Shown here piece after piece: positions 1 through 64,000 of a DNA stretch of 64,000 nt (the stretch's first letter is position 1; each line of letters opens with the position of its first letter). A program made the position numbers and the translations under genes. Below the pieces are notes generated by a model. The model saw only the letters and a list, made by a program, of their open reading frames with translations. It did no database searches and was not told where the DNA came from. Origin of the DNA: an uncultured Vibrio sp. (lineage in GTDB: Bacteria > Pseudomonadota > Gammaproteobacteria > Enterobacterales > Vibrionaceae); NCBI RefSeq assembly GCF_963675395.1, contig NZ_OY776223.1, forward strand, positions 248,001 to 312,000, written 5' to 3'.

Positions 1-644
1 GTGCAGATCTTGAAGCGAAAATCGGTCGATCTGTAAAGATCGAAAACGACGCAAACTGTTTCGCGCTTTCAGAAGCTTGGGATGAAGATCTACAAGGTGA
101 ACCATCTGTACTGGGTTTAATCTTGGGTACCGGTTTTGGTGGCGGCTTTATTTACGAAGGTAAAGTTTTCTCAGGTCGTAACCACGTAGCGGGAGAGGTT
201 GGCCATATGCGTCTTCCTATCGATGCATGGTTCCACCTAGGTGACAATGCGCCACTACTTGGTTGTGGTTGCGGCAAGAAAGGTTGTCTAGATAGCTACC
301 TATCAGGCCGAGGCTTTGAGTTAATTTACGCGCATTACTACGGTGAGAAGAAAAAAGCGATAGACATCATCGCAGCGTATGGCGAAGGTGAAGAGAAAGC
401 GGTTGAACACGTTGAACGTTTCATGGAACTACTTGCAATCTGCTTTGGTAACATCTTTACTGCAACTGACCCACATGTCGTCGTCTTAGGCGGTGGTCTA
501 TCTAACTTCGATCTCATCTACGAAGAGATGCCAAAACGTATTCCTAAATACCTGCTTTCTGTGGCGAAATGTCCAAAGATCATTAAAGCAAAACATGGTG
601 ACTCGGGTGGCGTTCGTGGCGCAGCGTTCCTAAACATCAAGTAA
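1..644 (+). CDS. nagK: N-acetylglucosamine kinase, ROK family (5' partial)
   Basis: The frame is open from base 3 and continues from outside the window, so about the first third of the protein is missing. NagK phosphorylates cytosolic N-acetylglucosamine with ATP, giving GlcNAc-6-P for the amino-sugar and murein-recycling route. Visible are the ROK substrate segment around [13 protein letters not shown], a glycine-rich ATP-binding stretch ([12 protein letters not shown]) and the structural zinc motif [18 protein letters not shown], with the Cys-x-Cys-Gly-x-x-Gly-Cys pattern of ROK sugar kinases. The segment [14 protein letters not shown] closely matches E. coli NagK, which favours NagK over other ROK kinases such as Mlc, NagC or NanK. 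A hairpin terminator follows directly. Confidence 0.88.
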
Positions 645-669
645 ATTCCGTAGCATCAAGTAGATACAA

Positions 670-702
670 AAAAGCTCGCGTTGAATCGCGAGCTTTTACT
701 TT
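670..702 (+). terminator. Rho-independent terminator after nagK
   Basis: An 11-bp stem AAAAGCTCGCG / CGCGAGCTTTT with loop TTGAAT is followed by TACTTTTT. It lies 26 bases after the nagK stop and can also serve the convergent gene at 719-985. Confidence 0.8.
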
Positions 703-718
703 TTCTACTTGGTGCAAT

Positions 719-985
719 TTACTTGTTCTTTTTCCCGACGCCCAGATTTTCTTTTTGAGCTAGAGTAATTTTAGTAAAACCAAGTTTTTTAAAGTGGTTA
801 TCACGGTAGTTTCGAACGGCTTTGGTGTCAGAAATCGCTTCAATTTGCTGTTCCATCTTTAGGTATTCAGATATATCAATACCTTCAGCTTCAGCTACTG
901 CTTCGTGAATATTGCGATGTTGTTGGTAAGAGAACGTCAGTTCTTTGTCTTCGTTCTTGTATGTGTAAAGAATGGTGCGAGCCAT
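719..985 (-). CDS. DUF2960 family protein
   Basis: An 88-residue soluble protein, rich in charged residues, with no signal peptide or membrane segment. The sequence has the features I associate with DUF2960, a small family of unknown function in Vibrio and Shewanella: an MARTxLYTYK start, a central HEAVAEAEGIDISEYLKMEQQ helix and a KAVRNYRDNHFKKLGF tail. It stands alone between nagK and the moeA fusion and is convergent with nagK. The start ATG at 985 is preceded by AGAGATTATT, a usable Shine-Dalgarno. The family name is from memory; the function is unknown. Confidence 0.7.
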   Translation of the reverse strand: MARTILYTYKNEDKELTFSYQQHRNIHEAVAEAEGIDISEYLKMEQQIEAISDTKAVRNYRDNHFKKLGFTKITLAQKENLGVGKKNK

Positions 986-1099
986 AATAATCTCTCGAAT
1001 AGTTTGTTAATGCTTTTAGTGAAACGGAATCATACCTACCACAAGGGAAGAGAGGTTGAACATCAACCTTAAAATCGACTGCAAGCTTCACTAAAAACG

Positions 1100-1122
1100 A
1101 AAGGCCAGCACTGCTGACCTTT
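1100..1122 (-). terminator. Terminator of the tup-mob-moe operon
   Basis: An imperfect hairpin AAAGGTCAGCA / TGCTGGCCTTT, read leftward, is followed by CGTTTTTAG. It sits about 30 bases beyond the moeA stop. Confidence 0.6.
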
Positions 1123-1151
1123 ATGAAATCGTTGCTAGTAACCTATTGGGG

Positions 1152-2930
1152 CTAGATTCTGCCTTGAAGAGGGATGATTGTCACGTTTTCTCCCACTTTA
1201 ACTGTGTCGATAGCGGGGGAGATTTCGATTAGACAATTCGCGTCACTCATCGAACGCAAAATACCAGAGCCTTGCTTACCAGTTGTACGAACGGTGAGGT
1301 GGCCGGTTTCGTCTAGCTGATAGAATCCACGGCTAAACTCCGTTCTGCCTTGACGAGAGCGTAAGTTTTCCGTTGCAACCGCATTTACTTTTAATGGTTG
1401 CCAGCCTTGTTCTCCCTGCATTTTTCGGATTGCTGGCTCAACGAAGTTTATAAACGAGACCATCACGGCAACAGGGTTTCCCGGCAAGCCAAAAAACGGT
1501 TTGTTGTTGATCTGACCAAAAGCAAGCGGGCGACCAGGACGCATGTTGATACGCCAAAAGTCAATTTGGCCCAACTTGTCCAAGGCTAACTTAATGTAGT
1601 CTGCATCACCAACTGACACGCCACCTGACGTCATCACCATGTCCACTTGCTGCGATGCTTGTTCTAATGCTTCGATCATCTGCTGTTCGTTATCTTCCAG
1701 AATACCAAAATCCAAAATTTCACACCCGAGCTGTTCAAGCATACCCAGAATGGTAAATCGGTTTGAGTCGAAGATTGAATTAGGCTTTTGCTCGGTGCCT
1801 GGCGCCTGTACTTCGTCGCCTGTAGAGAATACTGCTACTTTCAGTTTTCGGAATACATTTGCGTGCCCAAAACCAAGAGAGGCGATCATCCCCATTTCTG
1901 GAGAAGCAAGGCGAGTACCAGATTGAAAAACGTTACTGCCAATTTCAAGATCTTCACCAGCTTGACGAACGTTCTGACCCGCTTTGATGTTTGAAGCGTT
2001 AAACGTTACCTTGTCACCAGTTTGTGTCGTCTGTTCGCGCATCACCACTGTGTTACCATTAACTGGTGTTGGTGCGCCAGTCATGATTTTAACCGCTTGT
2101 CCCATTTCTAACGGTTTATCGTAAGCATGGCCTGCAAGTACTTCTGCCATCACTTGATAACTATCTCGTTCCAGATCGTCACTGCGAATAGCATAACCAT
2201 CCATTGCCGAGTTTGTGTATTGAGGAACATTAACCGGAGACACGATATCGTCGGCTAATACTCGTCCATAACTGCACTCAACTTCGCAGACTTCAACTTC
2301 AGTCAGAGGATGAACTAACGACAGTATTTTCTCCTGACCTTGTTCTACAGAAAGGTAAGCAGGGGATAAGGTGTCACAGCACGCGGCTTCTTTTTCTTTT
2401 GATTTCGGCTGTTTTGCTGCATTGGCATATTGAAGAACAAACTCTGCGATCGCGTCCAAATCGTTGATGTTCATTTGTGGTAATTCGGAGTCCAGCTCAT
2501 CACTGTCGGAGGCAATAGCGATGATGTTTTCGTCATGAGGATAAAGCCACGGCTTACCAACTTCGTCACGATGAAGTTCAACTTTGGGAAAGGCGATATT
2601 TTTACAACCTTCAACCAGAATAACGTCTAACTTGTCTTGATCAAAACGAGTTAACAGGTAGTCGAATTCTTCTTCGGCTACTGGTGTCTCCGTCAGCAAA
2701 GCAAAACGATTTCGGGAAGCGATCAACATTTGCGAAGCACCAGCCTTGCGCAAGCGATAGCTGTCTTTCCCCGGCTTATCGACGTCAAAATTGTGATGCG
2801 CGTGTTTTAACATACCAATACGCAAACCTGCTTCGGTTAGCTTTGGTAACAGTGCTTCTAGCAACGTAGTTTTACCGGTGCCTGAGTAGGCAGCAAAACC
2901 AAGAATAGGGATGTTTAGCGTGTGTTTCAT
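1152..2930 (-). CDS. moeA: Bifunctional MobB / molybdopterin molybdotransferase MoeA
   Basis: A 592-residue fusion. Residues 1 to about 175 are a MobB-type P-loop GTPase with Walker A YSGTGKTT near residue 16 and a VILVEGCK segment. Residues from about 195 are a full-length MoeA, with the NSAMDGYAI motif, [19 protein letters not shown] and [13 protein letters not shown]. MoeA inserts molybdate (or tungstate) into adenylylated molybdopterin; MobB helps MobA make the dinucleotide cofactor. The linker carries a Cys-Cys pair (AACCDTL). It is the last gene of the tup operon and overlaps mobA by 4 bases, so supply, insertion and nucleotide attachment are co-expressed. E. coli has separate mobB and moeA genes. 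Confidence 0.93.
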
Positions 2931-3514
2931 GATTCTAATTGTCCAAATTGCGCCAGTTCTTCCGGAGTATTTAAGTTGACGAAACAGTTTGGTGAGTCAC
3001 TGAAATCAACGTAACGGGTGTGACACTCTTTATAAAGCAAAATGATTTTTCGATCGCCACGCTCTAAAAACGCGGTCAATTTTGGCAGTACACGCTTATG
3101 GTACATAGTGAAAACAGGTTGCTGGTGATCACCATCATGAGCGACTAAAATATCAGTATCGTCTTCGACCGCCTGACAAAAACGCTCAACTAAGTCAGTA
3201 TTAATCTGTGGGCTGTCACAGGGAACAAATCCAACCCAGTCCGTCTCGGCGTGCACTAATCCAGCATGAATGCCGCCCATCGGGCCAGGGTAATCTTTGA
3301 ATTGATCACTGAAGACTAAGCCAAACTGACTGTACGCCTGTTGATTTCGGTTGGCATTGATCAAAATGCTTGGAGTTTGTGGAGATAAACGTTCGATGAC
3401 GTGTTTGATGAGTGGTTTTTGATTCAGCTCTATCAGACCTTTATCTTTTCCACCCATACGGCTAGCTTGACCACCAGCTAAAATGACCCAACTAGTTTGT
3501 GTTGGTTGAAGCAT
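2927..3514 (-). CDS. mobA: Molybdenum cofactor guanylyltransferase MobA
   Basis: MobA transfers GMP from GTP to molybdenum cofactor, making the guanine dinucleotide form used by DMSO-reductase-family enzymes such as the formate dehydrogenase encoded downstream. The nucleotidyltransferase signature [19 protein letters not shown] is near the N-terminus, with NANRN, the [15 protein letters not shown] segment and FVPCDSP following. I chose the ATG at 3514 (195 residues, the usual MobA length) because AAGAGAAC lies just upstream; a longer frame back to 3550 adds a basic stretch with no match to the family. It overlaps tupC by 23 bases and moeA by 4, indicating translational coupling. Confidence 0.92.
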
Positions 3515-4211
3515 ATGCGTTCTCTTGGGAGTTTTCTTTTGGTATGACATACAACAGTGGAGACTCTATCAAAGTCTTATTTTTAATCCACCACTGTTTT
3601 TTACATAAATCGGTTAGCGCGTTGGTTTGATGGCTGGTGATCACGATACTGGAACCACGATCCAACAGATCTTTAGCCATTACCACCAACCTTTCAATTG
3701 ATTCTGCGTCTAGTGAAGCACTTGGCTCATCCATCAATAAAATGGATGGTTTTAAGATCCACGCCCTTGCCATGGCTACGCGCTGCTTTTCACCACCAGA
3801 CAAAACAGAGATATGTTCATCGGCTAACGTTTCTAAGCCTACCATGCGTAGGGCGTTGATAACTTGCGCTCGCTTATCTTTTGCGTTGTCCTGTTGATAT
3901 TTCACGCCATAAACAACGTTTTCGTAAACACTACCATCAAACAAATAGGGGGACTGATGGAGATAAATGACGTCGACACGACCATTTCGGCGAGTCAGCT
4001 TCTTCAGCCAGGTATCTTTCGGCGCCGTTACCGTGCCAGTTGATGCCTTTAACAGACCGGCAAGGATTTTCAGCAGTGTTGTTTTACCGACACCATTATC
4101 GCCTTTGAGATAAATCGCATCGTTAGGTCCAATCGTTAACTCGGGAATGTGAAAGAGCACGCGCTCTTTAAAACGCATGGACAATTGCTCGGCGGTAATT
4201 TTTATAGTCAT
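3492..4211 (-). CDS. tupC: Tungstate ABC transporter ATP-binding protein
   Basis: A 239-residue ABC ATPase with Walker [10 protein letters not shown] (residues 37-45), ABC signature LSGGEKQR (137-144), Walker B ILLMDEP (157-163) and the H-loop near TSHQTN. It sits directly downstream of the permease and the TTTS-type binding protein, so it is assigned as the energising subunit of tungstate (possibly also molybdate) import. It lacks the C-terminal Mop oxyanion domain of ModC, as TupC proteins usually do. The downstream neighbour is mobA, which supports oxyanion delivery to cofactor synthesis. Confidence 0.88.
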
Positions 4212-4254
4212 AATACGCCTCTACATAGAATTGAAAATGAGTCGATCATTAGCT

Positions 4255-4953
4255 TCATGTTCTAAGGTAGCCTTTACCTCTCATACTCGATAAGAAGAAG
4301 TTTAGGGCTAGTGCTAAAGATAGTAATACAATTCCCAATGCAACACCTTGCGCAAAAGCACCTTTACTGCTTTCCATTGCGATTGCTGTCGGAATATTAC
4401 GTGTCACGCCCATAATGTTGCCGCCCACCATCATTGAGCAACCGACTTCTGTAACGATTCGCGAAAAGCCTGCAATGACTGCTGCAAGTAACGGAAATCG
4501 AGTTTCCCAAATCATGGTTGCTGCGACACGCGGGAGTGATACACCCAAGGTAATCGACGTTTCAATCATACGGCGATCGCTCGATTGCAATGCACCGTGC
4601 ATCATTGAGACTAACACCGGAAAGCAGATCAACATTTGACCGAATATCATCGCTTTCTGTGTAAACAGCATTTGCCAGCCACCCCACGGGCCTGCTCTCG
4701 ACAAAAGCATGTAGAGCAATAACCCGATGACGACGGTTGGTACGGCTTGAAGCGTATTGACGATCGACAACAGAAACCATTTACCACGAAAATCGGTATA
4801 CGCGAGCACAAAGGACATCAGAATTGCGGGCAATACCACCAAAGAGATTGCCGTAATAGAAACACTAAAGGAGACCGCGACGATCTCCCAAAGCTCTGCA
4901 TCGAAATTCACCAGTAGCTGGAGTGCTTCTAGTGTTGTTTCAGCAAGATTCAT
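4255..4953 (-). CDS. tupB: Tungstate ABC transporter permease
   Basis: A 232-residue inner membrane protein with about five hydrophobic segments. The cytoplasmic EAA loop contacting the ATPase is visible around IETSITLGVSLPRVAATMIWETRFPLLAAVIAGFSRIVTEVG. The segment FSRIVTEVGCSMMVGGNIMGVTRNIPTAIAMESSKG is characteristic of TupB/WtpB-like permeases. It begins 6 bases after the tupA stop and is followed by tupC. TupB forms the channel that receives the oxyanion from TupA. Confidence 0.9.
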   Translation of the reverse strand: MNLAETTLEALQLLVNFDAELWEIVAVSFSVSITAISLVVLPAILMSFVLAYTDFRGKWFLLSIVNTLQAVPTVVIGLLLYMLLSRAGPWGGWQMLFTQKAMIFGQMLICFPVLVSMMHGALQSSDRRMIETSITLGVSLPRVAATMIWETRFPLLAAVIAGFSRIVTEVGCSMMVGGNIMGVTRNIPTAIAMESSKGAFAQGVALGIVLLSLALALNFFLSSMRGKGYLRT

Positions 4954-4959
4954 CGTGAC

Positions 4960-5778
4960 TTATTTACTGTCCGCGTTGGCGACAAACAGCTGTTTCCCGT
5001 TGAGGCGGAAGCTGTTAATCAATTCCTGCCCATGCTGGTTAACCAACCAATCACTGAATACTTGAGCACCTTTATGATTGATGGTTGGGTAACGTTCAGG
5101 GTTGACTAAGATCACCTGGTAAGGGTTAAACAGCATTTGATCACCTTGGAACAGAATTTCCAGGTCTAGTTTGTTTTGGTAGGCCAACCAAGTACCACGA
5201 TCTGTCATTGTGTAGCCTTGCATCTCAGATGCCATGTTTAGAGTAGGGCCCATGCCTTGTCCTACGCTGCGGTAGCCACCAAAGTTTGGTTCAATTTTGG
5301 TTTGCGCCCAAAAGCCCATTTCTTTCTTGTGTGTGCCAGAATCATCGCCACGAGAAATAAAGATCGCATCTTTGCTGGCAATTTCTTTAAACACATCAAG
5401 GACGCTTTCATCATCTTTGATTTCAGCTGGATCGGCCTTTGGACCAACAATCACAAAATCGTTGTACATGAGTTTACGAGGCTGAACACCATATCCTTTC
5501 TCTACGAATAGGCCTTCTGCTTTAGGCGCATGCGTCATTACCAAATCCACATCACCATTTTCACCCATTTTCAGTGCCTTGCCAGTACCAGCAGCAATAA
5601 TGTCGACTTTGTAGCCGGTCTCTTTTTCGAATTCTGGAAGCAGGTAATCCAGCAGTCCGGAATGGTAAGTACTGGTGGTGGTCGCTAAGCGAACGTGATC
5701 TCCATCTTGAGCGGAAAAAGCGGAGTAGCTTACTAGTGTGATTGACGTTGCAGCCAATGTTAGCGCAATTTTTTTCAT
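4960..5778 (-). CDS. tupA: Tungstate-binding periplasmic protein TupA
   Basis: The solute-binding protein that captures tungstate in the periplasm. From the ATG at 5778 it is 272 residues, with an N-terminal signal peptide (MKKIALTLAATSITLVSYSAFSA) followed by LATTTSTYHSGLLDYLLPEF; the TTTS motif is the oxyanion-binding hallmark of TupA. Further family features are AAGTGKALKMGENGDVDLVMTHAP and the RGDDSGTHKKE stretch. The open frame extends 28 codons upstream to 5862, but the signal peptide and GGAAAGGAAAC, about 10 bases ahead of 5778, fix the start. It is first gene of an operon with a sigma-54 promoter upstream (5931-5945). Confidence 0.92.
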   Translation of the reverse strand: MKKIALTLAATSITLVSYSAFSAQDGDHVRLATTTSTYHSGLLDYLLPEFEKETGYKVDIIAAGTGKALKMGENGDVDLVMTHAPKAEGLFVEKGYGVQPRKLMYNDFVIVGPKADPAEIKDDESVLDVFKEIASKDAIFISRGDDSGTHKKEMGFWAQTKIEPNFGGYRSVGQGMGPTLNMASEMQGYTMTDRGTWLAYQNKLDLEILFQGDQMLFNPYQVILVNPERYPTINHKGAQVFSDWLVNQHGQELINSFRLNGKQLFVANADSK

Positions 5779-5930
5779 TTTTATTTGTTTCCTTTCCAAT
5801 GATGTTTCGGGTTCTGGCGCGTTTAAGGCGTTAGAAGTTCCTGAACGATCTTGATTGCTCAAATCACAAGCCTTCCTTGAGTCGCAGGCTCAAAGTACCT
5901 AACGTATTGACGACTTGGATACCCCTTATA

Positions 5931-5945
5931 GCAAACAAGATGCCA
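5931..5945 (-). promoter_or_regulatory. Sigma-54 (-24/-12) promoter of the tup-mob-moe operon
   Basis: Read leftward, the sequence is TGGCATCTTGTTTGC, with GG and GC separated by exactly 10 bases, as sigma-54 promoters require. The start would be near 5919, leaving a leader of about 140 bases before tupA. It is nearly the same as the fdh promoter at 14006-14022. The interval 5779-6098 holds this promoter, two repeated sites and no convincing gene. Confidence 0.75.
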
Positions 5946-6015
5946 ACAATATTCAACCTAAAATTGTGCGATTTATGCGCCATTTCATAGACTTGTTTGC
6001 ATAAACTCTCCCCTT

Positions 6016-6030
6016 GGTACAAAATGTCCC
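6016..6030. promoter_or_regulatory. Candidate enhancer site 1 for the sigma-54 activator
   Basis: GGTACAAAATGTCCC is an imperfect inverted repeat with half-sites GGtACA / TGTCCC around 3 bases. It is repeated 45 bases further on. It lies about 105 bases upstream of the inferred tup transcription start, the usual range for enhancer-binding proteins. Confidence 0.6.
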
Positions 6031-6060
6031 AATTATTGCGCAGGGTAATCCTGTAGCGTT

Positions 6061-6075
6061 GGTACACTCTGTCCC
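6061..6075. promoter_or_regulatory. Candidate enhancer site 2 for the sigma-54 activator
   Basis: GGTACACTCTGTCCC has the same half-sites and spacing as site 1; including the flanking TT and A, 15 of 18 positions agree. It ends 23 bases before the regulator's ATG, so binding here could also repress the regulator's own transcription. Confidence 0.6.
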
Positions 6076-6098
6076 ACCTAAAACCAACTGGGGTAAAT

Positions 6099-7550
6099 AT
6101 GTCCGCTCAATCCCATATTAGTACAAAGCAACAATACAATGCCTTTTCAGTACTGGTCGTAGATGACGAGCTAGGCATGCAAGCCATTTTGAAAAAAGCG
6201 TTGGGAAAAATGTTTTCCCAGGTTGATACGGCTGGCTGCATTGAGGAAGCAGAGCAACTAAGAAGCTCTCGCCATTATGATCTGATTTTACTCGACATTA
6301 ATTTACCCGGACGTTCAGGGATTGAGTGGGAAGAAGCCTTTACCGATGATGAAAAAAGAGCGGATGTGATCTTTATGACCGGTTATGCCGATCTTGAAAC
6401 TGCGATTCGAGCACTTCAGCTAGGTGCTTCAGATTTTATTCTCAAGCCTTTCAATCTCGATCAAATGCTGAAATCAGTAACCCGTTGTATGGATCGTCGA
6501 TTGAACGAGCGTATGCAATATGCTTTGAAGCGTGATTATCAACGCTACAACAGCTCGGAAATCATCGGTGGTTCAGAGAAAACCCGTCAACTTAAGTTAC
6601 TGATAACTCAGTTTGCACCATCACGTGCGTCTGTATTGATTGAAGGGGAGTCGGGGACAGGGAAAGAGCTGGTCGCGCGTGGTATCCATCAGGCCAGCGG
6701 CAGAAATGGTCCATTTGTTCCCGTTAACTGCGCAGCGATAGCGCCAGAACTATTAGAAAGTGAGCTTTTTGGTCACACTTCCGGCGCATTCACCGGTGCC
6801 AAAAAATCACGTGAAGGTTTATTTCGAGTGGCCAATAGCGGAACACTTTTCCTTGATGAAATCGGTGAAATGCCATTATCGATGCAAGCATCACTTTTAC
6901 GTGTATTAGAGCAGCGTACAATCAGACCGGTTGGCTCAGAGAAAGAAATCAGCATTGATGTCCGTGTGGTCGCCGCGACGAACCGAAACCTTCAAGACGA
7001 AGTGAATCAAGGTAACTTCCGTAGCGATTTGTATTACCGCCTCAACGTTCTGAAGATCGAAGTATGCCCGCTTCGCGAGCGTAAAAGTGATCTCTTGGAT
7101 CTCGTGCCTTTTTTCAGCAACATGTTGACCCGTGAGTTAGGCATGCCCGCACCTAAGTGGGCTCATGAAGATATGGAAGCGATGAACGAATACGATTGGC
7201 CAGGTAACATCCGTGAGCTAAAAAATTTGATTGAGCGCTGTATTTTACTTGGAAAACCTCCTGCTCATCATTGGCGCGAAATAAATGGCACTCACACTTT
7301 GCCGAGTGTATCAATGACCGTCTCGCATACTGCTGAGCTTCCGATGCTAAAGGAAAACAACGAGTTTTTAGGCGACGGCTATCCCAATACTTGGACTCTA
7401 AAGGAAGTCGAAAAAGCGCACATTCAGCAGGTTGTCACGCTGCATGAAGGTAACAAATCGGCAGCAGCGCGTGATTTAGGTGTGGCACGCAAAACGTTAG
7501 AGCGTAAGTATAAAGAGTGGGACGCAGAGGATGAGGAATATGCCAACTAA
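6099..7550 (+). CDS. Sigma-54-dependent response regulator (NtrC family)
   Basis: A 483-residue enhancer-binding protein. Residues 17-130 are a receiver with acidic pocket D22/D23 and phospho-acceptor D66 (LILLDINLPG). The AAA+ domain (about 155-385) has Walker A GESGTGKE, the sigma-54 contact loop GAFTGA, Walker B GTLFLDEIGEM and the arginine-finger region FRSDLYYRLNVL. The C-terminus is a Fis-type helix-turn-helix (NKSAAARDLGVARKTLERKYKEW). The kinase gene overlaps its end. It is divergent from tup and near the fdh cluster, both of which carry sigma-54 promoters, so it is the natural activator of both. The specific signal is not evident. Confidence 0.93.
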   Translation: MSAQSHISTKQQYNAFSVLVVDDELGMQAILKKALGKMFSQVDTAGCIEEAEQLRSSRHYDLILLDINLPGRSGIEWEEAFTDDEKRADVIFMTGYADLETAIRALQLGASDFILKPFNLDQMLKSVTRCMDRRLNERMQYALKRDYQRYNSSEIIGGSEKTRQLKLLITQFAPSRASVLIEGESGTGKELVARGIHQASGRNGPFVPVNCAAIAPELLESELFGHTSGAFTGAKKSREGLFRVANSGTLFLDEIGEMPLSMQASLLRVLEQRTIRPVGSEKEISIDVRVVAATNRNLQDEVNQGNFRSDLYYRLNVLKIEVCPLRERKSDLLDLVPFFSNMLTRELGMPAPKWAHEDMEAMNEYDWPGNIRELKNLIERCILLGKPPAHHWREINGTHTLPSVSMTVSHTAELPMLKENNEFLGDGYPNTWTLKEVEKAHIQQVVTLHEGNKSAAARDLGVARKTLERKYKEWDAEDEEYAN

Positions 7551-9582
7551 GTGGCAGCAACACAAAGGATTGTCTAAGTGGACGCATCGGTTTAAAACCA
7601 TGGTGCGTTATCGACTATTAATTCTGACGTCTGCCCCGATCTTTATGACGCTGTTTGCGTTAATTGCCATCACCATTTATTGGTCTATTCAATACACGTG
7701 GCAGAATACGCTGCTGGATGTTTCCGAACGACTAGGTGTTGCTGAAAATAGTGTCGAGCTACTGCAACAAAAACAAGCCAACTTTGTTACTGCATTCGCA
7801 GATTCCTATGATTTTCATAATCGTATTAATCAGAATACGCCACCGGAAGAACTCCAGGCTTGGGTCTCCACCCAGAAGCATCGTTACGGGTTAGATTTTC
7901 TTTCATTCCAACACGTGAACTCAGTTGAAAACAAATTCCGCTTTATGGATTTGACTAAACGGGAGTCGTTCTTCGATATATTGAATAAAGAAGAGCTGGA
8001 GCAACTCGATCCCGATCTAGCTAAACGGGCAGAAGTGTCGATCGTGAGCCCTGCTAGTGCAACAGAGACCCGTGGGTTAGTAAGCCGCACGGTCATCCCT
8101 GTTTATAATCGCTCTAACGACTTAATCGGCTTCTTAGACGGTGGATTACTCCTCAATAATAGTACCGTATTGGTCGATCAAATCCGCGACCTTATTTACC
8201 CCAATGTGAATGACCGATTGCGATCAGTGGGGACCCTGACATTGTTTCTGTCTGACCTGCGGGTAAGCACCAACGTACCACTGGACAGTGATCACCGTCT
8301 TGGCAGGGCAATTGGAACGAGAGTGAGTAGCGAAGTTTCTGAGCAGGTGCTGTCCCGAGGTGAAATGTGGGTCGGTCGAGCTTTCGTCTATGATGCCTGG
8401 TATATCACGGCTTACCAGCCCATTAAAGACCAATATGATAACGTGATTGGCATGCTATATACTGGGTATTTAATGTGGCCGTTTGTCAAAGCGTATATGA
8501 CGAACATTGCGGAAGTTAGCCTGATGACCCTGATGTTGCTACTGGTGTCCGGAGTAATGGTCTACCGAGGTTCCCGTGATTTATTTCATCCGATAGAACG
8601 TATTCACAAGGTCGTTAAACTGGTTCAACTGGGTAAAGAAAAGCGTATTGGGCCTTTAGGGCTTGATGACGATCATGAGTTGGCGCAACTGGCGAAGCAG
8701 TTTGACAACATGTTGGACGCACTGCAAGAACGTAAGGTAGAGCTGAAGAATGCAGCCGCCCAGCTCGAGTGCAAAGTGCAAGAGCGAACGGCGAGTCTGC
8801 GAGAAAAAACCCAAGAGCTAGAACTGCACATTCAGTTGCTCAATCAAACCAAAGACAAACTGGTGGTTCATGAAAAGCTCTCTGCGCTAGGAGAACTCAC
8901 TGCAGGCATTGCTCATGAAATCAATAACCCGACCGCGGTGATTCTTGGCAATATCGAATTAATTCATTTTGAACTGGGTGAGGACGCGAATCGGGTTCAA
9001 GAAGAAATTGACGCTATTCATGCGCAAATTGATCGCATCAGAAATATTACCCGCAGTTTGTTGCAATACAGCCGACAGGGTGGTGTCCAAGATGAAATCA
9101 CCTGGCAGCATGTCAACCCGATCATCGATGAGAGTATTACTTTGGTTAAAACGGGAACGAAGAAGCGAGATGTTGAATTTGTTACCGACCTTCAAGCTCA
9201 TACTTCAGTCGAGATTAATCGCCACCATTTACTACAGATTTTAGTTAACTTACAGATGAATGCGATTCACGCCATGAACGGCAAAGGTAAGTTGGTCGTC
9301 ACCAGCAGTGACTGGATGGAAGGTAACGAGATCAGAGGTGCTGTTATCCACGTTGCAGACGAAGGCTGTGGTATCAAGCCAGAAAACGTGAGTCGTATAT
9401 TCTCACCGTTCTACACAACCAAACGAGACGGCACGGGATTGGGGCTGTCTGTGTCTCAAAGTATTCTTAGCCAAACGGGTGGTGAGCTAAAAGTAGAATC
9501 CGAGTGGGGTAAAGGCACTGTCTTCAGCATTTACTTACCCAAGAAAGCCGAGTTAGTGTTAGAGGTCACCAATATCGCCTAA
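7540..9582 (+). CDS. Membrane sensor histidine kinase, partner of the sigma-54 regulator
   Basis: About 680 residues. A first membrane helix (about residues 25-47) and a second (about 320-342, SLMTLMLLLVSGVMVY) enclose a periplasmic sensor region of some 270 residues, probably Cache-like. A HAMP linker, a coiled coil (ERKVELKNAAAQLECKVQERTASLREKTQELE) and an NtrB/ZraS-like kinase core follow: phosphorylated His in GIAHEINNPTAVILGN, N-box NLQMNAIHAM, G1 DEGCGI, G2 GTGLGLSVS. The gene overlaps the regulator. I prefer ATG 7540 (GAGG 9 bases upstream) over ATG 7531. The ligand cannot be read from the sequence; formate or an oxyanion would fit the context. Confidence 0.9.
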   Translation: MPTKWQQHKGLSKWTHRFKTMVRYRLLILTSAPIFMTLFALIAITIYWSIQYTWQNTLLDVSERLGVAENSVELLQQKQANFVTAFADSYDFHNRINQNTPPEELQAWVSTQKHRYGLDFLSFQHVNSVENKFRFMDLTKRESFFDILNKEELEQLDPDLAKRAEVSIVSPASATETRGLVSRTVIPVYNRSNDLIGFLDGGLLLNNSTVLVDQIRDLIYPNVNDRLRSVGTLTLFLSDLRVSTNVPLDSDHRLGRAIGTRVSSEVSEQVLSRGEMWVGRAFVYDAWYITAYQPIKDQYDNVIGMLYTGYLMWPFVKAYMTNIAEVSLMTLMLLLVSGVMVYRGSRDLFHPIERIHKVVKLVQLGKEKRIGPLGLDDDHELAQLAKQFDNMLDALQERKVELKNAAAQLECKVQERTASLREKTQELELHIQLLNQTKDKLVVHEKLSALGELTAGIAHEINNPTAVILGNIELIHFELGEDANRVQEEIDAIHAQIDRIRNITRSLLQYSRQGGVQDEITWQHVNPIIDESITLVKTGTKKRDVEFVTDLQAHTSVEINRHHLLQILVNLQMNAIHAMNGKGKLVVTSSDWMEGNEIRGAVIHVADEGCGIKPENVSRIFSPFYTTKRDGTGLGLSVSQSILSQTGGELKVESEWGKGTVFSIYLPKKAELVLEVTNIA

Positions 9583-9723
9583 TCAGTACTGATACCTTAC
9601 CGCTATATGCATAAATCAAAGGTTTTCTGAATAATTAATAAAAACAAAACTTGCAGTGTGTAGCCTTAACAAGTACCGTTGCCCGGTTTTTATAAATACA
9701 CTCAAATTGCTAAGGTAAAGGTT

Positions 9724-11316
9724 TTGATCTCCACAGCGAATATTACTCAACAATTCGGCGCTAAGCCGCTATTCGAAAACATCTCAGTTAAGTTCGGCGA
9801 AGGTAACCGCTACGGCTTAATTGGCGCTAACGGTTGTGGTAAATCAACCTTTATGAAAATCCTCAGCGGTGAGCTTGAGCAAACCAGTGGTAACGTAAGC
9901 TACGACCCGAACGAACGCGTTGCAAAGCTAAACCAGGATCAATTTGCTTACGAAGCGTTCACGGTTATCGATACGGTAATCATGGGCCACAAAGAGTTAT
10001 GGGAAGTTAAGAAAGAGCGTGACCGTATCTACTCTCTGGCTGAGATGAGTGAAGAAGACGGCATGAAAGTGGCTGACCTTGAAGTTCAGTTTGCAGAAAT
10101 GGACGGCTACATGGCGGAAGCGAAAGCTGGTGAGCTTCTTCTTGCTGTCGGTATTCCAATGGAACAGCATTTTGGTCTGATGAGTGAAGTTGCGCCAGGT
10201 TGGAAACTGCGTGTGCTTCTTGCTCAGGTTCTGTTTGCTGACCCAGATATCATGCTACTTGACGAACCAACCAACAACTTGGATATGGATACTATCCGTT
10301 GGTTGGAAGATACGCTAAACGCACGTAACTGCACCATGATTATTATCTCGCACGACCGTCACTTCCTAAACTCGGTTTGTACGCACATGGCTGATTTAGA
10401 TTACGGTGAGCTTCGTGTTTACCCAGGTAACTACGATGAGTACATGACTGCTGCGTCCCAAGCACGTGAACGCCTACTTAGCGACAACGCGAAGAAGAAA
10501 GCACAAATTGCTGAGCTTCAAACATTTGTTGCACGTTTCTCTGCAAACGCATCAAAAGCAAAACAGGCGACATCTCGTGCAAAACAGATCGATAAGATCA
10601 AGCTGGATGAAGTTAAGGCGTCTAGCCGTCAGAACCCATTCATTCGTTTCGAGCAATCTAAAGAACTATTCCGTAATGCTCTGATTGTAGAAAACCTAAG
10701 CCAAGGTTTTGAAAACGATCTGTTTGCAAATTTTGACGCTATCTTTGAAGTCGGTGAGCGCGTTGCGATTATCGGTGAAAACGGTGTGGGTAAAACAACG
10801 CTATTAAATACACTCGCTGGCGTTCTTGAACCGCGCACAGGTACGTATAAATGGTCTGAAAACTCAAACATCGGTTACTATGCTCAAGACCACGCCCATG
10901 ATTTTGAAGAAGATCTGAACTTAACAGATTGGATGGGTCAATGGCGTCAGGAAGGCGACGATGAGCAAGTAGTACGTAGTTTCCTAGGGCGTATGCTATT
11001 TGGTCAGGATGACATCAAGAAGTCAGTAAAAGTGCTATCAGGTGGTGAGCAAGGACGTATGTTGCTTGGTAAGATCATGATGCACAAACCAAACATGCTG
11101 CTGATGGACGAACCAACAAACCACATGGATATGGAATCCATCGAATCTCTCAATACGGCTCTAGAGCAGTACAAAGGCACTTTGTTCTTCGTTTCTCACG
11201 ACCGTGTATTTGTAGACTCGTTGGCAACCCGTATTCTTGAAATTCGTGACGGTAAAATCACAGACTTCAAAGGTACTTACGCTGAGTTCCTTAAATCGCG
11301 CGGTATCGACGGTTAA
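9724..11316 (+). CDS. ybiT: ABC-F family ATPase YbiT
   Basis: A soluble ABC-F protein with two ATPase domains and no membrane part; ABC-F proteins act on ribosomes. Domain 1 has Walker A GANGCGKS (residues 34-41) and Walker [13 protein letters not shown]; domain 2 has [18 protein letters not shown] and [11 protein letters not shown]. Sequence agreement with E. coli YbiT is high throughout (for example [19 protein letters not shown] and [25 protein letters not shown] segments). The frame is open upstream, but TTG at 9724 gives 530 residues, exactly the E. coli length, and AAGGTAAAGG lies before it. It is monocistronic and ends in a terminator. Confidence 0.9.
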
Positions 11317-11345
11317 GTTCACACCTAAAACAACCTTTTAAAATG

Positions 11346-11371
11346 AAAAGACCTCACAACGAGGTCTTTTT
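11346..11371 (+). terminator. Terminator after ybiT
   Basis: Perfect 10-bp stem AAAAGACCTC / GAGGTCTTTT, loop ACAAC, followed by T-rich sequence. Its A-rich 5' arm makes it usable from the other strand by the small gene at 11384-11503. Confidence 0.85.
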
Positions 11372-11383
11372 ACGTTTATAGGT

Positions 11384-11503
11384 TTATTCCTTAAACTGGC
11401 CGGTTAGGTATGCATATATCCCAACAACACCGAACGTAATAATCATCGAAACCATGATGCCACTAGGCGTTAGCAAAAAGTTCCAAAGCTGGTCATTGTC
11501 CAT
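11384..11503 (-). CDS. 39-residue single-pass membrane protein
   Basis: A small gene, MDNDQLWNFLLTPSGIMV followed by a hydrophobic helix (SMIITFGVVGIYAYL) and a short polar tail (TGQFKE). It has a good Shine-Dalgarno (AAAGGATG, 7-8 bases before the ATG), the downstream hairpin, and typical coding composition. Size and layout are like DUF3149 micro-proteins of gamma-proteobacteria, but that link is tentative. It is separated from fdhD by 151 bases and reads in the same direction, so it could be the distal gene of the fdhD transcript. Function unknown. Confidence 0.6.
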   Translation of the reverse strand: MDNDQLWNFLLTPSGIMVSMIITFGVVGIYAYLTGQFKE

Positions 11504-11654
11504 AGTTCACATCCTTTGTGAATAAACGGTATTAGTGACACTGGTTGCAGTGAGTGTTGTTGCGATGAACGCTGGGTATTCCAAGTTTGTTACGACGCCC
11601 AACACATTCCGACTGCGACCAGTATGAGTTTACACCATACTTTGCTTTTGCGAA

Positions 11655-12485
11655 TTATTTGTTGTTACTGCCTTTCACATCAAACTCCATTTTTTCTGCG
11701 CCAGTAAAGACCTGAAAACGCAACCCTTTCGCACGGGCAATCGTTGTAATGCCATATTGTTGAGCCAGATCCAACCCCATCTGTGTCACACCGGAGCGAG
11801 AAAGCAGAACAGGAATACCCATTTGAGCCACTTTAATGACCATCTCCGATGTCAGACGCCCTGTTGTATAGAATATTTTGTCATCGCCCGTTTCCTGATT
11901 TAACCACATTTCTCCGGCGAGCGTATCAACCGCATTGTGACGACCTACATCTTCCACAAACGACAACACTTCATTACCTTTACAAATGGCGCACCCGTGA
12001 ACCGCACCTGCTTTTCGGTAGGTATCGTTGTAATGTGTCAATGCTTCTAGGGTCGCATAGATTTCTGACTGCTTTAGCGGCACTTGCGGAACTTGATAGT
12101 TCTCCAATTGCTTCATCACATTGCCGTACATGGTACCTTGGCCACAACCTGAGGTGACGGTTTTCTTTTTCAGTGCGCCTTCTAAATGCTCAATGTTTTC
12201 TTTCGTGATCACGGCTGCTGAATGCGTTTCCCAATCAATGATCACGGACTCTATCGCTTCAGGGTCAGCTAAAAAGCTTTGATTCTTTAGGTAGCCCAAG
12301 ACTAAGGCCTCTGGACGGGACCCAATCGTCATCAGCGTCACAATTTCTTTCCAGTTCAGCATCACGGTAAGAGGTCGCTCACAAGCAATCTGTTTAGTCA
12401 GCTTTTCACCATATTCGTCGTACACATCGACTTCGATAGTCTGCAGGGGATTTTCACTGGTTTTAATAATATTTGGTTTTACCAC
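11655..12485 (-). CDS. fdhD: Formate dehydrogenase accessory sulfurtransferase FdhD
   Basis: FdhD passes sulfur from the cysteine desulfurase to the molybdenum (tungsten) centre of formate dehydrogenase, which is needed for activity. The 276-residue protein shows RPLTVMLNWKEIVTLMTIGSRPEALVLGYL, the catalytic-loop region TSGCGQGTMYG with Cys114, HGCAICKG, FVEDVGRHNAVDTLAGE and YTTGRLTSEMVIKVAQMGIPVLLSRSG. The loop has a single Cys where E. coli FdhD has a Cys-x-x-Cys pair. It diverges from DUF3305/3306, with a sigma-54-like promoter about 70 bases upstream, so it probably belongs to the same regulon as the fdh operon. Confidence 0.93.
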   Translation of the reverse strand: MVKPNIIKTSENPLQTIEVDVYDEYGEKLTKQIACERPLTVMLNWKEIVTLMTIGSRPEALVLGYLKNQSFLADPEAIESVIIDWETHSAAVITKENIEHLEGALKKKTVTSGCGQGTMYGNVMKQLENYQVPQVPLKQSEIYATLEALTHYNDTYRKAGAVHGCAICKGNEVLSFVEDVGRHNAVDTLAGEMWLNQETGDDKIFYTTGRLTSEMVIKVAQMGIPVLLSRSGVTQMGLDLAQQYGITTIARAKGLRFQVFTGAEKMEFDVKGSNNK

Positions 12486-12554
12486 AGTCTTGTCCTGTTC
12501 AGTGAAGGAGCCACTAGCTCACAAGGGTTCTTCTGTTTGATACGAGGTTGAAAA

Positions 12555-12569
12555 GCAAATCTCATTCCA
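12555..12569 (-). promoter_or_regulatory. Sigma-54-like promoter upstream of fdhD
   Basis: Read leftward: TGGAATGAGATTTGC, with GG and GC 10 bases apart. It departs from TGGCAC at the C, so it is weaker than the tup and fdh promoters. It is placed about 70 bases before the fdhD ATG. Confidence 0.45.
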
Positions 12570-12717
12570 ACATAGCGGTTAAGGAAAAAAATGCGAGTGA
12601 TTTACGATACTTATTACAAAAACTGAGACTTCGCAGGAATGACACATACAAGCCATTGAGTTTCGACTAATTTGGTATTTATATCTATGCCGTGCCTGAG
12701 TATTAGAGTAGTTGATT

Positions 12718-12733
12718 TGGCGCGTTTATTGCT
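12718..12733 (+). promoter_or_regulatory. Sigma-54 promoter of the DUF3305-DUF3306 genes
   Basis: TGGCGCGTTTATTGCT matches the consensus TGGCACR-N4-TTGCW at nearly every conserved base, with GG and GC 10 bases apart. The start would be near 12744, about 70 bases before the DUF3305 ATG. The rest of 12486-12815 holds no gene; no clear GGTACA-N3-TGTCCC site lies upstream, only a weak GGGTCAGAATGTCCT at 12762-12776 on the downstream side. Confidence 0.65.
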
Positions 12734-12815
12734 TTACGAATCTAACATGGTTTGAAAGCACGGGTCAGAATGTCCTTTCTGTTGGTCAAACCAAATGAAG
12801 CAAGTTGGGTGAGTT

Positions 12816-13283
12816 ATGTCGGACAATAATAAAGACTTAGAAAACAAATACGAGAAAACCGAAGATTCATGGCCTTTAGGCGTAGAATTGGTTGAGCATG
12901 AAATTATCACAGGCGTTTGGGTAACGACCCAGTGGCAATTAACAAACTTTATACTGACGCCTACAAAAGACACCACTGATATTTGCCTTCTCCAACTCCA
13001 CAGAGATGAACGTACTGATTACCGTTTTAATCTCAGCTCTCAAAACCCGAAACTCTTTCTCGTGATGGATTACCTAGACTCTAATGAGAAGCCAACCATA
13101 CAACTTCTCACCGCTTCTCAAGCCGTTGCAGCGCGATATATGGATGGAGACAACCTCGTCTTATCCAATGACATGCCACTGCCTGTACAGGCTTGGATGG
13201 AGGCTTTTATTGGGCGTCATGGTGAGATGTTAGAGATGAAAGGTAAGAAACGCAAAGGAGCGGGTAGAGCAAATGGCAACTAG
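12816..13283 (+). CDS. DUF3305 domain protein, formate dehydrogenase-associated
   Basis: A 155-residue soluble protein that I recognise as DUF3305: a WPLGVELVEHEIITGVWVTTQWQL segment (Trp-rich, antiparallel-strand pattern), then a region with HRDERTDYRFNLSSQNPKLFLVMDY, and a basic tail (KGKKRKGAGR). Genes of this family recur beside fdhD and formate dehydrogenase operons, usually with DUF3306. Its biochemical role is not known; an assembly factor for the dehydrogenase is an inference from context. It overlaps the DUF3306 gene by 11 bases and is preceded by a sigma-54 promoter. Confidence 0.82.
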   Translation: MSDNNKDLENKYEKTEDSWPLGVELVEHEIITGVWVTTQWQLTNFILTPTKDTTDICLLQLHRDERTDYRFNLSSQNPKLFLVMDYLDSNEKPTIQLLTASQAVAARYMDGDNLVLSNDMPLPVQAWMEAFIGRHGEMLEMKGKKRKGAGRANGN

Positions 13284-13887
13284 TCATGATTTTTTAAGCC
13301 GTTGGTCAAAACGGAAGCTAGAAGAATCTCAAAGCACTCTCGGAGAAGCTACCCCAAGCGACGAGACAGAAACCGATGTCGTGGGACGTCTTTCATCTGA
13401 AGAGGTCCTTGAAAACGACATAGCTGAAGTGACTGCGACGACAGAAGCAAGCGAGACAACTGCTGACGCTGATGAGCAAAAGCCAGAAGAGATGTCGATT
13501 GCGAATCTATTGGTTTCAGAAGCTTCAGAAAGCGTAAAAAAAGCCGCTTTACGTAAATTGTTTTTATCAGAAGAGTTTAATATCCGTGATGGGTTAGATG
13601 ATTACGATGACGATTACAGCAATTTGAAGTCACTTTCAGAAGGTGTAGCAGAAACACTGCGAGACTGGGTGAAAGATAAAACTGAAGACGACGCAACAAT
13701 TGAAGACAATGAGCTGGCTGTGGTTCAAACAGAGGCTTCAAATGCTGATGAAAATGAGCAAGAAATCGTCGAACCTTCTCAAAATGAAGCTGAACTGTAC
13801 AAATATACAGTGGCGGGTGAAAATGGCACTTCAGAGTCAGAATCGCTATCAGAACAAGTAGGACAAAATATACCACACTCAAAATAG
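13273..13887 (+). CDS. DUF3306 domain protein, formate dehydrogenase-associated
   Basis: A 204-residue, strongly acidic protein. The N-terminal FLSRWSKRKLEES motif and the central KKAALRKLFLSEEFNIRDGLDDYDDDYS segment are the DUF3306 hallmarks; the sequence between and after them is low-complexity and rich in Glu, Ala and Ser. It is translationally coupled to DUF3305 (11-base overlap). Members are found almost only with formate dehydrogenase loci, so an accessory role is likely, but no reaction is known. The last bases and the following terminator coincide with candidate enhancer sites for the fdh operon. Confidence 0.8.
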   Translation: MATSHDFLSRWSKRKLEESQSTLGEATPSDETETDVVGRLSSEEVLENDIAEVTATTEASETTADADEQKPEEMSIANLLVSEASESVKKAALRKLFLSEEFNIRDGLDDYDDDYSNLKSLSEGVAETLRDWVKDKTEDDATIEDNELAVVQTEASNADENEQEIVEPSQNEAELYKYTVAGENGTSESESLSEQVGQNIPHSK

Positions 13888-13901
13888 GTACATTTTGACT
13901 A
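13887..13901. promoter_or_regulatory. Candidate enhancer half-conserved site upstream of the fdh operon
   Basis: GGTACATTTTGACTA: the left half-site GGTACA is identical to both tup sites, the right half keeps only TG and C. Its centre is about 138 bases upstream of the inferred fdh start. Confidence 0.35.
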
Positions 13902-13913
13902 AACACTCAACTG

Positions 13914-13948
13914 GCCGGGTGGGACATATTGTCTCATCCGGCTTTTTT
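13914..13948 (+). terminator. Terminator after DUF3306, containing a candidate enhancer site
   Basis: A 13-bp stem (GCCGGGTGGGACA / TGTCTCATCCGGC, two G-U pairs) with a 3-base loop and TTTTTT. The tip of the stem, GGGACATATTGTCTC at 13921-13935, has the same GGnACA-N3-TGTCyC form as the tup sites, about 104 bases upstream of the inferred fdh start. Confidence 0.8.
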
Positions 13949-14005
13949 ATTAGATAAAATCAGTTCGAAACCAAGTAACCAATTGAAAATATTGAATATT
14001 AAAAT

Positions 14006-14022
14006 TGGCATGACGCTTGCTA
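14006..14022 (+). promoter_or_regulatory. Sigma-54 promoter of the formate dehydrogenase operon
   Basis: TGGCATGACGCTTGCTA, with GG and GC 10 bases apart, is close to consensus and to the tup promoter. The predicted start near 14032 leaves a leader of about 160 bases containing a hairpin (TTGTCTG 14061-14067 with CAGACAA 14094-14100). Confidence 0.8.
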
Positions 14023-14192
14023 ATTGAGTGGTATTACCAATCTTCTTGTCAATTTATCGCTTGTCTGCATTTTGTTAAGGGTCGTAAAGCCCCCAGACAA
14101 AAAGGCTTATTTATAAGTTAATCAGCAGAGTCTACCGCGCTAACTACAATGAAAGATGGAAGATTATCCATGTTGATAAATGGAAACGAGCA

Positions 14193-15854
14193 ATGTTGAA
14201 ACAACTATTAGAACAAACGACTTCCAGCAACGGTAAAGCAAGACTGTTCGCTTTTGAAAATACCATCGAGTTGACAAACCTGATCCCACCGACGGTGAGC
14301 TACGAAAGTGGCGGTAACACTTTAATTGTCGGTCCGACGGCGATCATTGAAAGTGCCGCAGCTCAATTATCACAAATGAACAGCCTTACGTTGCTTTCTA
14401 CTGACGGAGAAAAGGGAACTCACAGTGCGCTGTATTATGCGAATTCTGTTCAGGTGTCTGGCTTCCTGGGTACATTTGAAGTAATTATTGAAAACAATGG
14501 TTCGACAAACAATCTCGCTAAAGTAGCGATTAATACGGATTGTTTCGACGTCGTTCTCGACCTTTGCCTTAACAGCTGTATGTCTGAGGAAGTGCCAGCT
14601 CCGGGTTATTACCCAGTCGGTCGTGGCTATCCGAAACTCGCAGAAGCGCTGGAAGAAATCCCGACGTTAATGGGGACGTTTGATAAACCCAAGTTTTTCC
14701 GTTTAGATACCGACTTGTGTGCGCACAGTTCTCGAGGCGTAAAAGGTTGTGATCGTTGTGTTGATGCCTGTCCGGCGGGCGCACTCTCCAGTGAAGGTAG
14801 TCCTAAAACAGGACATCGTATCGAGATTAACCCATACCTGTGTCAGGGTGTCGGAACTTGTGCAACCGCATGTCCTACAGAAGCGATTCATTACGCACTC
14901 CCAAATCCAGAAGATACGCAAAAATTTATCGAACGTACCTTAGCTAATTATGAAAAAGCAGGTGGCGTTGATCCTATCGTACTGATTTGTAGTTCACGCC
15001 ATGAAACGTACAACGTGATGGCTTTAAAAGCGCTTCCAGATAACGTCATTCCTATTGTGGTTGAAGAGTTGCCATCTGTTGGTATCGATACTTGGTTTGC
15101 TGCGCTTGTGAACGGAGCGACTCAGGTTCTGTTTGCGGCTTCACGTTTTATGCCGCCAACCATTTTGCGCGTACTTAATAGTGAAGTCGGGATAGCACAA
15201 GAATTACTTGACCAACTTGGCATTGCAAAAGAAACCATCGATATCTTGTATTTGGAATCTCTGCGTGAAGGCGCACCGACATTGTGTACAGATTCCTTCG
15301 ATTTAGCGGTAGGAGAGCTCCAAGGCAATAAACGTCAGCGCTTGTTTACCGCGTTAGATGCGTTATCTGCCTCACGTATCCCTGTCGATAATATCGTTGA
15401 GTTACCAGGAAATGCGCCTTACGGCTCGGTTTCTTGTGAAAGTAAAGACTGTACCTTATGTATGAGCTGTGTCGCTGTGTGTCCGACTCGCGCATTACAT
15501 ACTGATGGTCAGTCTCCGTCTCTTAAATTTGTTGAACAAGATTGTGTTCAATGTGGCTTATGTGAAAAAGCGTGTCCAGAAAATGTGCTTACGCTAACGC
15601 CTCGCATGAACTGGGTAAAAGAAGAGCGTCAGAAAGTTGTGGTAATTCACCAAGAAAAAGCCGCTGAGTGTCTTCGTTGCCACAAACCATTCGCCCCTCA
15701 ATCCATGATCGACATGTTGCAAAACAAGCTGCGTGGGCATTCTCATTTTACTGATGAAGCCGCTATCAACCGTATCGCCATGTGTGAAGACTGCCGCGTG
15801 GTCGATATGTTTGAATCGATGGCCTCTGACCCATTGAAACAACTCAAGTATTAG
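14193..15854 (+). CDS. 4Fe-4S ferredoxin-type protein of the formate dehydrogenase operon
   Basis: A 553-residue cytosolic iron-sulfur protein, first gene of the fdh operon. The N-terminal ~165 residues have no motif I recognise. Two ferredoxin-like cluster regions follow: CDRCVDACP and CQGVGTCATACP around residues 185-230, then CTLCMSCVAVCP and CVQCGLCEKACP around 415-465; the C-terminal part adds CLRCHKPF and CEDCR, a possible zinc or further cluster site. Proteins of this layout accompany Tat-exported formate dehydrogenases in Vibrio and other gamma-proteobacteria and may move electrons during assembly or link the enzyme to cytosolic carriers; the exact role is not settled. It is followed 9 bases later by the chaperone gene. 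Confidence 0.85.
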   Translation: MLKQLLEQTTSSNGKARLFAFENTIELTNLIPPTVSYESGGNTLIVGPTAIIESAAAQLSQMNSLTLLSTDGEKGTHSALYYANSVQVSGFLGTFEVIIENNGSTNNLAKVAINTDCFDVVLDLCLNSCMSEEVPAPGYYPVGRGYPKLAEALEEIPTLMGTFDKPKFFRLDTDLCAHSSRGVKGCDRCVDACPAGALSSEGSPKTGHRIEINPYLCQGVGTCATACPTEAIHYALPNPEDTQKFIERTLANYEKAGGVDPIVLICSSRHETYNVMALKALPDNVIPIVVEELPSVGIDTWFAALVNGATQVLFAASRFMPPTILRVLNSEVGIAQELLDQLGIAKETIDILYLESLREGAPTLCTDSFDLAVGELQGNKRQRLFTALDALSASRIPVDNIVELPGNAPYGSVSCESKDCTLCMSCVAVCPTRALHTDGQSPSLKFVEQDCVQCGLCEKACPENVLTLTPRMNWVKEERQKVVVIHQEKAAECLRCHKPFAPQSMIDMLQNKLRGHSHFTDEAAINRIAMCEDCRVVDMFESMASDPLKQLKY

Positions 15855-15863
15855 GAGCTCACA

Positions 15864-16490
15864 GTGGAAAAACAGCAAGAACAAACACTGAGAACAGAAA
15901 TATACCTGATTTTATCGGCGCTTTTTCGTAGTGCGCCAACGGAAGAGATGCTTGAGTTTCTTAAGTCTCTGCAAGTAGAACCTTCGGCAAGTGCAATGCA
16001 ACAAGCTTGGATTGCGCTTCAGCTAGCGGCTGAAAATGCCGAAAGAGAATCGCTTGAAGATGAATATCAAAATCTCTTTATCGGTATTGGTCGTGGTGAA
16101 GTCGTTCCATTTGGATCATGGCACCTCACTGGGTCAATGATGGAGAAGCCGCTGGCGGATATTCGTCACGATTTAGATTTACTGGGCATAGAGCGCGCTG
16201 AAAACGTGAAAGAACCCGAAGATCACATTTCAGCACTTTGTGAAGTCATGGCCATGCTGACTGACGAAGAAGAGGGCTTGCAACAAGCAGTGTTTAACAA
16301 ACACATCGCTCCTTGGTTCAAAGCGTTTACTCACCAATTAGAAAATGCGGAAAGCGCGGATTTTTACCAGCCAGCAGCTCAACTTTGCGACGCATTTTTA
16401 ACTCTAGAACAGGTGAGATTTAGCGAGAACACCAAGAGTAGCAAAGCCAAATTAAAAATTGATGTGAAAAACGTCACTGATTACGAGTAA
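15864..16490 (+). CDS. TorD/DmsD-family chaperone for formate dehydrogenase
   Basis: A 208-residue all-helical cytosolic protein of the TorD family, which binds Tat signal peptides and holds the catalytic subunit until the cofactor is inserted. The segment LEDEYQNLFIGIGRGEVVPFGSWHLTGSMMEKPLADIR contains the conserved E-Y-x-x-L-F-x-G-x-G-x-x-x-x-P-Y/F-x-S pattern; a later EPEDHISALCEVMAML stretch matches the E-P-x-D-H-I-x-x-x-x-E motif. It starts with GTG behind AGGAG. Its position just before the Tat micro-protein and fdhA indicates the FdhA signal peptide as client. Confidence 0.9.
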   Translation: MEKQQEQTLRTEIYLILSALFRSAPTEEMLEFLKSLQVEPSASAMQQAWIALQLAAENAERESLEDEYQNLFIGIGRGEVVPFGSWHLTGSMMEKPLADIRHDLDLLGIERAENVKEPEDHISALCEVMAMLTDEEEGLQQAVFNKHIAPWFKAFTHQLENAESADFYQPAAQLCDAFLTLEQVRFSENTKSSKAKLKIDVKNVTDYE

Positions 16491-16560
16491 TCAAGCCGTA
16501 CAAAGTCATATCGATAGAGAGGCATGAACCTCCAAAGATCTACCGGAAGGTAAGGAAGCA

Positions 16561-16764
16561 ATGATGAAAGATAATAAAGAAATAAACTCAAGCCGCAGGG
16601 AGCTATTGAAAGGCTTCACAACCGCTGCCGTTGCTGGTGCCGTCGTCGCTGGAACCACGAAAGTGGCAAACGCGTCAGAATCCGTTGAGTCTTCTGAAAA
16701 AGATGTGAAGAAGAAAGGGTACCGTGAAACTCAACACATTCGTGATTACTACGACACACTTTAG
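16561..16764 (+). CDS. Tat-signal micro-protein of the formate dehydrogenase operon
   Basis: A 67-residue protein with a twin-arginine motif near residue 11 (SSRRELLKG), a hydrophobic stretch (TTAAVAGAVVAGTTKVANA) and a short charged tail (VKKKGYRETQHIRDYYDTL). Small Tat-signal proteins like this are annotated as formate dehydrogenase accessory or hypothetical proteins and always precede a Tat-exported fdhA. It may be an extra small subunit or travel with the FdhAB complex. It has a clear Shine-Dalgarno (AAGGAAGC) and lies 10 bases before fdhA. Confidence 0.8.
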   Translation: MMKDNKEINSSRRELLKGFTTAAVAGAVVAGTTKVANASESVESSEKDVKKKGYRETQHIRDYYDTL

Positions 16765-16774
16765 GAGGTAAGAG

Positions 16775-19630
16775 ATGAAACTTGTCAAACGCTCCGACAG
16801 TGTGAGCAAAGAAACCAATCAACTTGGCATTTCGCGCCGTGCATTTATGAAAAACACCTCATTTGCTGCTGGTGGCGCTGTTGTCGGTGCTAGTCTGTTT
16901 GCTCCGGGCATGATGAAAAAAGCGGAAGCGAAAACCGTCGATCCAGAAGCCAAAACGGAAGTGAAACGCACGATCTGTTCCCACTGTTCGGTAGGCTGTG
17001 GTATTTACGCCGAAGTGCAAAACGGGGTTTGGACTGGTCAAGAGCCAGCGTTCGATCACCCATTTAATGCTGGTGGACACTGTGCGAAGGGCGCGGCTCT
17101 GCGCGAACACGGCCATGGTGAACGCCGTCTGAAATACCCAATGAAGCTTGAAAATGGCAAATGGAAAAAGCTGTCTTGGGACGAAGCAATAGAAGAGATC
17201 GGCACCAAGGTATTGGATATCCGCAAAGAATCCGGCCCTGATTCTGTTTACTTCCTAGGTAGTGCGAAGCACAGTAATGAACAGGCATACCTATTCCGTA
17301 AAATGGCATCGCTTTGGGGTACCAATAACGTTGACCACCAAGCACGTATCTGTCACTCAACCACGGTAGCGGGTGTAGCAAACACGTGGGGCTACGGTGC
17401 GATGACGAACTCTTTCAATGATATGCATAACTGTAAGTCGATGCTTTTCATTGGTTCGAACCCTGCAGAAGCGCACCCAGTTGCCATGCAGCACATTCTG
17501 ATCGCAAAAGAGAAAAACAACTGTAAGATCGTGGTGGCGGATCCTCGTCGTACTCGTACTGCTGCAAAATCCGATCACTATGTTTCTCTGCGTCCTGGTT
17601 CTGATGTCGCTTTCATTTGGGGTGTATTGTGGCACGTGTTTGAAAACCAATGGGAAGACAAAGAATTTATCCGCCAGCGTGTATTTGGTATGGATGAAAT
17701 CCGTGCAGAAGTCGCGAAATGGACGCCTGCAGAAGTTGAGCGCGTTTCAGGCGTAAGCGAAGAAGACGTTTACCAGACTGCAAAACTACTATCTGAAAAC
17801 CGTCCGGGCTGTGTTGTATGGTGTATGGGTGGTACTCAGCATACTACGGGTAACAACAACACTCGTGCGTACTGTGTACTCGAGCTAGCGCTAGGTAACA
17901 TTGGTAAATCAGGCGGCGGTGCCAACATTTTCCGTGGACACGATAACGTACAGGGTGCAACAGACCTTGGTGTTCTAGCCGATACACTGCCAGGCTATTA
18001 TGGCCTTTCTGAAGGCGCTTGGCGTCACTGGTCAAAAGTTTGGGACGTCGATTACGAGTGGATTCAAGCTCGCTTTGACGACAACGAGTACGGTGGCCAA
18101 AAACCAATGCACAGTGCGGGTATCCCAGTATCGCGTTGGATCGACGGTGTGTTAGAAGACAAAGACAACATTCGTCAGCGTGAAAACATTCGCGCCATGT
18201 TCTACTGGGGACACGCCGTAAACTCTCAAACACGTGGTGTTGAGATGAAAAAGGCGATGCAGAAACTGGATATGATGGTCATCGTTGACCCTTACCCAAC
18301 CGTAGCGGCGGTAATGAACGATCGTACTGATGGTGTTTACCTGCTCCCTGCTACGACTCAATTCGAAACTTACGGCAGTGTTACGGCATCTAACCGTTCT
18401 TTGCAGTGGCGCGACCAGGTTGTCGAACCTTTGTTTGAGTCAAAACCTGACCATGAAATCATGTATCTGTTGTCGAAAAAGCTTGGCTTTGACGATCTGC
18501 TGTTCAAAAACATTCGTGTAGAAAACAACCAGCCTCTGATTGAAGATCTGACTCGTGAGTTTAACAAAGGTATGTGGACTATCGGTTACACTGGTCAGAG
18601 TCCAGAGCGCCTTAAAGCACACCAACAAAACTGGCACACATTCCATAAAACCACACTCGAAGCAGAAGGTGGGCCAATCAATGGTGAAACTTACGGTCTA
18701 CCTTGGCCATGTTGGGGCACGCCAGAGATGGGACACCCGGGCACTCATATCCTGTACGATACTTCTAAGACCGTTGCTGAAGGTGGTGGTAACTTCCGTA
18801 CACGCTTTGGTGTGGAGTTTGAAGGTAAGAACCTGCTAGCTGAAGACAGCTACTCGAAAGGCAGTGAGATTAAAGATGGTTATCCGGAATTTACCGACAA
18901 GTTGCTAAAACAACTAGGATGGTGGGACGACCTGACAGCCGAAGAGAAAGTCGCAGCAGAAGGTAAAAACTGGAAAACTGACCTGTCTGGCGGTATTCAG
19001 CGTGTTGCTATCGCGCACGGTTGTATCCCATTTGGTAACGCAAAAGCACGTGCGATTGTTTGGACATTCCCAGACCGCGTACCGCTACACCGTGAACCGC
19101 TCTACACACCTAGACGTGACCTTGTAACTGATTATCCAACATGGGAAGACAAAGACGCGATTTTCCGTGTTCCAACATTATACAAATCGATTCAGGACCA
19201 AGACAAATCTGGCGAGTACCCGATTGTTCTGACTTCTGGTCGCTTGGTTGAATACGAAGGCGGCGGTGATGAAACTCGTTCAAACCCTTGGTTGGCGGAG
19301 CTTCAGCAAGAAATGTTCGTAGAAGTAAACCCGAAAGACGCTAACGATCTTGGCTTTAAAGATGGTGATGATGTTTGGGTTGAAGGTGCGGAGAAAGGCC
19401 GAATCAAGGTCAAAGCGATGGTAACTCGTCGTGTGAAACCGGGACTGGCATTTATTCCGTTCCACTTTGGTGGTGAGTTTGAAGGTGAAGATCTTCGCCC
19501 TAAATACCCTGAAGGAACTCAGCCGTATGTAAGCGGTGAGTCTGCCAACACAGCAACCACTTACGGTTACGACCCGGTTACCCTGATGCAGGAAACCAAA
19601 GTAACCCTATGTAACATTCGTAAAGCGTAA
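16775..19630 (+). CDS. fdhA: Formate dehydrogenase catalytic subunit, Mo/W bis-MGD, Cys type
   Basis: The 951-residue catalytic subunit, which oxidises formate to CO2 in the periplasm. A Tat signal (ISRRAFMKN, residues 19-27) is followed by a 4Fe-4S site (C68, C71, C75, C103) and a bis-MGD-binding core. The active-site ligand is Cys193 followed by His194 (QARICHSTTVAG), so it is a cysteine rather than a selenocysteine enzyme. Other family segments are GSNPAEAHPVAMQHI, VVADPRRTRTA, CVVWCMGGTQHT and the C-terminal dinucleotide-binding domain (VLTSGRLVEYEGGGDETRSNPWL, VKPGLAFIPFHFGGEFEG). A strong GGAGGTAAGAG precedes the ATG. With tupABC in the same region, tungsten could serve as metal, but this cannot be read from sequence. 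Confidence 0.95.
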   Translation: MKLVKRSDSVSKETNQLGISRRAFMKNTSFAAGGAVVGASLFAPGMMKKAEAKTVDPEAKTEVKRTICSHCSVGCGIYAEVQNGVWTGQEPAFDHPFNAGGHCAKGAALREHGHGERRLKYPMKLENGKWKKLSWDEAIEEIGTKVLDIRKESGPDSVYFLGSAKHSNEQAYLFRKMASLWGTNNVDHQARICHSTTVAGVANTWGYGAMTNSFNDMHNCKSMLFIGSNPAEAHPVAMQHILIAKEKNNCKIVVADPRRTRTAAKSDHYVSLRPGSDVAFIWGVLWHVFENQWEDKEFIRQRVFGMDEIRAEVAKWTPAEVERVSGVSEEDVYQTAKLLSENRPGCVVWCMGGTQHTTGNNNTRAYCVLELALGNIGKSGGGANIFRGHDNVQGATDLGVLADTLPGYYGLSEGAWRHWSKVWDVDYEWIQARFDDNEYGGQKPMHSAGIPVSRWIDGVLEDKDNIRQRENIRAMFYWGHAVNSQTRGVEMKKAMQKLDMMVIVDPYPTVAAVMNDRTDGVYLLPATTQFETYGSVTASNRSLQWRDQVVEPLFESKPDHEIMYLLSKKLGFDDLLFKNIRVENNQPLIEDLTREFNKGMWTIGYTGQSPERLKAHQQNWHTFHKTTLEAEGGPINGETYGLPWPCWGTPEMGHPGTHILYDTSKTVAEGGGNFRTRFGVEFEGKNLLAEDSYSKGSEIKDGYPEFTDKLLKQLGWWDDLTAEEKVAAEGKNWKTDLSGGIQRVAIAHGCIPFGNAKARAIVWTFPDRVPLHREPLYTPRRDLVTDYPTWEDKDAIFRVPTLYKSIQDQDKSGEYPIVLTSGRLVEYEGGGDETRSNPWLAELQQEMFVEVNPKDANDLGFKDGDDVWVEGAEKGRIKVKAMVTRRVKPGLAFIPFHFGGEFEGEDLRPKYPEGTQPYVSGESANTATTYGYDPVTLMQETKVTLCNIRKA

Positions 19631-19641
19631 GGAGTCTGACA

Positions 19642-20250
19642 ATGGCACGAATGAAATTCCTATGTGACACCAAACGCTGTATCGAGTGTAACGGCTGTGT
19701 TACTGCATGTAAGAATGAAAATGACGATGCACTTGAGTGGGGTATTCAGCGCCGCCGCGTTGTAACACTAAATGACGGTGAGGCAGGTGAAAACTCGATT
19801 TCTGTCGCTTGTATGCACTGTACGGACGCGCCTTGTATGGCAGTTTGTCCTGCAGATTGTTTTGAGCACACAGAAGATGGCATCGTACTGCACAACAAAG
19901 ATCTGTGTATCGGTTGTGGTTACTGTCTGTTTGCGTGTCCATTTGGTGCGCCTCAGTTCCCTAAACAAGAAGCGTTTGGTGAGCGTGGAAAAATGGACAA
20001 ATGTACCTTCTGTGCTGGCGGTCCTGAGACGGAACCTGGTTCGGTTGAAGAACGTCGGAAATATGGTGCGAACCGTATTGCGGAAGGCAAACTACCTATG
20101 TGTGCGTCATTATGTTCAACGAAAGCCTTGTTGGCCGGTGATGCAGAGAAAGTATCTGATATTTTCCGTCAGCGTGTTGTAGAGCGCGGCGCTAAGAATG
20201 CAGGTTGGACAGACGGAAATGATCTTTCTTACGACGCAACAAAAAGCTAA
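19642..20250 (+). CDS. fdhB: Formate dehydrogenase iron-sulfur subunit
   Basis: The 202-residue beta subunit, carrying electrons from FdhA to the membrane cytochrome. It has the four ferredoxin cysteine groups of this family: CDTKRCIECNGCVTACK, CMHCTDAPCMAVCP, CIGCGYCLFACPFGAPQFP and CTFC...CASLC. It has no Tat signal of its own and should be exported with FdhA. It lacks the C-terminal membrane anchor of FdnH, so it must bind the membrane through FdhC. It follows fdhA by 11 bases and precedes fdhC by 14. Confidence 0.94.
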   Translation: MARMKFLCDTKRCIECNGCVTACKNENDDALEWGIQRRRVVTLNDGEAGENSISVACMHCTDAPCMAVCPADCFEHTEDGIVLHNKDLCIGCGYCLFACPFGAPQFPKQEAFGERGKMDKCTFCAGGPETEPGSVEERRKYGANRIAEGKLPMCASLCSTKALLAGDAEKVSDIFRQRVVERGAKNAGWTDGNDLSYDATKS

Positions 20251-20264
20251 GTAAGGAGAGACAC

Positions 20265-21317
20265 ATGTTAAACACTTTAAAACGTGCGTCTCTGGTAATG
20301 CTGTCAATCATGACAGCATTACTGCTGACTTTCTCAATGCCAGCGTCCGCAGAAGAGCAATCTTCCAAAGTCGTGCAGCAGGAAATGACACAACTCGCAG
20401 GGGCGGACTATTGGCGTCAGATCAGGCAGGGTGAGTCAGGTTACACCACGTCTCAATCACCAGAGCATGGCGTGCTAATCAGTAAGCCGGGCGAAACCTG
20501 GTACATCCTGAAAGAAAAGTGGATGTCACCAGCCGGTGCTATCGCTATTTTCGGCAGTATCGCGATGGTTGTATTGGCTTATGTCTTTGTCGGGCCTCTA
20601 ATGCTAAGTAAGCCTCGCACAGGCAAAAAGATTAAGCGCTGGTCTCGACTCGATCGTGCACTGCACTGGAGCATGGCGTTTACCTTTTTAACCCTGGCGT
20701 TCAGTGGGTTGATGCTCGTCTACGGCAAACACTTCCTGAAACCTTACGTGCCTAGTGAGTTCTGGGGTTTCATCGTTATGCTGGCGAAGCAATATCACAA
20801 CTACATGGGGCCGCTGTTCTTTATCTTGCTGATGTTAATTCTGCTGAAATGGTGGCGTAAATCGATCCCGAACATGACGGACGTACGTTGGTTCATGAAA
20901 ATGGGTGGTATGGTTGGTAAACACAAAGGCACTCATCCATCGGCAGGCTTCTCAAACGGTGGTGAGAAAGCGGTTTACTGGCTACTCATTTTCGTCGGTG
21001 CAATCGCTGCAGCAAGTGGTCTGGTTTTGGATTTCCCTATCTTTGATCAAACCCGCCGTGATATGGAGTTGTCTAACCTGATTCACGCAGTCTCGGCGCT
21101 CATTCTTATCTGCGGCTTTGTTTTCCACATCTATATCGGCTTGTTCGGTATGGAAGGCGCACTGGAAGGCATGGTAACGGGTGAGGTTGACGAAACATGG
21201 GCGAAAGAGCACCACGATCTCTGGTACGAAGAAGTCAAATCTCAACAGGCAATGGGAGAATCAGACGAGGTTAAAGCAACAGATAAAGGAGCGAAAGCGA
21301 ATGAACAAACATCATAA
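20265..21317 (+). CDS. fdhC: Formate dehydrogenase cytochrome b556 subunit
   Basis: The 350-residue gamma subunit, a di-heme cytochrome b that passes electrons to quinone. A cleavable signal peptide (about residues 1-29, ending SMPASAEE) precedes a periplasmic stretch of about 55 residues and then membrane helices. Heme-ligand histidines are in RALHWSMAFTFLTLAFSGLML, AKQYHNYMGPLFFILLMLILL and LIHAVSALILICGFVFHIYIG. The C-terminal tail is charged and cytoplasmic. The stop overlaps the next gene by 17 bases. Confidence 0.92.
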   Translation: MLNTLKRASLVMLSIMTALLLTFSMPASAEEQSSKVVQQEMTQLAGADYWRQIRQGESGYTTSQSPEHGVLISKPGETWYILKEKWMSPAGAIAIFGSIAMVVLAYVFVGPLMLSKPRTGKKIKRWSRLDRALHWSMAFTFLTLAFSGLMLVYGKHFLKPYVPSEFWGFIVMLAKQYHNYMGPLFFILLMLILLKWWRKSIPNMTDVRWFMKMGGMVGKHKGTHPSAGFSNGGEKAVYWLLIFVGAIAAASGLVLDFPIFDQTRRDMELSNLIHAVSALILICGFVFHIYIGLFGMEGALEGMVTGEVDETWAKEHHDLWYEEVKSQQAMGESDEVKATDKGAKANEQTS

Positions 21318-21717
21318 CGGGATTTGGGTTGCGTATATCCTGAGTTGTTTAACCCCGTTCACGTTTTTGATCTCAGGCGTTGTCGCTATTATCTATGCTG
21401 GTTATCGTTTGGATAAAGGCGAAGACAGTGATGTGGTTATCTCGCATTACTACGGGCTAATTCGTACTTTCTTCCTCTACCTCACGTTCTTTGTTGTTTT
21501 AATCGTGACCGTTGCAACCACAAATGGTGTGTTAAAAGGGGTCAGCGATTATTGGGTGCGCAGCACAATGTTAGATAACATCGCGTATGTTATTCCATAC
21601 ATTGGTAGTGTGTTCGCCGTTGTAGCGATAGGTGTGTGGCTGTGGAGAATGCTTCAAGGCATGCATCAATTACGCAATAACAAGCCGCACAGACCTTCTA
21701 CAGGTCCTAACCTATAA
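21301..21717 (+). CDS. DUF4870-like membrane protein at the end of the fdh operon
   Basis: A 138-residue inner membrane protein with three hydrophobic segments. The pattern GIWVAYILSCLTPFTFLISGVVAIIYAGYRLDKGEDSDVVISHYYGLIRTFF resembles the small DUF4870/COG3671 membrane family, in which a helix, a polar loop and a SHxxxxIRTFW-like motif recur. The ATG at 21301 (AAAGGAGCG upstream) is chosen over a longer frame. It overlaps fdhC by 17 bases and is followed by a terminator, so it is the last gene of the operon. Function unknown; a role in quinone-side assembly would be speculation. Confidence 0.65.
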   Translation: MNKHHNGIWVAYILSCLTPFTFLISGVVAIIYAGYRLDKGEDSDVVISHYYGLIRTFFLYLTFFVVLIVTVATTNGVLKGVSDYWVRSTMLDNIAYVIPYIGSVFAVVAIGVWLWRMLQGMHQLRNNKPHRPSTGPNL

Positions 21718-21737
21718 AGCATCGATGAACTTTAAGC

Positions 21738-21765
21738 AAAACCGCCTACCCAAGGCGGTTTTTTA
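21738..21765 (+). terminator. Terminator of the formate dehydrogenase operon
   Basis: Stem AAAACCGCCT / AGGCGGTTTT, loop ACCCA (with partial pairing), then TTTTA. Located 20 bases after the last stop. Confidence 0.85.
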
Positions 21766-21790
21766 TTGGGTCATTCATTACCAATTGATA

Positions 21791-21892
21791 TGCACCCAGT
21801 TGGCACAATCAAACCTCGGTTGCATATAAAATATACATTTACTTAACAAAATGGTGCGCATTAATTTGGTGCAGTCAGCTGTTTTTGGTGCA
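21791..21892 (+). promoter_or_regulatory. NtrC-like enhancer cluster upstream of amtB
   Basis: TGCACCCAGTTGGCACA (21791-21807) matches the NtrC palindrome TGCACC-N5-GGTGCA at 10 of 12 half-site bases. GGTGCG at 21853 and GGTGCA at 21868 and 21887 are further half-sites, spaced 15 and 19 bases. All are 120-230 bases upstream of the amtB start site. Confidence 0.55.
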
Positions 21893-21990
21893 TTTCATTG
21901 GGAGTTCGAATGTGTCTGAAACGATTCATAAAAACTGACTACACAATAAAAACAAGGGATTATTTAAATTTCATTCAACAGGAAAGCTAT

Positions 21991-22006
21991 TGGAACACTA
22001 ATTGCT
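21991..22006 (+). promoter_or_regulatory. Sigma-54 promoter of amtB
   Basis: TGGAACACTAATTGCT, with GG and GC 10 bases apart, fits the -24/-12 consensus except for A in place of C. The predicted start is near 22017. The interval 21766-22102 otherwise holds no gene. Confidence 0.65.
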
Positions 22007-22102
22007 TTGTTAGACGCTTTATAAGTTTTATTCACCATTTTGGTGATGGTTGATTTTTATTGCACAGGATAAGTGCGCACAACACTAACGGAGACAATCA
22101 TA

Positions 22103-23323
22103 ATGAGTGTAACAGCCGATCAGGTACATGGCGTTGTACAAACTCTGACACAAAGTTCCGATACTCTATTCTTACTGCTTGGTGCCATCATGGTTTTTTT
22201 GATGCACTCTGGTTTTGCTTTTCTTGAAGTAGGGACCGTACGCCAAAAGAACCAAGTTAACGCGTTGGTTAAAATTTTGGCTGATTTTGGTGTTTCTGCC
22301 ATCGCCTATTTCTTTATTGGATATTGGATCGCGTATGGCGGCACTTTCTTCGCCGATGCGCAGACACTGTCTCAAGGTAATGGGTATGAACTGGTTAAGT
22401 TCTTTTTCTTGCTGACATTTGCAGCAGCTATTCCGGCGATCGTCTCTGGCGGTATTGCCGAGCGCGCTCGTTTTTATCCTATCCTCATTGCGACATTTTT
22501 TACCGTAGGTATCGTTTATCCGCTGTTTGAGGGCATCATCTGGAACGGTAATTTTGGTGTCCAAGATTGGTTTGAAACGAGTTTTGGTTTTGGATTTCAT
22601 GACTTTGCAGGGTCAGTTGTTGTCCACGGAGTCGGTGGTTGGATCGCTCTCGTTGCAGTTATTTTCTTAGGCATGCGTAAAGGGCGAATTCGTGCAGGTA
22701 AACATACCAACTTTGCGCCCTCAAACATTCCGTTCTTAGCACTTGGTGCTTGGATTCTTTGTGTTGGCTGGTTCGGTTTTAACGTGATGTCGGCTCAAGC
22801 TATTTCTGGGATCAGCGGTCTAGTAGCAATGAACTCATTGATGGCAATGGTCGGCGGCATTATTGCTTCGCTTGTTGCAGGTAAAAATGACCCTGGTTTT
22901 ATCCACAATGGTCCTTTAGCCGGATTGGTTGCCGTATGTGCTGGTTCTGATCTTATGCATCCGATCGGTGCGCTGATAACAGGTGCGATTGCGGGTGTGG
23001 TATTTGTATACCTGTTCACACATCTACAAAACAAAACCAAGATTGACGATGTATTAGGTGTTTGGCCATTGCACGGTATTTGTGGCGCATGGGGCGGTAT
23101 TGCTGCAGGCATCTTTGGACAAACAGCATTAGGTGGTATGGGTGGCGTTAGCTTTGTTGTTCAGCTTATGGGTACCATATTAGGCATTTCTATTGCAGTA
23201 CTAGGTGCATTGGCTGTTTATGGTGCAATTAACGCAGCAACGGGAATTAGGCTGTCTGAAGAAGACGAGTTTAATGGTGCCGATTTAGCTATCCATAAAA
23301 TCTCTTCAACTAACGAAGACTAA
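22103..23323 (+). CDS. amtB: Ammonium transporter
   Basis: A 406-residue Amt/Rh-family channel with 11-12 membrane helices. Family segments are GAIMVFLMHSGFAFLEVGTVRQKN, GGIAERARFYPI, FHDFAGSVVVHGVGGWIALVA, GAWILCVGWFGFNVMSAQ and WPLHGICGAWGGIAAGIF. The ATG at 22103 gives the expected N-terminus; a frame from 22073 would add ten residues without support. The N-terminus starts near the first helix and has no obvious signal peptide. There is no glnK upstream, unlike the usual glnK-amtB pair, so control by a PII protein would come from a distant gene. The promoter region shows nitrogen (NtrC/sigma-54) control. Confidence 0.93.
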   Translation: MSVTADQVHGVVQTLTQSSDTLFLLLGAIMVFLMHSGFAFLEVGTVRQKNQVNALVKILADFGVSAIAYFFIGYWIAYGGTFFADAQTLSQGNGYELVKFFFLLTFAAAIPAIVSGGIAERARFYPILIATFFTVGIVYPLFEGIIWNGNFGVQDWFETSFGFGFHDFAGSVVVHGVGGWIALVAVIFLGMRKGRIRAGKHTNFAPSNIPFLALGAWILCVGWFGFNVMSAQAISGISGLVAMNSLMAMVGGIIASLVAGKNDPGFIHNGPLAGLVAVCAGSDLMHPIGALITGAIAGVVFVYLFTHLQNKTKIDDVLGVWPLHGICGAWGGIAAGIFGQTALGGMGGVSFVVQLMGTILGISIAVLGALAVYGAINAATGIRLSEEDEFNGADLAIHKISSTNED

Positions 23324-23331
23324 TAAATAGC

Positions 23332-23359
23332 AAAGAGCGGCATTACGCCGCTCTTTTTA
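23332..23359 (+). terminator. Terminator after amtB
   Basis: Stem AAAGAGCGGC / GCCGCTCTTT with loop ATTAC and TTTTT. It touches the stop codon of the convergent lipoprotein gene, which may share it. Confidence 0.85.
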
Positions 23360-23533
23360 ACAATTGCCTTTCTTAGCTTGACCCGGAGGGCAGAAATCGC
23401 CACTGCCTCGGTGTCTGTCATGATCATTCGTACCGACGCTCACTCTAACATCGTCAATTTCACCTTCCAAATTCGTCAGTTGACAACCCGCTAAAGTCGT
23501 AAGCAAGACAAGAGCCAAAGAGACATGCCTCAT
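23357..23533 (-). CDS. Small lipoprotein
   Basis: A 58-residue predicted lipoprotein: MRHVSLALVLLTTLAGC ends in a lipobox (LAGC), so the mature protein is about 42 residues. It is polar, with HDRHRGSGDFCPPGQAKKGNC at the end; the CPPGQAKKGxC tail occurs in other short secreted Vibrio proteins. The ATG at 23533 is preceded by GAGAGGAGAAG; a TTG five codons earlier is less likely. Function unknown. It is convergent with amtB and divergent from cobB. Confidence 0.7.
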   Translation of the reverse strand: MRHVSLALVLLTTLAGCQLTNLEGEIDDVRVSVGTNDHDRHRGSGDFCPPGQAKKGNC

Positions 23534-23653
23534 TGCTTCTCCTCTCAAAATATCTATTAATTATAGTTCATTACTACCATTGTCTAATCCATATTACTAC
23601 AGCTGTCATTGTTTCAGTGTTAAGCTAACAAAAAAGAACAACAAGGATCAGTT

Positions 23654-24376
23654 ATGAATTTCCCGTATAGAAATATTGTAGTACTTACTGGGGCAGGCAT
23701 CTCCGCGGAGTCCGGCATTCAAACCTTTCGTGCCCAAGATGGCCTGTGGGAGAATCACCGTATTGAAGACGTGGCAACCCCTGAAGGATTTGAGCGAGAT
23801 CCCGACCTTGTTCAGACATTTTATAATCAACGTCGTAAAAAGCTTCAGGATGAAGCGATCCAGCCAAACGCGGCTCATCTCGCTTTAGGCCGCCTTGAGG
23901 CAGAGTTAGAGGGCAAAGTGACGGTCATTACGCAGAATATCGACAACTTGCACGAAAGAGGCGGTAGCCACAATGTCATCCACATGCATGGTGAACTGCT
24001 CAAAGCCCGCTGTAGCGAATCGCATCAGGTCATAGAACACACAGAGGATATTGAAACGGGAGAGCTTTGCCACTGTTGTCAAATTCCTTCCCAAATGCGC
24101 CCTCACATTGTTTGGTTTGGGGAAATGCCGCTCCGCATGGGTGACATTTACGAAGCATTAGAGCAAGCGGACTTGTTTATTTCTATTGGTACATCCGGTG
24201 TCGTGTACCCTGCGGCTGGATTTGTCCACGATGCAAAAATGCACGGCGCACATACCATCGAAATCAATCTGGAGCCGAGTGCAATAGAAAGTGAATTTGA
24301 AGAGAAGCGATACGGCAAGGCAAGTATTGAAGTACCAAAGTTAGTCGATGAGATCTTAGCTTTAGAAGAAAAATAG
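23654..24376 (+). CDS. cobB: NAD-dependent protein deacylase (sirtuin) CobB
   Basis: A 240-residue class III sirtuin, removing acetyl and succinyl groups from lysines with NAD+. The Rossmann motif [21 protein letters not shown] is near the N-terminus, followed by [12 protein letters not shown], the catalytic His in HMHGEL, and the zinc-ribbon region with Cys pairs at RCSES and CHCC. The stretch [11 protein letters not shown] and the end domain [13 protein letters not shown] complete the family. It starts with AAGGA upstream and is followed by a bidirectional terminator shared with potD2. Confidence 0.94.
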
Positions 24377-24393
24377 AGCGCCACAAAAACAAT

Positions 24394-24424
24394 AAAAGCG
24401 GCCAAGTGAGTTGGCCGCTTTTTC
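24394..24424. terminator. Bidirectional terminator between cobB and potD2
   Basis: Perfect 12-bp stem AAAAGCGGCCAA / TTGGCCGCTTTT, loop GTGAG, T-run on one side and A-run on the other. Confidence 0.85.
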
Positions 24425-24486
24425 AATTTCAATTCTGTACTGTTATTAGTTGTTTACTTTTAGCTTTTGGAAGTACTCGTCGTACA

Positions 24487-25482
24487 TCACACTGGCTTCA
24501 CCAACTTCATCTGCCAAGTACCGCTATCCATCACTTCTTGCGGAGGGAAGATACTTTGGTCGTTAACAAATTCTTTCGGAAGTAGGTCAAACGCCGTTTT
24601 AACTGGAGTAGGGTAACCAATTTCCAGTGCAATCTTAGCCGCGTTCTCTGGACGCAGTAGGAAGTCGATCATCTTATGTGCCGCTTCTACGTTCTGTGCA
24701 CCTTCAGGAATCGCAAGACTGTCCATCCAGAAGATCGTGCCTTTTTCTGGCCAGATGATATCGATGTTCGCGCCTTCCTCACGTGCCATGTAAGCAGAAC
24801 CATTCCACAGCATGCCAAGAGAAACTTCACCCGCTAGGTATGGGTTCGCAGGGAAATCAGAGTTAAACACCAACACATTTGGCATCAGTTTTTGTAGCTC
24901 TTCGTAAGCGGCTTTGATTTCATCAGGGTTTGTCGTATTTGGTGAGTAACCCAGTTTTGTTAATGCGATATGGAAAACTTCACGAGAATCGTCCATCAGC
25001 ATTAATTGACCTTCCCACTTGCTATCCCAGAAATCGTCCCATTTCGTGACTGATGACTTATCCAGCATATCCGCATTGATACCAATGCCTGTCGCACCCC
25101 AGATATAAGGGATAGAGTAGTTGTTATTTGGATCAAAAGGTTTATTTAAGAAGTTAGGATCGATGTCTGCAAAATGGGATAACTTCTGTTTGTCGATCTG
25201 TTGAAGCATGCCTTCTTTGCGCATTTTAGATACGAAATAAGTAGACGGTACTACCAAGTCGTAACCAGAACCTTGTGTTTTTAACTTCGCGTACATGCTT
25301 TCGTTAGACTCGTAAGTCGAGTAAAGCACCTTGATTCCAGTTTCTTTTGTAAAGTCTTCAAGAACTTCGTTTGGAATGTATTCCGACCAGTTGTAGAAGT
25401 ACAGTTCTTGATCAGCCGCCATTGCAGGAGTAGCGAACAGAGTCGCTGCACATAGAGCGCTTGCGTAGAATTTACTTTTCAT
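24487..25482 (-). CDS. potD2: Polyamine-binding protein PotD, second copy, C-terminal frameshift
   Basis: A periplasmic spermidine/putrescine-binding protein with signal peptide (MKSKFYASALCAATLFATPAMA) and the family segments LYFYNWSEYIPNEVLEDFTKETG, YDLVVPSTYFVSKMRKEGML and GVGMLWNG-like SLGMLWNGSAYMAREEG. The reading frame ends WQMKLVKPV. The expected PotD ending continues in the next frame, DEVGEASVMYDEYFQKLK plus VNN, to a stop at 24446-24448. A single missing G between 24510 and 24511 explains this, turning CAG-GAT into CAGAT. About the last 22 residues are lost, so it may be a recent pseudogene, a truncated protein or a sequencing error. I use ATG 25482; upstream codons give no signal-peptide improvement. 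Confidence 0.85.
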   Translation of the reverse strand: MKSKFYASALCAATLFATPAMAADQELYFYNWSEYIPNEVLEDFTKETGIKVLYSTYESNESMYAKLKTQGSGYDLVVPSTYFVSKMRKEGMLQQIDKQKLSHFADIDPNFLNKPFDPNNNYSIPYIWGATGIGINADMLDKSSVTKWDDFWDSKWEGQLMLMDDSREVFHIALTKLGYSPNTTNPDEIKAAYEELQKLMPNVLVFNSDFPANPYLAGEVSLGMLWNGSAYMAREEGANIDIIWPEKGTIFWMDSLAIPEGAQNVEAAHKMIDFLLRPENAAKIALEIGYPTPVKTAFDLLPKEFVNDQSIFPPQEVMDSGTWQMKLVKPV

Positions 25483-25657
25483 TTGTTTTCCGTTTTGTTT
25501 AGCGATTGGACAAATCAATACTAGTGGTAATGATCAAGTTGAACCAAATTGCATCAAGTACAATTCTGTCTATTTAACCCGATGTCTCTCATTCCATTGA
25601 GATGAAACGAGCCGAACCAAATAAACCTAGCAAGGCATAATTATATCAGTCAATTAT

Positions 25658-25686
25658 AAAAATAGGCAGCAATGGCTGCCTATTTT
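25658..25686. terminator. Terminator downstream of potD1
   Basis: Perfect stem AAAATAGGCAGC / GCTGCCTATTTT with a 3-4-base loop. It is 32 bases beyond the potD1 stop. 25483-25657 has no gene and may contain the potD2 promoter. Confidence 0.8.
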
Positions 25687-25718
25687 CATTTCGGGTGATT
25701 TGTCTTAGACAAATTCGA

Positions 25719-26750
25719 TTACTGGCCTGCTTTTAGCTTGAGGAAGTAACCTTCGTATTTCACTGTCAGATCGCCAACGGAGTCTTGCCACTCAACGCGG
25801 TCTAGGTCTTCTTGTGAAGGGAACAGAGGAGCAACGTCTTTAAACTTCTCGTTTGACGCTTTCACGGCTGTCAAATAGCCCGTGTCGCGAGAAATCTGCT
25901 CTGCGATTTCTGGGCGCAGTAGGAAGTCGATCATCTTATGCGCCGCTTCTACGTTTTTCGCACCAGAGGAGATAGCAAAGTTGTCTACCCAACCAATACC
26001 ACCTTCTTTAGGGAATACCAGTTTAAGGTTTAGACCTTCGTTTTGGGCTGCTGCTGCGCTGCCGTTCCAAAGCATGCCAACACCAACTTCGCCAGACATG
26101 TATGGCGCACCTGGGTTGTCAGAGTTAAATAGAAGCACGTTCGGCATAAGCTTTTGTAGCTCAGCATACGCTTCGTCGATCTGTTTTGGATCCGTTGAGT
26201 TACCTGAATAGCCGAGTTTGCGCAATGCAATGTGGAATACTTCACGCGTGTCGTCCATTAGCATCACTTGACCCTCAAGCTCTGGCTTCCATAGGTCAGC
26301 CCAGCTTTGGAAGTCGTTTGGATCGTACATGTCGGTATTCACCGCCAGACCTGTAATCGCAACAACGTGAGGAATAGAGTAGTCATTCTTTGGATCGAAT
26401 GGCTTGTCCAGGTAGTTCTGGTCAAGATTACCGAAGTTTTTCAACTTAGACTTATCGATCTTTTGTAGCATACCTTCATCGCGCATTTTCGCTACGAAGT
26501 AAGTAGAAGGTACCACTAAGTCATAACCTTCGTTATGAGTTTTTAGCTTTGCATACAAAGTTTCGTTCGACTCATAAGTTGAGTAGATCACTTTGATACC
26601 AGTTTCTTTGGTAAATTGCTCCAAGAGGTTACTGTTGATGTAAGGACCCCAGTTCATAAATACCAATTCATTATCGTCCGCTGCCACTGCACCTGAGAAC
26701 AGAGAAAGCGCACATGCACTACCAGCTAATAAAGTAGCCCATTTTTTCAT
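25719..26750 (-). CDS. potD: Spermidine/putrescine-binding periplasmic protein
   Basis: The solute-binding component of the polyamine ABC importer, 343 residues from the ATG at 26750 (GGAG 9 bases upstream). Signal peptide MKKWATLLAGSACALSLFSGAVA, then LVFMNWGPYINSNLLEQFTKETG and the substrate-pocket region STYESNETLYAKL. The C-terminus WQDSVGDLTVKYEGYFLKLKAGQ matches E. coli PotD in length and form, in contrast to the frameshifted copy next to it. The two copies are about equally long and in tandem, so they derive from a duplication. It is downstream of potC and probably transcribed with potABC. Confidence 0.93.
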   Translation of the reverse strand: MKKWATLLAGSACALSLFSGAVAADDNELVFMNWGPYINSNLLEQFTKETGIKVIYSTYESNETLYAKLKTHNEGYDLVVPSTYFVAKMRDEGMLQKIDKSKLKNFGNLDQNYLDKPFDPKNDYSIPHVVAITGLAVNTDMYDPNDFQSWADLWKPELEGQVMLMDDTREVFHIALRKLGYSGNSTDPKQIDEAYAELQKLMPNVLLFNSDNPGAPYMSGEVGVGMLWNGSAAAAQNEGLNLKLVFPKEGGIGWVDNFAISSGAKNVEAAHKMIDFLLRPEIAEQISRDTGYLTAVKASNEKFKDVAPLFPSQEDLDRVEWQDSVGDLTVKYEGYFLKLKAGQ

Positions 26751-26856
26751 TGACGTTAGCTCCAAACCAAACGTTGCCCAAACTATTTTGGACTGTAGAT
26801 AGAAAAACAGAATGGCATGTAACCATTCTGTTTCGTGATGTTAACGGATATTGATT

Positions 26857-27627
26857 TTACTTTACTTTTTCTCTTGCAAGCAACTGAGAAATCACCACAA
26901 GTACCAAAGAAACAATCAACATAACCGTTGCCAGAGCATTCACTTCCGGTGAAATACCCACTTTCACCATTGAGTAGATTTTCAATGGTAAGATTTCGTA
27001 GGTTGGGCCTGTCACAAACGAGCTGATAATCACGTCGTCCAGAGACAGTGTAAAGCTTAATAACCAACCCGCTGCAACCGCTGGTTTCGCCAGGGGAAGG
27101 ATGATCTTCTTCAAGATAACCCATTCACTTGCTCCAAGGTCTTTCGCTGCTTCCAACATTTTCACATCAAAGCCGTTCAAGCGACTGTAAACCGTTACCA
27201 CAACAAATGGTAAACAGAAGGTGATATGCGAAATCAACAGTGTAAAGAAACCAAGCTGTGCACCTAGTACTAAAAACAGCGCCAACAATGAAATTGCCAT
27301 CACGATGTCTGGTGACATCATGACAACAAACAGCATGCCGTTTACTGCGCCTTTCCCTTTAAAGGAATAGCGGAATAGGGCGACTGCCGTCAAACTACCA
27401 ATAATAGTAGCAGCTGTTGCAGAAAACACGGCAACATTTAGCGAGTGCCACGCCGCCTGCATCAGGCTGTCGTTGTTCACTAAGGTTTCGTACCACTTAG
27501 TGGTAAATCCGCCCCATTTCATGCCAAATTTATTCGCGTTAAATGAGTTCACAATCAGCACGATAATTGGTAAATACAAAAACGCATAGACCAGTGCCAT
27601 AAAGCTAAATCTAACTGTGCGTCCCAT
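26857..27627 (-). CDS. potC: Spermidine/putrescine ABC transporter permease PotC
   Basis: A 256-residue inner membrane permease with about six helices. The EAA loop is visible as [31 protein letters not shown]; the end FTLSLDDVIISSFVTGPTYEILPLKIYSMVKVGI is typical of PotC/YdcV. It pairs with PotB to form the channel. Its stop is 107 bases upstream of the potD1 ATG and it shares a base with the potB stop. Confidence 0.93.
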   Translation of the reverse strand: MGRTVRFSFMALVYAFLYLPIIVLIVNSFNANKFGMKWGGFTTKWYETLVNNDSLMQAAWHSLNVAVFSATAATIIGSLTAVALFRYSFKGKGAVNGMLFVVMMSPDIVMAISLLALFLVLGAQLGFFTLLISHITFCLPFVVVTVYSRLNGFDVKMLEAAKDLGASEWVILKKIILPLAKPAVAAGWLLSFTLSLDDVIISSFVTGPTYEILPLKIYSMVKVGISPEVNALATVMLIVSLVLVVISQLLAREKVK

Positions 27628-28487
27628 TAGTCTAGCTCCACTTTCTTGTTCAATAACTTGCCTGCTCTATAGTAGGCATACAACATGATTGCCATTGCAA
27701 TGGTAAGCGCAATACTAGTTGCTGCACCAAATGGCCAATCACGAGCATTCAATACCTGGCTCTTAATGACGTTACCAATCAGCAAGTTCTTCGCACCACC
27801 GAGTAAGTCCGAGATATAGAACATGCCAAGAGCAGGGAGAAGAACCAACAAACAGCCGCCGATGATGCCAGGCATCGTCAAAGGTAGAATCACTTTCGTA
27901 ATGGTCTGAAACTTGTTCGCACCCAAATCTTTCGCCGCTTCGATGTAGGTGTTGTCCAGCTTCTCGATTGCGGAGTAAAGAGGCAGAATCATAAATGGAA
28001 GCAAGATGTACACGAGACCAATCATGACTGCCGTTTCGGTATACATGAGTCGTAGAGGTTTATCGATGATTTCCATCGCCATCAGCGACTTATTTAAAAT
28101 GCCCTGAGTACCCAAAACAATCTTTAAGCCGTATGTACGAATCAACGAGTTTGTCCAGAAAGGTACAATCACCAAAAACAGCATAAACGGACGCCATTTC
28201 TCTGGCATTTTCGCGACGATATACGCAAATGGATAACCAATCACTAAACACAATAGCGTCGCAATAATCGCCATGTAGAACGAGTGCATGAGCACTTTCG
28301 CGTACAGCGGATCTAACAGGCGAACGTAGTTATCTAACGTAAAAGTGAGGTCGATTAAGTTTGCTTCGTCACGCGTTAAGAAACTTGTACCAATAATCAT
28401 CAAGTTTGGCACCAACACAAACAGTGTTAGCCAACCAACAATTAGGGTAATGATTGCGTTCTGAAGATTAATCTTCTTGGTTATCAT
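27627..28487 (-). CDS. potB: Spermidine/putrescine ABC transporter permease PotB
   Basis: A 286-residue permease with six helices. It shows the PotB features [25 protein letters not shown], the EAA loop [28 protein letters not shown] and the end [19 protein letters not shown]. The ATG at 28487 is preceded by GGAGG 8-9 bases away and overlaps the potA end by 20 bases; the longer open frame to 28562 lies wholly inside potA. Confidence 0.93.
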
Positions 28488-29643
28488 TGAGGACAACCTC
28501 CCAGCTCTCAACCCAAGTGATAGCGACTTTCTGGCCGAGAGAGTGGTCCACATCGGGATCATCTTCGTTAAAGAATTCGCTTACCATTACACGCATGCCT
28601 GAATCCAGTTCAATAACAGAATCTAGCGTCATACCCTTATAGGTACGTTCCGTCACGTGGCCAACAATGCCTTTTTCTTCCGACTCTTTTATCTCTTCGA
28701 TACGTAAGTCTTCAGGGCGGAGTAATACTTGTAGTTTATCGCCGGCTTGAGCTTGTTCATCGTAGTAAACCACCGACTCAACGCCTTCAATGTCAGCGCG
28801 AATGCGTTTTTCATCTATGCGCTCTAGCATACTTGCATTGAATACGTTGATCTCACCGATAAAGCGCGCAACAAACAGGTTTTTAGGTTCTTCGTAAATT
28901 TCACGTGGAGAACCATCTTGCTCAATAACACCGTCACGCATTACGATAATGCGATCCGACATCGATAGTGCTTCTTCCTGATCGTGCGTGACAAAGATAA
29001 AGGTGATACCAAGTTGACGCTGCAACTGTTTAAGCTCAATCTGCATTTGCTTGCGTAATTTGTAATCCAGTGCAGAGAGCGATTCATCAAGCAACAGTAC
29101 TTTCGGCTTGTTAACCACCGCGCGAGCGATAGCAATACGCTGTTGCTGCCCCCCTGAAAGTTGATGCGGTTTACGCTGGGCCATTTTTTCAAGGCGAACC
29201 ATGCGCAGGGCTTCCATCACTCGAGGTTCAATCTCTGCTGCCGCTGTCTTCTGCATACGAAGACCAAACGCCACGTTTTCAAAAACAGTCATGTGCGGAA
29301 AGAGTGCGTAACTTTGGAATACGGTGTTGACGTGTCTTTGTTCAGCAGGAACCTGAGTAACATCTTGGTTATCCAAAATAATTTGACCGTTATCTACCAC
29401 TTCAAAGCCCGCAACCATGCGTAAAACGGTTGTCTTACCACAACCAGATGGGCCAAGAATCGTTAGAAACTCACCGTGATTAACATCCAGATTTAAATTG
29501 CTGATGATTTCCTTACCATCAAAACTCTTACTAATGCCAGATAAACGAATAACTGGATTTCCTGCTTGCTGTTTAGCGTTCAACGTCTGTATTTCTCCCA
29601 CGTTCAAATTTGGGTTTACGCCAATTGATGTGACTTTAGCCAT
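28468..29643 (-). CDS. potA: Spermidine/putrescine ABC transporter ATP-binding protein PotA
   Basis: The ATPase of the importer. Walker [25 protein letters not shown], Walker [13 protein letters not shown] (the usual DEP is DES here, as in other PotA), and a C-terminal TOBE-type regulatory domain ([32 protein letters not shown]). The ORF from ATG 29643 gives 391 residues; a GTG at 29601 would give 377, the length I remember for other Vibrio PotA. Neither has a clear Shine-Dalgarno, so the start is uncertain. First gene of potABCD. Confidence 0.93.
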
Positions 29644-29983
29644 TCACTTTTGAGGCGCGCATCATAATCACCAAAATTGTGAAATCAAAGCATTTTTTAG
29701 TCTCGAATCAGAAAAAATTTTACAGGCAAAAGTCATCATTCCTTACCATACTGTTTTTAAAAGATTCGTCCGAATTTCAACAGCGTTTATAAGGGTTACA
29801 ACTCTGCAACAATTGTTTTCAATTTCATGGCCTTGTAGTGGCCAATTATCAACCAAATAATGGATATTGCAAGAATTGAGCGCGAGTTATGATTTTAGAC
29901 GTGGCTAGAATTCTTTATAATGTCGGACACACTAATTGACTGGTATCCCAGTAAAAATTTCACAAGTGAATCTTGGATAATAT
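29644..29983. promoter_or_regulatory. Intergenic region between potA and the gene at 29984
   Basis: 340 bases without a gene. For the rightward gene, TATAAT at 29916-29921 with TTTAGA at 29894-29899 (16-base spacing) forms a plausible sigma-70 promoter. On the pot side, the perfect palindrome ATTCGTCCGAAT at 29764-29775 could be an operator; no known polyamine regulator motif is recognised. The potA promoter itself is not clearly visible. Confidence 0.4.
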
Positions 29984-30784
29984 ATGAACAACGACTTTGA
30001 GAACGATTTCAACCTTGGAGGAAGTGTAGAGCGAGCTTTGTCTGGCAACTACGAGCTGAAAGCCGGAGCGGTTTTTAGCGAAGCATGGCGCGCCACCATT
30101 CAACACTTTTTGTCATTTTCTCCTGCGATTATCGTCTTGCTTTTGGTTCAGGTAGGCATTTTCTATATCGCATTGCAGCTACAACTGGGTGACCCAAGTG
30201 TCATTTTGGATGCAATACAAAACCCAGATTCTTTTTCAACCGACATTGTGTCTGCTGTTTATGTAGCGAACTTTAGTTATGAAGTGATCAGCGCCCCGAT
30301 TTACGCGGGCATCAGTTTAATGGCAATGAGTCACGTAGCAGGGCTAAAAACAAAACTTCGTCACGTGGGCAAAGGGTTACAATTCACGGTTCCGGTTATT
30401 CTGGCAACGTTAATGAGTCTGACTCTTCAAGGGCTCGTGGGAATGCTTCTGGCTCCATTATCGCTATATCTTTCTCTGGCATTCAGTCACTCCATCTTAC
30501 TTATTTGTGAGAAACGCGTGCCGCCAATGCAATCGTTATTACTCTCACTACGAGCAGTAAACAAAAAGATTTTCGTCGTTGCCATCCTGTATCTTGGCGT
30601 GATGTTCATGTTTATTATCGCAGCCATGTTCTATGGCATCGGGCTTATTTTGGTGCTGCCATTCTTCTTCCACATGAAGGGCATACTTTACCGTGAGATG
30701 TTTGGTATCAAGCTTAAGATAGTCGCGAAAGAGAAAAACAGTGATAATGACCACGACGGCAAATCTCAGGTCTTCGACGCGTAA
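29984..30784 (+). CDS. Uncharacterised multi-pass membrane protein
   Basis: A 266-residue protein with an N-terminal polar part (about 45 residues), then five or six hydrophobic segments (about 45-65, 90-115, 130-175, 195-225) and a charged C-terminal tail (KEKNSDNDHDGK). The layout, with AEWRA-like EAWRATIQHF before the first helix, resembles small glycerophosphoryl-diester/DUF975-like membrane families, but I do not recognise a specific one. A sigma-70 promoter precedes it and a terminator follows, so it is a single-gene unit. Function unknown. Confidence 0.7.
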   Translation: MNNDFENDFNLGGSVERALSGNYELKAGAVFSEAWRATIQHFLSFSPAIIVLLLVQVGIFYIALQLQLGDPSVILDAIQNPDSFSTDIVSAVYVANFSYEVISAPIYAGISLMAMSHVAGLKTKLRHVGKGLQFTVPVILATLMSLTLQGLVGMLLAPLSLYLSLAFSHSILLICEKRVPPMQSLLLSLRAVNKKIFVVAILYLGVMFMFIIAAMFYGIGLILVLPFFFHMKGILYREMFGIKLKIVAKEKNSDNDHDGKSQVFDA

Positions 30785-30805
30785 AGTATCATTTCAATGA
30801 CAATC

Positions 30806-30836
30806 AATGGCGGCTTACAAAGAGTCGCCATTTTTA
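30806..30836 (+). terminator. Terminator after the membrane protein gene
   Basis: Hairpin with arms AATGGCGGCT / AGTCGCCATT (one G-U-type mismatch) followed by TTTTATAT. Confidence 0.7.
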
Positions 30837-31041
30837 TATCAACACCAAACCCATGTGAAATGGCCTATCAGAAGCACAAGCTACGATTCAACTTGAATAA
30901 GAATCTGCGTGGGGAACCTCTCGTTTTGTTACTAATCACGTAACTTAACGCGGTAAAGGTGTTATAAGGATGCTCAGCATTGCTCAAACCAATATTGAGC
31001 ACGAACACAATGACACAAACTAAAACAAATCAACGGTTCAA

Positions 31042-31701
31042 ATGAAAAAGTTAAGCCTAAGTCTACTGGGTACAGCGGCGCTAATGTTAGCGGCCCCTGC
31101 AACACAAGCTCAAGAATACATGTTTACCTATTCGAAGCTTTACACTCAGTTAAAGAATAACAATAAGGAAGGCCACGACGATGTAAAAGTCGGCGTATTT
31201 TTCGTTAACGCAGATACTAAGCAGCTGTGTAACATTGAAAAAGCCTGGATGGAAAAAGAAGAGCATTACGAAGAATTCGTTATTCCTGCATCCAAAGAAC
31301 TTCCGCTTCCAATCGATAAAAACCTTAAATCGGCGAATCCTTTAGTCTTCGTTCAAACTCCTATAGACACTCGTTGCGATTACTCATTGGTTGTTATGAC
31401 AAAAGAGCCATTACAGGGTAACGTATCTTATGAACAGTTAGCGCCATTAATGCCTCAGATGCAAAGCATGTTAGAAGACTTAGGCGGCATGTTTGCTGGC
31501 TGGTTTACGCCTGATGTGCAAGGCGTGACGATGGAATTCAGCAATGGCCTGGATAGCACGATTTCATTCTCTAATGGAACAGAAAAGCCAATTGTAAATG
31601 GTAAAGTTCAAGTCGCTTTGAGCGAGATTGGTGAGGGTGGAACGATGACGCTGCCAGAGCCAACCATGCGAGTTCTGCCTTATCTACCTAAGGCGAAATA
31701 A
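31042..31701 (+). CDS. DUF2987 family secreted protein
   Basis: A 219-residue protein with a signal peptide (MKKLSLSLLGTAALMLAAPATQA) and thus periplasmic. The start of the mature part, EYMFTYSKLYTQLKNNNKEGHDDVKVGVFFV, and the segment CNIEKAWMEKEEHYEEFVIP agree with my memory of DUF2987, a Vibrio/Shewanella family of unknown function. Two cysteines (QLCN and TRCD) may form a disulfide. No partner gene is evident; it is monocistronic with a terminator. Confidence 0.72.
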   Translation: MKKLSLSLLGTAALMLAAPATQAQEYMFTYSKLYTQLKNNNKEGHDDVKVGVFFVNADTKQLCNIEKAWMEKEEHYEEFVIPASKELPLPIDKNLKSANPLVFVQTPIDTRCDYSLVVMTKEPLQGNVSYEQLAPLMPQMQSMLEDLGGMFAGWFTPDVQGVTMEFSNGLDSTISFSNGTEKPIVNGKVQVALSEIGEGGTMTLPEPTMRVLPYLPKAK

Positions 31702-31720
31702 GCCGCATCCATCTTATTGA

Positions 31721-31744
31721 AGAGCCGCTACAGCGGCTTTTTTC
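31721..31744 (+). terminator. Terminator after the DUF2987 gene
   Basis: Stem AGCCGCT / AGCGGCT with a 2-3-base loop and TTTTTT. Confidence 0.8.
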
Positions 31745-31893
31745 GTTTTAGGGTAAACAAAACAATGGATTTATCCGTTCTCAATTAAGACAAATATTTA
31801 ATCCTAAGTAAAAAGACCGTATAATCCACGCCCCATAGAAAACCACCTTAGGAAGTCCTACCGTCGATTTTATCGGCGATGTGAGAGCTCGCA

Positions 31894-32787
31894 ATGAACC
31901 AGACAGATACAAGAAAAGAAACCCTTGAATTCAACAAGCTTCAGAAACGCCTGAGAAGAAATGTTGGAAATGCCATTACCGAATACAACATGATTGAAGA
32001 AGGTGATGTTGTCATGGCATGTATAAGTGGTGGTAAAGATTCATTTGCGATGCTGGATATCCTGCTGAATCTTCAAAAAGCTGCTCCAATTAAGTTCGAA
32101 GTGGTTGCAGTAAACCTCGATCAGAAACAGCCAGGCTTCCCAGAACATATTCTTCCAGAGTATTTCGAAACGCTTGATATCCCTTACTACATCGTAGACA
32201 AGGATACTTACTCGGTTGTAAAAGAAAAAGTGCCAGAAGGTAAGACGACGTGTGGACTTTGTTCACGTTTACGTCGCGGTACACTTTATTCATTTGCAGA
32301 GAAGATTGGTGCAACTAAGCTTGCCCTAGGTCACCACATGGATGATATCGTTGAAACCATGTTCCTAAACATGTTTCACGGTTCGCGTCTGAAGGCGATG
32401 CCTCCAAAGCTGCGTTCGGATGATGGTCGAAATGTGGTTATCCGTCCGCTGACGTATTGCCGTGAAAAAGATTTAATCAAATACGCAGAGCACAAAGATT
32501 TCCCAATCATTCCTTGTAATCTGTGTGGTTCTCAAGAGAACTTGCAACGCCAATCGATCAAAGCAATGTTGATTGAATGGGATAAGAAGACACCAGGACG
32601 CGTCGAAGCGATCTTCAAATCAATCCAGAACGTAAGTCCAAGCCAATTGGCTGACAAAGAGTTGTTTGATTTCGTTAACCTTCCACTCGATCGCGAAGGT
32701 AACCGTGAAGAGTACGAGTTCAGTGAAGCGGTCGTCTCGTCAACTAACATTGATGAATCCATGTTCATTGATGTGACAAACATCTGA
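31894..32787 (+). CDS. ttcA: tRNA 2-thiocytidine(32) synthetase TtcA
   Basis: TtcA thiolates cytidine 32 of certain tRNAs using ATP and an oxygen-sensitive 4Fe-4S cluster. The PP-loop SGGKDS is at residues 45-50; the cluster cysteines are C120 and C123 (CGLC) and C208/C211 (CNLC), as in the family. At 297 residues it is slightly shorter than E. coli TtcA (311). It is an Fe-S enzyme near uspE and fnr, a conserved order in Vibrio. The insertion of an IS4 copy begins 35 bases after its stop, in its terminator. Confidence 0.95.
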
Positions 32788-32798
32788 TTGAGATAAAT

Positions 32799-32822
32799 TA
32801 AGAAAAGGAAGGCCACAGTGCC
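32799..32822 (+). terminator. ttcA terminator, left half, split by IS4
   Basis: AAAGGAAGGCCACAGTGCC is the 5' arm and loop of a hairpin whose 3' arm GCCTTCCTTTTTT now lies at 34261-34273, beyond the IS. The uninterrupted element would have been AAAAGGAAGGC-CACAGT-GCCTTCCTTTTTT. Confidence 0.75.
32811..32822 (+). repeat. IS4 target-site duplication, left copy
   Basis: GGCCACAGTGCC directly precedes the IS left end; the same 12 bases follow the right end at 34252-34263. IS4 is known to make duplications of 11-13 bp. Confidence 0.9.
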
Positions 32823-32881
32823 TAATGCCGATCAGTTAAGACTTTAATCGGCAGATCAGTTGAATGATCCTCCCTGTATGT

Positions 32882-32916
32882 AAAAATCCGATAGACCTTG
32901 TTTATCGGATTTTTTT
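32882..32916 (+). terminator. Terminator hairpin inside IS4 in front of the transposase
   Basis: AAAATCCGATA / TATCGGATTTT with a 7-8-base loop, followed by TTTATG, the transposase start. It would stop transcripts entering from ttcA, keeping transposase expression low. Confidence 0.65.
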
Positions 32917-34242
32917 ATGCACGTTTCTCAAGCCCTCAACATCATCAACAGCTACAAACCAAATCAAGTTGAGACACTCGCAGATCTCCTGCCAATTGAA
33001 CTCATCAATAGTGCTTACGAGCTTACTGACACCGTTACTCTAAGAAAACGAAAGCTAACTTTAGAGTCGATGGCGTGGTTACTGGTTGGCATGGCAATTT
33101 ATAACGATAAGTCCATGGCTGACATTGTAAATATGCTCGATATTGTTGACCGAACAGGTAAACCATTTGTTGCTCCAAGTGCATTAACACAGCGAAGAAA
33201 AAACCTCGGTGAGTCAGCGGCTAAAGCTCTTTTTGAGTGTACGCAAAGTCATTGGTTTAAGCAGGCTAATTTACCAAACTGGAACGGACTCACTCTTCTT
33301 GGCGTTGATGGTGTCTTGTGGCGAACTGAGGACTCAAAAGAGAACGCTGAAGCGTTTGCAAAGCCTACCAATCGTGACGGTAAAGAAACACAGTATCCAC
33401 AAGTACGTATGGTATGTCAGATGGAATTGAGCAGCCATTTAATCACAGGCAGTGCCTTTGACTGTTATAGCGTCAATGAAATGAAGTTAGCAGAGCAGCT
33501 TATAGAGACGACACCTGATAATAGTTTAACCCTTTTTGATAAAGGTTTTTACTCCCTTGGCCTACTTCAAGCGTGGAGCTCGCAAGGGATAAATCGACAT
33601 TGGCTTATCCCTATGAAAAAAGGACTCACTTATGACGTCGTTCAGTCTCTTGGCCGCCAAGATAAACTGATAAAACTGAAGAGTAATCCGCAAGCGCGTA
33701 AGAAGTGGCCAGAGCTAGGACAAGAAGTTGTTGTACGTTTAATCACGAGAGTCAAAGATGGTAGGCAATACGATGTTCTCACTTCAATGCTTGACCCTAT
33801 GCTCTACCCAAAGTTAGATATCGTAGGCTTATATGGGTATCGTTGGGAAATTGAACTCGGCTACCGTGAGCAAAAACAGTACATGCTTGGTAACCGACTC
33901 ACGCTTCGAAGTCGACTCCCTGAATTAGTGAAGCAAGAACTCTGGGGAATACTACTGACCTATAACTTGGTCAGGTATCAAATGGTGCAGATGTGTAATA
34001 CGTTGAATGGAGACTACTTACCCTACCAACTTAGCTTCAATGGGGCATTAGCTCACATCATGCGCCTGATAGTGGGACTTCCATACTCGTCACCAGGAGC
34101 AATCCCGAGGCAACTCCAAAACTTCTACTCAATGAGTGAGAGCTTAATACTTGGACCTAGGCGAGAAAGATCCTTCCCTAGAGTCGTTAAGAAAAAGCCA
34201 AGCCGATACCCTAGAAAAAACAATGCCGCTCACCTTAAGTGA
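32917..34242 (+). CDS. IS4-family transposase
   Basis: A 441-residue DDE transposase. Strong agreement with the E. coli IS4 transposase (442 residues): [28 protein letters not shown] [26 protein letters not shown] (first Asp), [17 protein letters not shown] (second Asp) and [14 protein letters not shown] (YREK-type Glu). The frame is intact to the basic C-terminus, so the element may be active. The ATG follows directly after the T-run of the internal hairpin, with no good Shine-Dalgarno, consistent with poor translation. Confidence 0.93.
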
Positions 34243-34251
34243 ACGGCATTA

Positions 34252-34263
34252 GGCCACAGTGCC
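34252..34263 (+). repeat. IS4 target-site duplication, right copy
   Basis: GGCCACAGTGCC, identical to 32811-32822. Confidence 0.9.
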
Positions 34264-34293
34264 TTCCTTTTTTAGTTTTGTACCCGATAAATA

Positions 34294-34320
34294 AAAATCC
34301 CCCAAAATGGGGGATTTTTG
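34294..34320. terminator. Terminator between IS4 and uspE
   Basis: AAAAATCCCCC / GGGGGATTTTT, perfect 11-bp stem, loop AAAAT. It is 21 bases beyond the uspE stop and works in both directions. Confidence 0.85.
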
Positions 34321-34340
34321 ATGACTACAGAATGGCTAGA

Positions 34341-35297
34341 TTAAGTTGCCTCGTTTGGATCCAGTGGGCTGATGTAACCTTTTGGTTTCAATGCGAGAAC
34401 ATCACAGTTGATCTTATCAATCACATGCTCAGCCGTATTACCAATAAATACGGCAGAAAGCCCTGTACGGCCAGTCGTACCCAAAATAACCATCGCCGCA
34501 TTTAAACGTTCCGCAGCCGCAGGGATAACATCTTCAGGCAATCCTTGCTCCACGATGGTTTGCTCTTCATTCAGCCCATGTTTTTGGCGAAGGGCTTTCA
34601 TTGCGGTTAGGTGATGGCCACGAACGGCATCTGTGTACGTAGTTGGGTCAAATTCTGGTAGCTCGATGGTGATATTCGCTGGCGTCACCGGATAGGCGTT
34701 AACAAGGAACGGATCCGCGTTCAAACGACCTGACATCTCTTTTAAGCGTTCTACCATAGAATCGTTAAGATCAATGTGTGTTGGGTTTTCCGAACCGATG
34801 TGAACCGATGCGAGAATATTCGCATGCTCAGGCCAGTCCGCATTCTTAATAAGCAATACCGGAATAGGGCATTTACGCAGCAGGTGCCAGTCTGTCGGTG
34901 TGAAAATCACAGACTCTAAGACATCATGTTTTCTAGTGCCCTTAATCAACAGATCGTGGCTGCCTGAAAACACTTCTCCTATGATTGCTTCGTAAGGGCG
35001 GTTGTGCCAAACTACACACACCTCAAAGTCGAAGCTATCGTTGCTATCATTTAAGTATGGTTGAGCGATTTTTCTCATCCACTGTTCACGTTGATGGATA
35101 ACGCCACGACGCATTGCATCTCTTTCATCCACCGACAGCATTGAAGTCATGTCATACGAAAAATCATAGATGGATAAAAAGAAAGTAATTCGGCTTCTTG
35201 ATACGCTTTTTTGAGCCAATTGAACTGCTCTTGCGAGTGCCGGCTGATCATCACTATTGATGTTAGCAACAACTAGAATCTTACTGTATATACTCAT
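34341..35297 (-). CDS. uspE: Universal stress protein UspE
   Basis: A 318-residue protein with two Usp domains, as in E. coli UspE (316). Domain 1 has YDFSYDMTSMLSVDERDAMRRGVI and VVWHNRPYEAIIGEV; domain 2 has YPVTPANITIELPEFDP, and ends GTTGRTGLSAVFIGNTAEHVIDKINCDVLALKP, the nucleotide-binding G-2x-G-9x-G(S/T) region. UspE is involved in stress survival and motility or adhesion; its molecular role is unclear. The ATG at 35297 is used; a GTG four codons earlier is possible. It lies upstream of fnr on the same strand, as in E. coli. Confidence 0.93.
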   Translation of the reverse strand: MSIYSKILVVANINSDDQPALARAVQLAQKSVSRSRITFFLSIYDFSYDMTSMLSVDERDAMRRGVIHQREQWMRKIAQPYLNDSNDSFDFEVCVVWHNRPYEAIIGEVFSGSHDLLIKGTRKHDVLESVIFTPTDWHLLRKCPIPVLLIKNADWPEHANILASVHIGSENPTHIDLNDSMVERLKEMSGRLNADPFLVNAYPVTPANITIELPEFDPTTYTDAVRGHHLTAMKALRQKHGLNEEQTIVEQGLPEDVIPAAAERLNAAMVILGTTGRTGLSAVFIGNTAEHVIDKINCDVLALKPKGYISPLDPNEAT

Positions 35298-35477
35298 ATC
35301 TAAGCCCACTTTTATTGCAAGACCAATTACTGAATATAAAGTAAATCAGTATATTGGAGTACTCACCGTATATTTTTAATGTAGCTTAGTTTGCAGAAGA
35401 TTTTGAGGACTTTTGAAGGGATTTTGTGAGAAACATGATGTGGCTCAGCTTAAAGCCACATCAATAAATAGGAGAGG

Positions 35478-36224
35478 TTACTCTGCCGTTACGCCTGCAA
35501 GTTCCATCAACGCATCGTGATCTAAGATAGTGATATATTTACCTTTAACACTTAATATCTCAGATTTTTGGAAACGTCCAAGAAGACGGCTGATTGTTTC
35601 AACGGTCAAACCAAGATAGTTACCGATATCACCACGAGTCATGGTTAGGCGGAATTCTCTAGGACTAAAGCCACGTTGAGAGAAACGGGTTGATAGGTTG
35701 AACAGGAATGCAGCTAGACGCTCTTCAGCATTCTTCTTAGAAAGAAGCAGGATCATCTCCTGATCGCCTTTGATTTCGTTACTCATAAGACGCATAATTT
35801 GCTGGCGAAGCTTAGGCATTTTACCTGACAAGTCATCTAGAATTTCGTATGGAATTTCACATACCATAGACGTTTCCAAAGCCTGGGCAAAACTTGGGTG
35901 ACAGTCCCCAGTAATAGCGTCAAAGCCTACCAGATCACCCGCTAAATGAAACGCCGTTATTTGTTCGTCGCCTTGCTCAGTGATTGTATAGCTTTTGATT
36001 GTGCCAGAACGGATAGCGTACAAAGACTTAAGCTCGTCGCCTGCTTTGAACAGCTCTTGGCCTTTTTGAATCGGCTTCTTACGCTCAATGATTTGGTCAA
36101 GCTGATCAAGTTCAGATTCATTCAGAGTGAATGGGATACACAACTGACTGATGCTACAATCTTGGCAGTGAATTGCACAACCACCTGATTGGACACGCTT
36201 TGTTGCAGGTTTTTCAGAAATCAT
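35478..36224 (-). CDS. fnr: Anaerobic transcription regulator FNR
   Basis: The global oxygen sensor of the CRP family, 248 residues. The 4Fe-4S ligands are present at C20, C23, C29 and C122, the same positions as in E. coli FNR; C16 is extra. The cNMP-like beta-roll (residues 35-130), dimer helix and a helix-turn-helix ([23 protein letters not shown], with the E-x-x-S-R recognition pattern) follow. It most likely controls the neighbouring cbb3 oxidase and other respiratory genes. An FNR box at 36241-36254 in its own promoter indicates autoregulation. Confidence 0.95.
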
Positions 36225-36240
36225 AACAACCTTTCACTAT

Positions 36241-36254
36241 TTGATATACATCAA
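36241..36254. promoter_or_regulatory. FNR box upstream of fnr
   Basis: TTGATATACATCAA is a perfect match to TTGAT-N4-ATCAA. It is 17 bases upstream of the fnr ATG, so it probably overlaps the transcription start and represses fnr under low oxygen. Confidence 0.8.
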
Positions 36255-36314
36255 TATTTTAGCACTGCTTAATCCTAAAGGATAGCAAAAATATTGTGGG
36301 TATAGACTTTCAAG

Positions 36315-36992
36315 TTATATGAAACCAAGCATTTGCATGGCACCCGCAGCAGTATACGTTCCATAACCTATAAGAATTAATGCAGATATGTTTCTAAATA
36401 TTAATGATTTTTGCAGTTTCTGAAAATAACTTGCCCCGTAGCTGATAGCAAGCATGGAAGGAAGGGTTCCTATTCCAAATGCCAGCATGATCAAACCACC
36501 GTTCATCGCGCTTCCTGAAACGGCCGACCAAGTTAAGGCTGAATAGACTAAACCACATGGCAGCCATCCCCAAACAAAACCGAATGGCAGTGCATGAAAC
36601 GAGCTTTTCAACGGTAGCAGACTTTTTCCTGCCGGAGATATGAACTTCCAAAGTGTCTGACCCAGTTTTTCGATCGCGAGCAAGCCTTGCCACCATTTAG
36701 CGATATAAAGGGCAACTAAAATCATAAATATTGCTGCCACAAAGCGTAGCCATGCAAGAGAGTGGGCTAATCCACTTAATTCAGACAATCCCGAAATAGC
36801 TCCACCGATAAGGGCACCAAATAACGCATAACTGGTCAATCGTCCCAGATTGTAGAAGAGTGGAATCAAAGGAGAGCTTTGGGCTGGTGATGAGCCCATA
36901 GAAAGTAAAGAGGCAATACCACCGCACATGCCCATACAATGACCGGACCCAACGAGTCCGATCATTAACGCACCGATAAAATCTGGATTCAT
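36315..36992 (-). CDS. TauE/SafE-type membrane protein of the cbb3 assembly cluster
   Basis: A 225-residue membrane protein with six or so helices. The motif GLVGSGHCMGMCGGI is that of the sulfite exporter TauE/SafE-like proteins found next to ccoS (sometimes called CcoJ or SenC-linked) in proteobacteria. It follows ccoS closely and is last in the assembly operon. Substrate is unknown; transport of copper or sulfur compounds for cytochrome assembly has been suggested for relatives. The ATG at 36992 is chosen over a TTG at 36998. Confidence 0.8.
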   Translation of the reverse strand: MNPDFIGALMIGLVGSGHCMGMCGGIASLLSMGSSPAQSSPLIPLFYNLGRLTSYALFGALIGGAISGLSELSGLAHSLAWLRFVAAIFMILVALYIAKWWQGLLAIEKLGQTLWKFISPAGKSLLPLKSSFHALPFGFVWGWLPCGLVYSALTWSAVSGSAMNGGLIMLAFGIGTLPSMLAISYGASYFQKLQKSLIFRNISALILIGYGTYTAAGAMQMLGFI

Positions 36993-37001
36993 ATACAAAA
37001 G

Positions 37002-37166
37002 CTACGATTTTTTGTTATCAGACTGGTCTTCTTCATCGAGCAGTATGTTGTGGCCCTGACGCTCGAGATCTTCAAACTGTTCACTTCGAACAGCCCAAAG
37101 AAAAATAGCGACAGCAACACAAACCAAAACAATGGCGATGGGAATTAAGATATAAATACTTTCCAT
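37002..37166 (-). CDS. ccoS: Cbb3 oxidase assembly protein CcoS
   Basis: A 54-residue protein, MESIYILIPIAIVLVCVAVAI followed by FLWAVRSEQFEDLE and a polar tail. One membrane helix and the A-x-x-x-F-x-W-A-V-(R/K)-(S/T)-x-Q-(Y/F)-(D/E)-D-L pattern define CcoS. It is needed for insertion of cofactors into cbb3 oxidase. It lies between ccoI and the TauE-like gene and is transcribed with them; the start is followed by an in-frame ORF to 37002. Confidence 0.88.
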   Translation of the reverse strand: MESIYILIPIAIVLVCVAVAIFLWAVRSEQFEDLERQGHNILLDEEDQSDNKKS

Positions 37167-37182
37167 GGTTAGCTTTCTCTAA

Positions 37183-39546
37183 TTATTTCTCTTTGAGTAG
37201 TCGCAGCGAATTGGATATCACGATTATCGAGCTAGCTGACATACCAACAACCGCAATATACGGTGCAACTAAGCCAGAAACGGCCAGCGGCAAAATTAGC
37301 AGGTTATAGCCTAGAGACCAAGCCAAGTTTTCTCGGATGATTTTTCGAGTACGAAGAGCCAGAAGACGGGCTTCTAACAATTTATCCAGGTTATCACCTA
37401 ATAGGGTCATGTCAGCCGATGCCTTTGCTACGTCAGTACCACCACCCATCGCTACCGATAAGTGAGCTCCGGCAAGAGTAGGCGCATCATTGATACCATC
37501 ACCGACCATCATGGTAATGTTATCGCTATCCAGACTCTTAAGATACGCGAGTTTGTCTTCCGGTTTTGCAGACGCGATCACATGGTCGATACCGATCTCA
37601 TCCGCAACAGGCTGCGCATTTTGTATTGAATCACCAGTAAGTAGTGTTGTCTTTATACCAGCCTCCGCAAAACGCTGGATAAATATCTGGCTTTGTTCGC
37701 GAATAGGGTCACGATAATAGAAGGTTGTAACATGCTCATCGTTTACCGATAGATACACTGCGTTGCTTTCATCACTCCCTTCACCGACGACAAAAGAGGC
37801 GCTGCCGATTTTCACACGTTTTCCGCTCCATACGCCTTCGATGCCAGAGCCAATTATATTTTTCACGTCTGACACAACCACGTCTTCATTGACATAGCGC
37901 GAGAATGAACGGGCAATTGGGTGGTTAGCGTGGGCTTCAAGCGCAGCGGCTAGAGAGAGACTCTCAGCCTCTGAAAGCGCACCAAAAATGCTCGTGCGGT
38001 TAATTTCGATATCACCTTTTGTCAGTGTTCCAGTTTTATCAATAACAAGATGATTCACTTTACACAAGGTTTCAAAAACATGTCCTTTGCGAAGCAAAAT
38101 ACCGAAATTGCCCATTCGTGAAGTGGCACAAGTCAACGCAGTTGGTGTTGCTAGAGAAAGCGCACAAGGGCAGGTCGCAACTAAAACGGACAGCATAATC
38201 CAGAATGCATCATCAGGTTTCGTTTGGTGCCAATAAAACCAAGTACCCGCCGAAATGATAAGTATCGCACCAACAAAGTAACGCGCCACAACGTCTGCAA
38301 TCTCGGCAATTTTTGGCTTCGAATGCTGAGCTTCATCTTGCAAGCGTACGATGTTTGAAATGACTGAGTCCGCTTTAGAACTGGTCACCTCAAGTTCAAA
38401 TGACTCATCACCGTTGAGCGTACCTGCAAAAACCGCATCACCTATCTTCTTAACAACATGCACAGACTCGCCGGTTAGCATGGATTCATCGATATGAATA
38501 CGACCCGAAATGACTTTACCGTCAGCAGGAATGTGCTCACCAGGGAGAACGCGAATACGATCACCGATTTTCAAGGTCTTCACCGGGATTTGCTCACCAT
38601 CTAAGGTTGTCGCAATGGCCGGGATCAGTTTAAGCAGGTTACCACTTGCCGCAGCTGCTTTACGACGAGCTCTCATTTCCAGGAAACGCCCGACAAGCAA
38701 GAAGAAGGTAAACATCGATATCGATTCGAAAAAGACTTCTCCTTGTTCAGTAAACGTCGCGACTAGACTGGCGACATAGGCAAAAATGAGCGCGATCGAA
38801 ACAGGCACATCCATACCCAGCGTACGGCCTTTGATGCTTCGCCAAGCGTTTAAATAGAAGGGTAGCGCGGAGTAAAGAAGCACGGGCGTCGCGAATATCA
38901 AACTGACCCAGCGAAAGTAGTTTTTAAACTCAGGCTCCAGATCGCCAAAAACTTCCAGATACAACGCCACCGCCAACATCATGACCTGCATGGTTGCCAG
39001 ACCTGCAATCCCCAGACGGTAAAGGTATTGCTTCATCATTCGATGATAGGCAGCTTCTTGTATGTCTGCTTCAAATGGCGCCGCTTTGTAACCCAGTTTA
39101 TGAATAACCGAAAGCAACTCACTTAAACGAACCTGTGTTTTGTCCCAAGCAAGCAAAGCGCGGTTTGTCGTTGTATTGACTCGAATAGAAACCAAACCTT
39201 TGGTGTTGGAAACTTGCTTTTCGATCAACCAGGCGCAAGCAGCACAGGACACACCATCTAATGACAGAGTCACTTCACAAACATTATCATGATGACGTAC
39301 AAACTCCGATTGGACGTCTTCATTATCATAGTGAATCAGCGCTTGAAGCTGCTCAGGTACCAAATCGGCTTTTTCAGCCGGCGCAGTACGGTATTGGTAA
39401 TAAGAGACGAGGCCACTATCAATGATCGTTTGTGCCACCGTCTGACATCCAGGGCAGCACATTTCACGGACTTCACCGAGTATTTCTACCTTATAATCCG
39501 TGTTGGCTGGTACATCTTCACCACAGTGATAACAGGATTTACACAT
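37183..39546 (-). CDS. ccoI: Copper-exporting P-type ATPase for cbb3 assembly, CcoI
   Basis: A 787-residue P1B-type ATPase delivering copper to periplasmic cbb3 assembly. The N-terminus has a Cys-rich part (CYHCGEDV, CCPGCQ) and an HMA domain with GVSCAACA (C101, C104). Membrane helix 6 has the CPC copper motif (VATCPCALSLATPTAL). The catalytic core shows SMLTGES, phosphorylated Asp in DKTGTLT, and MVGDGINDAPTLA. It is part of a ccoH-ccoI-ccoS operon, which lacks ccoG. Confidence 0.94.
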   Translation of the reverse strand: MCKSCYHCGEDVPANTDYKVEILGEVREMCCPGCQTVAQTIIDSGLVSYYQYRTAPAEKADLVPEQLQALIHYDNEDVQSEFVRHHDNVCEVTLSLDGVSCAACAWLIEKQVSNTKGLVSIRVNTTTNRALLAWDKTQVRLSELLSVIHKLGYKAAPFEADIQEAAYHRMMKQYLYRLGIAGLATMQVMMLAVALYLEVFGDLEPEFKNYFRWVSLIFATPVLLYSALPFYLNAWRSIKGRTLGMDVPVSIALIFAYVASLVATFTEQGEVFFESISMFTFFLLVGRFLEMRARRKAAAASGNLLKLIPAIATTLDGEQIPVKTLKIGDRIRVLPGEHIPADGKVISGRIHIDESMLTGESVHVVKKIGDAVFAGTLNGDESFELEVTSSKADSVISNIVRLQDEAQHSKPKIAEIADVVARYFVGAILIISAGTWFYWHQTKPDDAFWIMLSVLVATCPCALSLATPTALTCATSRMGNFGILLRKGHVFETLCKVNHLVIDKTGTLTKGDIEINRTSIFGALSEAESLSLAAALEAHANHPIARSFSRYVNEDVVVSDVKNIIGSGIEGVWSGKRVKIGSASFVVGEGSDESNAVYLSVNDEHVTTFYYRDPIREQSQIFIQRFAEAGIKTTLLTGDSIQNAQPVADEIGIDHVIASAKPEDKLAYLKSLDSDNITMMVGDGINDAPTLAGAHLSVAMGGGTDVAKASADMTLLGDNLDKLLEARLLALRTRKIIRENLAWSLGYNLLILPLAVSGLVAPYIAVVGMSASSIIVISNSLRLLKEK

Positions 39547-39550
39547 AAGA

Positions 39551-40027
39551 TTACTTCATCAAAACGGTGTCAGAGGCAGGAAACTCAACTTTACCTTGAA
39601 TCATCCACTCTTTGTCGTGAGGTTGCAGCTCAATGAACCAAGGACCTTGGATATCTTCCTCTGGCATTAATCGGTAGTTTCCAGAAGCATCCGCGGTGAT
39701 TAACTTAGAAAAATCACGATCAGGAAGTGTACGGTGAGTAAAAGTTGCGGTTAGCGCTGGGTAGTGGGACAACTCACCTTTATCAAAATGAATAACAACC
39801 GTATTGCTATCGGATGAAACATGTGCGTTAAGATTTAGGTCACGAGCGACATTCATTTTACTGATGTCGATGTTAATTCCTTTGCCTTTTTTATAGTAAT
39901 CCTCAGCAACTAAAGAAACAGAGTTGTTCGAGAAGATAACCACTGTCACGACTGTCCAACTAATAACAATAAGAGGAAGGATAATCAGGAACCACGGCCA
40001 AAATTGTTTATACCAAGGCTTTACCAT
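39551..40027 (-). CDS. ccoH: FixH/CcoH family protein
   Basis: A 158-residue protein with one membrane helix near the N-terminus (FWPWFLIILPLIVISWTVVTVVIFSNNS) and a periplasmic domain with LVAEDYYKKGKGINIDISK, typical of FixH. It is required for stable cbb3 oxidase in bacteria that carry it. It starts the ccoHIS operon; the stop is 4 bases before the ccoI start. No ccoG gene lies between it and ccoP. Confidence 0.88.
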   Translation of the reverse strand: MVKPWYKQFWPWFLIILPLIVISWTVVTVVIFSNNSVSLVAEDYYKKGKGINIDISKMNVARDLNLNAHVSSDSNTVVIHFDKGELSHYPALTATFTHRTLPDRDFSKLITADASGNYRLMPEEDIQGPWFIELQPHDKEWMIQGKVEFPASDTVLMK

Positions 40028-40083
40028 AAAAAAGTTCTCAACAGCTAAATGAAAAAATAGGAGGCGTTAAATTTAAAGGAAAG

Positions 40084-40106
40084 ACAGCCCCTATGAAAGG
40101 GGCTGT
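40084..40106 (-). terminator. Terminator of the ccoNOQP operon
   Basis: Perfect 8-bp stem ACAGCCCC / GGGGCTGT with a 7-base loop, followed on the minus strand by CTTTCCTTT. Located 27 bases after the ccoP stop, separating ccoNOQP from ccoHIS. Confidence 0.8.
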
Positions 40107-40132
40107 TATTGCTATGTTACTTAATATCTTGG

Positions 40133-41107
40133 TTACTTATTCTCGGAGTTGCTTAAGCTCCAAACATATGATGCAACCAACTGGATCTTGTCTTCACCTA
40201 GAATATCTTTCCAGGCTGGCATGACACCAGAACGGCCATTCATAACAGTTTCAGTAACCGCTGCGCGTGAATCACCAAACAGCCAGTCTTGGTCAGTTAG
40301 GTCAGGAGCACCCACGGCTGGGTTACCTTTACCATCTGTACCGTGACACGCCGCACATACAACAAAACGTGCTTTACCTGCTGCTGCTTCACGAGCATTT
40401 ACTTTACGACCAGAAAGGCTAAGCGCGTAGCTAACCACTTCTTTAACGCCTTCTTCACCAAGCGCATCTTTCCATGCTGGCATTTGGCCAACACGGCCAT
40501 GCATGATGGTTGTTACGATTGCTTGCGGTTCACCGCCATACAGCCATGCGTTATCCGTCAGGTTAGGGAAACCTTGCTGACCACGAGCATCTGAGCCGTG
40601 ACATTGTGAACAGTTTTGCAAGAACAAACGTTGACCCACTTTAAGTGCTTCAGGATCGTTAGCAATTTCAGGAATAGGGCGTAAGCCGTTTTCGTTGTGT
40701 GCTAGCTTACGGAAAGCTTCACCAAAGTAAGCATCCGCGTCATCAAGCTCTTTAGCGTATTGGTTAAGTTGTTTGTTCTCTTGTGCAGCAGCGATGGCTT
40801 GTTTTGATTCCTCAAGTGAGCGTACTTCTTGAGCCGAGCTCTCCCAATTCAAAAAGCCTTTAAAGCTTCCTAAACCTGGGAACAGAGCAAGGTACACCGC
40901 AGAAAACACGAAAGTACTCACAAAAAGGTAAGTCCACCACTTAGGTAGCGGGTTGTTTAGCTCGCGAATACCATCGTACTCGTGGCCCATGTCAGCCCCT
41001 TCCTCGACGCCCATTTTATCTTTGGCGCACCAAGTCAGGAGGATTGCACAGCCGACTAGCGTACCGATAGTAATCACGATAATCCAGAGACTCCAGAATG
41101 TAGTCAT
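40133..41107 (-). CDS. ccoP: cbb3-type cytochrome c oxidase subunit III, di-heme CcoP
   Basis: A 324-residue protein with two N-terminal membrane helices (about 7-27 and 57-77) and two periplasmic c-type cytochrome domains. The heme sites are CSQCH (166-170) and CAACH (251-255); the axial Met ligands are in the MPAWKD segments. It receives electrons for CcoN. The start overlaps the ccoQ stop by one base. Confidence 0.95.
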   Translation of the reverse strand: MTTFWSLWIIVITIGTLVGCAILLTWCAKDKMGVEEGADMGHEYDGIRELNNPLPKWWTYLFVSTFVFSAVYLALFPGLGSFKGFLNWESSAQEVRSLEESKQAIAAAQENKQLNQYAKELDDADAYFGEAFRKLAHNENGLRPIPEIANDPEALKVGQRLFLQNCSQCHGSDARGQQGFPNLTDNAWLYGGEPQAIVTTIMHGRVGQMPAWKDALGEEGVKEVVSYALSLSGRKVNAREAAAGKARFVVCAACHGTDGKGNPAVGAPDLTDQDWLFGDSRAAVTETVMNGRSGVMPAWKDILGEDKIQLVASYVWSLSNSENK

Positions 41108-41280
41108 TACTTCTTCACTCCTTGGTTATGTGGGGTCGCTTGTTCTTCGTCAGCAAAGACCAGGTAAGCATCTTCTTCGAAACGCGATTTACGTTTCTTA
41201 CTAAATGCCCACCATACAATGCCGATAAAACTGGCGAAGAGCACAACGGTATAAATACTATGAATCGTACCGAAATCCAT
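41107..41280 (-). CDS. ccoQ: cbb3-type cytochrome c oxidase subunit IV, CcoQ
   Basis: A 57-residue single-pass membrane protein: MDFGTIHSIYTVVLFASFIGIVWWAFSKKRKSRFEEDA. The FxGI-x-W-W-A-x-xxKK pattern is CcoQ (FixQ). It lies between ccoO and ccoP, overlapping ccoP by one base (TAATG). CcoQ stabilises the oxidase but is not catalytic. Confidence 0.92.
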   Translation of the reverse strand: MDFGTIHSIYTVVLFASFIGIVWWAFSKKRKSRFEEDAYLVFADEEQATPHNQGVKK

Positions 41281-41289
41281 ACGTCCCCC

Positions 41290-41910
41290 TTACTTCATTG
41301 CATGACCAAGAGACTGAAGGTAAGCGATGATTGCATCCATCTCTGTTTTACCTTCTACTTCTTTAGCCGCGTTCGCGATCTGTTCATCGGTATATGGCAC
41401 ACCGAACTGATCACGGAACAACTCAAGTTTCTTCTGTGTCAAACTGCCGTCTAAGACGTTTTCAGCTAACCATGGGAAACCAGGCATGTTTGATTCTGGA
41501 ACGAGTTCACGTGGGTCCATTAAGTGAACACGGTGCCACTCGTCAGAATAACGACCACCGACACGAGCCAGATCTGGACCAGTACGTTTAGAACCCCACA
41601 GGAATGGATGTTCCCAAACGCTTTCACCAGCAACAGAGTAGTGACCGTAACGCTCAGTTTCTGAACGGAAAGGACGCACCATCTGGCTGTGACAAACGCT
41701 ACAGCCTTCGCGGATATAAAGGTCGCGACCTTCCATTTCAAGAGGCGTGTAAGCGCGTAGGTTTTCTACAGGCTCAGTAGTTTGTTTTTGGAAAAGCAGA
41801 GGCGTGATCTCTACGAGAGCCCCCCAACTGATAGCAAAAACGATAAAAATAGCCAACAAACCGACATTACGTTCTAGGAATTCATGGCGATTATTAGAAT
41901 TATTACTCAT
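41290..41910 (-). CDS. ccoO: cbb3-type cytochrome c oxidase subunit II, mono-heme CcoO
   Basis: A 206-residue membrane-anchored cytochrome c with one N-terminal helix (about 15-38). The heme site is [13 protein letters not shown] (CSVCH at residues 70-74). Further family segments are [17 protein letters not shown] and [17 protein letters not shown], where the axial Met lies. It is followed by ccoQ and ccoP. Confidence 0.95.
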
Positions 41911-41926
41911 TCTTTAAATCTCCTTC

Positions 41927-43354
41927 TTATGCCGGATGTGGGATAGCCTTAAGGCTCTCTTTAGGTGCAGTCACTGTTTTGTACGTGTTGTATGCCATTA
42001 GAATCATGCCTGATAGGAAGATTAATCCACCTAGGAAACGTACAAAATAGAATGGGTATGACGCTTGCACCGACTCAACAAAGCTGTAAGTCAGTGTGCC
42101 GTCAGAGTTAACTGCACGCCACATTAGGCCTTGCATAACACCAGAGATCCACATCGCTACGATGTAGAGAACCGTACCGATTGTTGCTAACCAGAAATGC
42201 ACGTTAACCAAACCGACAGAGTACATACGCTCTTGGCCGAACAGGCGGGGTACCAAGTGATAAACCGAACCGATAGAAACCATAGCAACCCAACCCAGAG
42301 CACCAGAGTGAACGTGACCAATGGTCCAGTCGGTGTAGTGAGAAAGCGCGTTTACTGTCTTGATTGCCATCATTGGACCTTCGAAGGTAGACATACCGTA
42401 GAAAGACAACGACACAATTAGGAAACGTAAGATAGGGTCATAACGAAGCTTATGCCAAGCACCAGACAACGTCATAATACCGTTGATCATACCACCCCAA
42501 GATGGAGCGAATAGAACCAAAGACATCACCATACCTAAAGACTGAGTCCAGTCTGGTAAAGCAGTATAGTGAAGGTGGTGCGGACCAGCCCAGATGTATA
42601 GGGAGATCAAAGCCCAGAAGTGAACGATAGATAAACGGTAAGAGTAAACAGGACGTTCAGCTTGTTTAGGGACAAAGTAGTACATCATACCCAGGAAACC
42701 AGCGGTCAGCAGGAAACCTACCGCGTTGTGTCCATACCACCATTGAACCATCGCATCCACCGCTCCAGAATAAATCGAGTACGATTTAGTCAAGGATACC
42801 GGGACAGCCATGCTGTTCACGATGTGAAGTACTGCTACGGTGATGATAAACGCGCCGAAGAACCAGTTTGCCACATAAATGTGGGAGGTCTTACGTTTTA
42901 CCAATGTTCCAAAGAACACCACTGCGTACGAAACCCATACAATCGCAATCGCGATATCAATAGGCCATTCTAGCTCAGCGTACTCTTTAGAGGTAGTCAT
43001 CCCCTGTGGTAGAGTAATGGCTGCGGCTAAGATAATTGCTTGCCAACCCCAAAAGGTAAAGGCAACGAGTGGGCCACCAAAAAGACGTGTTTGACAAGTA
43101 CGCTGAACAACATAATAAGATGTTGCGAACAGGGCACTGGTACCAAACGCAAAAATTACCGCATTAGTATGCAGCGGACGTAAACGACTGTACGTCAACC
43201 ACGGCGTATCAAAGTTTAGCTGTGGCCAAACTAATTGAGCGGCAATCAAAACACCAACAGCCATACCAACTATGCCCCATAAAATGGTCACAAGGGTAAA
43301 TTGGCGAACGACTGTATAGTTGTAGTTTTGTTCAAGCTGCTTTACTTGGCTCAT
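41927..43354 (-). CDS. ccoN: cbb3-type cytochrome c oxidase subunit I, CcoN
   Basis: The catalytic heme-copper subunit, 475 residues with 12 or so helices. Family segments: FSVTILWG-like [36 protein letters not shown] (heme b ligand), [20 protein letters not shown] (copper ligand His with Tyr), [13 protein letters not shown] and [19 protein letters not shown]. It reduces oxygen at low concentration. The ATG at 43354 is preceded by TTGGAAGC; a TTG at 43369 is not favoured. First gene of ccoNOQP. Two palindromes lie in its promoter region. Confidence 0.95.
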
Positions 43355-43441
43355 TATGCATGCTTCCAATTTCTAATTAACTACACTTTTACTTCCAACA
43401 CGACTTGCGTCGTAACACCACCCAAGTAAACTCTAGAATTC

Positions 43442-43458
43442 AAGTGTTATCATCACTT
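43442..43458. promoter_or_regulatory. Palindrome upstream of ccoN (AAGTG-N7-CACTT)
   Basis: AAGTGTTATCATCACTT lies 88 bases before the ccoN ATG. A second palindrome, TTGAATTAACAATTCAA, is at 43512-43528. Neither has FNR spacing; a regulator cannot be named. They may be operators for ccoN or the divergent gene. Confidence 0.35.
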
Positions 43459-43612
43459 TATTTCCATTGCTGACTTTAATAAAAAGTGGCATTTTCAGCT
43501 CGACACTATACTTGAATTAACAATTCAATGACAGGGTAGTAACCTTAATGAAGCTCGGGAACACATTTTTTATTTAAAAAGTTTGAAGTTTGTAACAAGG
43601 ATATTGGTATTT

Positions 43613-43969
43613 ATGCCGGCACAAAAGTTAACAAAGGCGAGACTCGCACAAATCTTAATCATGCTCAGTGTATTAGTTGGCGCATTTTTATGGCGAACCT
43701 TTACACACGAGATGCCTAAAAGCGTCGATTGCTCACAAAAAGAGCGATGTGATGTAACAATTTCAGGGAAAAGAATCACTATTAATCGTGACTCGGAGGG
43801 GATTTCTATCGAAACGCTGAAAAGTAGCACTCTGAAAATTGATCTAGATCAATCAGGACAATTTATTAATGCGGAGGGCATTAATAAGAAAATCGAATGG
43901 AAGTCGATCTCACAAAGCAAAATTATTCAGCTTCGAATAGATCAGAATATTGTCGTCGTTCAATTATAA
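43613..43969 (+). CDS. Uncharacterised single-pass membrane protein near ccoN
   Basis: A 118-residue protein with one helix (about 10-30, LAQILIMLSVLVGAFLWRTF) and a periplasmic domain of about 85 residues with two cysteines (SVDCSQKERCDVTISG), probably in a disulfide. I know similar hypothetical proteins next to cco genes in Vibrio, but not a function; a copper or cytochrome assembly role is conceivable. The ATG at 43613 is used because the upstream TTG at 43583 has no signal. Codons 76-80 contain a perfect FNR-box sequence, probably by chance. Confidence 0.7.
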   Translation: MPAQKLTKARLAQILIMLSVLVGAFLWRTFTHEMPKSVDCSQKERCDVTISGKRITINRDSEGISIETLKSSTLKIDLDQSGQFINAEGINKKIEWKSISQSKIIQLRIDQNIVVVQL

Positions 43970-44082
43970 ATTGGATATGAACCGCGATAATTTGAATTTC
44001 TTTAAGAAAATTGAAACTTCTTACTTAGTGATAATAGGTGGGAGTGGTATAACAACAAAGTCATAAACAATATTAAAAGCGT

Positions 44083-45264
44083 ATGCAGTGCCAATCAGTT
44101 TTTACTCATATCACAGATGAATACTTAGCCGTTAAAAAGCTACGTTCCGGATTGACTCACATGAGCCCAGCATTCGTCATCTGTTATTACACAGAAGAGT
44201 ATGACTTTGAGTTAATACGCAAAGCGCTACTCCAGTACTTTCCTGATACGCCTTTCCATGGCGCGAGTTCTTGCCAAGCAGTAATGACAGATCACGGTTT
44301 TCATTCTGGTCCTGTCATTGCTGCTTTAGCGATTTACGATCCCGGTCCGCATGCTTACGGCACTGGCATTTCACACTGCACTCAAAACCAAGGCGTTATG
44401 GGCGCATTGGATATGGCACTTGAAGATGCCAATCGAGTAGGGGAAATACCAGACTTAATACTGCTCCATGCCACACCTGGAAACGAAGAATCAATCATCG
44501 AATCTATCGATCAAAGGTTTGGAACATTGGTGCCGATTATTGGTGGATCAGCAGCCGACAATAATATTGAAAGAAAGTGGTCCATCATCACCGCACAAGG
44601 TCAGCAGCAGTCAGGGGTGAGTCTCACTTTATTTTATTCGTCGCAACATGTTGATATCGCTTTTAGCGCAGGACACACCTCGACAAACATAAAAGGTATT
44701 GCTACTAAAACCAAAGGGCGTTGTCTATTAGAGATTGATGGAGAGCCCGCACTGGAACGCTACAGACAATGGACCAATCATCAGCAAAATCAAATAGGTA
44801 ACGACAATCTGCTATTCACAAACTCCAGTGCTTATCCAATAGGAAGAATCGCTGGCTACTTGTACGAAAGGCCATACTACAAACTATCTCACCCTGTAAG
44901 AGAAACAGCAGAAGGAGGCATCGAACTCTTTACTAATATTGCTGAAGGAGAAGAGATAACTTTAATGAAAGGCAGTCGCGAACACCTGATAGCACGAGCG
45001 GCAAAAGTTGTGAATATCGCCTTCAACCAAAAATTAGAAGATTCTCGTAAAATTGGTGTTATTAACATCTTTTGCGCTGGGCCTATGTTGCACTTGAAGC
45101 AAGACATGAACAGCGTTTGTGAACAAATCAACCAAGAGCTGGAACACCTGCCATTTATATGCCCATTCACCTTTGGTGAACAAGGAAGATTCATTGGTGG
45201 CGAAAATGGACATGGGAACCTCATGATTTCATCAGCGATATTCCATAAGCCTTATGAAAGATAA
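44083..45264 (+). CDS. FIST-domain signal protein, NosP/VpsV-like
   Basis: A 393-residue cytosolic protein with FIST N and C domains (segments HGASSCQAVMTDHGFHSGPVIAALAI, PDLILLHATPGNEESIIESID, GGSAADNNIERKWSI, LFYSSQHVDIAFSAGHT and KVVNIAFNQKLEDSRKIGVINIFCAGPM). FIST proteins of this type, NosP in Pseudomonas and VpsV in V. cholerae, sense nitric oxide or small molecules and act on a partner kinase. The next gene is a hybrid kinase, overlapped by 11 bases, as in vpsVS. Heme binding cannot be shown from sequence. A role in biofilm or quorum-type signalling is inferred. Confidence 0.85.
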   Translation: MQCQSVFTHITDEYLAVKKLRSGLTHMSPAFVICYYTEEYDFELIRKALLQYFPDTPFHGASSCQAVMTDHGFHSGPVIAALAIYDPGPHAYGTGISHCTQNQGVMGALDMALEDANRVGEIPDLILLHATPGNEESIIESIDQRFGTLVPIIGGSAADNNIERKWSIITAQGQQQSGVSLTLFYSSQHVDIAFSAGHTSTNIKGIATKTKGRCLLEIDGEPALERYRQWTNHQQNQIGNDNLLFTNSSAYPIGRIAGYLYERPYYKLSHPVRETAEGGIELFTNIAEGEEITLMKGSREHLIARAAKVVNIAFNQKLEDSRKIGVINIFCAGPMLHLKQDMNSVCEQINQELEHLPFICPFTFGEQGRFIGGENGHGNLMISSAIFHKPYER

Positions 45265-46984
45265 ATATTTAGAAACCTATCAACAAGAAGCGCTACAGGA
45301 AGCGTTGGTCGAGCTAAAACAAGCAAAGCAGAGAGAAAAATTGCTGGCTGATGAAAACAAAGCCATTCTCTCGGCAATATCAGCGATGAGCGAAGCCAAA
45401 AACCGCAATGAAATCTTCTCTGGTTTAAATACGGTATTAAAAAAGTACATTCGCTTTGAAGATTTTATCGTAATCACCCGCGACGATAACAGGCAGCCGT
45501 TTAAAACCTTAATATCAACAAATCGAGTCTTCGACAGAGTCGAATGGTTACACGGTAACACACTAGATCGAGCGTTAAATGGCGAGTGTATTTTACTGTT
45601 CGAACCATTAAAATTGGGTGAGTTTGCTAACCTAAACATATTCGTCAAGAATCACGTAAACTCAGTCATCATGACTGGTATTCGCTCAGAAGTAACGCAA
45701 AATATCATCCTACTGATTGGAGCACAAAAAGGGCACTTCAGTATTGAGAACAGAGAAACACTTCGACGCTTTCGCCCGCTCATAGAACGAGCGGTCATTG
45801 ATATCGAAACGAAAGAAAAGTTACAACGTATCGTTGATGTTCGGACGACAGAGTTAGCTAAAGCGCAGGAAGAAGCAGAACTCGCGAACCAATCTAAATC
45901 CGAGTTTTTAGCGATGATGAGCCACGAAATCCGAACCCCGTTAAACTCCGTGCTTGGCATGCTCGATATTTTAAGACAATCAACATTATCCAACGAGCAG
46001 TTCGAAGCACTGTGTCAGATGGAGAGCTCTGCCGAACTGCTTCTCGCCATCATCAGTGACATCCTCGATCTCTCTAAAATAGAGTCGGGCAGCTTTCAGT
46101 TACATGAGCAATGGACCAATCTTAGTGACGCCGTCACTTTTGTTGTTTCCCAACAAAAACAAATAGCTATAAGCAAAAACTTAGCTTTCCACTTGGATTG
46201 TCGTATACCGCCTGACAAACAGTATTGGATTGACTCAACCAGATTATCTCAAGTTTTATTTAACCTCATTGGTAACGCAATTAAATTCACTGATCACGGC
46301 ACTGTGAATGTCTCAGTGTCAGAACAGAAAGACGAGCTAATTATTTCCGTTTCTGACACGGGTATTGGTATATCAAAAGCCAAACAATTGCGTTTATTCA
46401 CTGCATTTGATCAAGGCGACAGGTCGATAACCAGACGTTTCGGAGGAACAGGATTAGGTCTGGCGATTACCAAACATTTAGTCGAGATGATGCGCGGAGT
46501 CATCTCAGTAGAAAGCGAAGAACATGTGGGCTCGTCATTCACAATAAAGATTCCAGTGCTAACCAGGCTTCATCAAAATCGCCCCGTTAAGATCGAAGCA
46601 AACAGCCCAGTCAAAGCGTTGAATTTACTTGTGGTCGAAGACACGCATTCAAACCAGCTCGTGATTAAATTAATTCTGAACAAATTGGGTCATAACGTTC
46701 ACATCTCAAGCCACGGTGAAGAAGCACTGATGTTTCTGGAAGAAAACGGCGACTCAATCGATATGATACTTATGGACGTGTCGATGCCAGTAATGGATGG
46801 TATTACCGCAACGCGCTTAATCCGAGAAAAAGGAATTTCCATCCCAATCATCGCATTGACGGCACACGCTTTAGAAAGTGACCGTGACAAATGTTTAGAA
46901 GCTGGCATGGATAGTTTCATTTCAAAACCCGTTCGCAGACAAGACATCTACGAAGCTATCCAACTGTTTTTAGGAAACAGTTAG
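45254..46984 (+). CDS. Hybrid histidine kinase, VpsS/NahK-like
   Basis: A 576-residue cytosolic hybrid kinase. An N-terminal coiled coil (residues 1-45) and a GAF-like region (about 45-185) are followed by HisKA with phospho-His H224 (MMSHEIRTPLNSVLGML), the HATPase domain (NAIKFTD, SDTGIGI, GGTGLGLAI) and a C-terminal receiver with phospho-Asp D508 (ILMDVSMPVMDG). No Hpt domain is present, so it needs an external phosphotransfer protein such as LuxU or HptB. It has no membrane segment and must obtain its signal from the FIST protein encoded just before it. A perfect matS site (46125-46137) lies in its coding sequence. Confidence 0.92.
   Translation: MKDKYLETYQQEALQEALVELKQAKQREKLLADENKAILSAISAMSEAKNRNEIFSGLNTVLKKYIRFEDFIVITRDDNRQPFKTLISTNRVFDRVEWLHGNTLDRALNGECILLFEPLKLGEFANLNIFVKNHVNSVIMTGIRSEVTQNIILLIGAQKGHFSIENRETLRRFRPLIERAVIDIETKEKLQRIVDVRTTELAKAQEEAELANQSKSEFLAMMSHEIRTPLNSVLGMLDILRQSTLSNEQFEALCQMESSAELLLAIISDILDLSKIESGSFQLHEQWTNLSDAVTFVVSQQKQIAISKNLAFHLDCRIPPDKQYWIDSTRLSQVLFNLIGNAIKFTDHGTVNVSVSEQKDELIISVSDTGIGISKAKQLRLFTAFDQGDRSITRRFGGTGLGLAITKHLVEMMRGVISVESEEHVGSSFTIKIPVLTRLHQNRPVKIEANSPVKALNLLVVEDTHSNQLVIKLILNKLGHNVHISSHGEEALMFLEENGDSIDMILMDVSMPVMDGITATRLIREKGISIPIIALTAHALESDRDKCLEAGMDSFISKPVRRQDIYEAIQLFLGNS
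46125..46137. other. matS site, perfect
   Basis: GTGACGCCGTCAC matches the MatP-binding consensus GTGACRNYGTCAC at all 13 positions. It is within a coding region, about 1 kb from dif, while matP itself is at 53.4-53.8 kb. Confidence 0.85.
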
Positions 46985-46985
46985 C

Positions 46986-47033
46986 CTTAATATAGATCTT
47001 AACAATCGATAGATTATTAAGATCTATATTAAG
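46986..47033. repeat. Perfect 17-bp inverted repeat after the hybrid kinase gene
   Basis: Arms CTTAATATAGATCTTAA (46986-47002) and its exact complement (47017-47033) flank 14 bases. The sequence starts 2 bases after the stop codon. It can act as a transcription terminator or mRNA 3' hairpin; it has only weak T-rich sequence after it. Confidence 0.6.
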
Positions 47034-47155
47034 TATTTTATGGTAAATAGCTATTATGTTTAATCAAAGTCTCAAATCCCTAGATGACATCAAAATAACA
47101 GAGGGATAGGAGTAGGAGGCTAAACTAGGAAAGATTTGGCATAGCGTCACACTAT

Positions 47156-47183
47156 ATTTAACATAATATACATAATGCGTAGT
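47156..47183 (-). other. dif: dif site (XerCD recombination site) of chromosome 1
   Basis: Read leftward, the 28 bases are ACTACGCATTA (XerC arm), TGTATA (central region), TTATGTTAAAT (XerD arm). The XerD arm is the same as in E. coli dif and V. cholerae dif1; overall 24 of 28 positions match E. coli dif. With matP and matS nearby it marks the replication terminus. The segment from 47034 to 47155 has no other recognisable feature. Confidence 0.88.
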
Positions 47184-47203
47184 GAGCCTGTAAGCACAAA
47201 GCG

Positions 47204-48675
47204 AAAATGTCCTAATATTACCAAGTGAATTTGTCCTATATTCGCTTGGAGGTTTTAAGGATGCTAATAGCCATGAATGATCGCGAACTACAACGATTTT
47301 CTGTCATCCAAGATGTCTTGCACTGTAATCTTTCTCGTCAAGATGCGTCGCGAATTCTTGGTATTAGTTATCGGCAACTTTCCCGGCTGATAAAATCTTT
47401 TGTCAGGTTCGGTGCGGCTTCTTTGGCACACGGTAACCGAGGCAAACCTTCATCCAATCGAATCGATGACAAAGTAAAAGCCATCCTTTCTGAGCGGTAT
47501 CCAGACTTTGGTCCCACGTTCGCGCATGAAAAGTTAACAGAACAACATCACATCAATGTATCGCTTGAAACCCTCCGTCAATGGATGATTGCTGATGGTC
47601 TCTGGGTGCCACATTCACAGCGTAAGCCCCGTGTGTATCAGCCTCGTTATCGCCGTGACTGCCTGGGCGAACTCATCCAAATTGATGGCTCTCATCATGA
47701 CTGGTTTGAAGGACGCAGCGACAAGTGCTGCCTGCTGGTTTTTATCTATGATGCGACCGGTCGGCTGATGAACCTGCGTTTTAGCGAGACCGAATCCGCC
47801 TTCGACTATATGATTGCAACGCGAGAATACCTCAATGAGCATGGGAAACCGGTGGCGTTCTATAGTGATAAGCACTCGATATTTCGGGTCAACCAAGAAA
47901 AACACAAGCAAGTTGGCCAGACTCAGTATGGGCGTATATTACGCGAACTGGGTATAGAGCTGATTTGTGCCAACAGCTCGCAGGCCAAAGGCCGTGTCGA
48001 GCGAGCCAATCAAACGTTACAGGATCGCTTAGTGAAAGAAATGCGTCTGCAAGGTATTGATAATATGGAACAAGCCAATGTCTGGCTTCCCTACTTCATC
48101 GCTGATTTTAACCGACGCTTCGCCAAACCGGCGCACTATCCAAAAGACATGCACCGCAAAGTTCGGGAAACCCCCGAAGAACTCGACGATATCTTTAGTT
48201 GGCAGGAAACTCGTAAGCTCTCCAACGCGTTGACCTTTCAGTACGATAAAGTGGTTTACTTAATTGAAAATACGGAAGAAAACGCCCGACTGGTGCATGA
48301 GAACGTCAAAGTATTGGACTACCCAAACGGCGACATCGCCATTCTTTACGGCCACCGCAAGCTACGTTTCAAAACCTTTGATAAGCTTGAGCACGTTCAA
48401 CAGACTCAAATCGTCGACAACAAACGGTTAGGACAAGTTTTAAAATTTGCCCAACAGCAACAAGAAGAATTCGAGCAACAACAGAAACGTACACGCAGCA
48501 AAAGTACCCCAAAACGACGGGCTCAACAACGGGCGATCCAGGAGCAGTTGCGAATCATCAACCCGGTATTAATCAACCCTGAGACCTTCAAAGCCAGTAC
48601 CAATAAACGTTGACTCTCCTACTTGCTCAACTTATCTAACCGGACATTTCTACTTTGCTGACAATAGGACATTTT
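47204..48675 (+). mobile_element. Insertion sequence, ISNCY/IS1202-type
   Basis: Imperfect terminal repeats: AAAATGTCCTA at 47204-47214 and its complement TAGGACATTTT at 48665-48675. Each end has a second TGTCC copy inside (left ATTTGTCCTA near 47230, right CGGACATTTC near 48648). The single gene between is an intact transposase. No target-site duplication directly abuts the ends; a 10-base AATAACAGAG direct repeat at 47094 and 48684 is too far from the left end to be safely called one. The left end lies 20 bases from dif. Confidence 0.75.
47261..48613 (+). CDS. ISNCY-family transposase
   Basis: A 450-residue transposase. The N-terminus has a helix-turn-helix (NLSRQDASRILGISYRQLSRLIKSF), then a DDE integrase core: LIQIDGSHHDWFEG (Asp), AFYSDKHSIF (Asp), and NSSQAKGRVERANQTLQDRL (Glu). 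The C-terminal tail is rich in Gln and Lys/Arg. The ATG at 47261 is preceded by GGAGGTTTTAAGG; a GTG at 47225 would lie partly in the left-end repeats. The frame is intact, so the element is probably functional. Confidence 0.88.
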   Translation: MLIAMNDRELQRFSVIQDVLHCNLSRQDASRILGISYRQLSRLIKSFVRFGAASLAHGNRGKPSSNRIDDKVKAILSERYPDFGPTFAHEKLTEQHHINVSLETLRQWMIADGLWVPHSQRKPRVYQPRYRRDCLGELIQIDGSHHDWFEGRSDKCCLLVFIYDATGRLMNLRFSETESAFDYMIATREYLNEHGKPVAFYSDKHSIFRVNQEKHKQVGQTQYGRILRELGIELICANSSQAKGRVERANQTLQDRLVKEMRLQGIDNMEQANVWLPYFIADFNRRFAKPAHYPKDMHRKVRETPEELDDIFSWQETRKLSNALTFQYDKVVYLIENTEENARLVHENVKVLDYPNGDIAILYGHRKLRFKTFDKLEHVQQTQIVDNKRLGQVLKFAQQQQEEFEQQQKRTRSKSTPKRRAQQRAIQEQLRIINPVLINPETFKASTNKR

Positions 48676-48734
48676 AAAGTGGGAATAACAGAGATTGTAA
48701 AGTATGTCGAAAGATTAACAGTACAGATGTCAGC

Positions 48735-49240
48735 TTAATTACACCGTATTTTTGCTTTTGCTTCTTTACATTTTAATCCGCTGTCTTGTACGGCCCAGAA
48801 CTTCAACTTCACCCAACGGCCACTTGATAAGAACCAGTCATCAACTTTGAAACCGTGTAGCTGATTAAGTTCTTGCACTGACTCTTTCGTTACGTTCGAC
48901 ACCATGCATGTTGGCTCTGAATCTTGTTCATTCAAGTAACCGAACATAAGGATTGGATATTCTATTGCTTGTCTCCAACATTCTGAGCTAACAAAATCCT
49001 TGAACCACAACTTACTTGGTTTATCAGTTTAAGCTGGCGCTAACTCTTCTGGATATACCAATTATTCTAGTTTGCTAGAGTTATCATTGTGTATATTCAA
49101 GCTCAACATGACTGGATTTGCAGGACGCTTACGAAATGTTGTCTGCTGTTTTTCATGAACGCAAAGCGCTTTAACTCGCGTCACTTGCACCAAGTTCCTG
49201 CTGTGTATGGCTCTTGGAGTTTCTCAAGTGTCACCTTCAT
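48735..49240 (-). pseudogene. Decayed gene of unknown function
   Basis: Starting at ATG 49240 the frame reads MKVTLEKLQEPYTAGTW, then is lost near 49188. In the adjoining frame it continues with VQVTRVKALCVHEKQQTTF and so on, through two in-frame TAA stops (49062-49064, 49029-49031) into an open stretch from about 49026 to 48735 (KLWFKDFVSSECWRQAIEYP, ending KAKIRCN). The intact protein would have been about 165 residues. I do not recognise the family. The open 3' part alone, 91 codons from a TTG, has no ribosome-binding site, so it is a remnant rather than a separate gene. Confidence 0.6.
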
Positions 49241-49306
49241 TTCTATTGAGAGCTAATCACCAGAATGTACGTGCGCGAATTGTTCGTAGAAACTTCCCGT
49301 TTCTAA

Positions 49307-49543
49307 CTAGTGTGACATATGGCAGTCGTTGCAGCACCAATAACAACCATTTGACTGGTCATATTTTTTCTTTGCTTCAATGACTGCTTCAGCGCAATTA
49401 TCAAATAAGCCTAAATAAGTCTTGGATTGGATTTTATTAAAATGAGGACAGCCCGAGTTATGGACCTCATGGTCACCACTATTATGGACCTCGTGGTCGC
49501 TATTATCTTGAGCTATATCGTTTACGTAATATGCTAGTTTCAT
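49307..49543 (-). CDS. Small Cys/His-rich protein with a duplicated DHEVHNSG segment
   Basis: A 78-residue protein of a type I have seen in many bacteria as hypothetical: an MKLAYYVNDIAQDNSDHEVH start, GC, YLGxFxxCxxAVxxAKKxYxxxNGC, and a Cys-rich end (CYWCCNDCHMSH). The four to five C-terminal Cys/His residues suggest metal binding. Here DHEVHNSG occurs twice in tandem, because of a 24-base duplication (49458-49481, 49482-49505); relatives have it once. No operon partner. Function unknown. Confidence 0.7.
   Translation of the reverse strand: MKLAYYVNDIAQDNSDHEVHNSGDHEVHNSGCPHFNKIQSKTYLGLFDNCAEAVIEAKKKYDQSNGCYWCCNDCHMSH
49458..49505. repeat. Tandem 24-base duplication in the small Cys/His-rich gene
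   Basis: Two copies of TTATGGACCTC(A/G)TGGTC... differ at 3-4 of 24 positions. The repeat is a multiple of three and keeps the reading frame. Confidence 0.8.
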
Positions 49544-49760
49544 TGTCTAGCCCGTCTTGCTAAATGTGATATTCAAGATAAATATAGCTGAAAAACCCAG
49601 ACTGAGAATACTTGCCATATGCAGTTCCCACATATACCTGAGGCTTGTGAGAATTGAGCTTACATTAAGTTACGTGGTCACTAATCCTTGTGATTACTAG
49701 GATCTTTATAGATATTTATTGGAGTTAAACGTCTGACTTCCTTACTCTTTTTTCTTCAGA

Positions 49761-49946
49761 GCTAAGTGGTTTTGGTTTATTCTTCCCATTGGCCGTCGCC
49801 CGAAGGAACTGGAAAGCTTTGTGTATTGGCGTGACGAACATCGTCAGTTCGTGTAAATGTACGGACACATAGGACAACCTAAGGTCTATCCCGCAAAAGA
49901 AAACGTCTTACCGTTTCGCGGCGGTCGCCGAATGGATACCGACTAA
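49761..49946 (+). pseudogene. Unrecognised ORF remnant with an internal stop
   Basis: In one frame the sequence reads AKWFWFILPIGRRPKELESF and on to EHRQFV, a TAA at 49854-49856, then MYGHIGQPKVYPAKENVLPF and on to MDTD and a second stop. The composition is protein-like over more than 60 codons but no start or ribosome site is evident. I do not recognise it. The remainder of 49544-50018 holds nothing I can name. Confidence 0.25.
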
Positions 49947-50018
49947 GTTTAGAACTAATAAATAACGTACATAAGTGCTCATAGAAACAGCTGCTATTAA
50001 GTGATTAACCAACGGCTT

Positions 50019-50273
50019 CTATTTTAATAATGGACCCCCATGTAAGCAGGCCCATTCATTTTTTGTTAGGTCTTGATGGTCGATTTTTTTTACGGCATTT
50101 TGCGCCAACTTACTGTATTTTAAACTCCAGCGTTGTTTAAAACTTAGCGTCATGAAACCGTCGTCATCTTGATAATAACTCTCAAGATCTTCTTTAATAT
50201 CAGTCATATAAAAAGAAATATAAGCTAAGTGTTGGGCTACTAACCTAGCTTTCTCTTTTCTTCTCATCATCAT
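50019..50273 (-). CDS. Small hypothetical protein
   Basis: An 84-residue basic, helical protein from ATG 50273 (MMMRRKEKARLVAQHLAYISF), with AGGTGG as Shine-Dalgarno six bases upstream. It overlaps the end of the preceding frameshifted gene (stop at 50245). No membrane helix, no recognised domain. It could be a separate gene or the C-terminal part of the upstream protein after another frameshift; the good ribosome site favours the former. Confidence 0.45.
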   Translation of the reverse strand: MMMRRKEKARLVAQHLAYISFYMTDIKEDLESYYQDDDGFMTLSFKQRWSLKYSKLAQNAVKKIDHQDLTKNEWACLHGGPLLK

Positions 50274-50645
50274 AATCGCCACCTGAATTCTCTAGGTTAC
50301 TTTTGATGCTGTTAGCGCCGTTCGCATTAATTAAAGCATCAAACTCTATTACCATATTCTCTAAGGCTAACGTCTTTAGTTCGATTTCCGAAAACTTTCG
50401 TTGACGTTCTGATTCATTTTTTGTAATTTCAATACTTCCTGCTGTGCTTTGAGTGTCTTGGCCAAAATAACAAAAGCTAAAAAAGACAAGACGGGACCGA
50501 CCACTCCGCCAAAATAAGAACCGAACGCCCCCCAAGCGGAAGTGTCATTTGAAAGTGGGAACCTTTCAACAATCCCAAAAAAGAATACATACACGATTAA
50601 AGTGGCAAGGATAGCTCCTGCCCCAGCGTAATAGTATTTTTTCAT
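50245..50645 (-). pseudogene. Membrane protein with putAbiC-like N-terminus, frameshifted
   Basis: The start MKKYYYAGAGAILATLIVY is followed by a second helix and the segment SAWGAFGSYFGGVVGPVLSF, which resembles the N-terminal WGxFGDFFGGxLNPxLxF pattern of putative phage abortive-infection (putAbiC) membrane proteins. After ...LKLQK the frame breaks at a run of six A (plus-strand T at 50417-50422); a 7-A version would read on as NESERQRKFSEIELKTLALE to a stop at 50245, about 133 residues in all. A lost base, a sequencing error or slippage on the A-run are all possible. Defence function is an inference from weak resemblance. Confidence 0.45.
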
Positions 50646-50662
50646 ACTTTCATTAACTCGCT

Positions 50663-51022
50663 TTACATTTTCATCCACATCCCAGCTCCTTTTGCGTATA
50701 ACTCTAAGCCGCCATCGATACACTGGAATTTATGTACTAAATCCGAATCAACATAATAAGTAATAACCGGATTACTTTTATTACTACCGATATAGCTAAG
50801 CCTATCGATATCGTACATAGTCTTGCTGTTAATCAATGATTTACATGCCGCAATACTGGTTGCAGTAGGTTCTGCATAATTTGACGTTGAACTACTTGCT
50901 TTTGTGTTGCTGTTCGATGCACTCGCTACTATTAGGAGGACAATAATAAAAGCAATAATGCCAAATAGGCTTTTGTTTTTATTTGTGGGTTTGGAATTTT
51001 CCCACGGGTTTTCTTTATTCAT
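50663..51022 (-). CDS. Hypothetical membrane-anchored protein
   Basis: A 119-residue protein with a polar N-terminus (about 17 residues), one helix (SLFGIIAFIIVLLIVASA), a Ser/Thr-rich linker and an exported domain with two Cys (AACKSLI and FQCIDGG). The start has a good GGAACGAG. The frame is intact. It precedes the frameshifted membrane gene by 17 bases, so both were probably one transcript. I do not recognise the family. Confidence 0.6.
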   Translation of the reverse strand: MNKENPWENSKPTNKNKSLFGIIAFIIVLLIVASASNSNTKASSSTSNYAEPTATSIAACKSLINSKTMYDIDRLSYIGSNKSNPVITYYVDSDLVHKFQCIDGGLELYAKGAGMWMKM

Positions 51023-51127
51023 TCTCGTTCCATAAAAGTATTAGATAGAGATGCATAATTTTGCGCTCAAAACGCATAATAAGCAACAGCACGCTAGACA
51101 TGATATTGCATACCTAACGTTTAACAC

Positions 51128-51162
51128 AAAAAGCCGAACCCGATCGCTAAGGTTCGGCTTTG
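51128..51162 (-). terminator. Terminator downstream of the PH-domain gene
   Basis: Stem AAAGCCGAACC / GGTTCGGCTTT, loop CGATCGCTAA, then TTTTTG on the minus strand. It is nearly identical to the hairpin at 52397-52432 (2 differences in 33). 51163-51319 has no gene I can support. Confidence 0.75.
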
Positions 51163-51319
51163 TTGTTGGTTACATTTATGAAGGGAAAAGCTCCAAGCAC
51201 CCTACTTCACTTGGTTTTGCAAGCTAAAACGTAAGGCATCTTGAGCACCACCAGCTACCATAAAATTGAGTGTAACGCTTCCAAAATGCCGTGCGTAGTG
51301 AATATATAAAGCTGGCTGG

Positions 51320-51697
51320 TTAGCCCATCACACATTGGCTGATGTGTTTATTAAAAGTGATCAGGTCAAAAGATCCTTTAATCTCGAACAGCACTTTACC
51401 AACCTCGCTAAGGTAAAGCTCGATCTCACAATCCAGATCCAATGTGCCGGAAGTTTCTACAGAGTACGCGTTTACCTTGCTATACGGCAACGATGTATAG
51501 TCCACTTTTGAACCTGTAATCCCCTGAACGTTCGCAGCAATAACTCGTTTATTGGTGAAAACCACTTGATCGCGGATACTTTTGAAAGCGGCGATGATTT
51601 CTTCACCATCAATCAGAAACTTGTAGAAATCTTCTCTCACCTTCGATTCTTCAATCGGCTTTAGCTTAAAAACCGATGAGTTTTCAAAATCGATCAT
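51320..51697 (-). CDS. PH domain-containing protein
   Basis: A 125-residue soluble protein that fits the bacterial PH family: the VREDFYKFLIDGEEIIAAFKSIRDQVVFTNKRVIAANVQGITGSKVDYTSLPYSKVNAYSVETSG pattern, with FTNKRVI as hallmark, and a C-terminal helix. A clear AGGAGATAG precedes the ATG. Function not known; such proteins are common in soil and marine bacteria. Located in the variable segment after dif, with its own terminator. Confidence 0.8.
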   Translation of the reverse strand: MIDFENSSVFKLKPIEESKVREDFYKFLIDGEEIIAAFKSIRDQVVFTNKRVIAANVQGITGSKVDYTSLPYSKVNAYSVETSGTLDLDCEIELYLSEVGKVLFEIKGSFDLITFNKHISQCVMG

Positions 51698-51834
51698 GAC
51701 TATCTCCTATTCAGGTATTCGTTTTTGAGCCAACTGCCCTCTTGTACTCATTTTTCCTGCCCATGTTTATTGTTTGGGAAAGAGGAAATAGGCAAAGCCT
51801 CGCTTGATAAAAAGTAGGTCGTAAACAGAAGTAT

Positions 51835-52311
51835 CTAGAACTGCTTTTCCATACGCAGTAATTTCCATGACTCACCGTTAAAGTATCGCGTGCCCGACTC
51901 AACCGTGAACGTGGCAAACCCCAAAGATTCATAACATTTTCTTGCTGCCGTATTATGTTCAAATACCACTAAACTAAACATCTCTGCAGACAAGTCATTT
52001 CGCGCCTTTTCAATCGCTAGCGACATCATTTCTTTCGCTAACCCGAGACCACGAAACGCTTCGCTTATAAAGACGCGACAGATCCGGTAATGATCGTCTG
52101 AAACTTTATACAGTTCGATAAATCCTGCGTTTTCATCGTTAACAGAGAAAAGATAAGGATGGACTTCTTCTTGAGCGCAGTGGTATTTGATTTGAGCTAC
52201 AGTTAACGGAAAACTGTAAGCGGGACCACCCCATAAGTAATTCAACTCATCGGTCTTAATCCATTCCACTAACTGTTTAAAGTGATTTTGCTTAAACTCG
52301 ACTAACTTCAT
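51835..52311 (-). CDS. GNAT family N-acetyltransferase
   Basis: A 158-residue acetyltransferase. Motif A is RICRVFISEAFRGLGLAKEMMSLAIEKA (the V-x-x-x-x-R-G-x-G-x-A acetyl-CoA loop, with GLGLA), motif B FSLVVFEHNTAARKCYESLGF. The substrate is not predictable. The ATG at 52311 has GAGA upstream; the longer frame to 52347 starts with TTG. No operon partner. Confidence 0.85.
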   Translation of the reverse strand: MKLVEFKQNHFKQLVEWIKTDELNYLWGGPAYSFPLTVAQIKYHCAQEEVHPYLFSVNDENAGFIELYKVSDDHYRICRVFISEAFRGLGLAKEMMSLAIEKARNDLSAEMFSLVVFEHNTAARKCYESLGFATFTVESGTRYFNGESWKLLRMEKQF

Positions 52312-52396
52312 GTTTTGTCTCAGGCTAATAGCGTTAACATGATTCAACTATAATGCATCACTCGATCTACTCTAGCGTCAGAAATTAGATTATAGC

Positions 52397-52432
52397 TAAA
52401 AGCCGAACCCCATCGCTAAGGTCCGGCTTTTA
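52397..52432 (-). terminator. Terminator after the small genes at 52454-52950
   Basis: Hairpin AAAAGCCGGACC / GGTTCGGCTTTT with loop TTAGCGATGG on the minus strand; near copy of the one at 51128-51162. Confidence 0.7.
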
Positions 52433-52453
52433 AGTTGGCTTCAGATTCGGAGA

Positions 52454-52618
52454 CTATATACGACTCAAATTTGCAAGCCAGTCGAGGCCAATCGACTGAC
52501 CTATGTTATGAGCAGTGAGCTCATTGTGTAAACCGTCATTTGCAGGGTTACGAAGCGTGTCGCAAGGTTTCGTATTCGTTTTCATTGTTGCCACGAACCT
52601 TTGGAGCCAAGACAACAT
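52454..52618 (-). CDS. Possible 54-residue protein
   Basis: An ORF starting 12 bases after the end of the preceding gene, with AAGGACACGG before the ATG: MLSWLQRFVATMKTNTKPCD and on to DWLANLSRI. It is not hydrophobic and has no known domain. The spacing, Shine-Dalgarno and terminator downstream make it credible, but composition alone cannot exclude chance. Confidence 0.35.
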   Translation of the reverse strand: MLSWLQRFVATMKTNTKPCDTLRNPANDGLHNELTAHNIGQSIGLDWLANLSRI

Positions 52619-52629
52619 GAGCCGTGTCC

Positions 52630-52950
52630 TTAATTTGTCGTGATATGGAGTCGGATATACTTCTCGGGAAACTTGTATCTAAATCGCTTACCGACTTTTA
52701 AATTGGATTTCACGTACCGACACACGGTTTGATCACCAGTCCCAGATATTCGCTTTATGGATGCTTTGCTCCCTTTATGCTCCATTTCTATCATGACATC
52801 GCAATAGCCCTGGTAGTCATCGAACTTGTTATCTACTTTTCGCTGAAGCTTATTTTTAATCTTTTTTGCAACTGGATTGGTTTGCGAATCATCCGCAAAC
52901 GTCGGAGCACTAAGGAGTGCCAAGGCTAAAAAAGTGACAACGTATCGCAT
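52630..52950 (-). CDS. Periplasmic protein with TolA/TonB C-terminal-like domain
   Basis: A 106-residue protein with a signal peptide (MRYVVTFLALALLSAPTFA) and a mature part with YQGYCDVMIEMEHKGSKASIKRISGTGDQTVCRYVKSNL, in which strand-turn-strand and Cys-pair arrangement resemble the C-terminal domain of TolA. Such short proteins have no TolA helix region and may bind Tol or phage proteins; TolA-C is the receptor for filamentous phages, several of which integrate at dif, so a phage-related role is an attractive but unproven idea. Start at ATG 52950. Confidence 0.6.
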   Translation of the reverse strand: MRYVVTFLALALLSAPTFADDSQTNPVAKKIKNKLQRKVDNKFDDYQGYCDVMIEMEHKGSKASIKRISGTGDQTVCRYVKSNLKVGKRFRYKFPEKYIRLHITTN

Positions 52951-53068
52951 ATCAAACCCCATATAACTAATTGATAAGTAGGGTTATGTTAGTTTTCTAT
53001 GTTTTAAATACAAAAATAGGACGCGATTTTGCGTCCCATTTAACATGCTGAAGTAATTGGTATGTAAC

Positions 53069-53380
53069 CTATGCGCGCTTTTTGCCTTTAGAGGTTTTAA
53101 AACTTTGGTGAGGAAAGACATTGCGAATTCTTTGCTGGGTCTTCTTCGGTACGTCTTTAGAAAAGACCAATCGCATACCTGTGCGCTGGTTATAGACTTT
53201 CAGCTCACCGGTAAACGGATTGTGTTCACTGATTTCTTCTAAGTTGTGTTTAAAAGACGGTGGAATATGGCCTTTCACTTTACTGATACGCCCTTCGTCA
53301 AACAAAACCTTGAGTACCGGTCGGTCAACCGCAATCAGCCAAAAGATAACAACAGCAGCAATCAATATTACGTATAACAT
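53069..53380 (-). CDS. DUF3634 family protein
   Basis: A 103-residue protein with an N-terminal helix (MLYVILIAAVVIFWLIA) and a conserved domain: DRPVLKVLFDEGRISKVKGHIPPSFKHNLEEI and RTGMRLVFSKDVPKKTQQRIRNVFPHQSFK. This matches DUF3634, a short Vibrio family of unknown role located by matP. AAGGAGTA precedes the ATG. The gene follows matP on the same strand, with 10 bases between. Confidence 0.78.
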   Translation of the reverse strand: MLYVILIAAVVIFWLIAVDRPVLKVLFDEGRISKVKGHIPPSFKHNLEEISEHNPFTGELKVYNQRTGMRLVFSKDVPKKTQQRIRNVFPHQSFKTSKGKKRA

Positions 53381-53390
53381 TTAATACTCC

Positions 53391-53840
53391 TTAACTGGAT
53401 AGCAGCTTACTCAAGTCTTCTTTAAGTGAAGTTACCTTCTGACTTGCCTTTTCACTTCGTGATGCTTCGGAAAGTAAATATTCAATCGCATCAGATAATG
53501 TACAACCTAAATCATTCGCTCGGCTGGATAGTTTTTCCCAAACCCGGTAATCCAAATCGATGGACTTCTTCTTAGTATGAACTTGCTCAGCATTGAAATG
53601 ACGTTTGCGTTTAGCACGTATCGCTTGTTTGAGCTTGTTCTCAAGCTCTTCTGACATGTGGTTATCAATCCATGCCAGTACTTGCGTAGGTTCGTGCTCA
53701 ATGCGCCGTAGCTCAGCCACTGCGGCATCTGCTTCACTGGAGTCAATGTGACGCGTTATCGCCTCTCCATCTTTCCATTTTTTGATCAGATAGTTCCACT
53801 TCCACCCACATTCCAAATTTTCAAGTTGCTGATATTTCAT
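53391..53840 (-). CDS. matP: Macrodomain Ter protein MatP
   Basis: MatP binds matS sites and organises the terminus region of the chromosome. The 149-residue protein agrees with E. coli MatP throughout: MKYQQLENLECGWKWNYL, KQAIRAKRKRHFNAEQVHTKKKSIDLDYRVWEKL (the ribbon-helix-helix domain), and a C-terminal coiled coil. The gene lies 6 kb from dif and 7 kb from a perfect matS, as expected for a terminus protein. It diverges from the Lon-like gene. Confidence 0.95.
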   Translation of the reverse strand: MKYQQLENLECGWKWNYLIKKWKDGEAITRHIDSSEADAAVAELRRIEHEPTQVLAWIDNHMSEELENKLKQAIRAKRKRHFNAEQVHTKKKSIDLDYRVWEKLSSRANDLGCTLSDAIEYLLSEASRSEKASQKVTSLKEDLSKLLSS

Positions 53841-54051
53841 CCTTTCCGACCCGTAGTTCTCACCTAGTGACAGCGTAACTCAGTTGTTTAAGATCAGCAA
53901 ACAAATCTCTAAGAAGTATCGATGCTGATCACTCATTTGTCTAAGTCTTATTCAAGCTAGGCATCTCTTCGACGCGATTGTAGAAATTCGCACTAGGGAG
54001 TTATTAGCGGTTTCGCTATAATGGCGCCAAATTAAATGATGATGAATTTTA

Positions 54052-55692
54052 ATGAACCAACTTAACTGGCAAGACGTTACACCTTCGTTCGACCAATACG
54101 AAGCATTATTGAAGTCCGCTTCGACATTACCCAAGAAGACATTTGTTGATCTGCAACCTCGAATGTCCGCCACAATCTCTCGCTTTACAAACATTGGTGG
54201 CCTTACCCGTATCCTACTGATTAATTGTGTTGATAATTCAATATATCGTGGCTTTATCAGTAAGGCGGTCGAACATAGCGCTTCTTCGCCAGTGGTTACA
54301 ACCGAATCGCTAGACGCAAAACATTTATTTGACCGCTACAGTATCTCTGAGAATGGCGAAGTAACGTTAGAACAGGGACTCATTGCTCAAGCTAACGGTG
54401 GTTACCTCATGCTTCCTGCCAATTTGATTCTGGCAAACCCTGGTTACTGGCCAAGTATTAAAGCAGCAATTCAAAAGCAACCATTTGTCCCAATGAACAT
54501 GAGCCCTACGCGTGTTGCGGTATCTGCCGTTACATCAAATACGTATGACGTAAAACTCATTGTAACAGGTGACAGAAGCCAGTTAGCAGAACTTGAATAT
54601 GTCGATGAGGATTTCTCATCAGGCCTTTGTATGTATACCGAGGTTGAAGAAGACATCCATTTGTCTCAGGACAATTTATCTTCCTATCTGGGGTTTGTGA
54701 ATTGGGTGTGTGCAGAGTACAACCTGCCAAGTTTAGATACAGACGCTTATAAAAGGCTGATGCTTGCTGGCATGCGTGAAATGGAAGACCAGCATTATCT
54801 TCCCCTTGGCGTAATGTGGCATTGTCAGCTTTTAACCCTTGCCAGCCAACACTGTGATACTGATGTAATTGACTTCAAGGCAATAGACAGTGCGGTTGAC
54901 GACAAATACTACCGTGAATCTTACCTGCCACAACGCGCGGTATACGACATTCTTGATGGTCAGGTGATCATTGAAACAACGGGTGAACAAGTCGGACAGA
55001 TTAATGGCTTAACGGTCATTGATATGGCAGGTCACCCAGTTTCTTACGGTGAACCTGCACGTATCTCCTGTGTCATTCATTTTGGTGACGGTGATGTTTC
55101 CGATGTAGAGCGCAAAGCAGAACTCGGCGGTAATTTACACGCTAAAGGTATGATGATCATGCAAGCGTTCCTGAGCTCTGCGCTAAACTTTGATGAGCCA
55201 TTGCCCTACGCCGCTTCTATTGTGTTTGAACAGTCTTATAGCGAAGTTGATGGAGATAGTGCCTCCCTTGCTGAATTATGCTGTTTGGTGAGTGCACTGT
55301 CTGAGTGTCCAGTGGATCAACAAATTGCGGTTACTGGCGCAGTAGACCAATTTGGCCGGGTTCAGGCCGTTGGTGGTTTGAATGAGAAAATCGAAGGCTT
55401 CTATCAGGTCTGCAAGCACCAGGGCTTTACTGGGCATCAGGGTGTGATTCTACCTAAGACTAACCTGAAGCACTTAGCCTTACATAAAAGCGTCATAGAA
55501 AGCATTCAGAATGGAGAGTTCAACATTTGGTCAGTATCTACTGTCGATGAAGCCATTCCTATCCTCATGGGTAAACCATTCCGTGGTGAAGACGACAGTA
55601 TTATTGGAAAAATTGCTGAACGTATTGAAAACTTTGAAAGACATGAACACGCAGAAGGAATTGTGCAGCGTATCAAAAACTGGTTTGTTTAG
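54052..55692 (+). CDS. Lon-like protease (YcbZ family)
   Basis: A 546-residue protein with a degenerate N-terminal region and a C-terminal Lon (S16) protease domain. The catalytic Ser is in VDGDSASLAELCCLVSAL and the catalytic Lys in VGGLNEKIEGF. The ATPase P-loop of Lon is not obvious; segment EQGLIAQANGGYLMLPANLILANP is the AAA-like Walker B-type region of this family. E. coli YcbZ has the same position, before fabA. It probably degrades a limited set of substrates; the partners are not known. No strong Shine-Dalgarno is visible at the ATG. Confidence 0.88.
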   Translation: MNQLNWQDVTPSFDQYEALLKSASTLPKKTFVDLQPRMSATISRFTNIGGLTRILLINCVDNSIYRGFISKAVEHSASSPVVTTESLDAKHLFDRYSISENGEVTLEQGLIAQANGGYLMLPANLILANPGYWPSIKAAIQKQPFVPMNMSPTRVAVSAVTSNTYDVKLIVTGDRSQLAELEYVDEDFSSGLCMYTEVEEDIHLSQDNLSSYLGFVNWVCAEYNLPSLDTDAYKRLMLAGMREMEDQHYLPLGVMWHCQLLTLASQHCDTDVIDFKAIDSAVDDKYYRESYLPQRAVYDILDGQVIIETTGEQVGQINGLTVIDMAGHPVSYGEPARISCVIHFGDGDVSDVERKAELGGNLHAKGMMIMQAFLSSALNFDEPLPYAASIVFEQSYSEVDGDSASLAELCCLVSALSECPVDQQIAVTGAVDQFGRVQAVGGLNEKIEGFYQVCKHQGFTGHQGVILPKTNLKHLALHKSVIESIQNGEFNIWSVSTVDEAIPILMGKPFRGEDDSIIGKIAERIENFERHEHAEGIVQRIKNWFV

Positions 55693-55762
55693 AACTGATC
55701 GGAGTTGTTTAGCGTACACGTGTTCACTAAGATGCATCTGTCAAAAATTGGAGTGATTGATA

Positions 55763-56281
55763 ATGCAAAACAAACGTGATTCTTATAATCGTGATGATCT
55801 TCTAGCTTCGAGCCAAGGTGAGCTTTTCGGCCCAGGTCGCCCACAACTACCTGCGCCAAACATGCTTATGATGGATCGTATTACCAAAATGTCAGAAACG
55901 GAAGGTGACTTTGGTAAAGGCTTAATTCTAGCGGAATTGGATATTACTCCAGATCTTTGGTTCTTTGATTGCCACTTCCCTGGCGACCCGGTAATGCCTG
56001 GTTGTCTTGGCCTAGACGCAATGTGGCAGCTAGTTGGCTTCTACCTAGGCTGGATTGGCGGTGAAGGTAAAGGCCGTGCTCTGGGTGTAGGTGAAGTGAA
56101 ATTTACCGGTCAGATCCTGCCGACAGCGAAGAAAGTAACCTACGAAATCCACATGAAACGCGTTGTAAACCGTAAGCTTGTTATGGGTCTAGCGGATGGC
56201 CGTGTATTAGTAGACGGTAAAGAAATCTACGTAGCGAAAGATCTTAAAGTTGGTTTGTTCCAGGACACTTCTAACTTTTAA
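55763..56281 (+). CDS. fabA: 3-hydroxydecanoyl-ACP dehydratase/isomerase FabA
   Basis: The enzyme that introduces the cis double bond of unsaturated fatty acids. At 172 residues it equals E. coli FabA. Catalytic residues are H71 ([15 protein letters not shown]) and D85 ([10 protein letters not shown]). The ATG at 55763 has GGAG 10 bases upstream; a TTG two codons earlier is not needed. It lies 70 bases after the Lon-like gene, and a terminator follows. Confidence 0.96.
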
Positions 56282-56304
56282 GCACCGACTTTCTGCAATT
56301 TCTT

Positions 56305-56329
56305 AAAGGCTCCTGTGGGAGCTTTTTTG
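56305..56329 (+). terminator. Terminator after fabA
   Basis: Stem AAAGGCTCC / GGGAGCTTTT with a 3-base loop and TTTTTT. Confidence 0.85.
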
Positions 56330-56363
56330 ATCTTGTTCAATAATTTTCTATCTTACAAACGCA

Positions 56364-56389
56364 GAAAAGGCTCTTTAAAGAGCCTTTTC
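56364..56389. terminator. Bidirectional terminator between fabA and rmf
   Basis: A fully palindromic 26-mer, GAAAAGGCTCTTT joined to its complement, with A- and T-rich flanks. It serves rmf on the minus strand, 25 bases beyond its stop. Confidence 0.8.
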
Positions 56390-56414
56390 AAATCCTTCTA
56401 GTTGTATGTGGGAG

Positions 56415-56588
56415 TTATTTATAGAGACCAGAGTTTTTTTCATCTCTGGCATCACGCCAACCACCTAACCAATACGACCGAGCATCGACTTGTTGATATG
56501 GGCAAGCCTCTTGGGACCTTCCATTCAAACCAGCTTTATAGCCTTGAGATTGAGCTCGTTCTAGGCGATCACGCTTTTGTCTCTTCAT
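56415..56588 (-). CDS. rmf: Ribosome modulation factor
   Basis: A 57-residue ribosome hibernation factor that dimerises 70S ribosomes in stationary phase. Sequence: MKRQKRDRLERAQSQGYKAG, with CPYQQVDARSYWLGGWRDA following; the first 11 residues equal E. coli RMF. The ATG at 56588 has GAGGAATT upstream. It is next to fabA, as in E. coli. Confidence 0.95.
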   Translation of the reverse strand: MKRQKRDRLERAQSQGYKAGLNGRSQEACPYQQVDARSYWLGGWRDARDEKNSGLYK

Positions 56589-56704
56589 AGTTAATTCCTC
56601 ATACAGATCCATTTTAAAAATTGCTTCTGTTTTTGTGAAACTTTAGTGGAGTTTTTATGACTCCACCTATAAGAATCGATCAAATTTGACATTTTCTCAA
56701 GACA

Positions 56705-56740
56705 TAAAAAAAGCACAGACTCATTTCTGTGAGTCTGTGC
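56705..56740 (-). terminator. Terminator after the DUF3466 gene
   Basis: Perfect 10-bp stem GCACAGACTC / GAGTCTGTGC, with TTTTTTTATG on the minus strand. Confidence 0.85.
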
Positions 56741-56759
56741 CTGAATTAAAATTTTTTAA

Positions 56760-58481
56760 CTATTTTCTACGGAACCCAAATAAGCCTAGCATGGTCAAAG
56801 ATAACCAACCAAGGCCAGCACCTTCACGCGTTGCACTTTCTTCTTCCACGCTTCGAGAAACAATATCCTCCTGAGTTTGATCAGGAATTGGCATGAGTTT
56901 CACTGCAACGGTCTGTTCTGTTACGTCACAAGATGCATTGTGCGCTGTAGAGTTATAGCCGCCAGCACATTTCAATGCCGTGCCAGATACAACACCAGCA
57001 TCGTTGATGTCGGTTGCATCGATGATACGGAACTCGTTGTTCGCTTCAGAGTATTCACCACCGTTAGTCAGTGAATCTAGAAGCCATGCCTTACCACCGA
57101 ATAGTGATTCAGCACGTTCGCTCGCTGTGCCGTCTGCACTATACGGGTAAATGAATCCGCGCTTACGGCGTGGCTTACCGTCATCTTCACGAGTAGAGTC
57201 CGTATCTATTTGACCAACAATTTCATTGTAGGCGTTGATACCACCCATTTTACCGCCAGCACCATTAAAGAAGATGCCAGAAGTTGGGTACACAGCGCTC
57301 AAAGAGCCAGAGCGAACATCGGGAACGATAAACAAACGATTAGGGTATGCACCTGCTGTCGGGATACTGCGTTTTGCCTCACCGATACCAACAAAGTTTG
57401 TGTTTACCGCTGTCAGACGAGAGTTTGAGTGAATGGTATCACCATCTTCTCGTTGACGAGCACCATTCACCACTTTATTCGACCATGTGACGTTCTCAAT
57501 CGACGTGGCGGACTCTAACTCGCCTACAAATACCGTCGCGTTCATGTAGTTGTTGTCAGAATACGTGTTGTAACCAACGCCATATACTGTCGTACCATCA
57601 ACAATGAAATCACGCATGCTACCTTGCGCTAGGCGGTTATTATCGCTGGAGGCATTACTTGGCCATGATAGCTCAGATACATTACCTGCCTGATCCCAGA
57701 TTGCGGCTTTAGAGGTGTGGTGAGTGCCATTATTATTACTTGCTCTACGTGAAACGCTACCCGATGTGAACACACCGTCTGTTTTCCACGCATGGCTTTC
57801 TACAACCGCTGCCTGATCTTCTTCCGTAATGATGTTAGGAAGAACGGGAGCAACAACCGTGTTACGCGTTTCTAACGTGGATGAATCATCTGCACTGATC
57901 ACGCTTTGGTTACCAACCGCTTCACCGGAAGATGTTAAGCTATTGATAATATTGTTGTATTCGTTAGCGTAAGCGGCGCTGTCACCTTCTACAAACGCCT
58001 GCGCATTAGAAGTAAAGTCTTTGTAGCGTTCGTTATCCCAAGGCACAACATTTACCGCAGCCCATGTCTCACAGGTGTTGTAACCTAGGTTGTAATAGCA
58101 GTAACTTTCAAAGTCATCGCGATCATCTACATAAGAAAATCGAGAGTCCATTCCAAATGGCACTTCCTCACGATAGCTAATACCGTCTACAGCCTGACCT
58201 GCTGATAAAGGCGTTGTACGACTCTCAATGGCGAGCTTAAATTGATCTTCCGTACAGTTGGCTGTTGAATCAAAACAACCCAGAGCGAATGGAGAACCCG
58301 TAGAGGCATCCTCAACATCACCCTGCTGAATCGCAACACCGTAAGCCGTTTCATAATCGACAACGTCACCATTTACCTCAGGTGAAACTTCGATAACTTG
58401 ATACAATGCAGCGTTTGCACTCATTGATGAACCTACCATCATCGCGATGGCAGTTAGTTTGAATTTGTGACTACAATTCAT
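56760..58481 (-). CDS. DUF3466 family secreted protein with GlyGly-CTERM-like tail
   Basis: A 573-residue exported protein with signal peptide (HKFKLTAIAMMVGSSMSANA) and many short repeats of the type YGVGYNTYSDN, GINAYNEIVGQIDTDS and DINDAGVVSGTA, as in the beta-propeller-like DUF3466 proteins. The C-terminus EGAGLGWLSLTMLGLFGFRRK has the glycine-rich, hydrophobic, basic pattern of a GlyGly-CTERM signal, which is processed by rhombosortase. Its function is unknown; a surface or secreted role is plausible. The gene is followed upstream by uup and has its own terminator. Confidence 0.8.
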   Translation of the reverse strand: MNCSHKFKLTAIAMMVGSSMSANAALYQVIEVSPEVNGDVVDYETAYGVAIQQGDVEDASTGSPFALGCFDSTANCTEDQFKLAIESRTTPLSAGQAVDGISYREEVPFGMDSRFSYVDDRDDFESYCYYNLGYNTCETWAAVNVVPWDNERYKDFTSNAQAFVEGDSAAYANEYNNIINSLTSSGEAVGNQSVISADDSSTLETRNTVVAPVLPNIITEEDQAAVVESHAWKTDGVFTSGSVSRRASNNNGTHHTSKAAIWDQAGNVSELSWPSNASSDNNRLAQGSMRDFIVDGTTVYGVGYNTYSDNNYMNATVFVGELESATSIENVTWSNKVVNGARQREDGDTIHSNSRLTAVNTNFVGIGEAKRSIPTAGAYPNRLFIVPDVRSGSLSAVYPTSGIFFNGAGGKMGGINAYNEIVGQIDTDSTREDDGKPRRKRGFIYPYSADGTASERAESLFGGKAWLLDSLTNGGEYSEANNEFRIIDATDINDAGVVSGTALKCAGGYNSTAHNASCDVTEQTVAVKLMPIPDQTQEDIVSRSVEEESATREGAGLGWLSLTMLGLFGFRRK

Positions 58482-58488
58482 TGAATTC

Positions 58489-60408
58489 TTAACTATCCTG
58501 TTGCATTGCTTCGAGTTCTTCCCATCTCTCGAATGCGATTTCCAACTCCTGCTCGAGCGCAGTAAGCTGTTCCAATACCGGTTGAGTTTGCTCTACAGAT
58601 TTAGTGAAAAATTCCGGATCATTCACTTGTTCTTGCAACGTCTCAATATCCGACTCTAATTGTTCTAGTTTAGCTGGAAGAGCTTCTAGTTCTCTTTGCA
58701 GCTTATATGATAATTTCTTCGAGTTGTTCTTAGGCTGAGGTGTTTTGGGAGTTTCCTCAACCACTTTTTCTTTACTCGCTGCTTTTTCGGCCGACTGACG
58801 AGCGACCAGTACTTGCTCACGTTGCTGTCTTGCATCGTGATAACCACCAACAAATTCTTCGATGACTCCATTTCCTTCGAAGATCCAACTTGTTGTGACC
58901 GTATTGTCAACGAACTCACGGTCGTGGCTTACTAACAGTAGCGTACCCTGATAGTTGGCAAGCATTTCTTCTAAAAGTTCCAACGTTTCGATATCCAAAT
59001 CGTTGGTTGGTTCGTCAAGAATAAGTAAGTTGTTTGGTTTCAGCAAGATACGAGCTAACAATAGACGGTTTTTTTCACCGCCGGAAAGCGCTTTAACTGG
59101 TGTTCTTGCTCGTTTAGGCGCAAATAAGAAATCTTGCAGGTAACTTAAAGCGTGACGTTGACGACCACCTACCATTACTTCTTGCTTGCCATCAGCTAGG
59201 TTATCAATGACTGTTTTCTCAGGATCGAGAATTTCACGATATTGGTCGAAGTACGCGACTTCGAGCTTAGTACCACAATGTAGGCGACCAGACTGTGCTT
59301 CTAACTGGCCCAGAAGCAACTTAAGTACCGTACTCTTACCACAACCGTTTGGCCCAATCAGCGCAATTCGGTCACCACGCATAATATTGAAGCTGAAGTT
59401 ATCAACGATTTTTTTGCCTTCATACGCAAATGATACATTTTCGGCTTCAAAGACGATTTTACCGGAGCGAGAGGCATCATCGATATTGAGGTTAACTTTG
59501 CCCTGTACATCACGACGATCACGGCGCTCTTCGCGGAGTTTTTTCAGTGCGCGCACACGTCCTTCGTTACGAGTACGACGCGCTTTGATGCCCTGACGAA
59601 TCCACACTTCTTCCTGAGCCAGTTTCTTGTCGAATTCTGCGTTTTGCATCTCTTCAACACGAAGCATCTCTTCTTTTTCTGTCAGGTAGCCTTCGTAATT
59701 CCCAGGAAATGAAGCAAGCTGACCACGATCCAGATCCACGATGCGTGTGGCCATCGACTTAATGAAAGCACGGTCGTGAGAAATAAAGATGATCGAACCT
59801 TTAAAGTCTTTTAGGAAGTTCTCTAGCCACTCGATAGTCGTGACATCCAGGTGGTTCGTTGGCTCATCAAGAAGCAGTACATCAGGATCACACACAAGCG
59901 CACGAGCAAGCGCTGCTTTACGTTGCCAACCACCAGATAAATCCGTTAGCTTGGTTTCCGGGCTCAGTTTCAGTGCGCCTAGAACATTGTTAACGCGATC
60001 ATCAAAGCGCCATGCATTGGAATGATCAAGTTGCTCCTGAACCTTTGATAAGCGATTAATGTTCTTTTCACTTGGGTCTTTCGCGACAAGATCAAGAAGA
60101 TCGTGGTAGATCTTCAACTGCTCGCCGACCTCAGCTAAGCCACCTGATACGTATTCGTAAACGGTACCTTCCTGGTTACGCGGTGGATCTTGCTCTAAAC
60201 GAGAGACGACGACGTCCTGAGTAACTTGGATTTTGCCGTCATCCAATGCAATGTCACCAGCAAGCACTTTCATTAACGTGGACTTACCAGCACCATTTCG
60301 CCCTACTAAACACACTCGTTCGTTTTCTTGTAAGGCAAATTCTGCATGGTCGAGTAACGGATGATCGCCAAATGCCAACTGTGCATTATGAATGGTAAGT
60401 AATGCCAT
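58489..60408 (-). CDS. uup: ABC-F family ATPase Uup
   Basis: A 639-residue ABC-F protein with two ATPase domains (Walker A GRNGAGKST and GPNGCGKST; LSGGWQRK and LSGGEKNR; DEPTNHLD and DEPTNDLD) and a C-terminal coiled-coil arm (from about residue 545) typical of Uup, which acts in transposon excision precision and ribosome-linked processes. The ATG at 60408 (TTGGAAAAT upstream) gives the usual MALLTIHNAQLAFG start; it overlaps the glutaredoxin-like gene by 23 bases. Confidence 0.94.
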   Translation of the reverse strand: MALLTIHNAQLAFGDHPLLDHAEFALQENERVCLVGRNGAGKSTLMKVLAGDIALDDGKIQVTQDVVVSRLEQDPPRNQEGTVYEYVSGGLAEVGEQLKIYHDLLDLVAKDPSEKNINRLSKVQEQLDHSNAWRFDDRVNNVLGALKLSPETKLTDLSGGWQRKAALARALVCDPDVLLLDEPTNHLDVTTIEWLENFLKDFKGSIIFISHDRAFIKSMATRIVDLDRGQLASFPGNYEGYLTEKEEMLRVEEMQNAEFDKKLAQEEVWIRQGIKARRTRNEGRVRALKKLREERRDRRDVQGKVNLNIDDASRSGKIVFEAENVSFAYEGKKIVDNFSFNIMRGDRIALIGPNGCGKSTVLKLLLGQLEAQSGRLHCGTKLEVAYFDQYREILDPEKTVIDNLADGKQEVMVGGRQRHALSYLQDFLFAPKRARTPVKALSGGEKNRLLLARILLKPNNLLILDEPTNDLDIETLELLEEMLANYQGTLLLVSHDREFVDNTVTTSWIFEGNGVIEEFVGGYHDARQQREQVLVARQSAEKAASKEKVVEETPKTPQPKNNSKKLSYKLQRELEALPAKLEQLESDIETLQEQVNDPEFFTKSVEQTQPVLEQLTALEQELEIAFERWEELEAMQQDS

Positions 60409-60628
60409 TATTTTCCAACCAATTTGTAAGTTGCTCTGAGTCAAACGGCCAGTTCAGCTCAGAATCTTGATATTTTAGTACGGGTATCGTGACGCCGTAA
60501 CGAGAAAACAGTTCATTATCGAACGCAATGTCTACGATATCCGTCTGTTTCGCCAGACCTATCTGACTTATTAAAGAGAATGCCATCTCACAAAGATGGC
60601 AGCCCTCCGTGCTATACAATGTCAGCAC
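60386..60628 (-). CDS. Glutaredoxin family protein (DUF836)
   Basis: An 80-residue thioredoxin-fold protein with the redox motif CHLC near residue 10 (YSTEGCHLCEMA), cis-Pro in VTIPVLKY and a C-terminal helix. Such DUF836 proteins occur between uup and rlmL in Vibrio. The C-terminal codons overlap the uup start. The redox partner is unknown. A matS-like sequence (60489-60501) lies in it. Confidence 0.85.
   Translation of the reverse strand: MLTLYSTEGCHLCEMAFSLISQIGLAKQTDIVDIAFDNELFSRYGVTIPVLKYQDSELNWPFDSEQLTNWLENNGITYHS
60489..60501. other. matS-like site, 12 of 13
   Basis: GTGACGCCGTAAC matches the MatP consensus GTGACRNYGTCAC at 12 of 13 positions (A for C in the right arm). A coding region. 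Confidence 0.45.
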
Positions 60629-60644
60629 ATCAAAATCCTTTTGT

Positions 60645-62768
60645 TTACTCTGCGTGTGTGACTAACCAGCAGTTATGAATTTGTTTATTGCGAGCAAAGT
60701 CTAGCGGAAGCGTTTGAGAAGAGATGTTTTGCGCCTTCAGGCCCAGTTCGGCCAATGCTTCTACATCCATCTTGAAATGACGCTTATTGTTTGAGAACAC
60801 GATAGTACCTTCACTTCTCAACAGACGCTTGAGATTTGTCATCAATTTAATGTGGTCACGCTGAACATCGAACGACGTTTCCATACGCTTAGAGTTCGAG
60901 AACGTCGGCGGATCAATGAAGATAAGATCGTATTCACCTTTTGCGTTTTCTAACCACTGTAGGCAATCCGCTTGCTCGTAGCGATGTTGGCGCCCTACAC
61001 ATCCGTTAAGCTGCATATTGTCTTTCGCCCAGTTCAGGTAGGTGTTAGACATATCAACTGTGGTGGTTGAACGAGCACCACCAACGGCTGCGTGAACCGT
61101 TGCGCTACCTGTATAAGCAAACAGGTTTAAGAAATCTTTCCCTTTTGCCATTTCACCGATGCGACGACGTGTGATTTTATGATCAAGGAAAAGTCCTGTA
61201 TCAAGATAGTCGTGAAGATTTACGATCAGCTTCACACCATACTCATGCACTTCTAGCGTTTCAGATACTTGTCCCAGTTTCTGGTATTGATTGCGGCCTT
61301 TTTGCTTCTCACGAACTTTAAGTACGACTTTGTTCGCTTCAACACCCGTTCCCTGAATGGTCGCACGGATGATGTCAGTTAGACGGCGTTTGGCTTTTTC
61401 TTCTGGGATATCCTTAGGAGCGGCGTACTCTTGGATAACGATTTGGTCGCCATAAACGTCGATAGCCACGTTGTATTCAGGAAGATCTGCATCATAAATA
61501 CGGTAACAGTCCAGTTCCTCCTTACGTGCCCATTTACCAATCTTACCGATGTTCTTTTTAAGTCGGTTAGAAAAGTCAGGTGCGATTTGTACGCTGGTAG
61601 CCGCGCCTTTCACTTCATCGGCACTGCGTTCCGCAATGCTGTAATTCTTCTGGTGACACTGTAACGCACCATTATTCAACTTGAACTGTTTATCTGCGCG
61701 CATGCGTAGGCAACTAAGCAATTCATCTGAGCTAGAGAAAATCGACGCTTTGCAGCCACCGAACTCAGATTTAAGTTGCCCACCGAATGCGGTGTAAAGA
61801 GCAATCAAACCTGGCTCAGTACCTAAACGCTCACCATATGGTGGGTTTGATACGATAACGCCGTTTTCAAATCCTGCCGGACGAGTAATCGTTGCTGCAT
61901 CACCTTGTGCGAATTCAATCAGCTCTTCAACACCGGCTCTGCGAGCGTTATCTTGGGCGACTTTCAATACTTTAGGGTCGTTATCAAAGCCGAAAAACTT
62001 TGCGTCAACTTTTTTGACACCACGACGAGCCTGAACATTGGCCTCAGATTTAATCTCAGCCCAAGTTTCTGGTTCGAAGTCTTCTAATGACTCAAAACCC
62101 CACTGCTTACGCTTAACACCAGGCGCCATATTGGCTGCCATCATCGCCGCTTCGATAAGCAGCGTGCCTGAACCACACATTGGATCGAGTAAAGGCTGGT
62201 GGCCGTCCCAACCACAACGCATGATGATCGCAGAAGCCAATGTTTCACGCAGAGGCGCACGACCTGATTCCGGACGGTAGCCACGCTGATGAAGTCCACT
62301 ACCCACCATATCCACACCCAGCAGAGCTTTGTCTTTGTGCAAACGAACGTGGACACGGATATCCGGACGTTCTTTACTGATGTTTGGACGTGGTAACCCT
62401 TTCTTTTCAAAGCAATCGACGATGCCATCTTTTACTTTCATCGCACCGTATTGGCTATTGCGGATTTCACGGTTTGTACCGTTAAAGTCGACAACGAAAC
62501 GCTTTGAACTGTGGAATTGGTTCACCCAGTTAATCGCCATTGTAGAAAGGTACAAGTCCATATCATCGTTACAGGTGAATTCGGATAAAACACGTACAAA
62601 TCGAGACGCCAAGCGGCTCCACAAACAACAGCGATAAACTTGTTCGTTTGTCGCTTTAAATTTTACGCCTGCCTGTACTGGTTTCGCATTTTCGATGCCT
62701 AGTTTAGTCAGTTCTTCAACAAGCAAATTTTCCATGCCATTTGAAGTTACCGCGAGATATTGATTCAT
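60645..62768 (-). CDS. rlmL: Bifunctional 23S rRNA methyltransferase RlmKL
   Basis: A 707-residue fusion (E. coli 702) modifying 23S rRNA at G2445 (m2G) and G2069 (m7G). The N-terminus is a THUMP domain and the RlmL methyltransferase ([45 protein letters not shown]). The C-terminal half is RlmK ([32 protein letters not shown]). ATG 62768 gives the family N-terminus [16 protein letters not shown]; a further 34 codons upstream are not conserved. It lies 16 bases before the glutaredoxin-like gene and is probably co-transcribed with it and uup. Confidence 0.95.
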
Positions 62769-63262
62769 AGTGTTCTTTCGCTGATAAAAAATGGCTTCAA
62801 TTATACCTGACTTTACGATCAATGCCTCGTTTTTAAAGGTATTTTCCCTTTCGTTAGCACAAACACTCACCAGTTCCGTGATCTGAAAGTTCCTACATTT
62901 TGCATTTCATTCATCTTTTTACCGAACGAGTTTTTAACCAATCTATTGAGCACCTGACAAAGTGAATGCTTATTCACATTAATTATGGTCTATACCATTG
63001 AGAATTATTCATTGTAATTTAACTATATTTATTCGATATAGGGGAATAAACAGATGAACATTAAGCACTAAGTTGCCTAACATTAGAAAAAGCTAAGTTA
63101 AATTAAGTGGGATAAAAGTGACCTATCTCATGATTAAATGAACAATAAACGTACAGTTACAGAGGTGTTTATCTGGAAGAAGTGATGATTACGGATAAAA
63201 AAAATCGACCTGAAGCGGTCGATTAAGGCAAACAAAGGAACGAAATAAAGAAATTAAATTGG
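62769..63262. other. Gene-free interval between rlmL and zapC
   Basis: About 430 bases (62769-63196) plus the zapC terminator. AT-rich, with GTGAATGCTTATTCAC (62962-62977, hairpin) and a few short ORFs (for example a 5-codon frame at 63054) that I do not support. It contains the rlmL promoter region and could hold a small RNA, but no family is recognised. Confidence 0.4.
63197..63224 (-). terminator. Terminator after zapC
   Basis: Perfect 8-bp stem AATCGACC / GGTCGATT, loop of 6 bases, with TTTTTTTT on the minus strand. Confidence 0.85.
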
Positions 63263-63805
63263 TTAGCCAACCATGGCCATAGGTGCCATAACAAACAAGT
63301 GGCTGGCACATGCCATACGGTCATGCATTACTTTGATCGGTTGACCGAATGGTAAAGATTTGTTGCCATCAAGAACAAACTCATCTTGCCCTACATAAAG
63401 GCACAGACTCGAAGTTTCACCAGGTTCTAGAACAATGAATACGCCTTCAGAATATTGGTTAGTGAGGAAGACCATATCGCCCTCTTCTGGCTCGTATCCC
63501 GAAGACTGAGCATCGAAAAACCAACTTTTAGGTTGTACTGGCTTGTGGAAGCGTTTCGCAGCTACACTGTATAGGGTTAGCTCTGCCTGACGATATTCAC
63601 TGATATCGAGACAGCGGATACGTTCATTAAAAGTCTGAAACGCGCTGGCATCATCGACAGTAAATTCGTTGTTTGAGAAGGCGCAGTTGACTAACAGCTT
63701 TCGGGTTAGATTGGTTTGGAAAATCATTTCCTCACCTAAATCCAGCATTAAGCAAGCTTTATGCTCGTCATAATACCAATTCCATTTGTCGCTGGGTTTA
63801 AGCAT
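63263..63805 (-). CDS. zapC: Cell division protein ZapC
   Basis: ZapC binds FtsZ and promotes lateral bundling of its filaments at the division site. The 180-residue protein matches E. coli ZapC (180) in NWYYDEHKACLMLDLGEEMIFQ-like start, a PKSWFFDAQSS segment and the GQPIKVMHDRM part. The ATG at 63805 has AGAACGGAAC upstream. It has its own terminator and stands alone. Confidence 0.93.
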   Translation of the reverse strand: MLKPSDKWNWYYDEHKACLMLDLGEEMIFQTNLTRKLLVNCAFSNNEFTVDDASAFQTFNERIRCLDISEYRQAELTLYSVAAKRFHKPVQPKSWFFDAQSSGYEPEEGDMVFLTNQYSEGVFIVLEPGETSSLCLYVGQDEFVLDGNKSLPFGQPIKVMHDRMACASHLFVMAPMAMVG

Positions 63806-63898
63806 TGTTCCGTTCTCTCTTGACTAGTTAAATCAGTGGTAAAGAGGTAAGACGCTTAATTACCTACTCATGATTTTCTAAATTTTACAAGCGAACGG

Positions 63899-63934
63899 AT
63901 AAAAAAAAAGAGGAAACAAGATCCTCTTTTTTTG
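63899..63934. terminator. Bidirectional terminator at the window end
   Basis: AAAAAAAGAGGA / TCCTCTTTTTTT with a 7-base loop. It may belong to a gene beyond the window; 63806-64000 shows no other feature. Confidence 0.75.
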
Positions 63935-64000
63935 GAATAACTAATGTAAACTCAGCGAGTTGTTAAAATATTTTAAAGATTTTTAACAATATCGCGTACT

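Follow-up and report, generated by a model that had tools for sequence, protein, structure and literature searches.

In E. coli, formate dehydrogenase genes are activated from sigma-54 promoters by FhlA, a formate-responsive enhancer-binding protein. FhlA is a cytosolic one-component sensor serving formate hydrogenlyase, with no receiver or kinase, and a formate-responsive activator that works through sigma-54 in formate metabolism therefore has a precedent. For TupABC tungstate transporters, the mode of control that would be expected is repression of the ModE/TunR type. Formate binding has been described for chemoreceptors with periplasmic Cache domains. For instance, the Cache_3-Cache_2 receptor PacF binds formate, and changes at R142, T145 and T158 affect binding (PMC12501870, available part); a formate-binding sCache_3_3 receptor with reported formate-binding residues is described in the available part of PMC12415202; and in the case of Atu0526, an Arg is needed for the formic acid response, yet its loss raised affinity (PMC8698456, available part).

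The locus described here lies in a 64-kb stretch of DNA from an uncultured Vibrio sp., the whole of which is referred to as the window. Like the FhlA regulon, it would involve sigma-54 activation of formate dehydrogenase (FDH) genes by a formate-responsive activator, as proposed below; unlike FhlA, the regulator possesses a Response_reg domain, a kinase gene is found downstream, and the system would control an FDH3-type enzyme together with metal uptake and MGD synthesis. The kinase shares with PacF, Atu0526 and the sCache_3_3 formate chemoreceptors a periplasmic Cache_3-Cache_2 or sCache_3 domain in which Arg and Thr residues are conserved (PMC12501870, PMC8698456 and PMC12415202, as far as their text was available), whereas in its case the domain feeds a histidine kinase and transcription instead of chemotaxis. 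The transporter has a binding protein, permease and ATPase homologous to those of TupABC, but differs in its NCBIfam scores and in its control by sigma-54 and a two-component system. The promoters in question are included in the tables of the RpoN regulon of V. parahaemolyticus and V. cholerae, where VP1501 and VP1508 are 'hypothetical' and activator and signal are unnamed in the part of PMC9817140 available. In the open-licence PMC literature, as represented by partial texts, no two-component counterpart with a Cache_3-type sensor was found that has metal uptake and MGD synthesis under its control as well.

We propose, with a probability of about 0.75, that a formate-responsive system of the NtrC type co-induces FDH, tungstate/molybdate uptake and cofactor synthesis, the regulator acting on sigma-54 promoters. 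As judged from sequence comparison, the link between regulator and promoters is strong; regulator binding, phosphorylation, formate as the signal, and the identity of the metal are inferred.

Gene content of the locus

The genes on the tup side of the locus are as follows.

1152..2930, minus strand: mobB-moeA fusion
2927..3550, minus strand: mobA, molybdenum cofactor guanylyltransferase
3492..4211, minus strand: tupC-like ATPase
4255..4953, minus strand: tupB-like permease
4960..5778, minus strand: tupA-like periplasmic tungstate/molybdate-binding protein
6099..7550, plus strand: NtrC-family response regulator, in which receiver, AAA+ domain with GAFTGA and Fis-type HTH are all three present
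7531..9582, plus strand: membrane sensor histidine kinase with a periplasmic sCache_3_3 / Cache_3-Cache_2 domain

The gene for sigma-54 itself, rpoN, is present in the window's genome. The TupA homologue is related to solved tungstate-binding proteins (3lr1, E 2.7e-71; 5my5, E 4.6e-68). The transporter is filed as TupABC-like only, because its scores lie under the NCBIfam equivalog cut-offs (NF041772/3/4), with 236.6 bits against 400 for TupA, 175 against 320 for TupB and 100.1 against 400 for TupC; it may be specific for tungstate.

Conservation was followed in a main set of 78 kinase-bearing loci from named genomes, mostly of Vibrio, with some of Grimontia, Enterovibrio, Photobacterium and Moritella. 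Genes tupA, tupB, tupC and mobA adjoin the regulator and kinase genes in all 78, and moeA was found in 77, the exception (L025) being a short contig.

A sigma-54 promoter and paired boxes upstream of tupA

5931..5945, minus strand: -24/-12 sigma-54 promoter of tupABC-mobA-mobB/moeA, TGGCATCTTGTTTGC, with GG-N10-GC spacing
6016..6030, no strand assigned: candidate regulator box 1, GGTACAAAATGTCCC, exact GGTACA-N3-TGTCCC
6061..6075, no strand assigned: candidate regulator box 2, GGTACACTCTGTCCC, exact GGTACA-N3-TGTCCC, directly ahead of the regulator start codon

A preliminary description of this DNA had reported a minus-strand -24/-12 element with exact spacing and two copies of GGTACA-N3-TGTCCC 45 bases apart, and both were recovered at the positions above. 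The transcript start, set 12 bases past the -12 GC, falls at approximately 5919, giving a leader of ~141 bases before the tupA start codon at 5778. The boxes, which had been placed 93-150 bases upstream, lie on this count ~97-156 bases upstream of the inferred start, with centres at 104 and 149, and the gap between box and promoter is 70 bp in the window and differs in other species. Since box 2 directly precedes the start codon of the regulator gene, feedback of the regulator on its own gene is possible.

In the window, GGTACA-N3-TGTCCC has no third match with up to one mismatch, and at three mismatches there are 37 matches as compared to 33.7 by chance. The looser pattern GGNACA-N3-TGTNCC is found 12 times in the whole genome; two of these are the tup boxes and eight belong to one other repeated motif.

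The search for these motifs upstream of tupA in other Vibrio, which had been suggested as a check, supports the sigma-54 promoter assigned to tupABC-mobA-moeA. All 79 loci (the main set and the window) have TGGCAY-N5-TTGC ahead of tupA, and at least one box lies between tupA and the regulator gene in 78 of 78, at a score threshold of 12 as well as of 15. Neighbouring boxes are spaced by 45 bp in 58 sequences and by 61 bp in two, and the consensus of the box family is approximately GRGACA-N3-TGTCYC.

A second promoter at the formate dehydrogenase operon

The tup genes are not the only ones preceded by such elements, as an FDH operon 8 kb from the tup promoter has boxes and a -24/-12 element of its own.

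11655-12485: fdhD, with a -24/-12-like element at 12555..12569, minus strand, TGGAATGAGATTTGC, one mismatch
12816-13887: DUF3305-DUF3306 genes, with a -24/-12 element at 12718..12732, plus strand, TGGCGCGTTTATTGC, one mismatch
13860-13874, 13887-13901 and 13921-13935, no strand assigned: candidate fdh-promoter boxes, with scores of 9.8 and 10.6 (weak) and 21.5 (strong)
14006..14020, plus strand: sigma-54 promoter of the -24/-12 type ahead of the fdh operon, TGGCATGACGCTTGC, with a transcript start expected near 14032
14193..21317, plus strand: fdh operon, comprising
14193-15854, plus strand: Fe-S protein
15864-16490, plus strand: chaperone
16561-16764, plus strand: TAT-target peptide
16775-19630, plus strand: formate dehydrogenase catalytic subunit
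19642-20250, plus strand: FDH3 beta subunit
20265-21317, plus strand: formate dehydrogenase gamma subunit
22073: ammonium transporter gene

Since the fdh operon, too, is preceded by such boxes and by a -24/-12 promoter, the set of genes is probably best regarded as an FDH regulon that extends to the supply of metal and cofactor. The earlier reading of the locus as control of tungstate transport is supported in its sigma-54 promoter for the tup genes, but is incomplete in having missed the fdh operon.

A box scoring at least 15 is found upstream of the fdh operon in all 41 loci that reach that operon; the matrix was derived from the tup sites, so that the fdh count is independent and the tup count given above is not. 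At a score of at least 17, the same loci have 46 sites in 16,359 bp of fdh upstream sequence and 12 in 1,614,557 bp elsewhere. By their coordinates, 11 of these 12 off-target sites lie within moeA; they were considered as targets and were taken as coding, because the regulator-less loci L211 and L212 carry one too (score 15.8). Fifteen permutations of the matrix columns gave on average 4.7 tup and 2.3 fdh sites, the maximum counts of 71 (tup) and 35 (fdh) presumably coming from a permutation close to the true matrix. The strict palindrome GRGACA-N3-TGTCYC occurs once in the window's genome, at the fdh promoter. When the whole genome was scanned for the box with one mismatch, 13 places were found as compared to 15 for a reversed-pattern control, and further targets are therefore indistinguishable from chance.

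The fdh -24/-12 element is clear in 26 of the 41 loci and has one or two mismatches in the other 15. With the window included, a clear promoter past the last box is seen in 27 of 42 loci, the gap being exactly 70 bp in 23 of them, and the 15 promoters with one or two mismatches lie 69-94 bp from the last box. Helical phasing of the distance between box and promoter was also considered, and no clear period was evident among 22 distinct gaps (R of 0.28 at 10.5 bp, 0.39 at 10 bp and 0.40 at 11 bp).

For fdhD and the DUF3305 gene the picture is less uniform. Elements similar to the one upstream of fdhD precede that gene in L187, L188, L191, L192, L223 and L224. In the interval between fdhD and DUF3305, none of 45 main-set loci has a box scoring at least 15, and eight of 45 have one scoring at least 12; in a further family of loci (f6), a box of at least 12 is found there in L184, L186, L193 and L196. 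In several f6 genomes the fdh cluster is distant from the two-component genes, and these have no box upstream of the Fe-S gene itself.

Published evidence for rpoN dependence

The available part of a transcriptome of an rpoN deletion in V. parahaemolyticus lists VP1501, a 'hypothetical protein', with a log2 change of -1.45 and the motif TTGGCATCTTGTTTGCTAT (PMC9817140), which is identical to the tup promoter of the window letter for letter. VP1501 could be either tupA itself or a short reading frame in the leader of the same transcript. The sigma-54 dependence of the tup promoter, which the preliminary description had proposed, is already in published data, under no gene name. Deletion of rpoN also lowers VP1508 (log2 -1.84) and VP1510-VP1515 (-3.17 to -4.75), and the motifs given for VP1508 and VP1510 are homologous to the DUF3305 element (12718..12732) and the fdh promoter (14006..14020), respectively (PMC9817140, available part). 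All three of VP1501, VP1508 and VP1510 are marked there as V. cholerae RpoN ChIP-seq peaks, whereas in an electrophoretic mobility shift assay RpoN alone gave no shift of the VP1510 promoter, and the authors suggest that control may be indirect (PMC9817140, available part).

By domain and neighbourhood, the regulator and kinase would correspond to VP1502 and VP1503, which are STRING-predicted partners of an ABC transporter (PMC10469919, available part). In the partial texts available from the open-licence PMC literature, the targets of the regulator and the signal of the kinase are nowhere named, and experiments on either protein were not found; VC1522 appears in one table, as an AphA peak, and in one list of regulators, and nothing on the regulator-kinase system was found in the available parts of PMC7759655, PMC13215616, PMC11755831 and PMC11540253.

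The sensor domain and its probable ligand

8260..8319, plus strand: stretch of the kinase gene encoding R244, T247 and T263, whose counterparts in PacF would be R142/T145/T158

The sensor region of the kinase matches PF17202 (sCache_3_3) with 96.6 bits, above the Pfam cut-off of 28.8 (E 1.4e-27), and PF17201 with 64.1 bits (cut-off 27.7), the Cache_3-Cache_2 match overlapping that to sCache_3_3. The periplasmic domain comprises roughly residues 56-320 of the kinase. At E <= 1e-4, the kinase is the only sCache_3_3 match in the window's genome. For an alignment of sensors, 37 of 44 prepared sequences were used (L080, L183, L185, L194, L195, L226 and L231 were left out, and L183, L185, L194 and L195 were looked at separately), and the resulting profile retrieves the chemoreceptor sensor domains 8py0 (E 0.00095) and 8py1 (E 0.003). 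A profile of seven plasmid-borne relatives retrieves them with E values of 5.1e-5 and 2.5e-5, in an alignment that spans the key residues.

Residues R244, T247 and T263 of the kinase align to R103, T106 and T119 of 8py0, counted by hand, with three residues more between T247 and T263 in the kinase than in 8py0. Adding an offset of 39 to the 8py0 residues gives R142, T145 and T158 of PacF at the same spacing, and from this numbering it is deduced that 8py0 is PacF. All 37 aligned sensors have R244 and T247, and T263 is conserved in at least 90%, its position being occupied by Ser in some relatives. Such conservation is suggestive of formate as the most likely periplasmic ligand of the kinase.

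Plasmid-borne relatives and the nature of the signal

The sensor region also matches 104 plasmid records at E <= 1e-8, from which 14 loci (L234-L247) were hand-picked to spread over genera; three of these are unannotated and were searched with known proteins. FDH genes or an OFA-family transporter lie near the sensor in 12 of the 14. Catalytic FDH genes are near in six (Ponticoccus, Variovorax, Alloyangia, Azospirillum twice, and Paracoccus alcaliphilus), accessory FDH genes in one further locus (Sagittula), and an OFA transporter in six (Ponticoccus, Shinella, Rhizobium, Leisingera, and Paracoccus twice). The FDH genes beside these alpha- and beta-proteobacterial relatives are annotated as FDH3, NAD-linked and fdnG types. 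Pseudosulfitobacter and Sulfitobacter account for 61 of the 104 records, and the two loci sampled from these genera (L238 and L234) lack FDH and OFA genes as well as a regulator beside the sensor.

An NtrC-type regulator is adjacent in 10 of the 14 loci, all 10 of them near FDH genes or an OFA transporter, and seven of the 10 have boxes scoring at least 14 ahead of the FDH or OFA gene. Shinella and Rhizobium combine an intact GAFTGA with a -24/-12 element before the FDH or OFA gene, as does Azospirillum with one mismatch; no such element is found there in Ponticoccus (GVVPGA), Leisingera (GAFPGA) and Variovorax (GAFAGA; fdh). Paracoccus alcaliphilus does not fit, having GAFPGA yet a matching -24/-12 element before the regulator gene.

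The same neighbourhoods bear on what the sensor detects. OFA transporters as a family are not formate-specific, and the ligand could therefore be another small acid. The regulon and regulator would then be as proposed, and the signal a small carboxylate such as oxalate or pyruvate, the redox state, or contact of the sensor with tungstate-loaded TupA. This is a possible but clearly less probable alternative, to which the OFA genes adjoining several relatives lend some weight, as do two loci (L223 and L224) in which the regulator, a box and the operons are kept together with a kinase of shorter, unmatched N-terminus, so that another input can seemingly drive the system. Against it are the conserved Arg/Thr/Thr of the PacF type, and the FDH genes beside the alpha- and beta-proteobacterial relatives.

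An improbable alternative is a tungstate/molybdate-starvation response, in which a lack of metal is sensed and the FDH promoter is secondary. The divergent arrangement of the regulator and transporter genes in all 78 related loci is in keeping with it. However, the search of the 14 plasmid loci gave no match to a tupA-like or tupB-like gene, only one of the loci (L244) has an annotated molybdate-binding protein, and the sensor's domain type binds formate in the receptors studied (PMC12501870 and PMC12415202, in their available parts).

Co-occurrence and natural losses

The proposal of a formate-responsive FDH regulon is in line with the joint distribution of kinase and enzyme. Of 197 genomes from the order, 35 have the kinase (E <= 1e-60) and 36 have a strong homologue of the fdh Fe-S protein (E <= 1e-100), with G083 the only mismatch. 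Among 296 genomes of the family, 214 have the kinase (E <= 1e-100) and 221 the Fe-S protein (E <= 1e-60); from lists read by eye, 206 have both and 67 have neither, while the kinase stands alone in eight and the Fe-S protein in 15. In one of the eight kinase-only genomes (G271, L232), a contig edge falls inside the fdh cluster. Two of the 15 Fe-S-only genomes (G231 and G251) still have the regulator, along with a kinase core whose N-terminal portion is shorter and unmatched. In the remaining 13, fdhD adjoins tupA, the regulator and kinase are absent from the locus (the regulator being sought within the fetched locus only), and the best kinase match anywhere has an E value of 7e-37 and covers the kinase core only.

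These 13 loci keep both operons, and no box scoring at least 12 is found in any of 52 upstream regions (450 bp each, partly overlapping, upstream of tupA, the Fe-S gene, DUF3305 and fdhD), as compared to 46 of 780 random 450-bp windows from the same loci, a figure that includes true sites and thus overstates chance. A sigma-54-like element with up to one mismatch is present in one of the 52 regions, where the random windows (47 of 780) predict about three. All 13 loci have the same gene order and do not count as independent events; more generally, the losses share ancestry, and there are therefore fewer independent events than genomes.

In L223 and L224, where the regulator is kept and a matching sensor is absent, a strong box (21.5) lies between tupA and the regulator gene; the 450 bp ahead of tupA contained no -24/-12 element of up to one mismatch, and the Fe-S gene of the fdh operon is not preceded by a box. 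The GAFTGA motif, which forms the loop contacting sigma-54, shows a related pattern, being present in all 78 main-set regulators (L065 included), absent from the regulators of seven of seven genomes of the window's genus that have the two-component genes and are without tup and fdh (five of which have mobA beside the two-component genes), and lost in the f6 locus L189, which has no box at tup. Conservation, joint loss and the GAFTGA pattern thus support the neighbouring regulator as the likely binder of the boxes, as the preliminary description had suggested. That the boxes are bound by a different regulator, with the two-component system a bystander, is very improbable in view of the box-free regions of the 13 regulator-less loci, the persistence of the box where the sensor alone is unmatched, the boxes beside distant regulator homologues in alpha- and beta-proteobacteria, and the missing GAFTGA in genomes without tup and fdh.

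Proposed regulation and its meaning

In the mechanism that we propose, the periplasmic domain of the kinase would bind its ligand, most likely formate, and the kinase would phosphorylate the NtrC-type regulator, the two forming the two-component system encoded at 6099-9582. The regulator would bind palindromic boxes of approximately GRGACA-N3-TGTCYC and activate sigma-54 RNA polymerase at two promoters, that of tupABC-mobA-mobB/moeA, for uptake of the metal oxyanion and synthesis of the MGD cofactor, and that of the formate dehydrogenase operon; it may also act on the DUF3305-DUF3306 and fdhD promoters. Metal uptake and cofactor synthesis would thus rise with the substrate, and not with scarcity of the metal.

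A wider reading, which we hold with less confidence and still somewhat favour, is that formate-sensing kinases, NtrC-type partners and a shared GGACA-N3-TGTCC operator control formate use across the proteobacteria. A gamma-proteobacterial branch would have captured tungstate/molybdate uptake and MGD synthesis, making them substrate-induced rather than scarcity-induced, and some branches would have lost GAFTGA and probably be free of sigma-54.

The proposal would provide a function and a probable signal for an uncharacterised two-component system present in 214 of the 296 family genomes sampled, would account for entries listed as hypothetical in published RpoN data, and would link the sensing of formate to the supply of metal and cofactor.

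Regulators retained without the tup and fdh operons

In seven genomes of the window's genus (loci L225-L231), the two-component genes are retained while the tup and fdh operons are absent, with mobA adjoining the two-component genes in five of the seven. The GAFTGA motif, the loop by which the regulator contacts sigma-54, is absent from the regulators of all seven, and one locus, L229, still carries the box GAGACAAAATGTCGC in the interval between the regulator gene and mobA. Taken together, the missing GAFTGA and the retained box suggest that these regulators would act without sigma-54.

The window also contains the following gene:

22073-23323, ammonium transporter gene, directly past the fdh operon

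A protein similar to this transporter is encoded next to the two-component genes in L225, L227, L229 and L231.

In two genomes of another genus of the same family (L223 and L224), the kinase core is matched over residues 412-674, the N-terminal part being shorter and unmatched.

Other palindromes

Judged by coordinates, 11 of the 12 off-target box matches fall within moeA (for instance, L082:4719). This recurring palindrome is probably a coding constraint, since it is present too in two loci that lack the regulator, L211 and L212. A second, perfect palindrome, GGAACAASTTGTTCC, accounts for 8 of the 12 genome matches to GGNACA-N3-TGTNCC, and looks like an operator or repeat belonging to a different system.

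Copies of GGAACAASTTGTTCC, whole-genome pattern scan: loci L001-L003, L006, L007 and L010-L012 (e.g. G000:C2:58120-58134)

Possible quorum sensing input

For V. cholerae, a table in PMC6855506 lists an AphA ChIP-seq peak between VC1522 and VC1523. The tupA-regulator intergenic region (5785-6098) is presumably the counterpart of this peak region, and thus may receive quorum sensing input.
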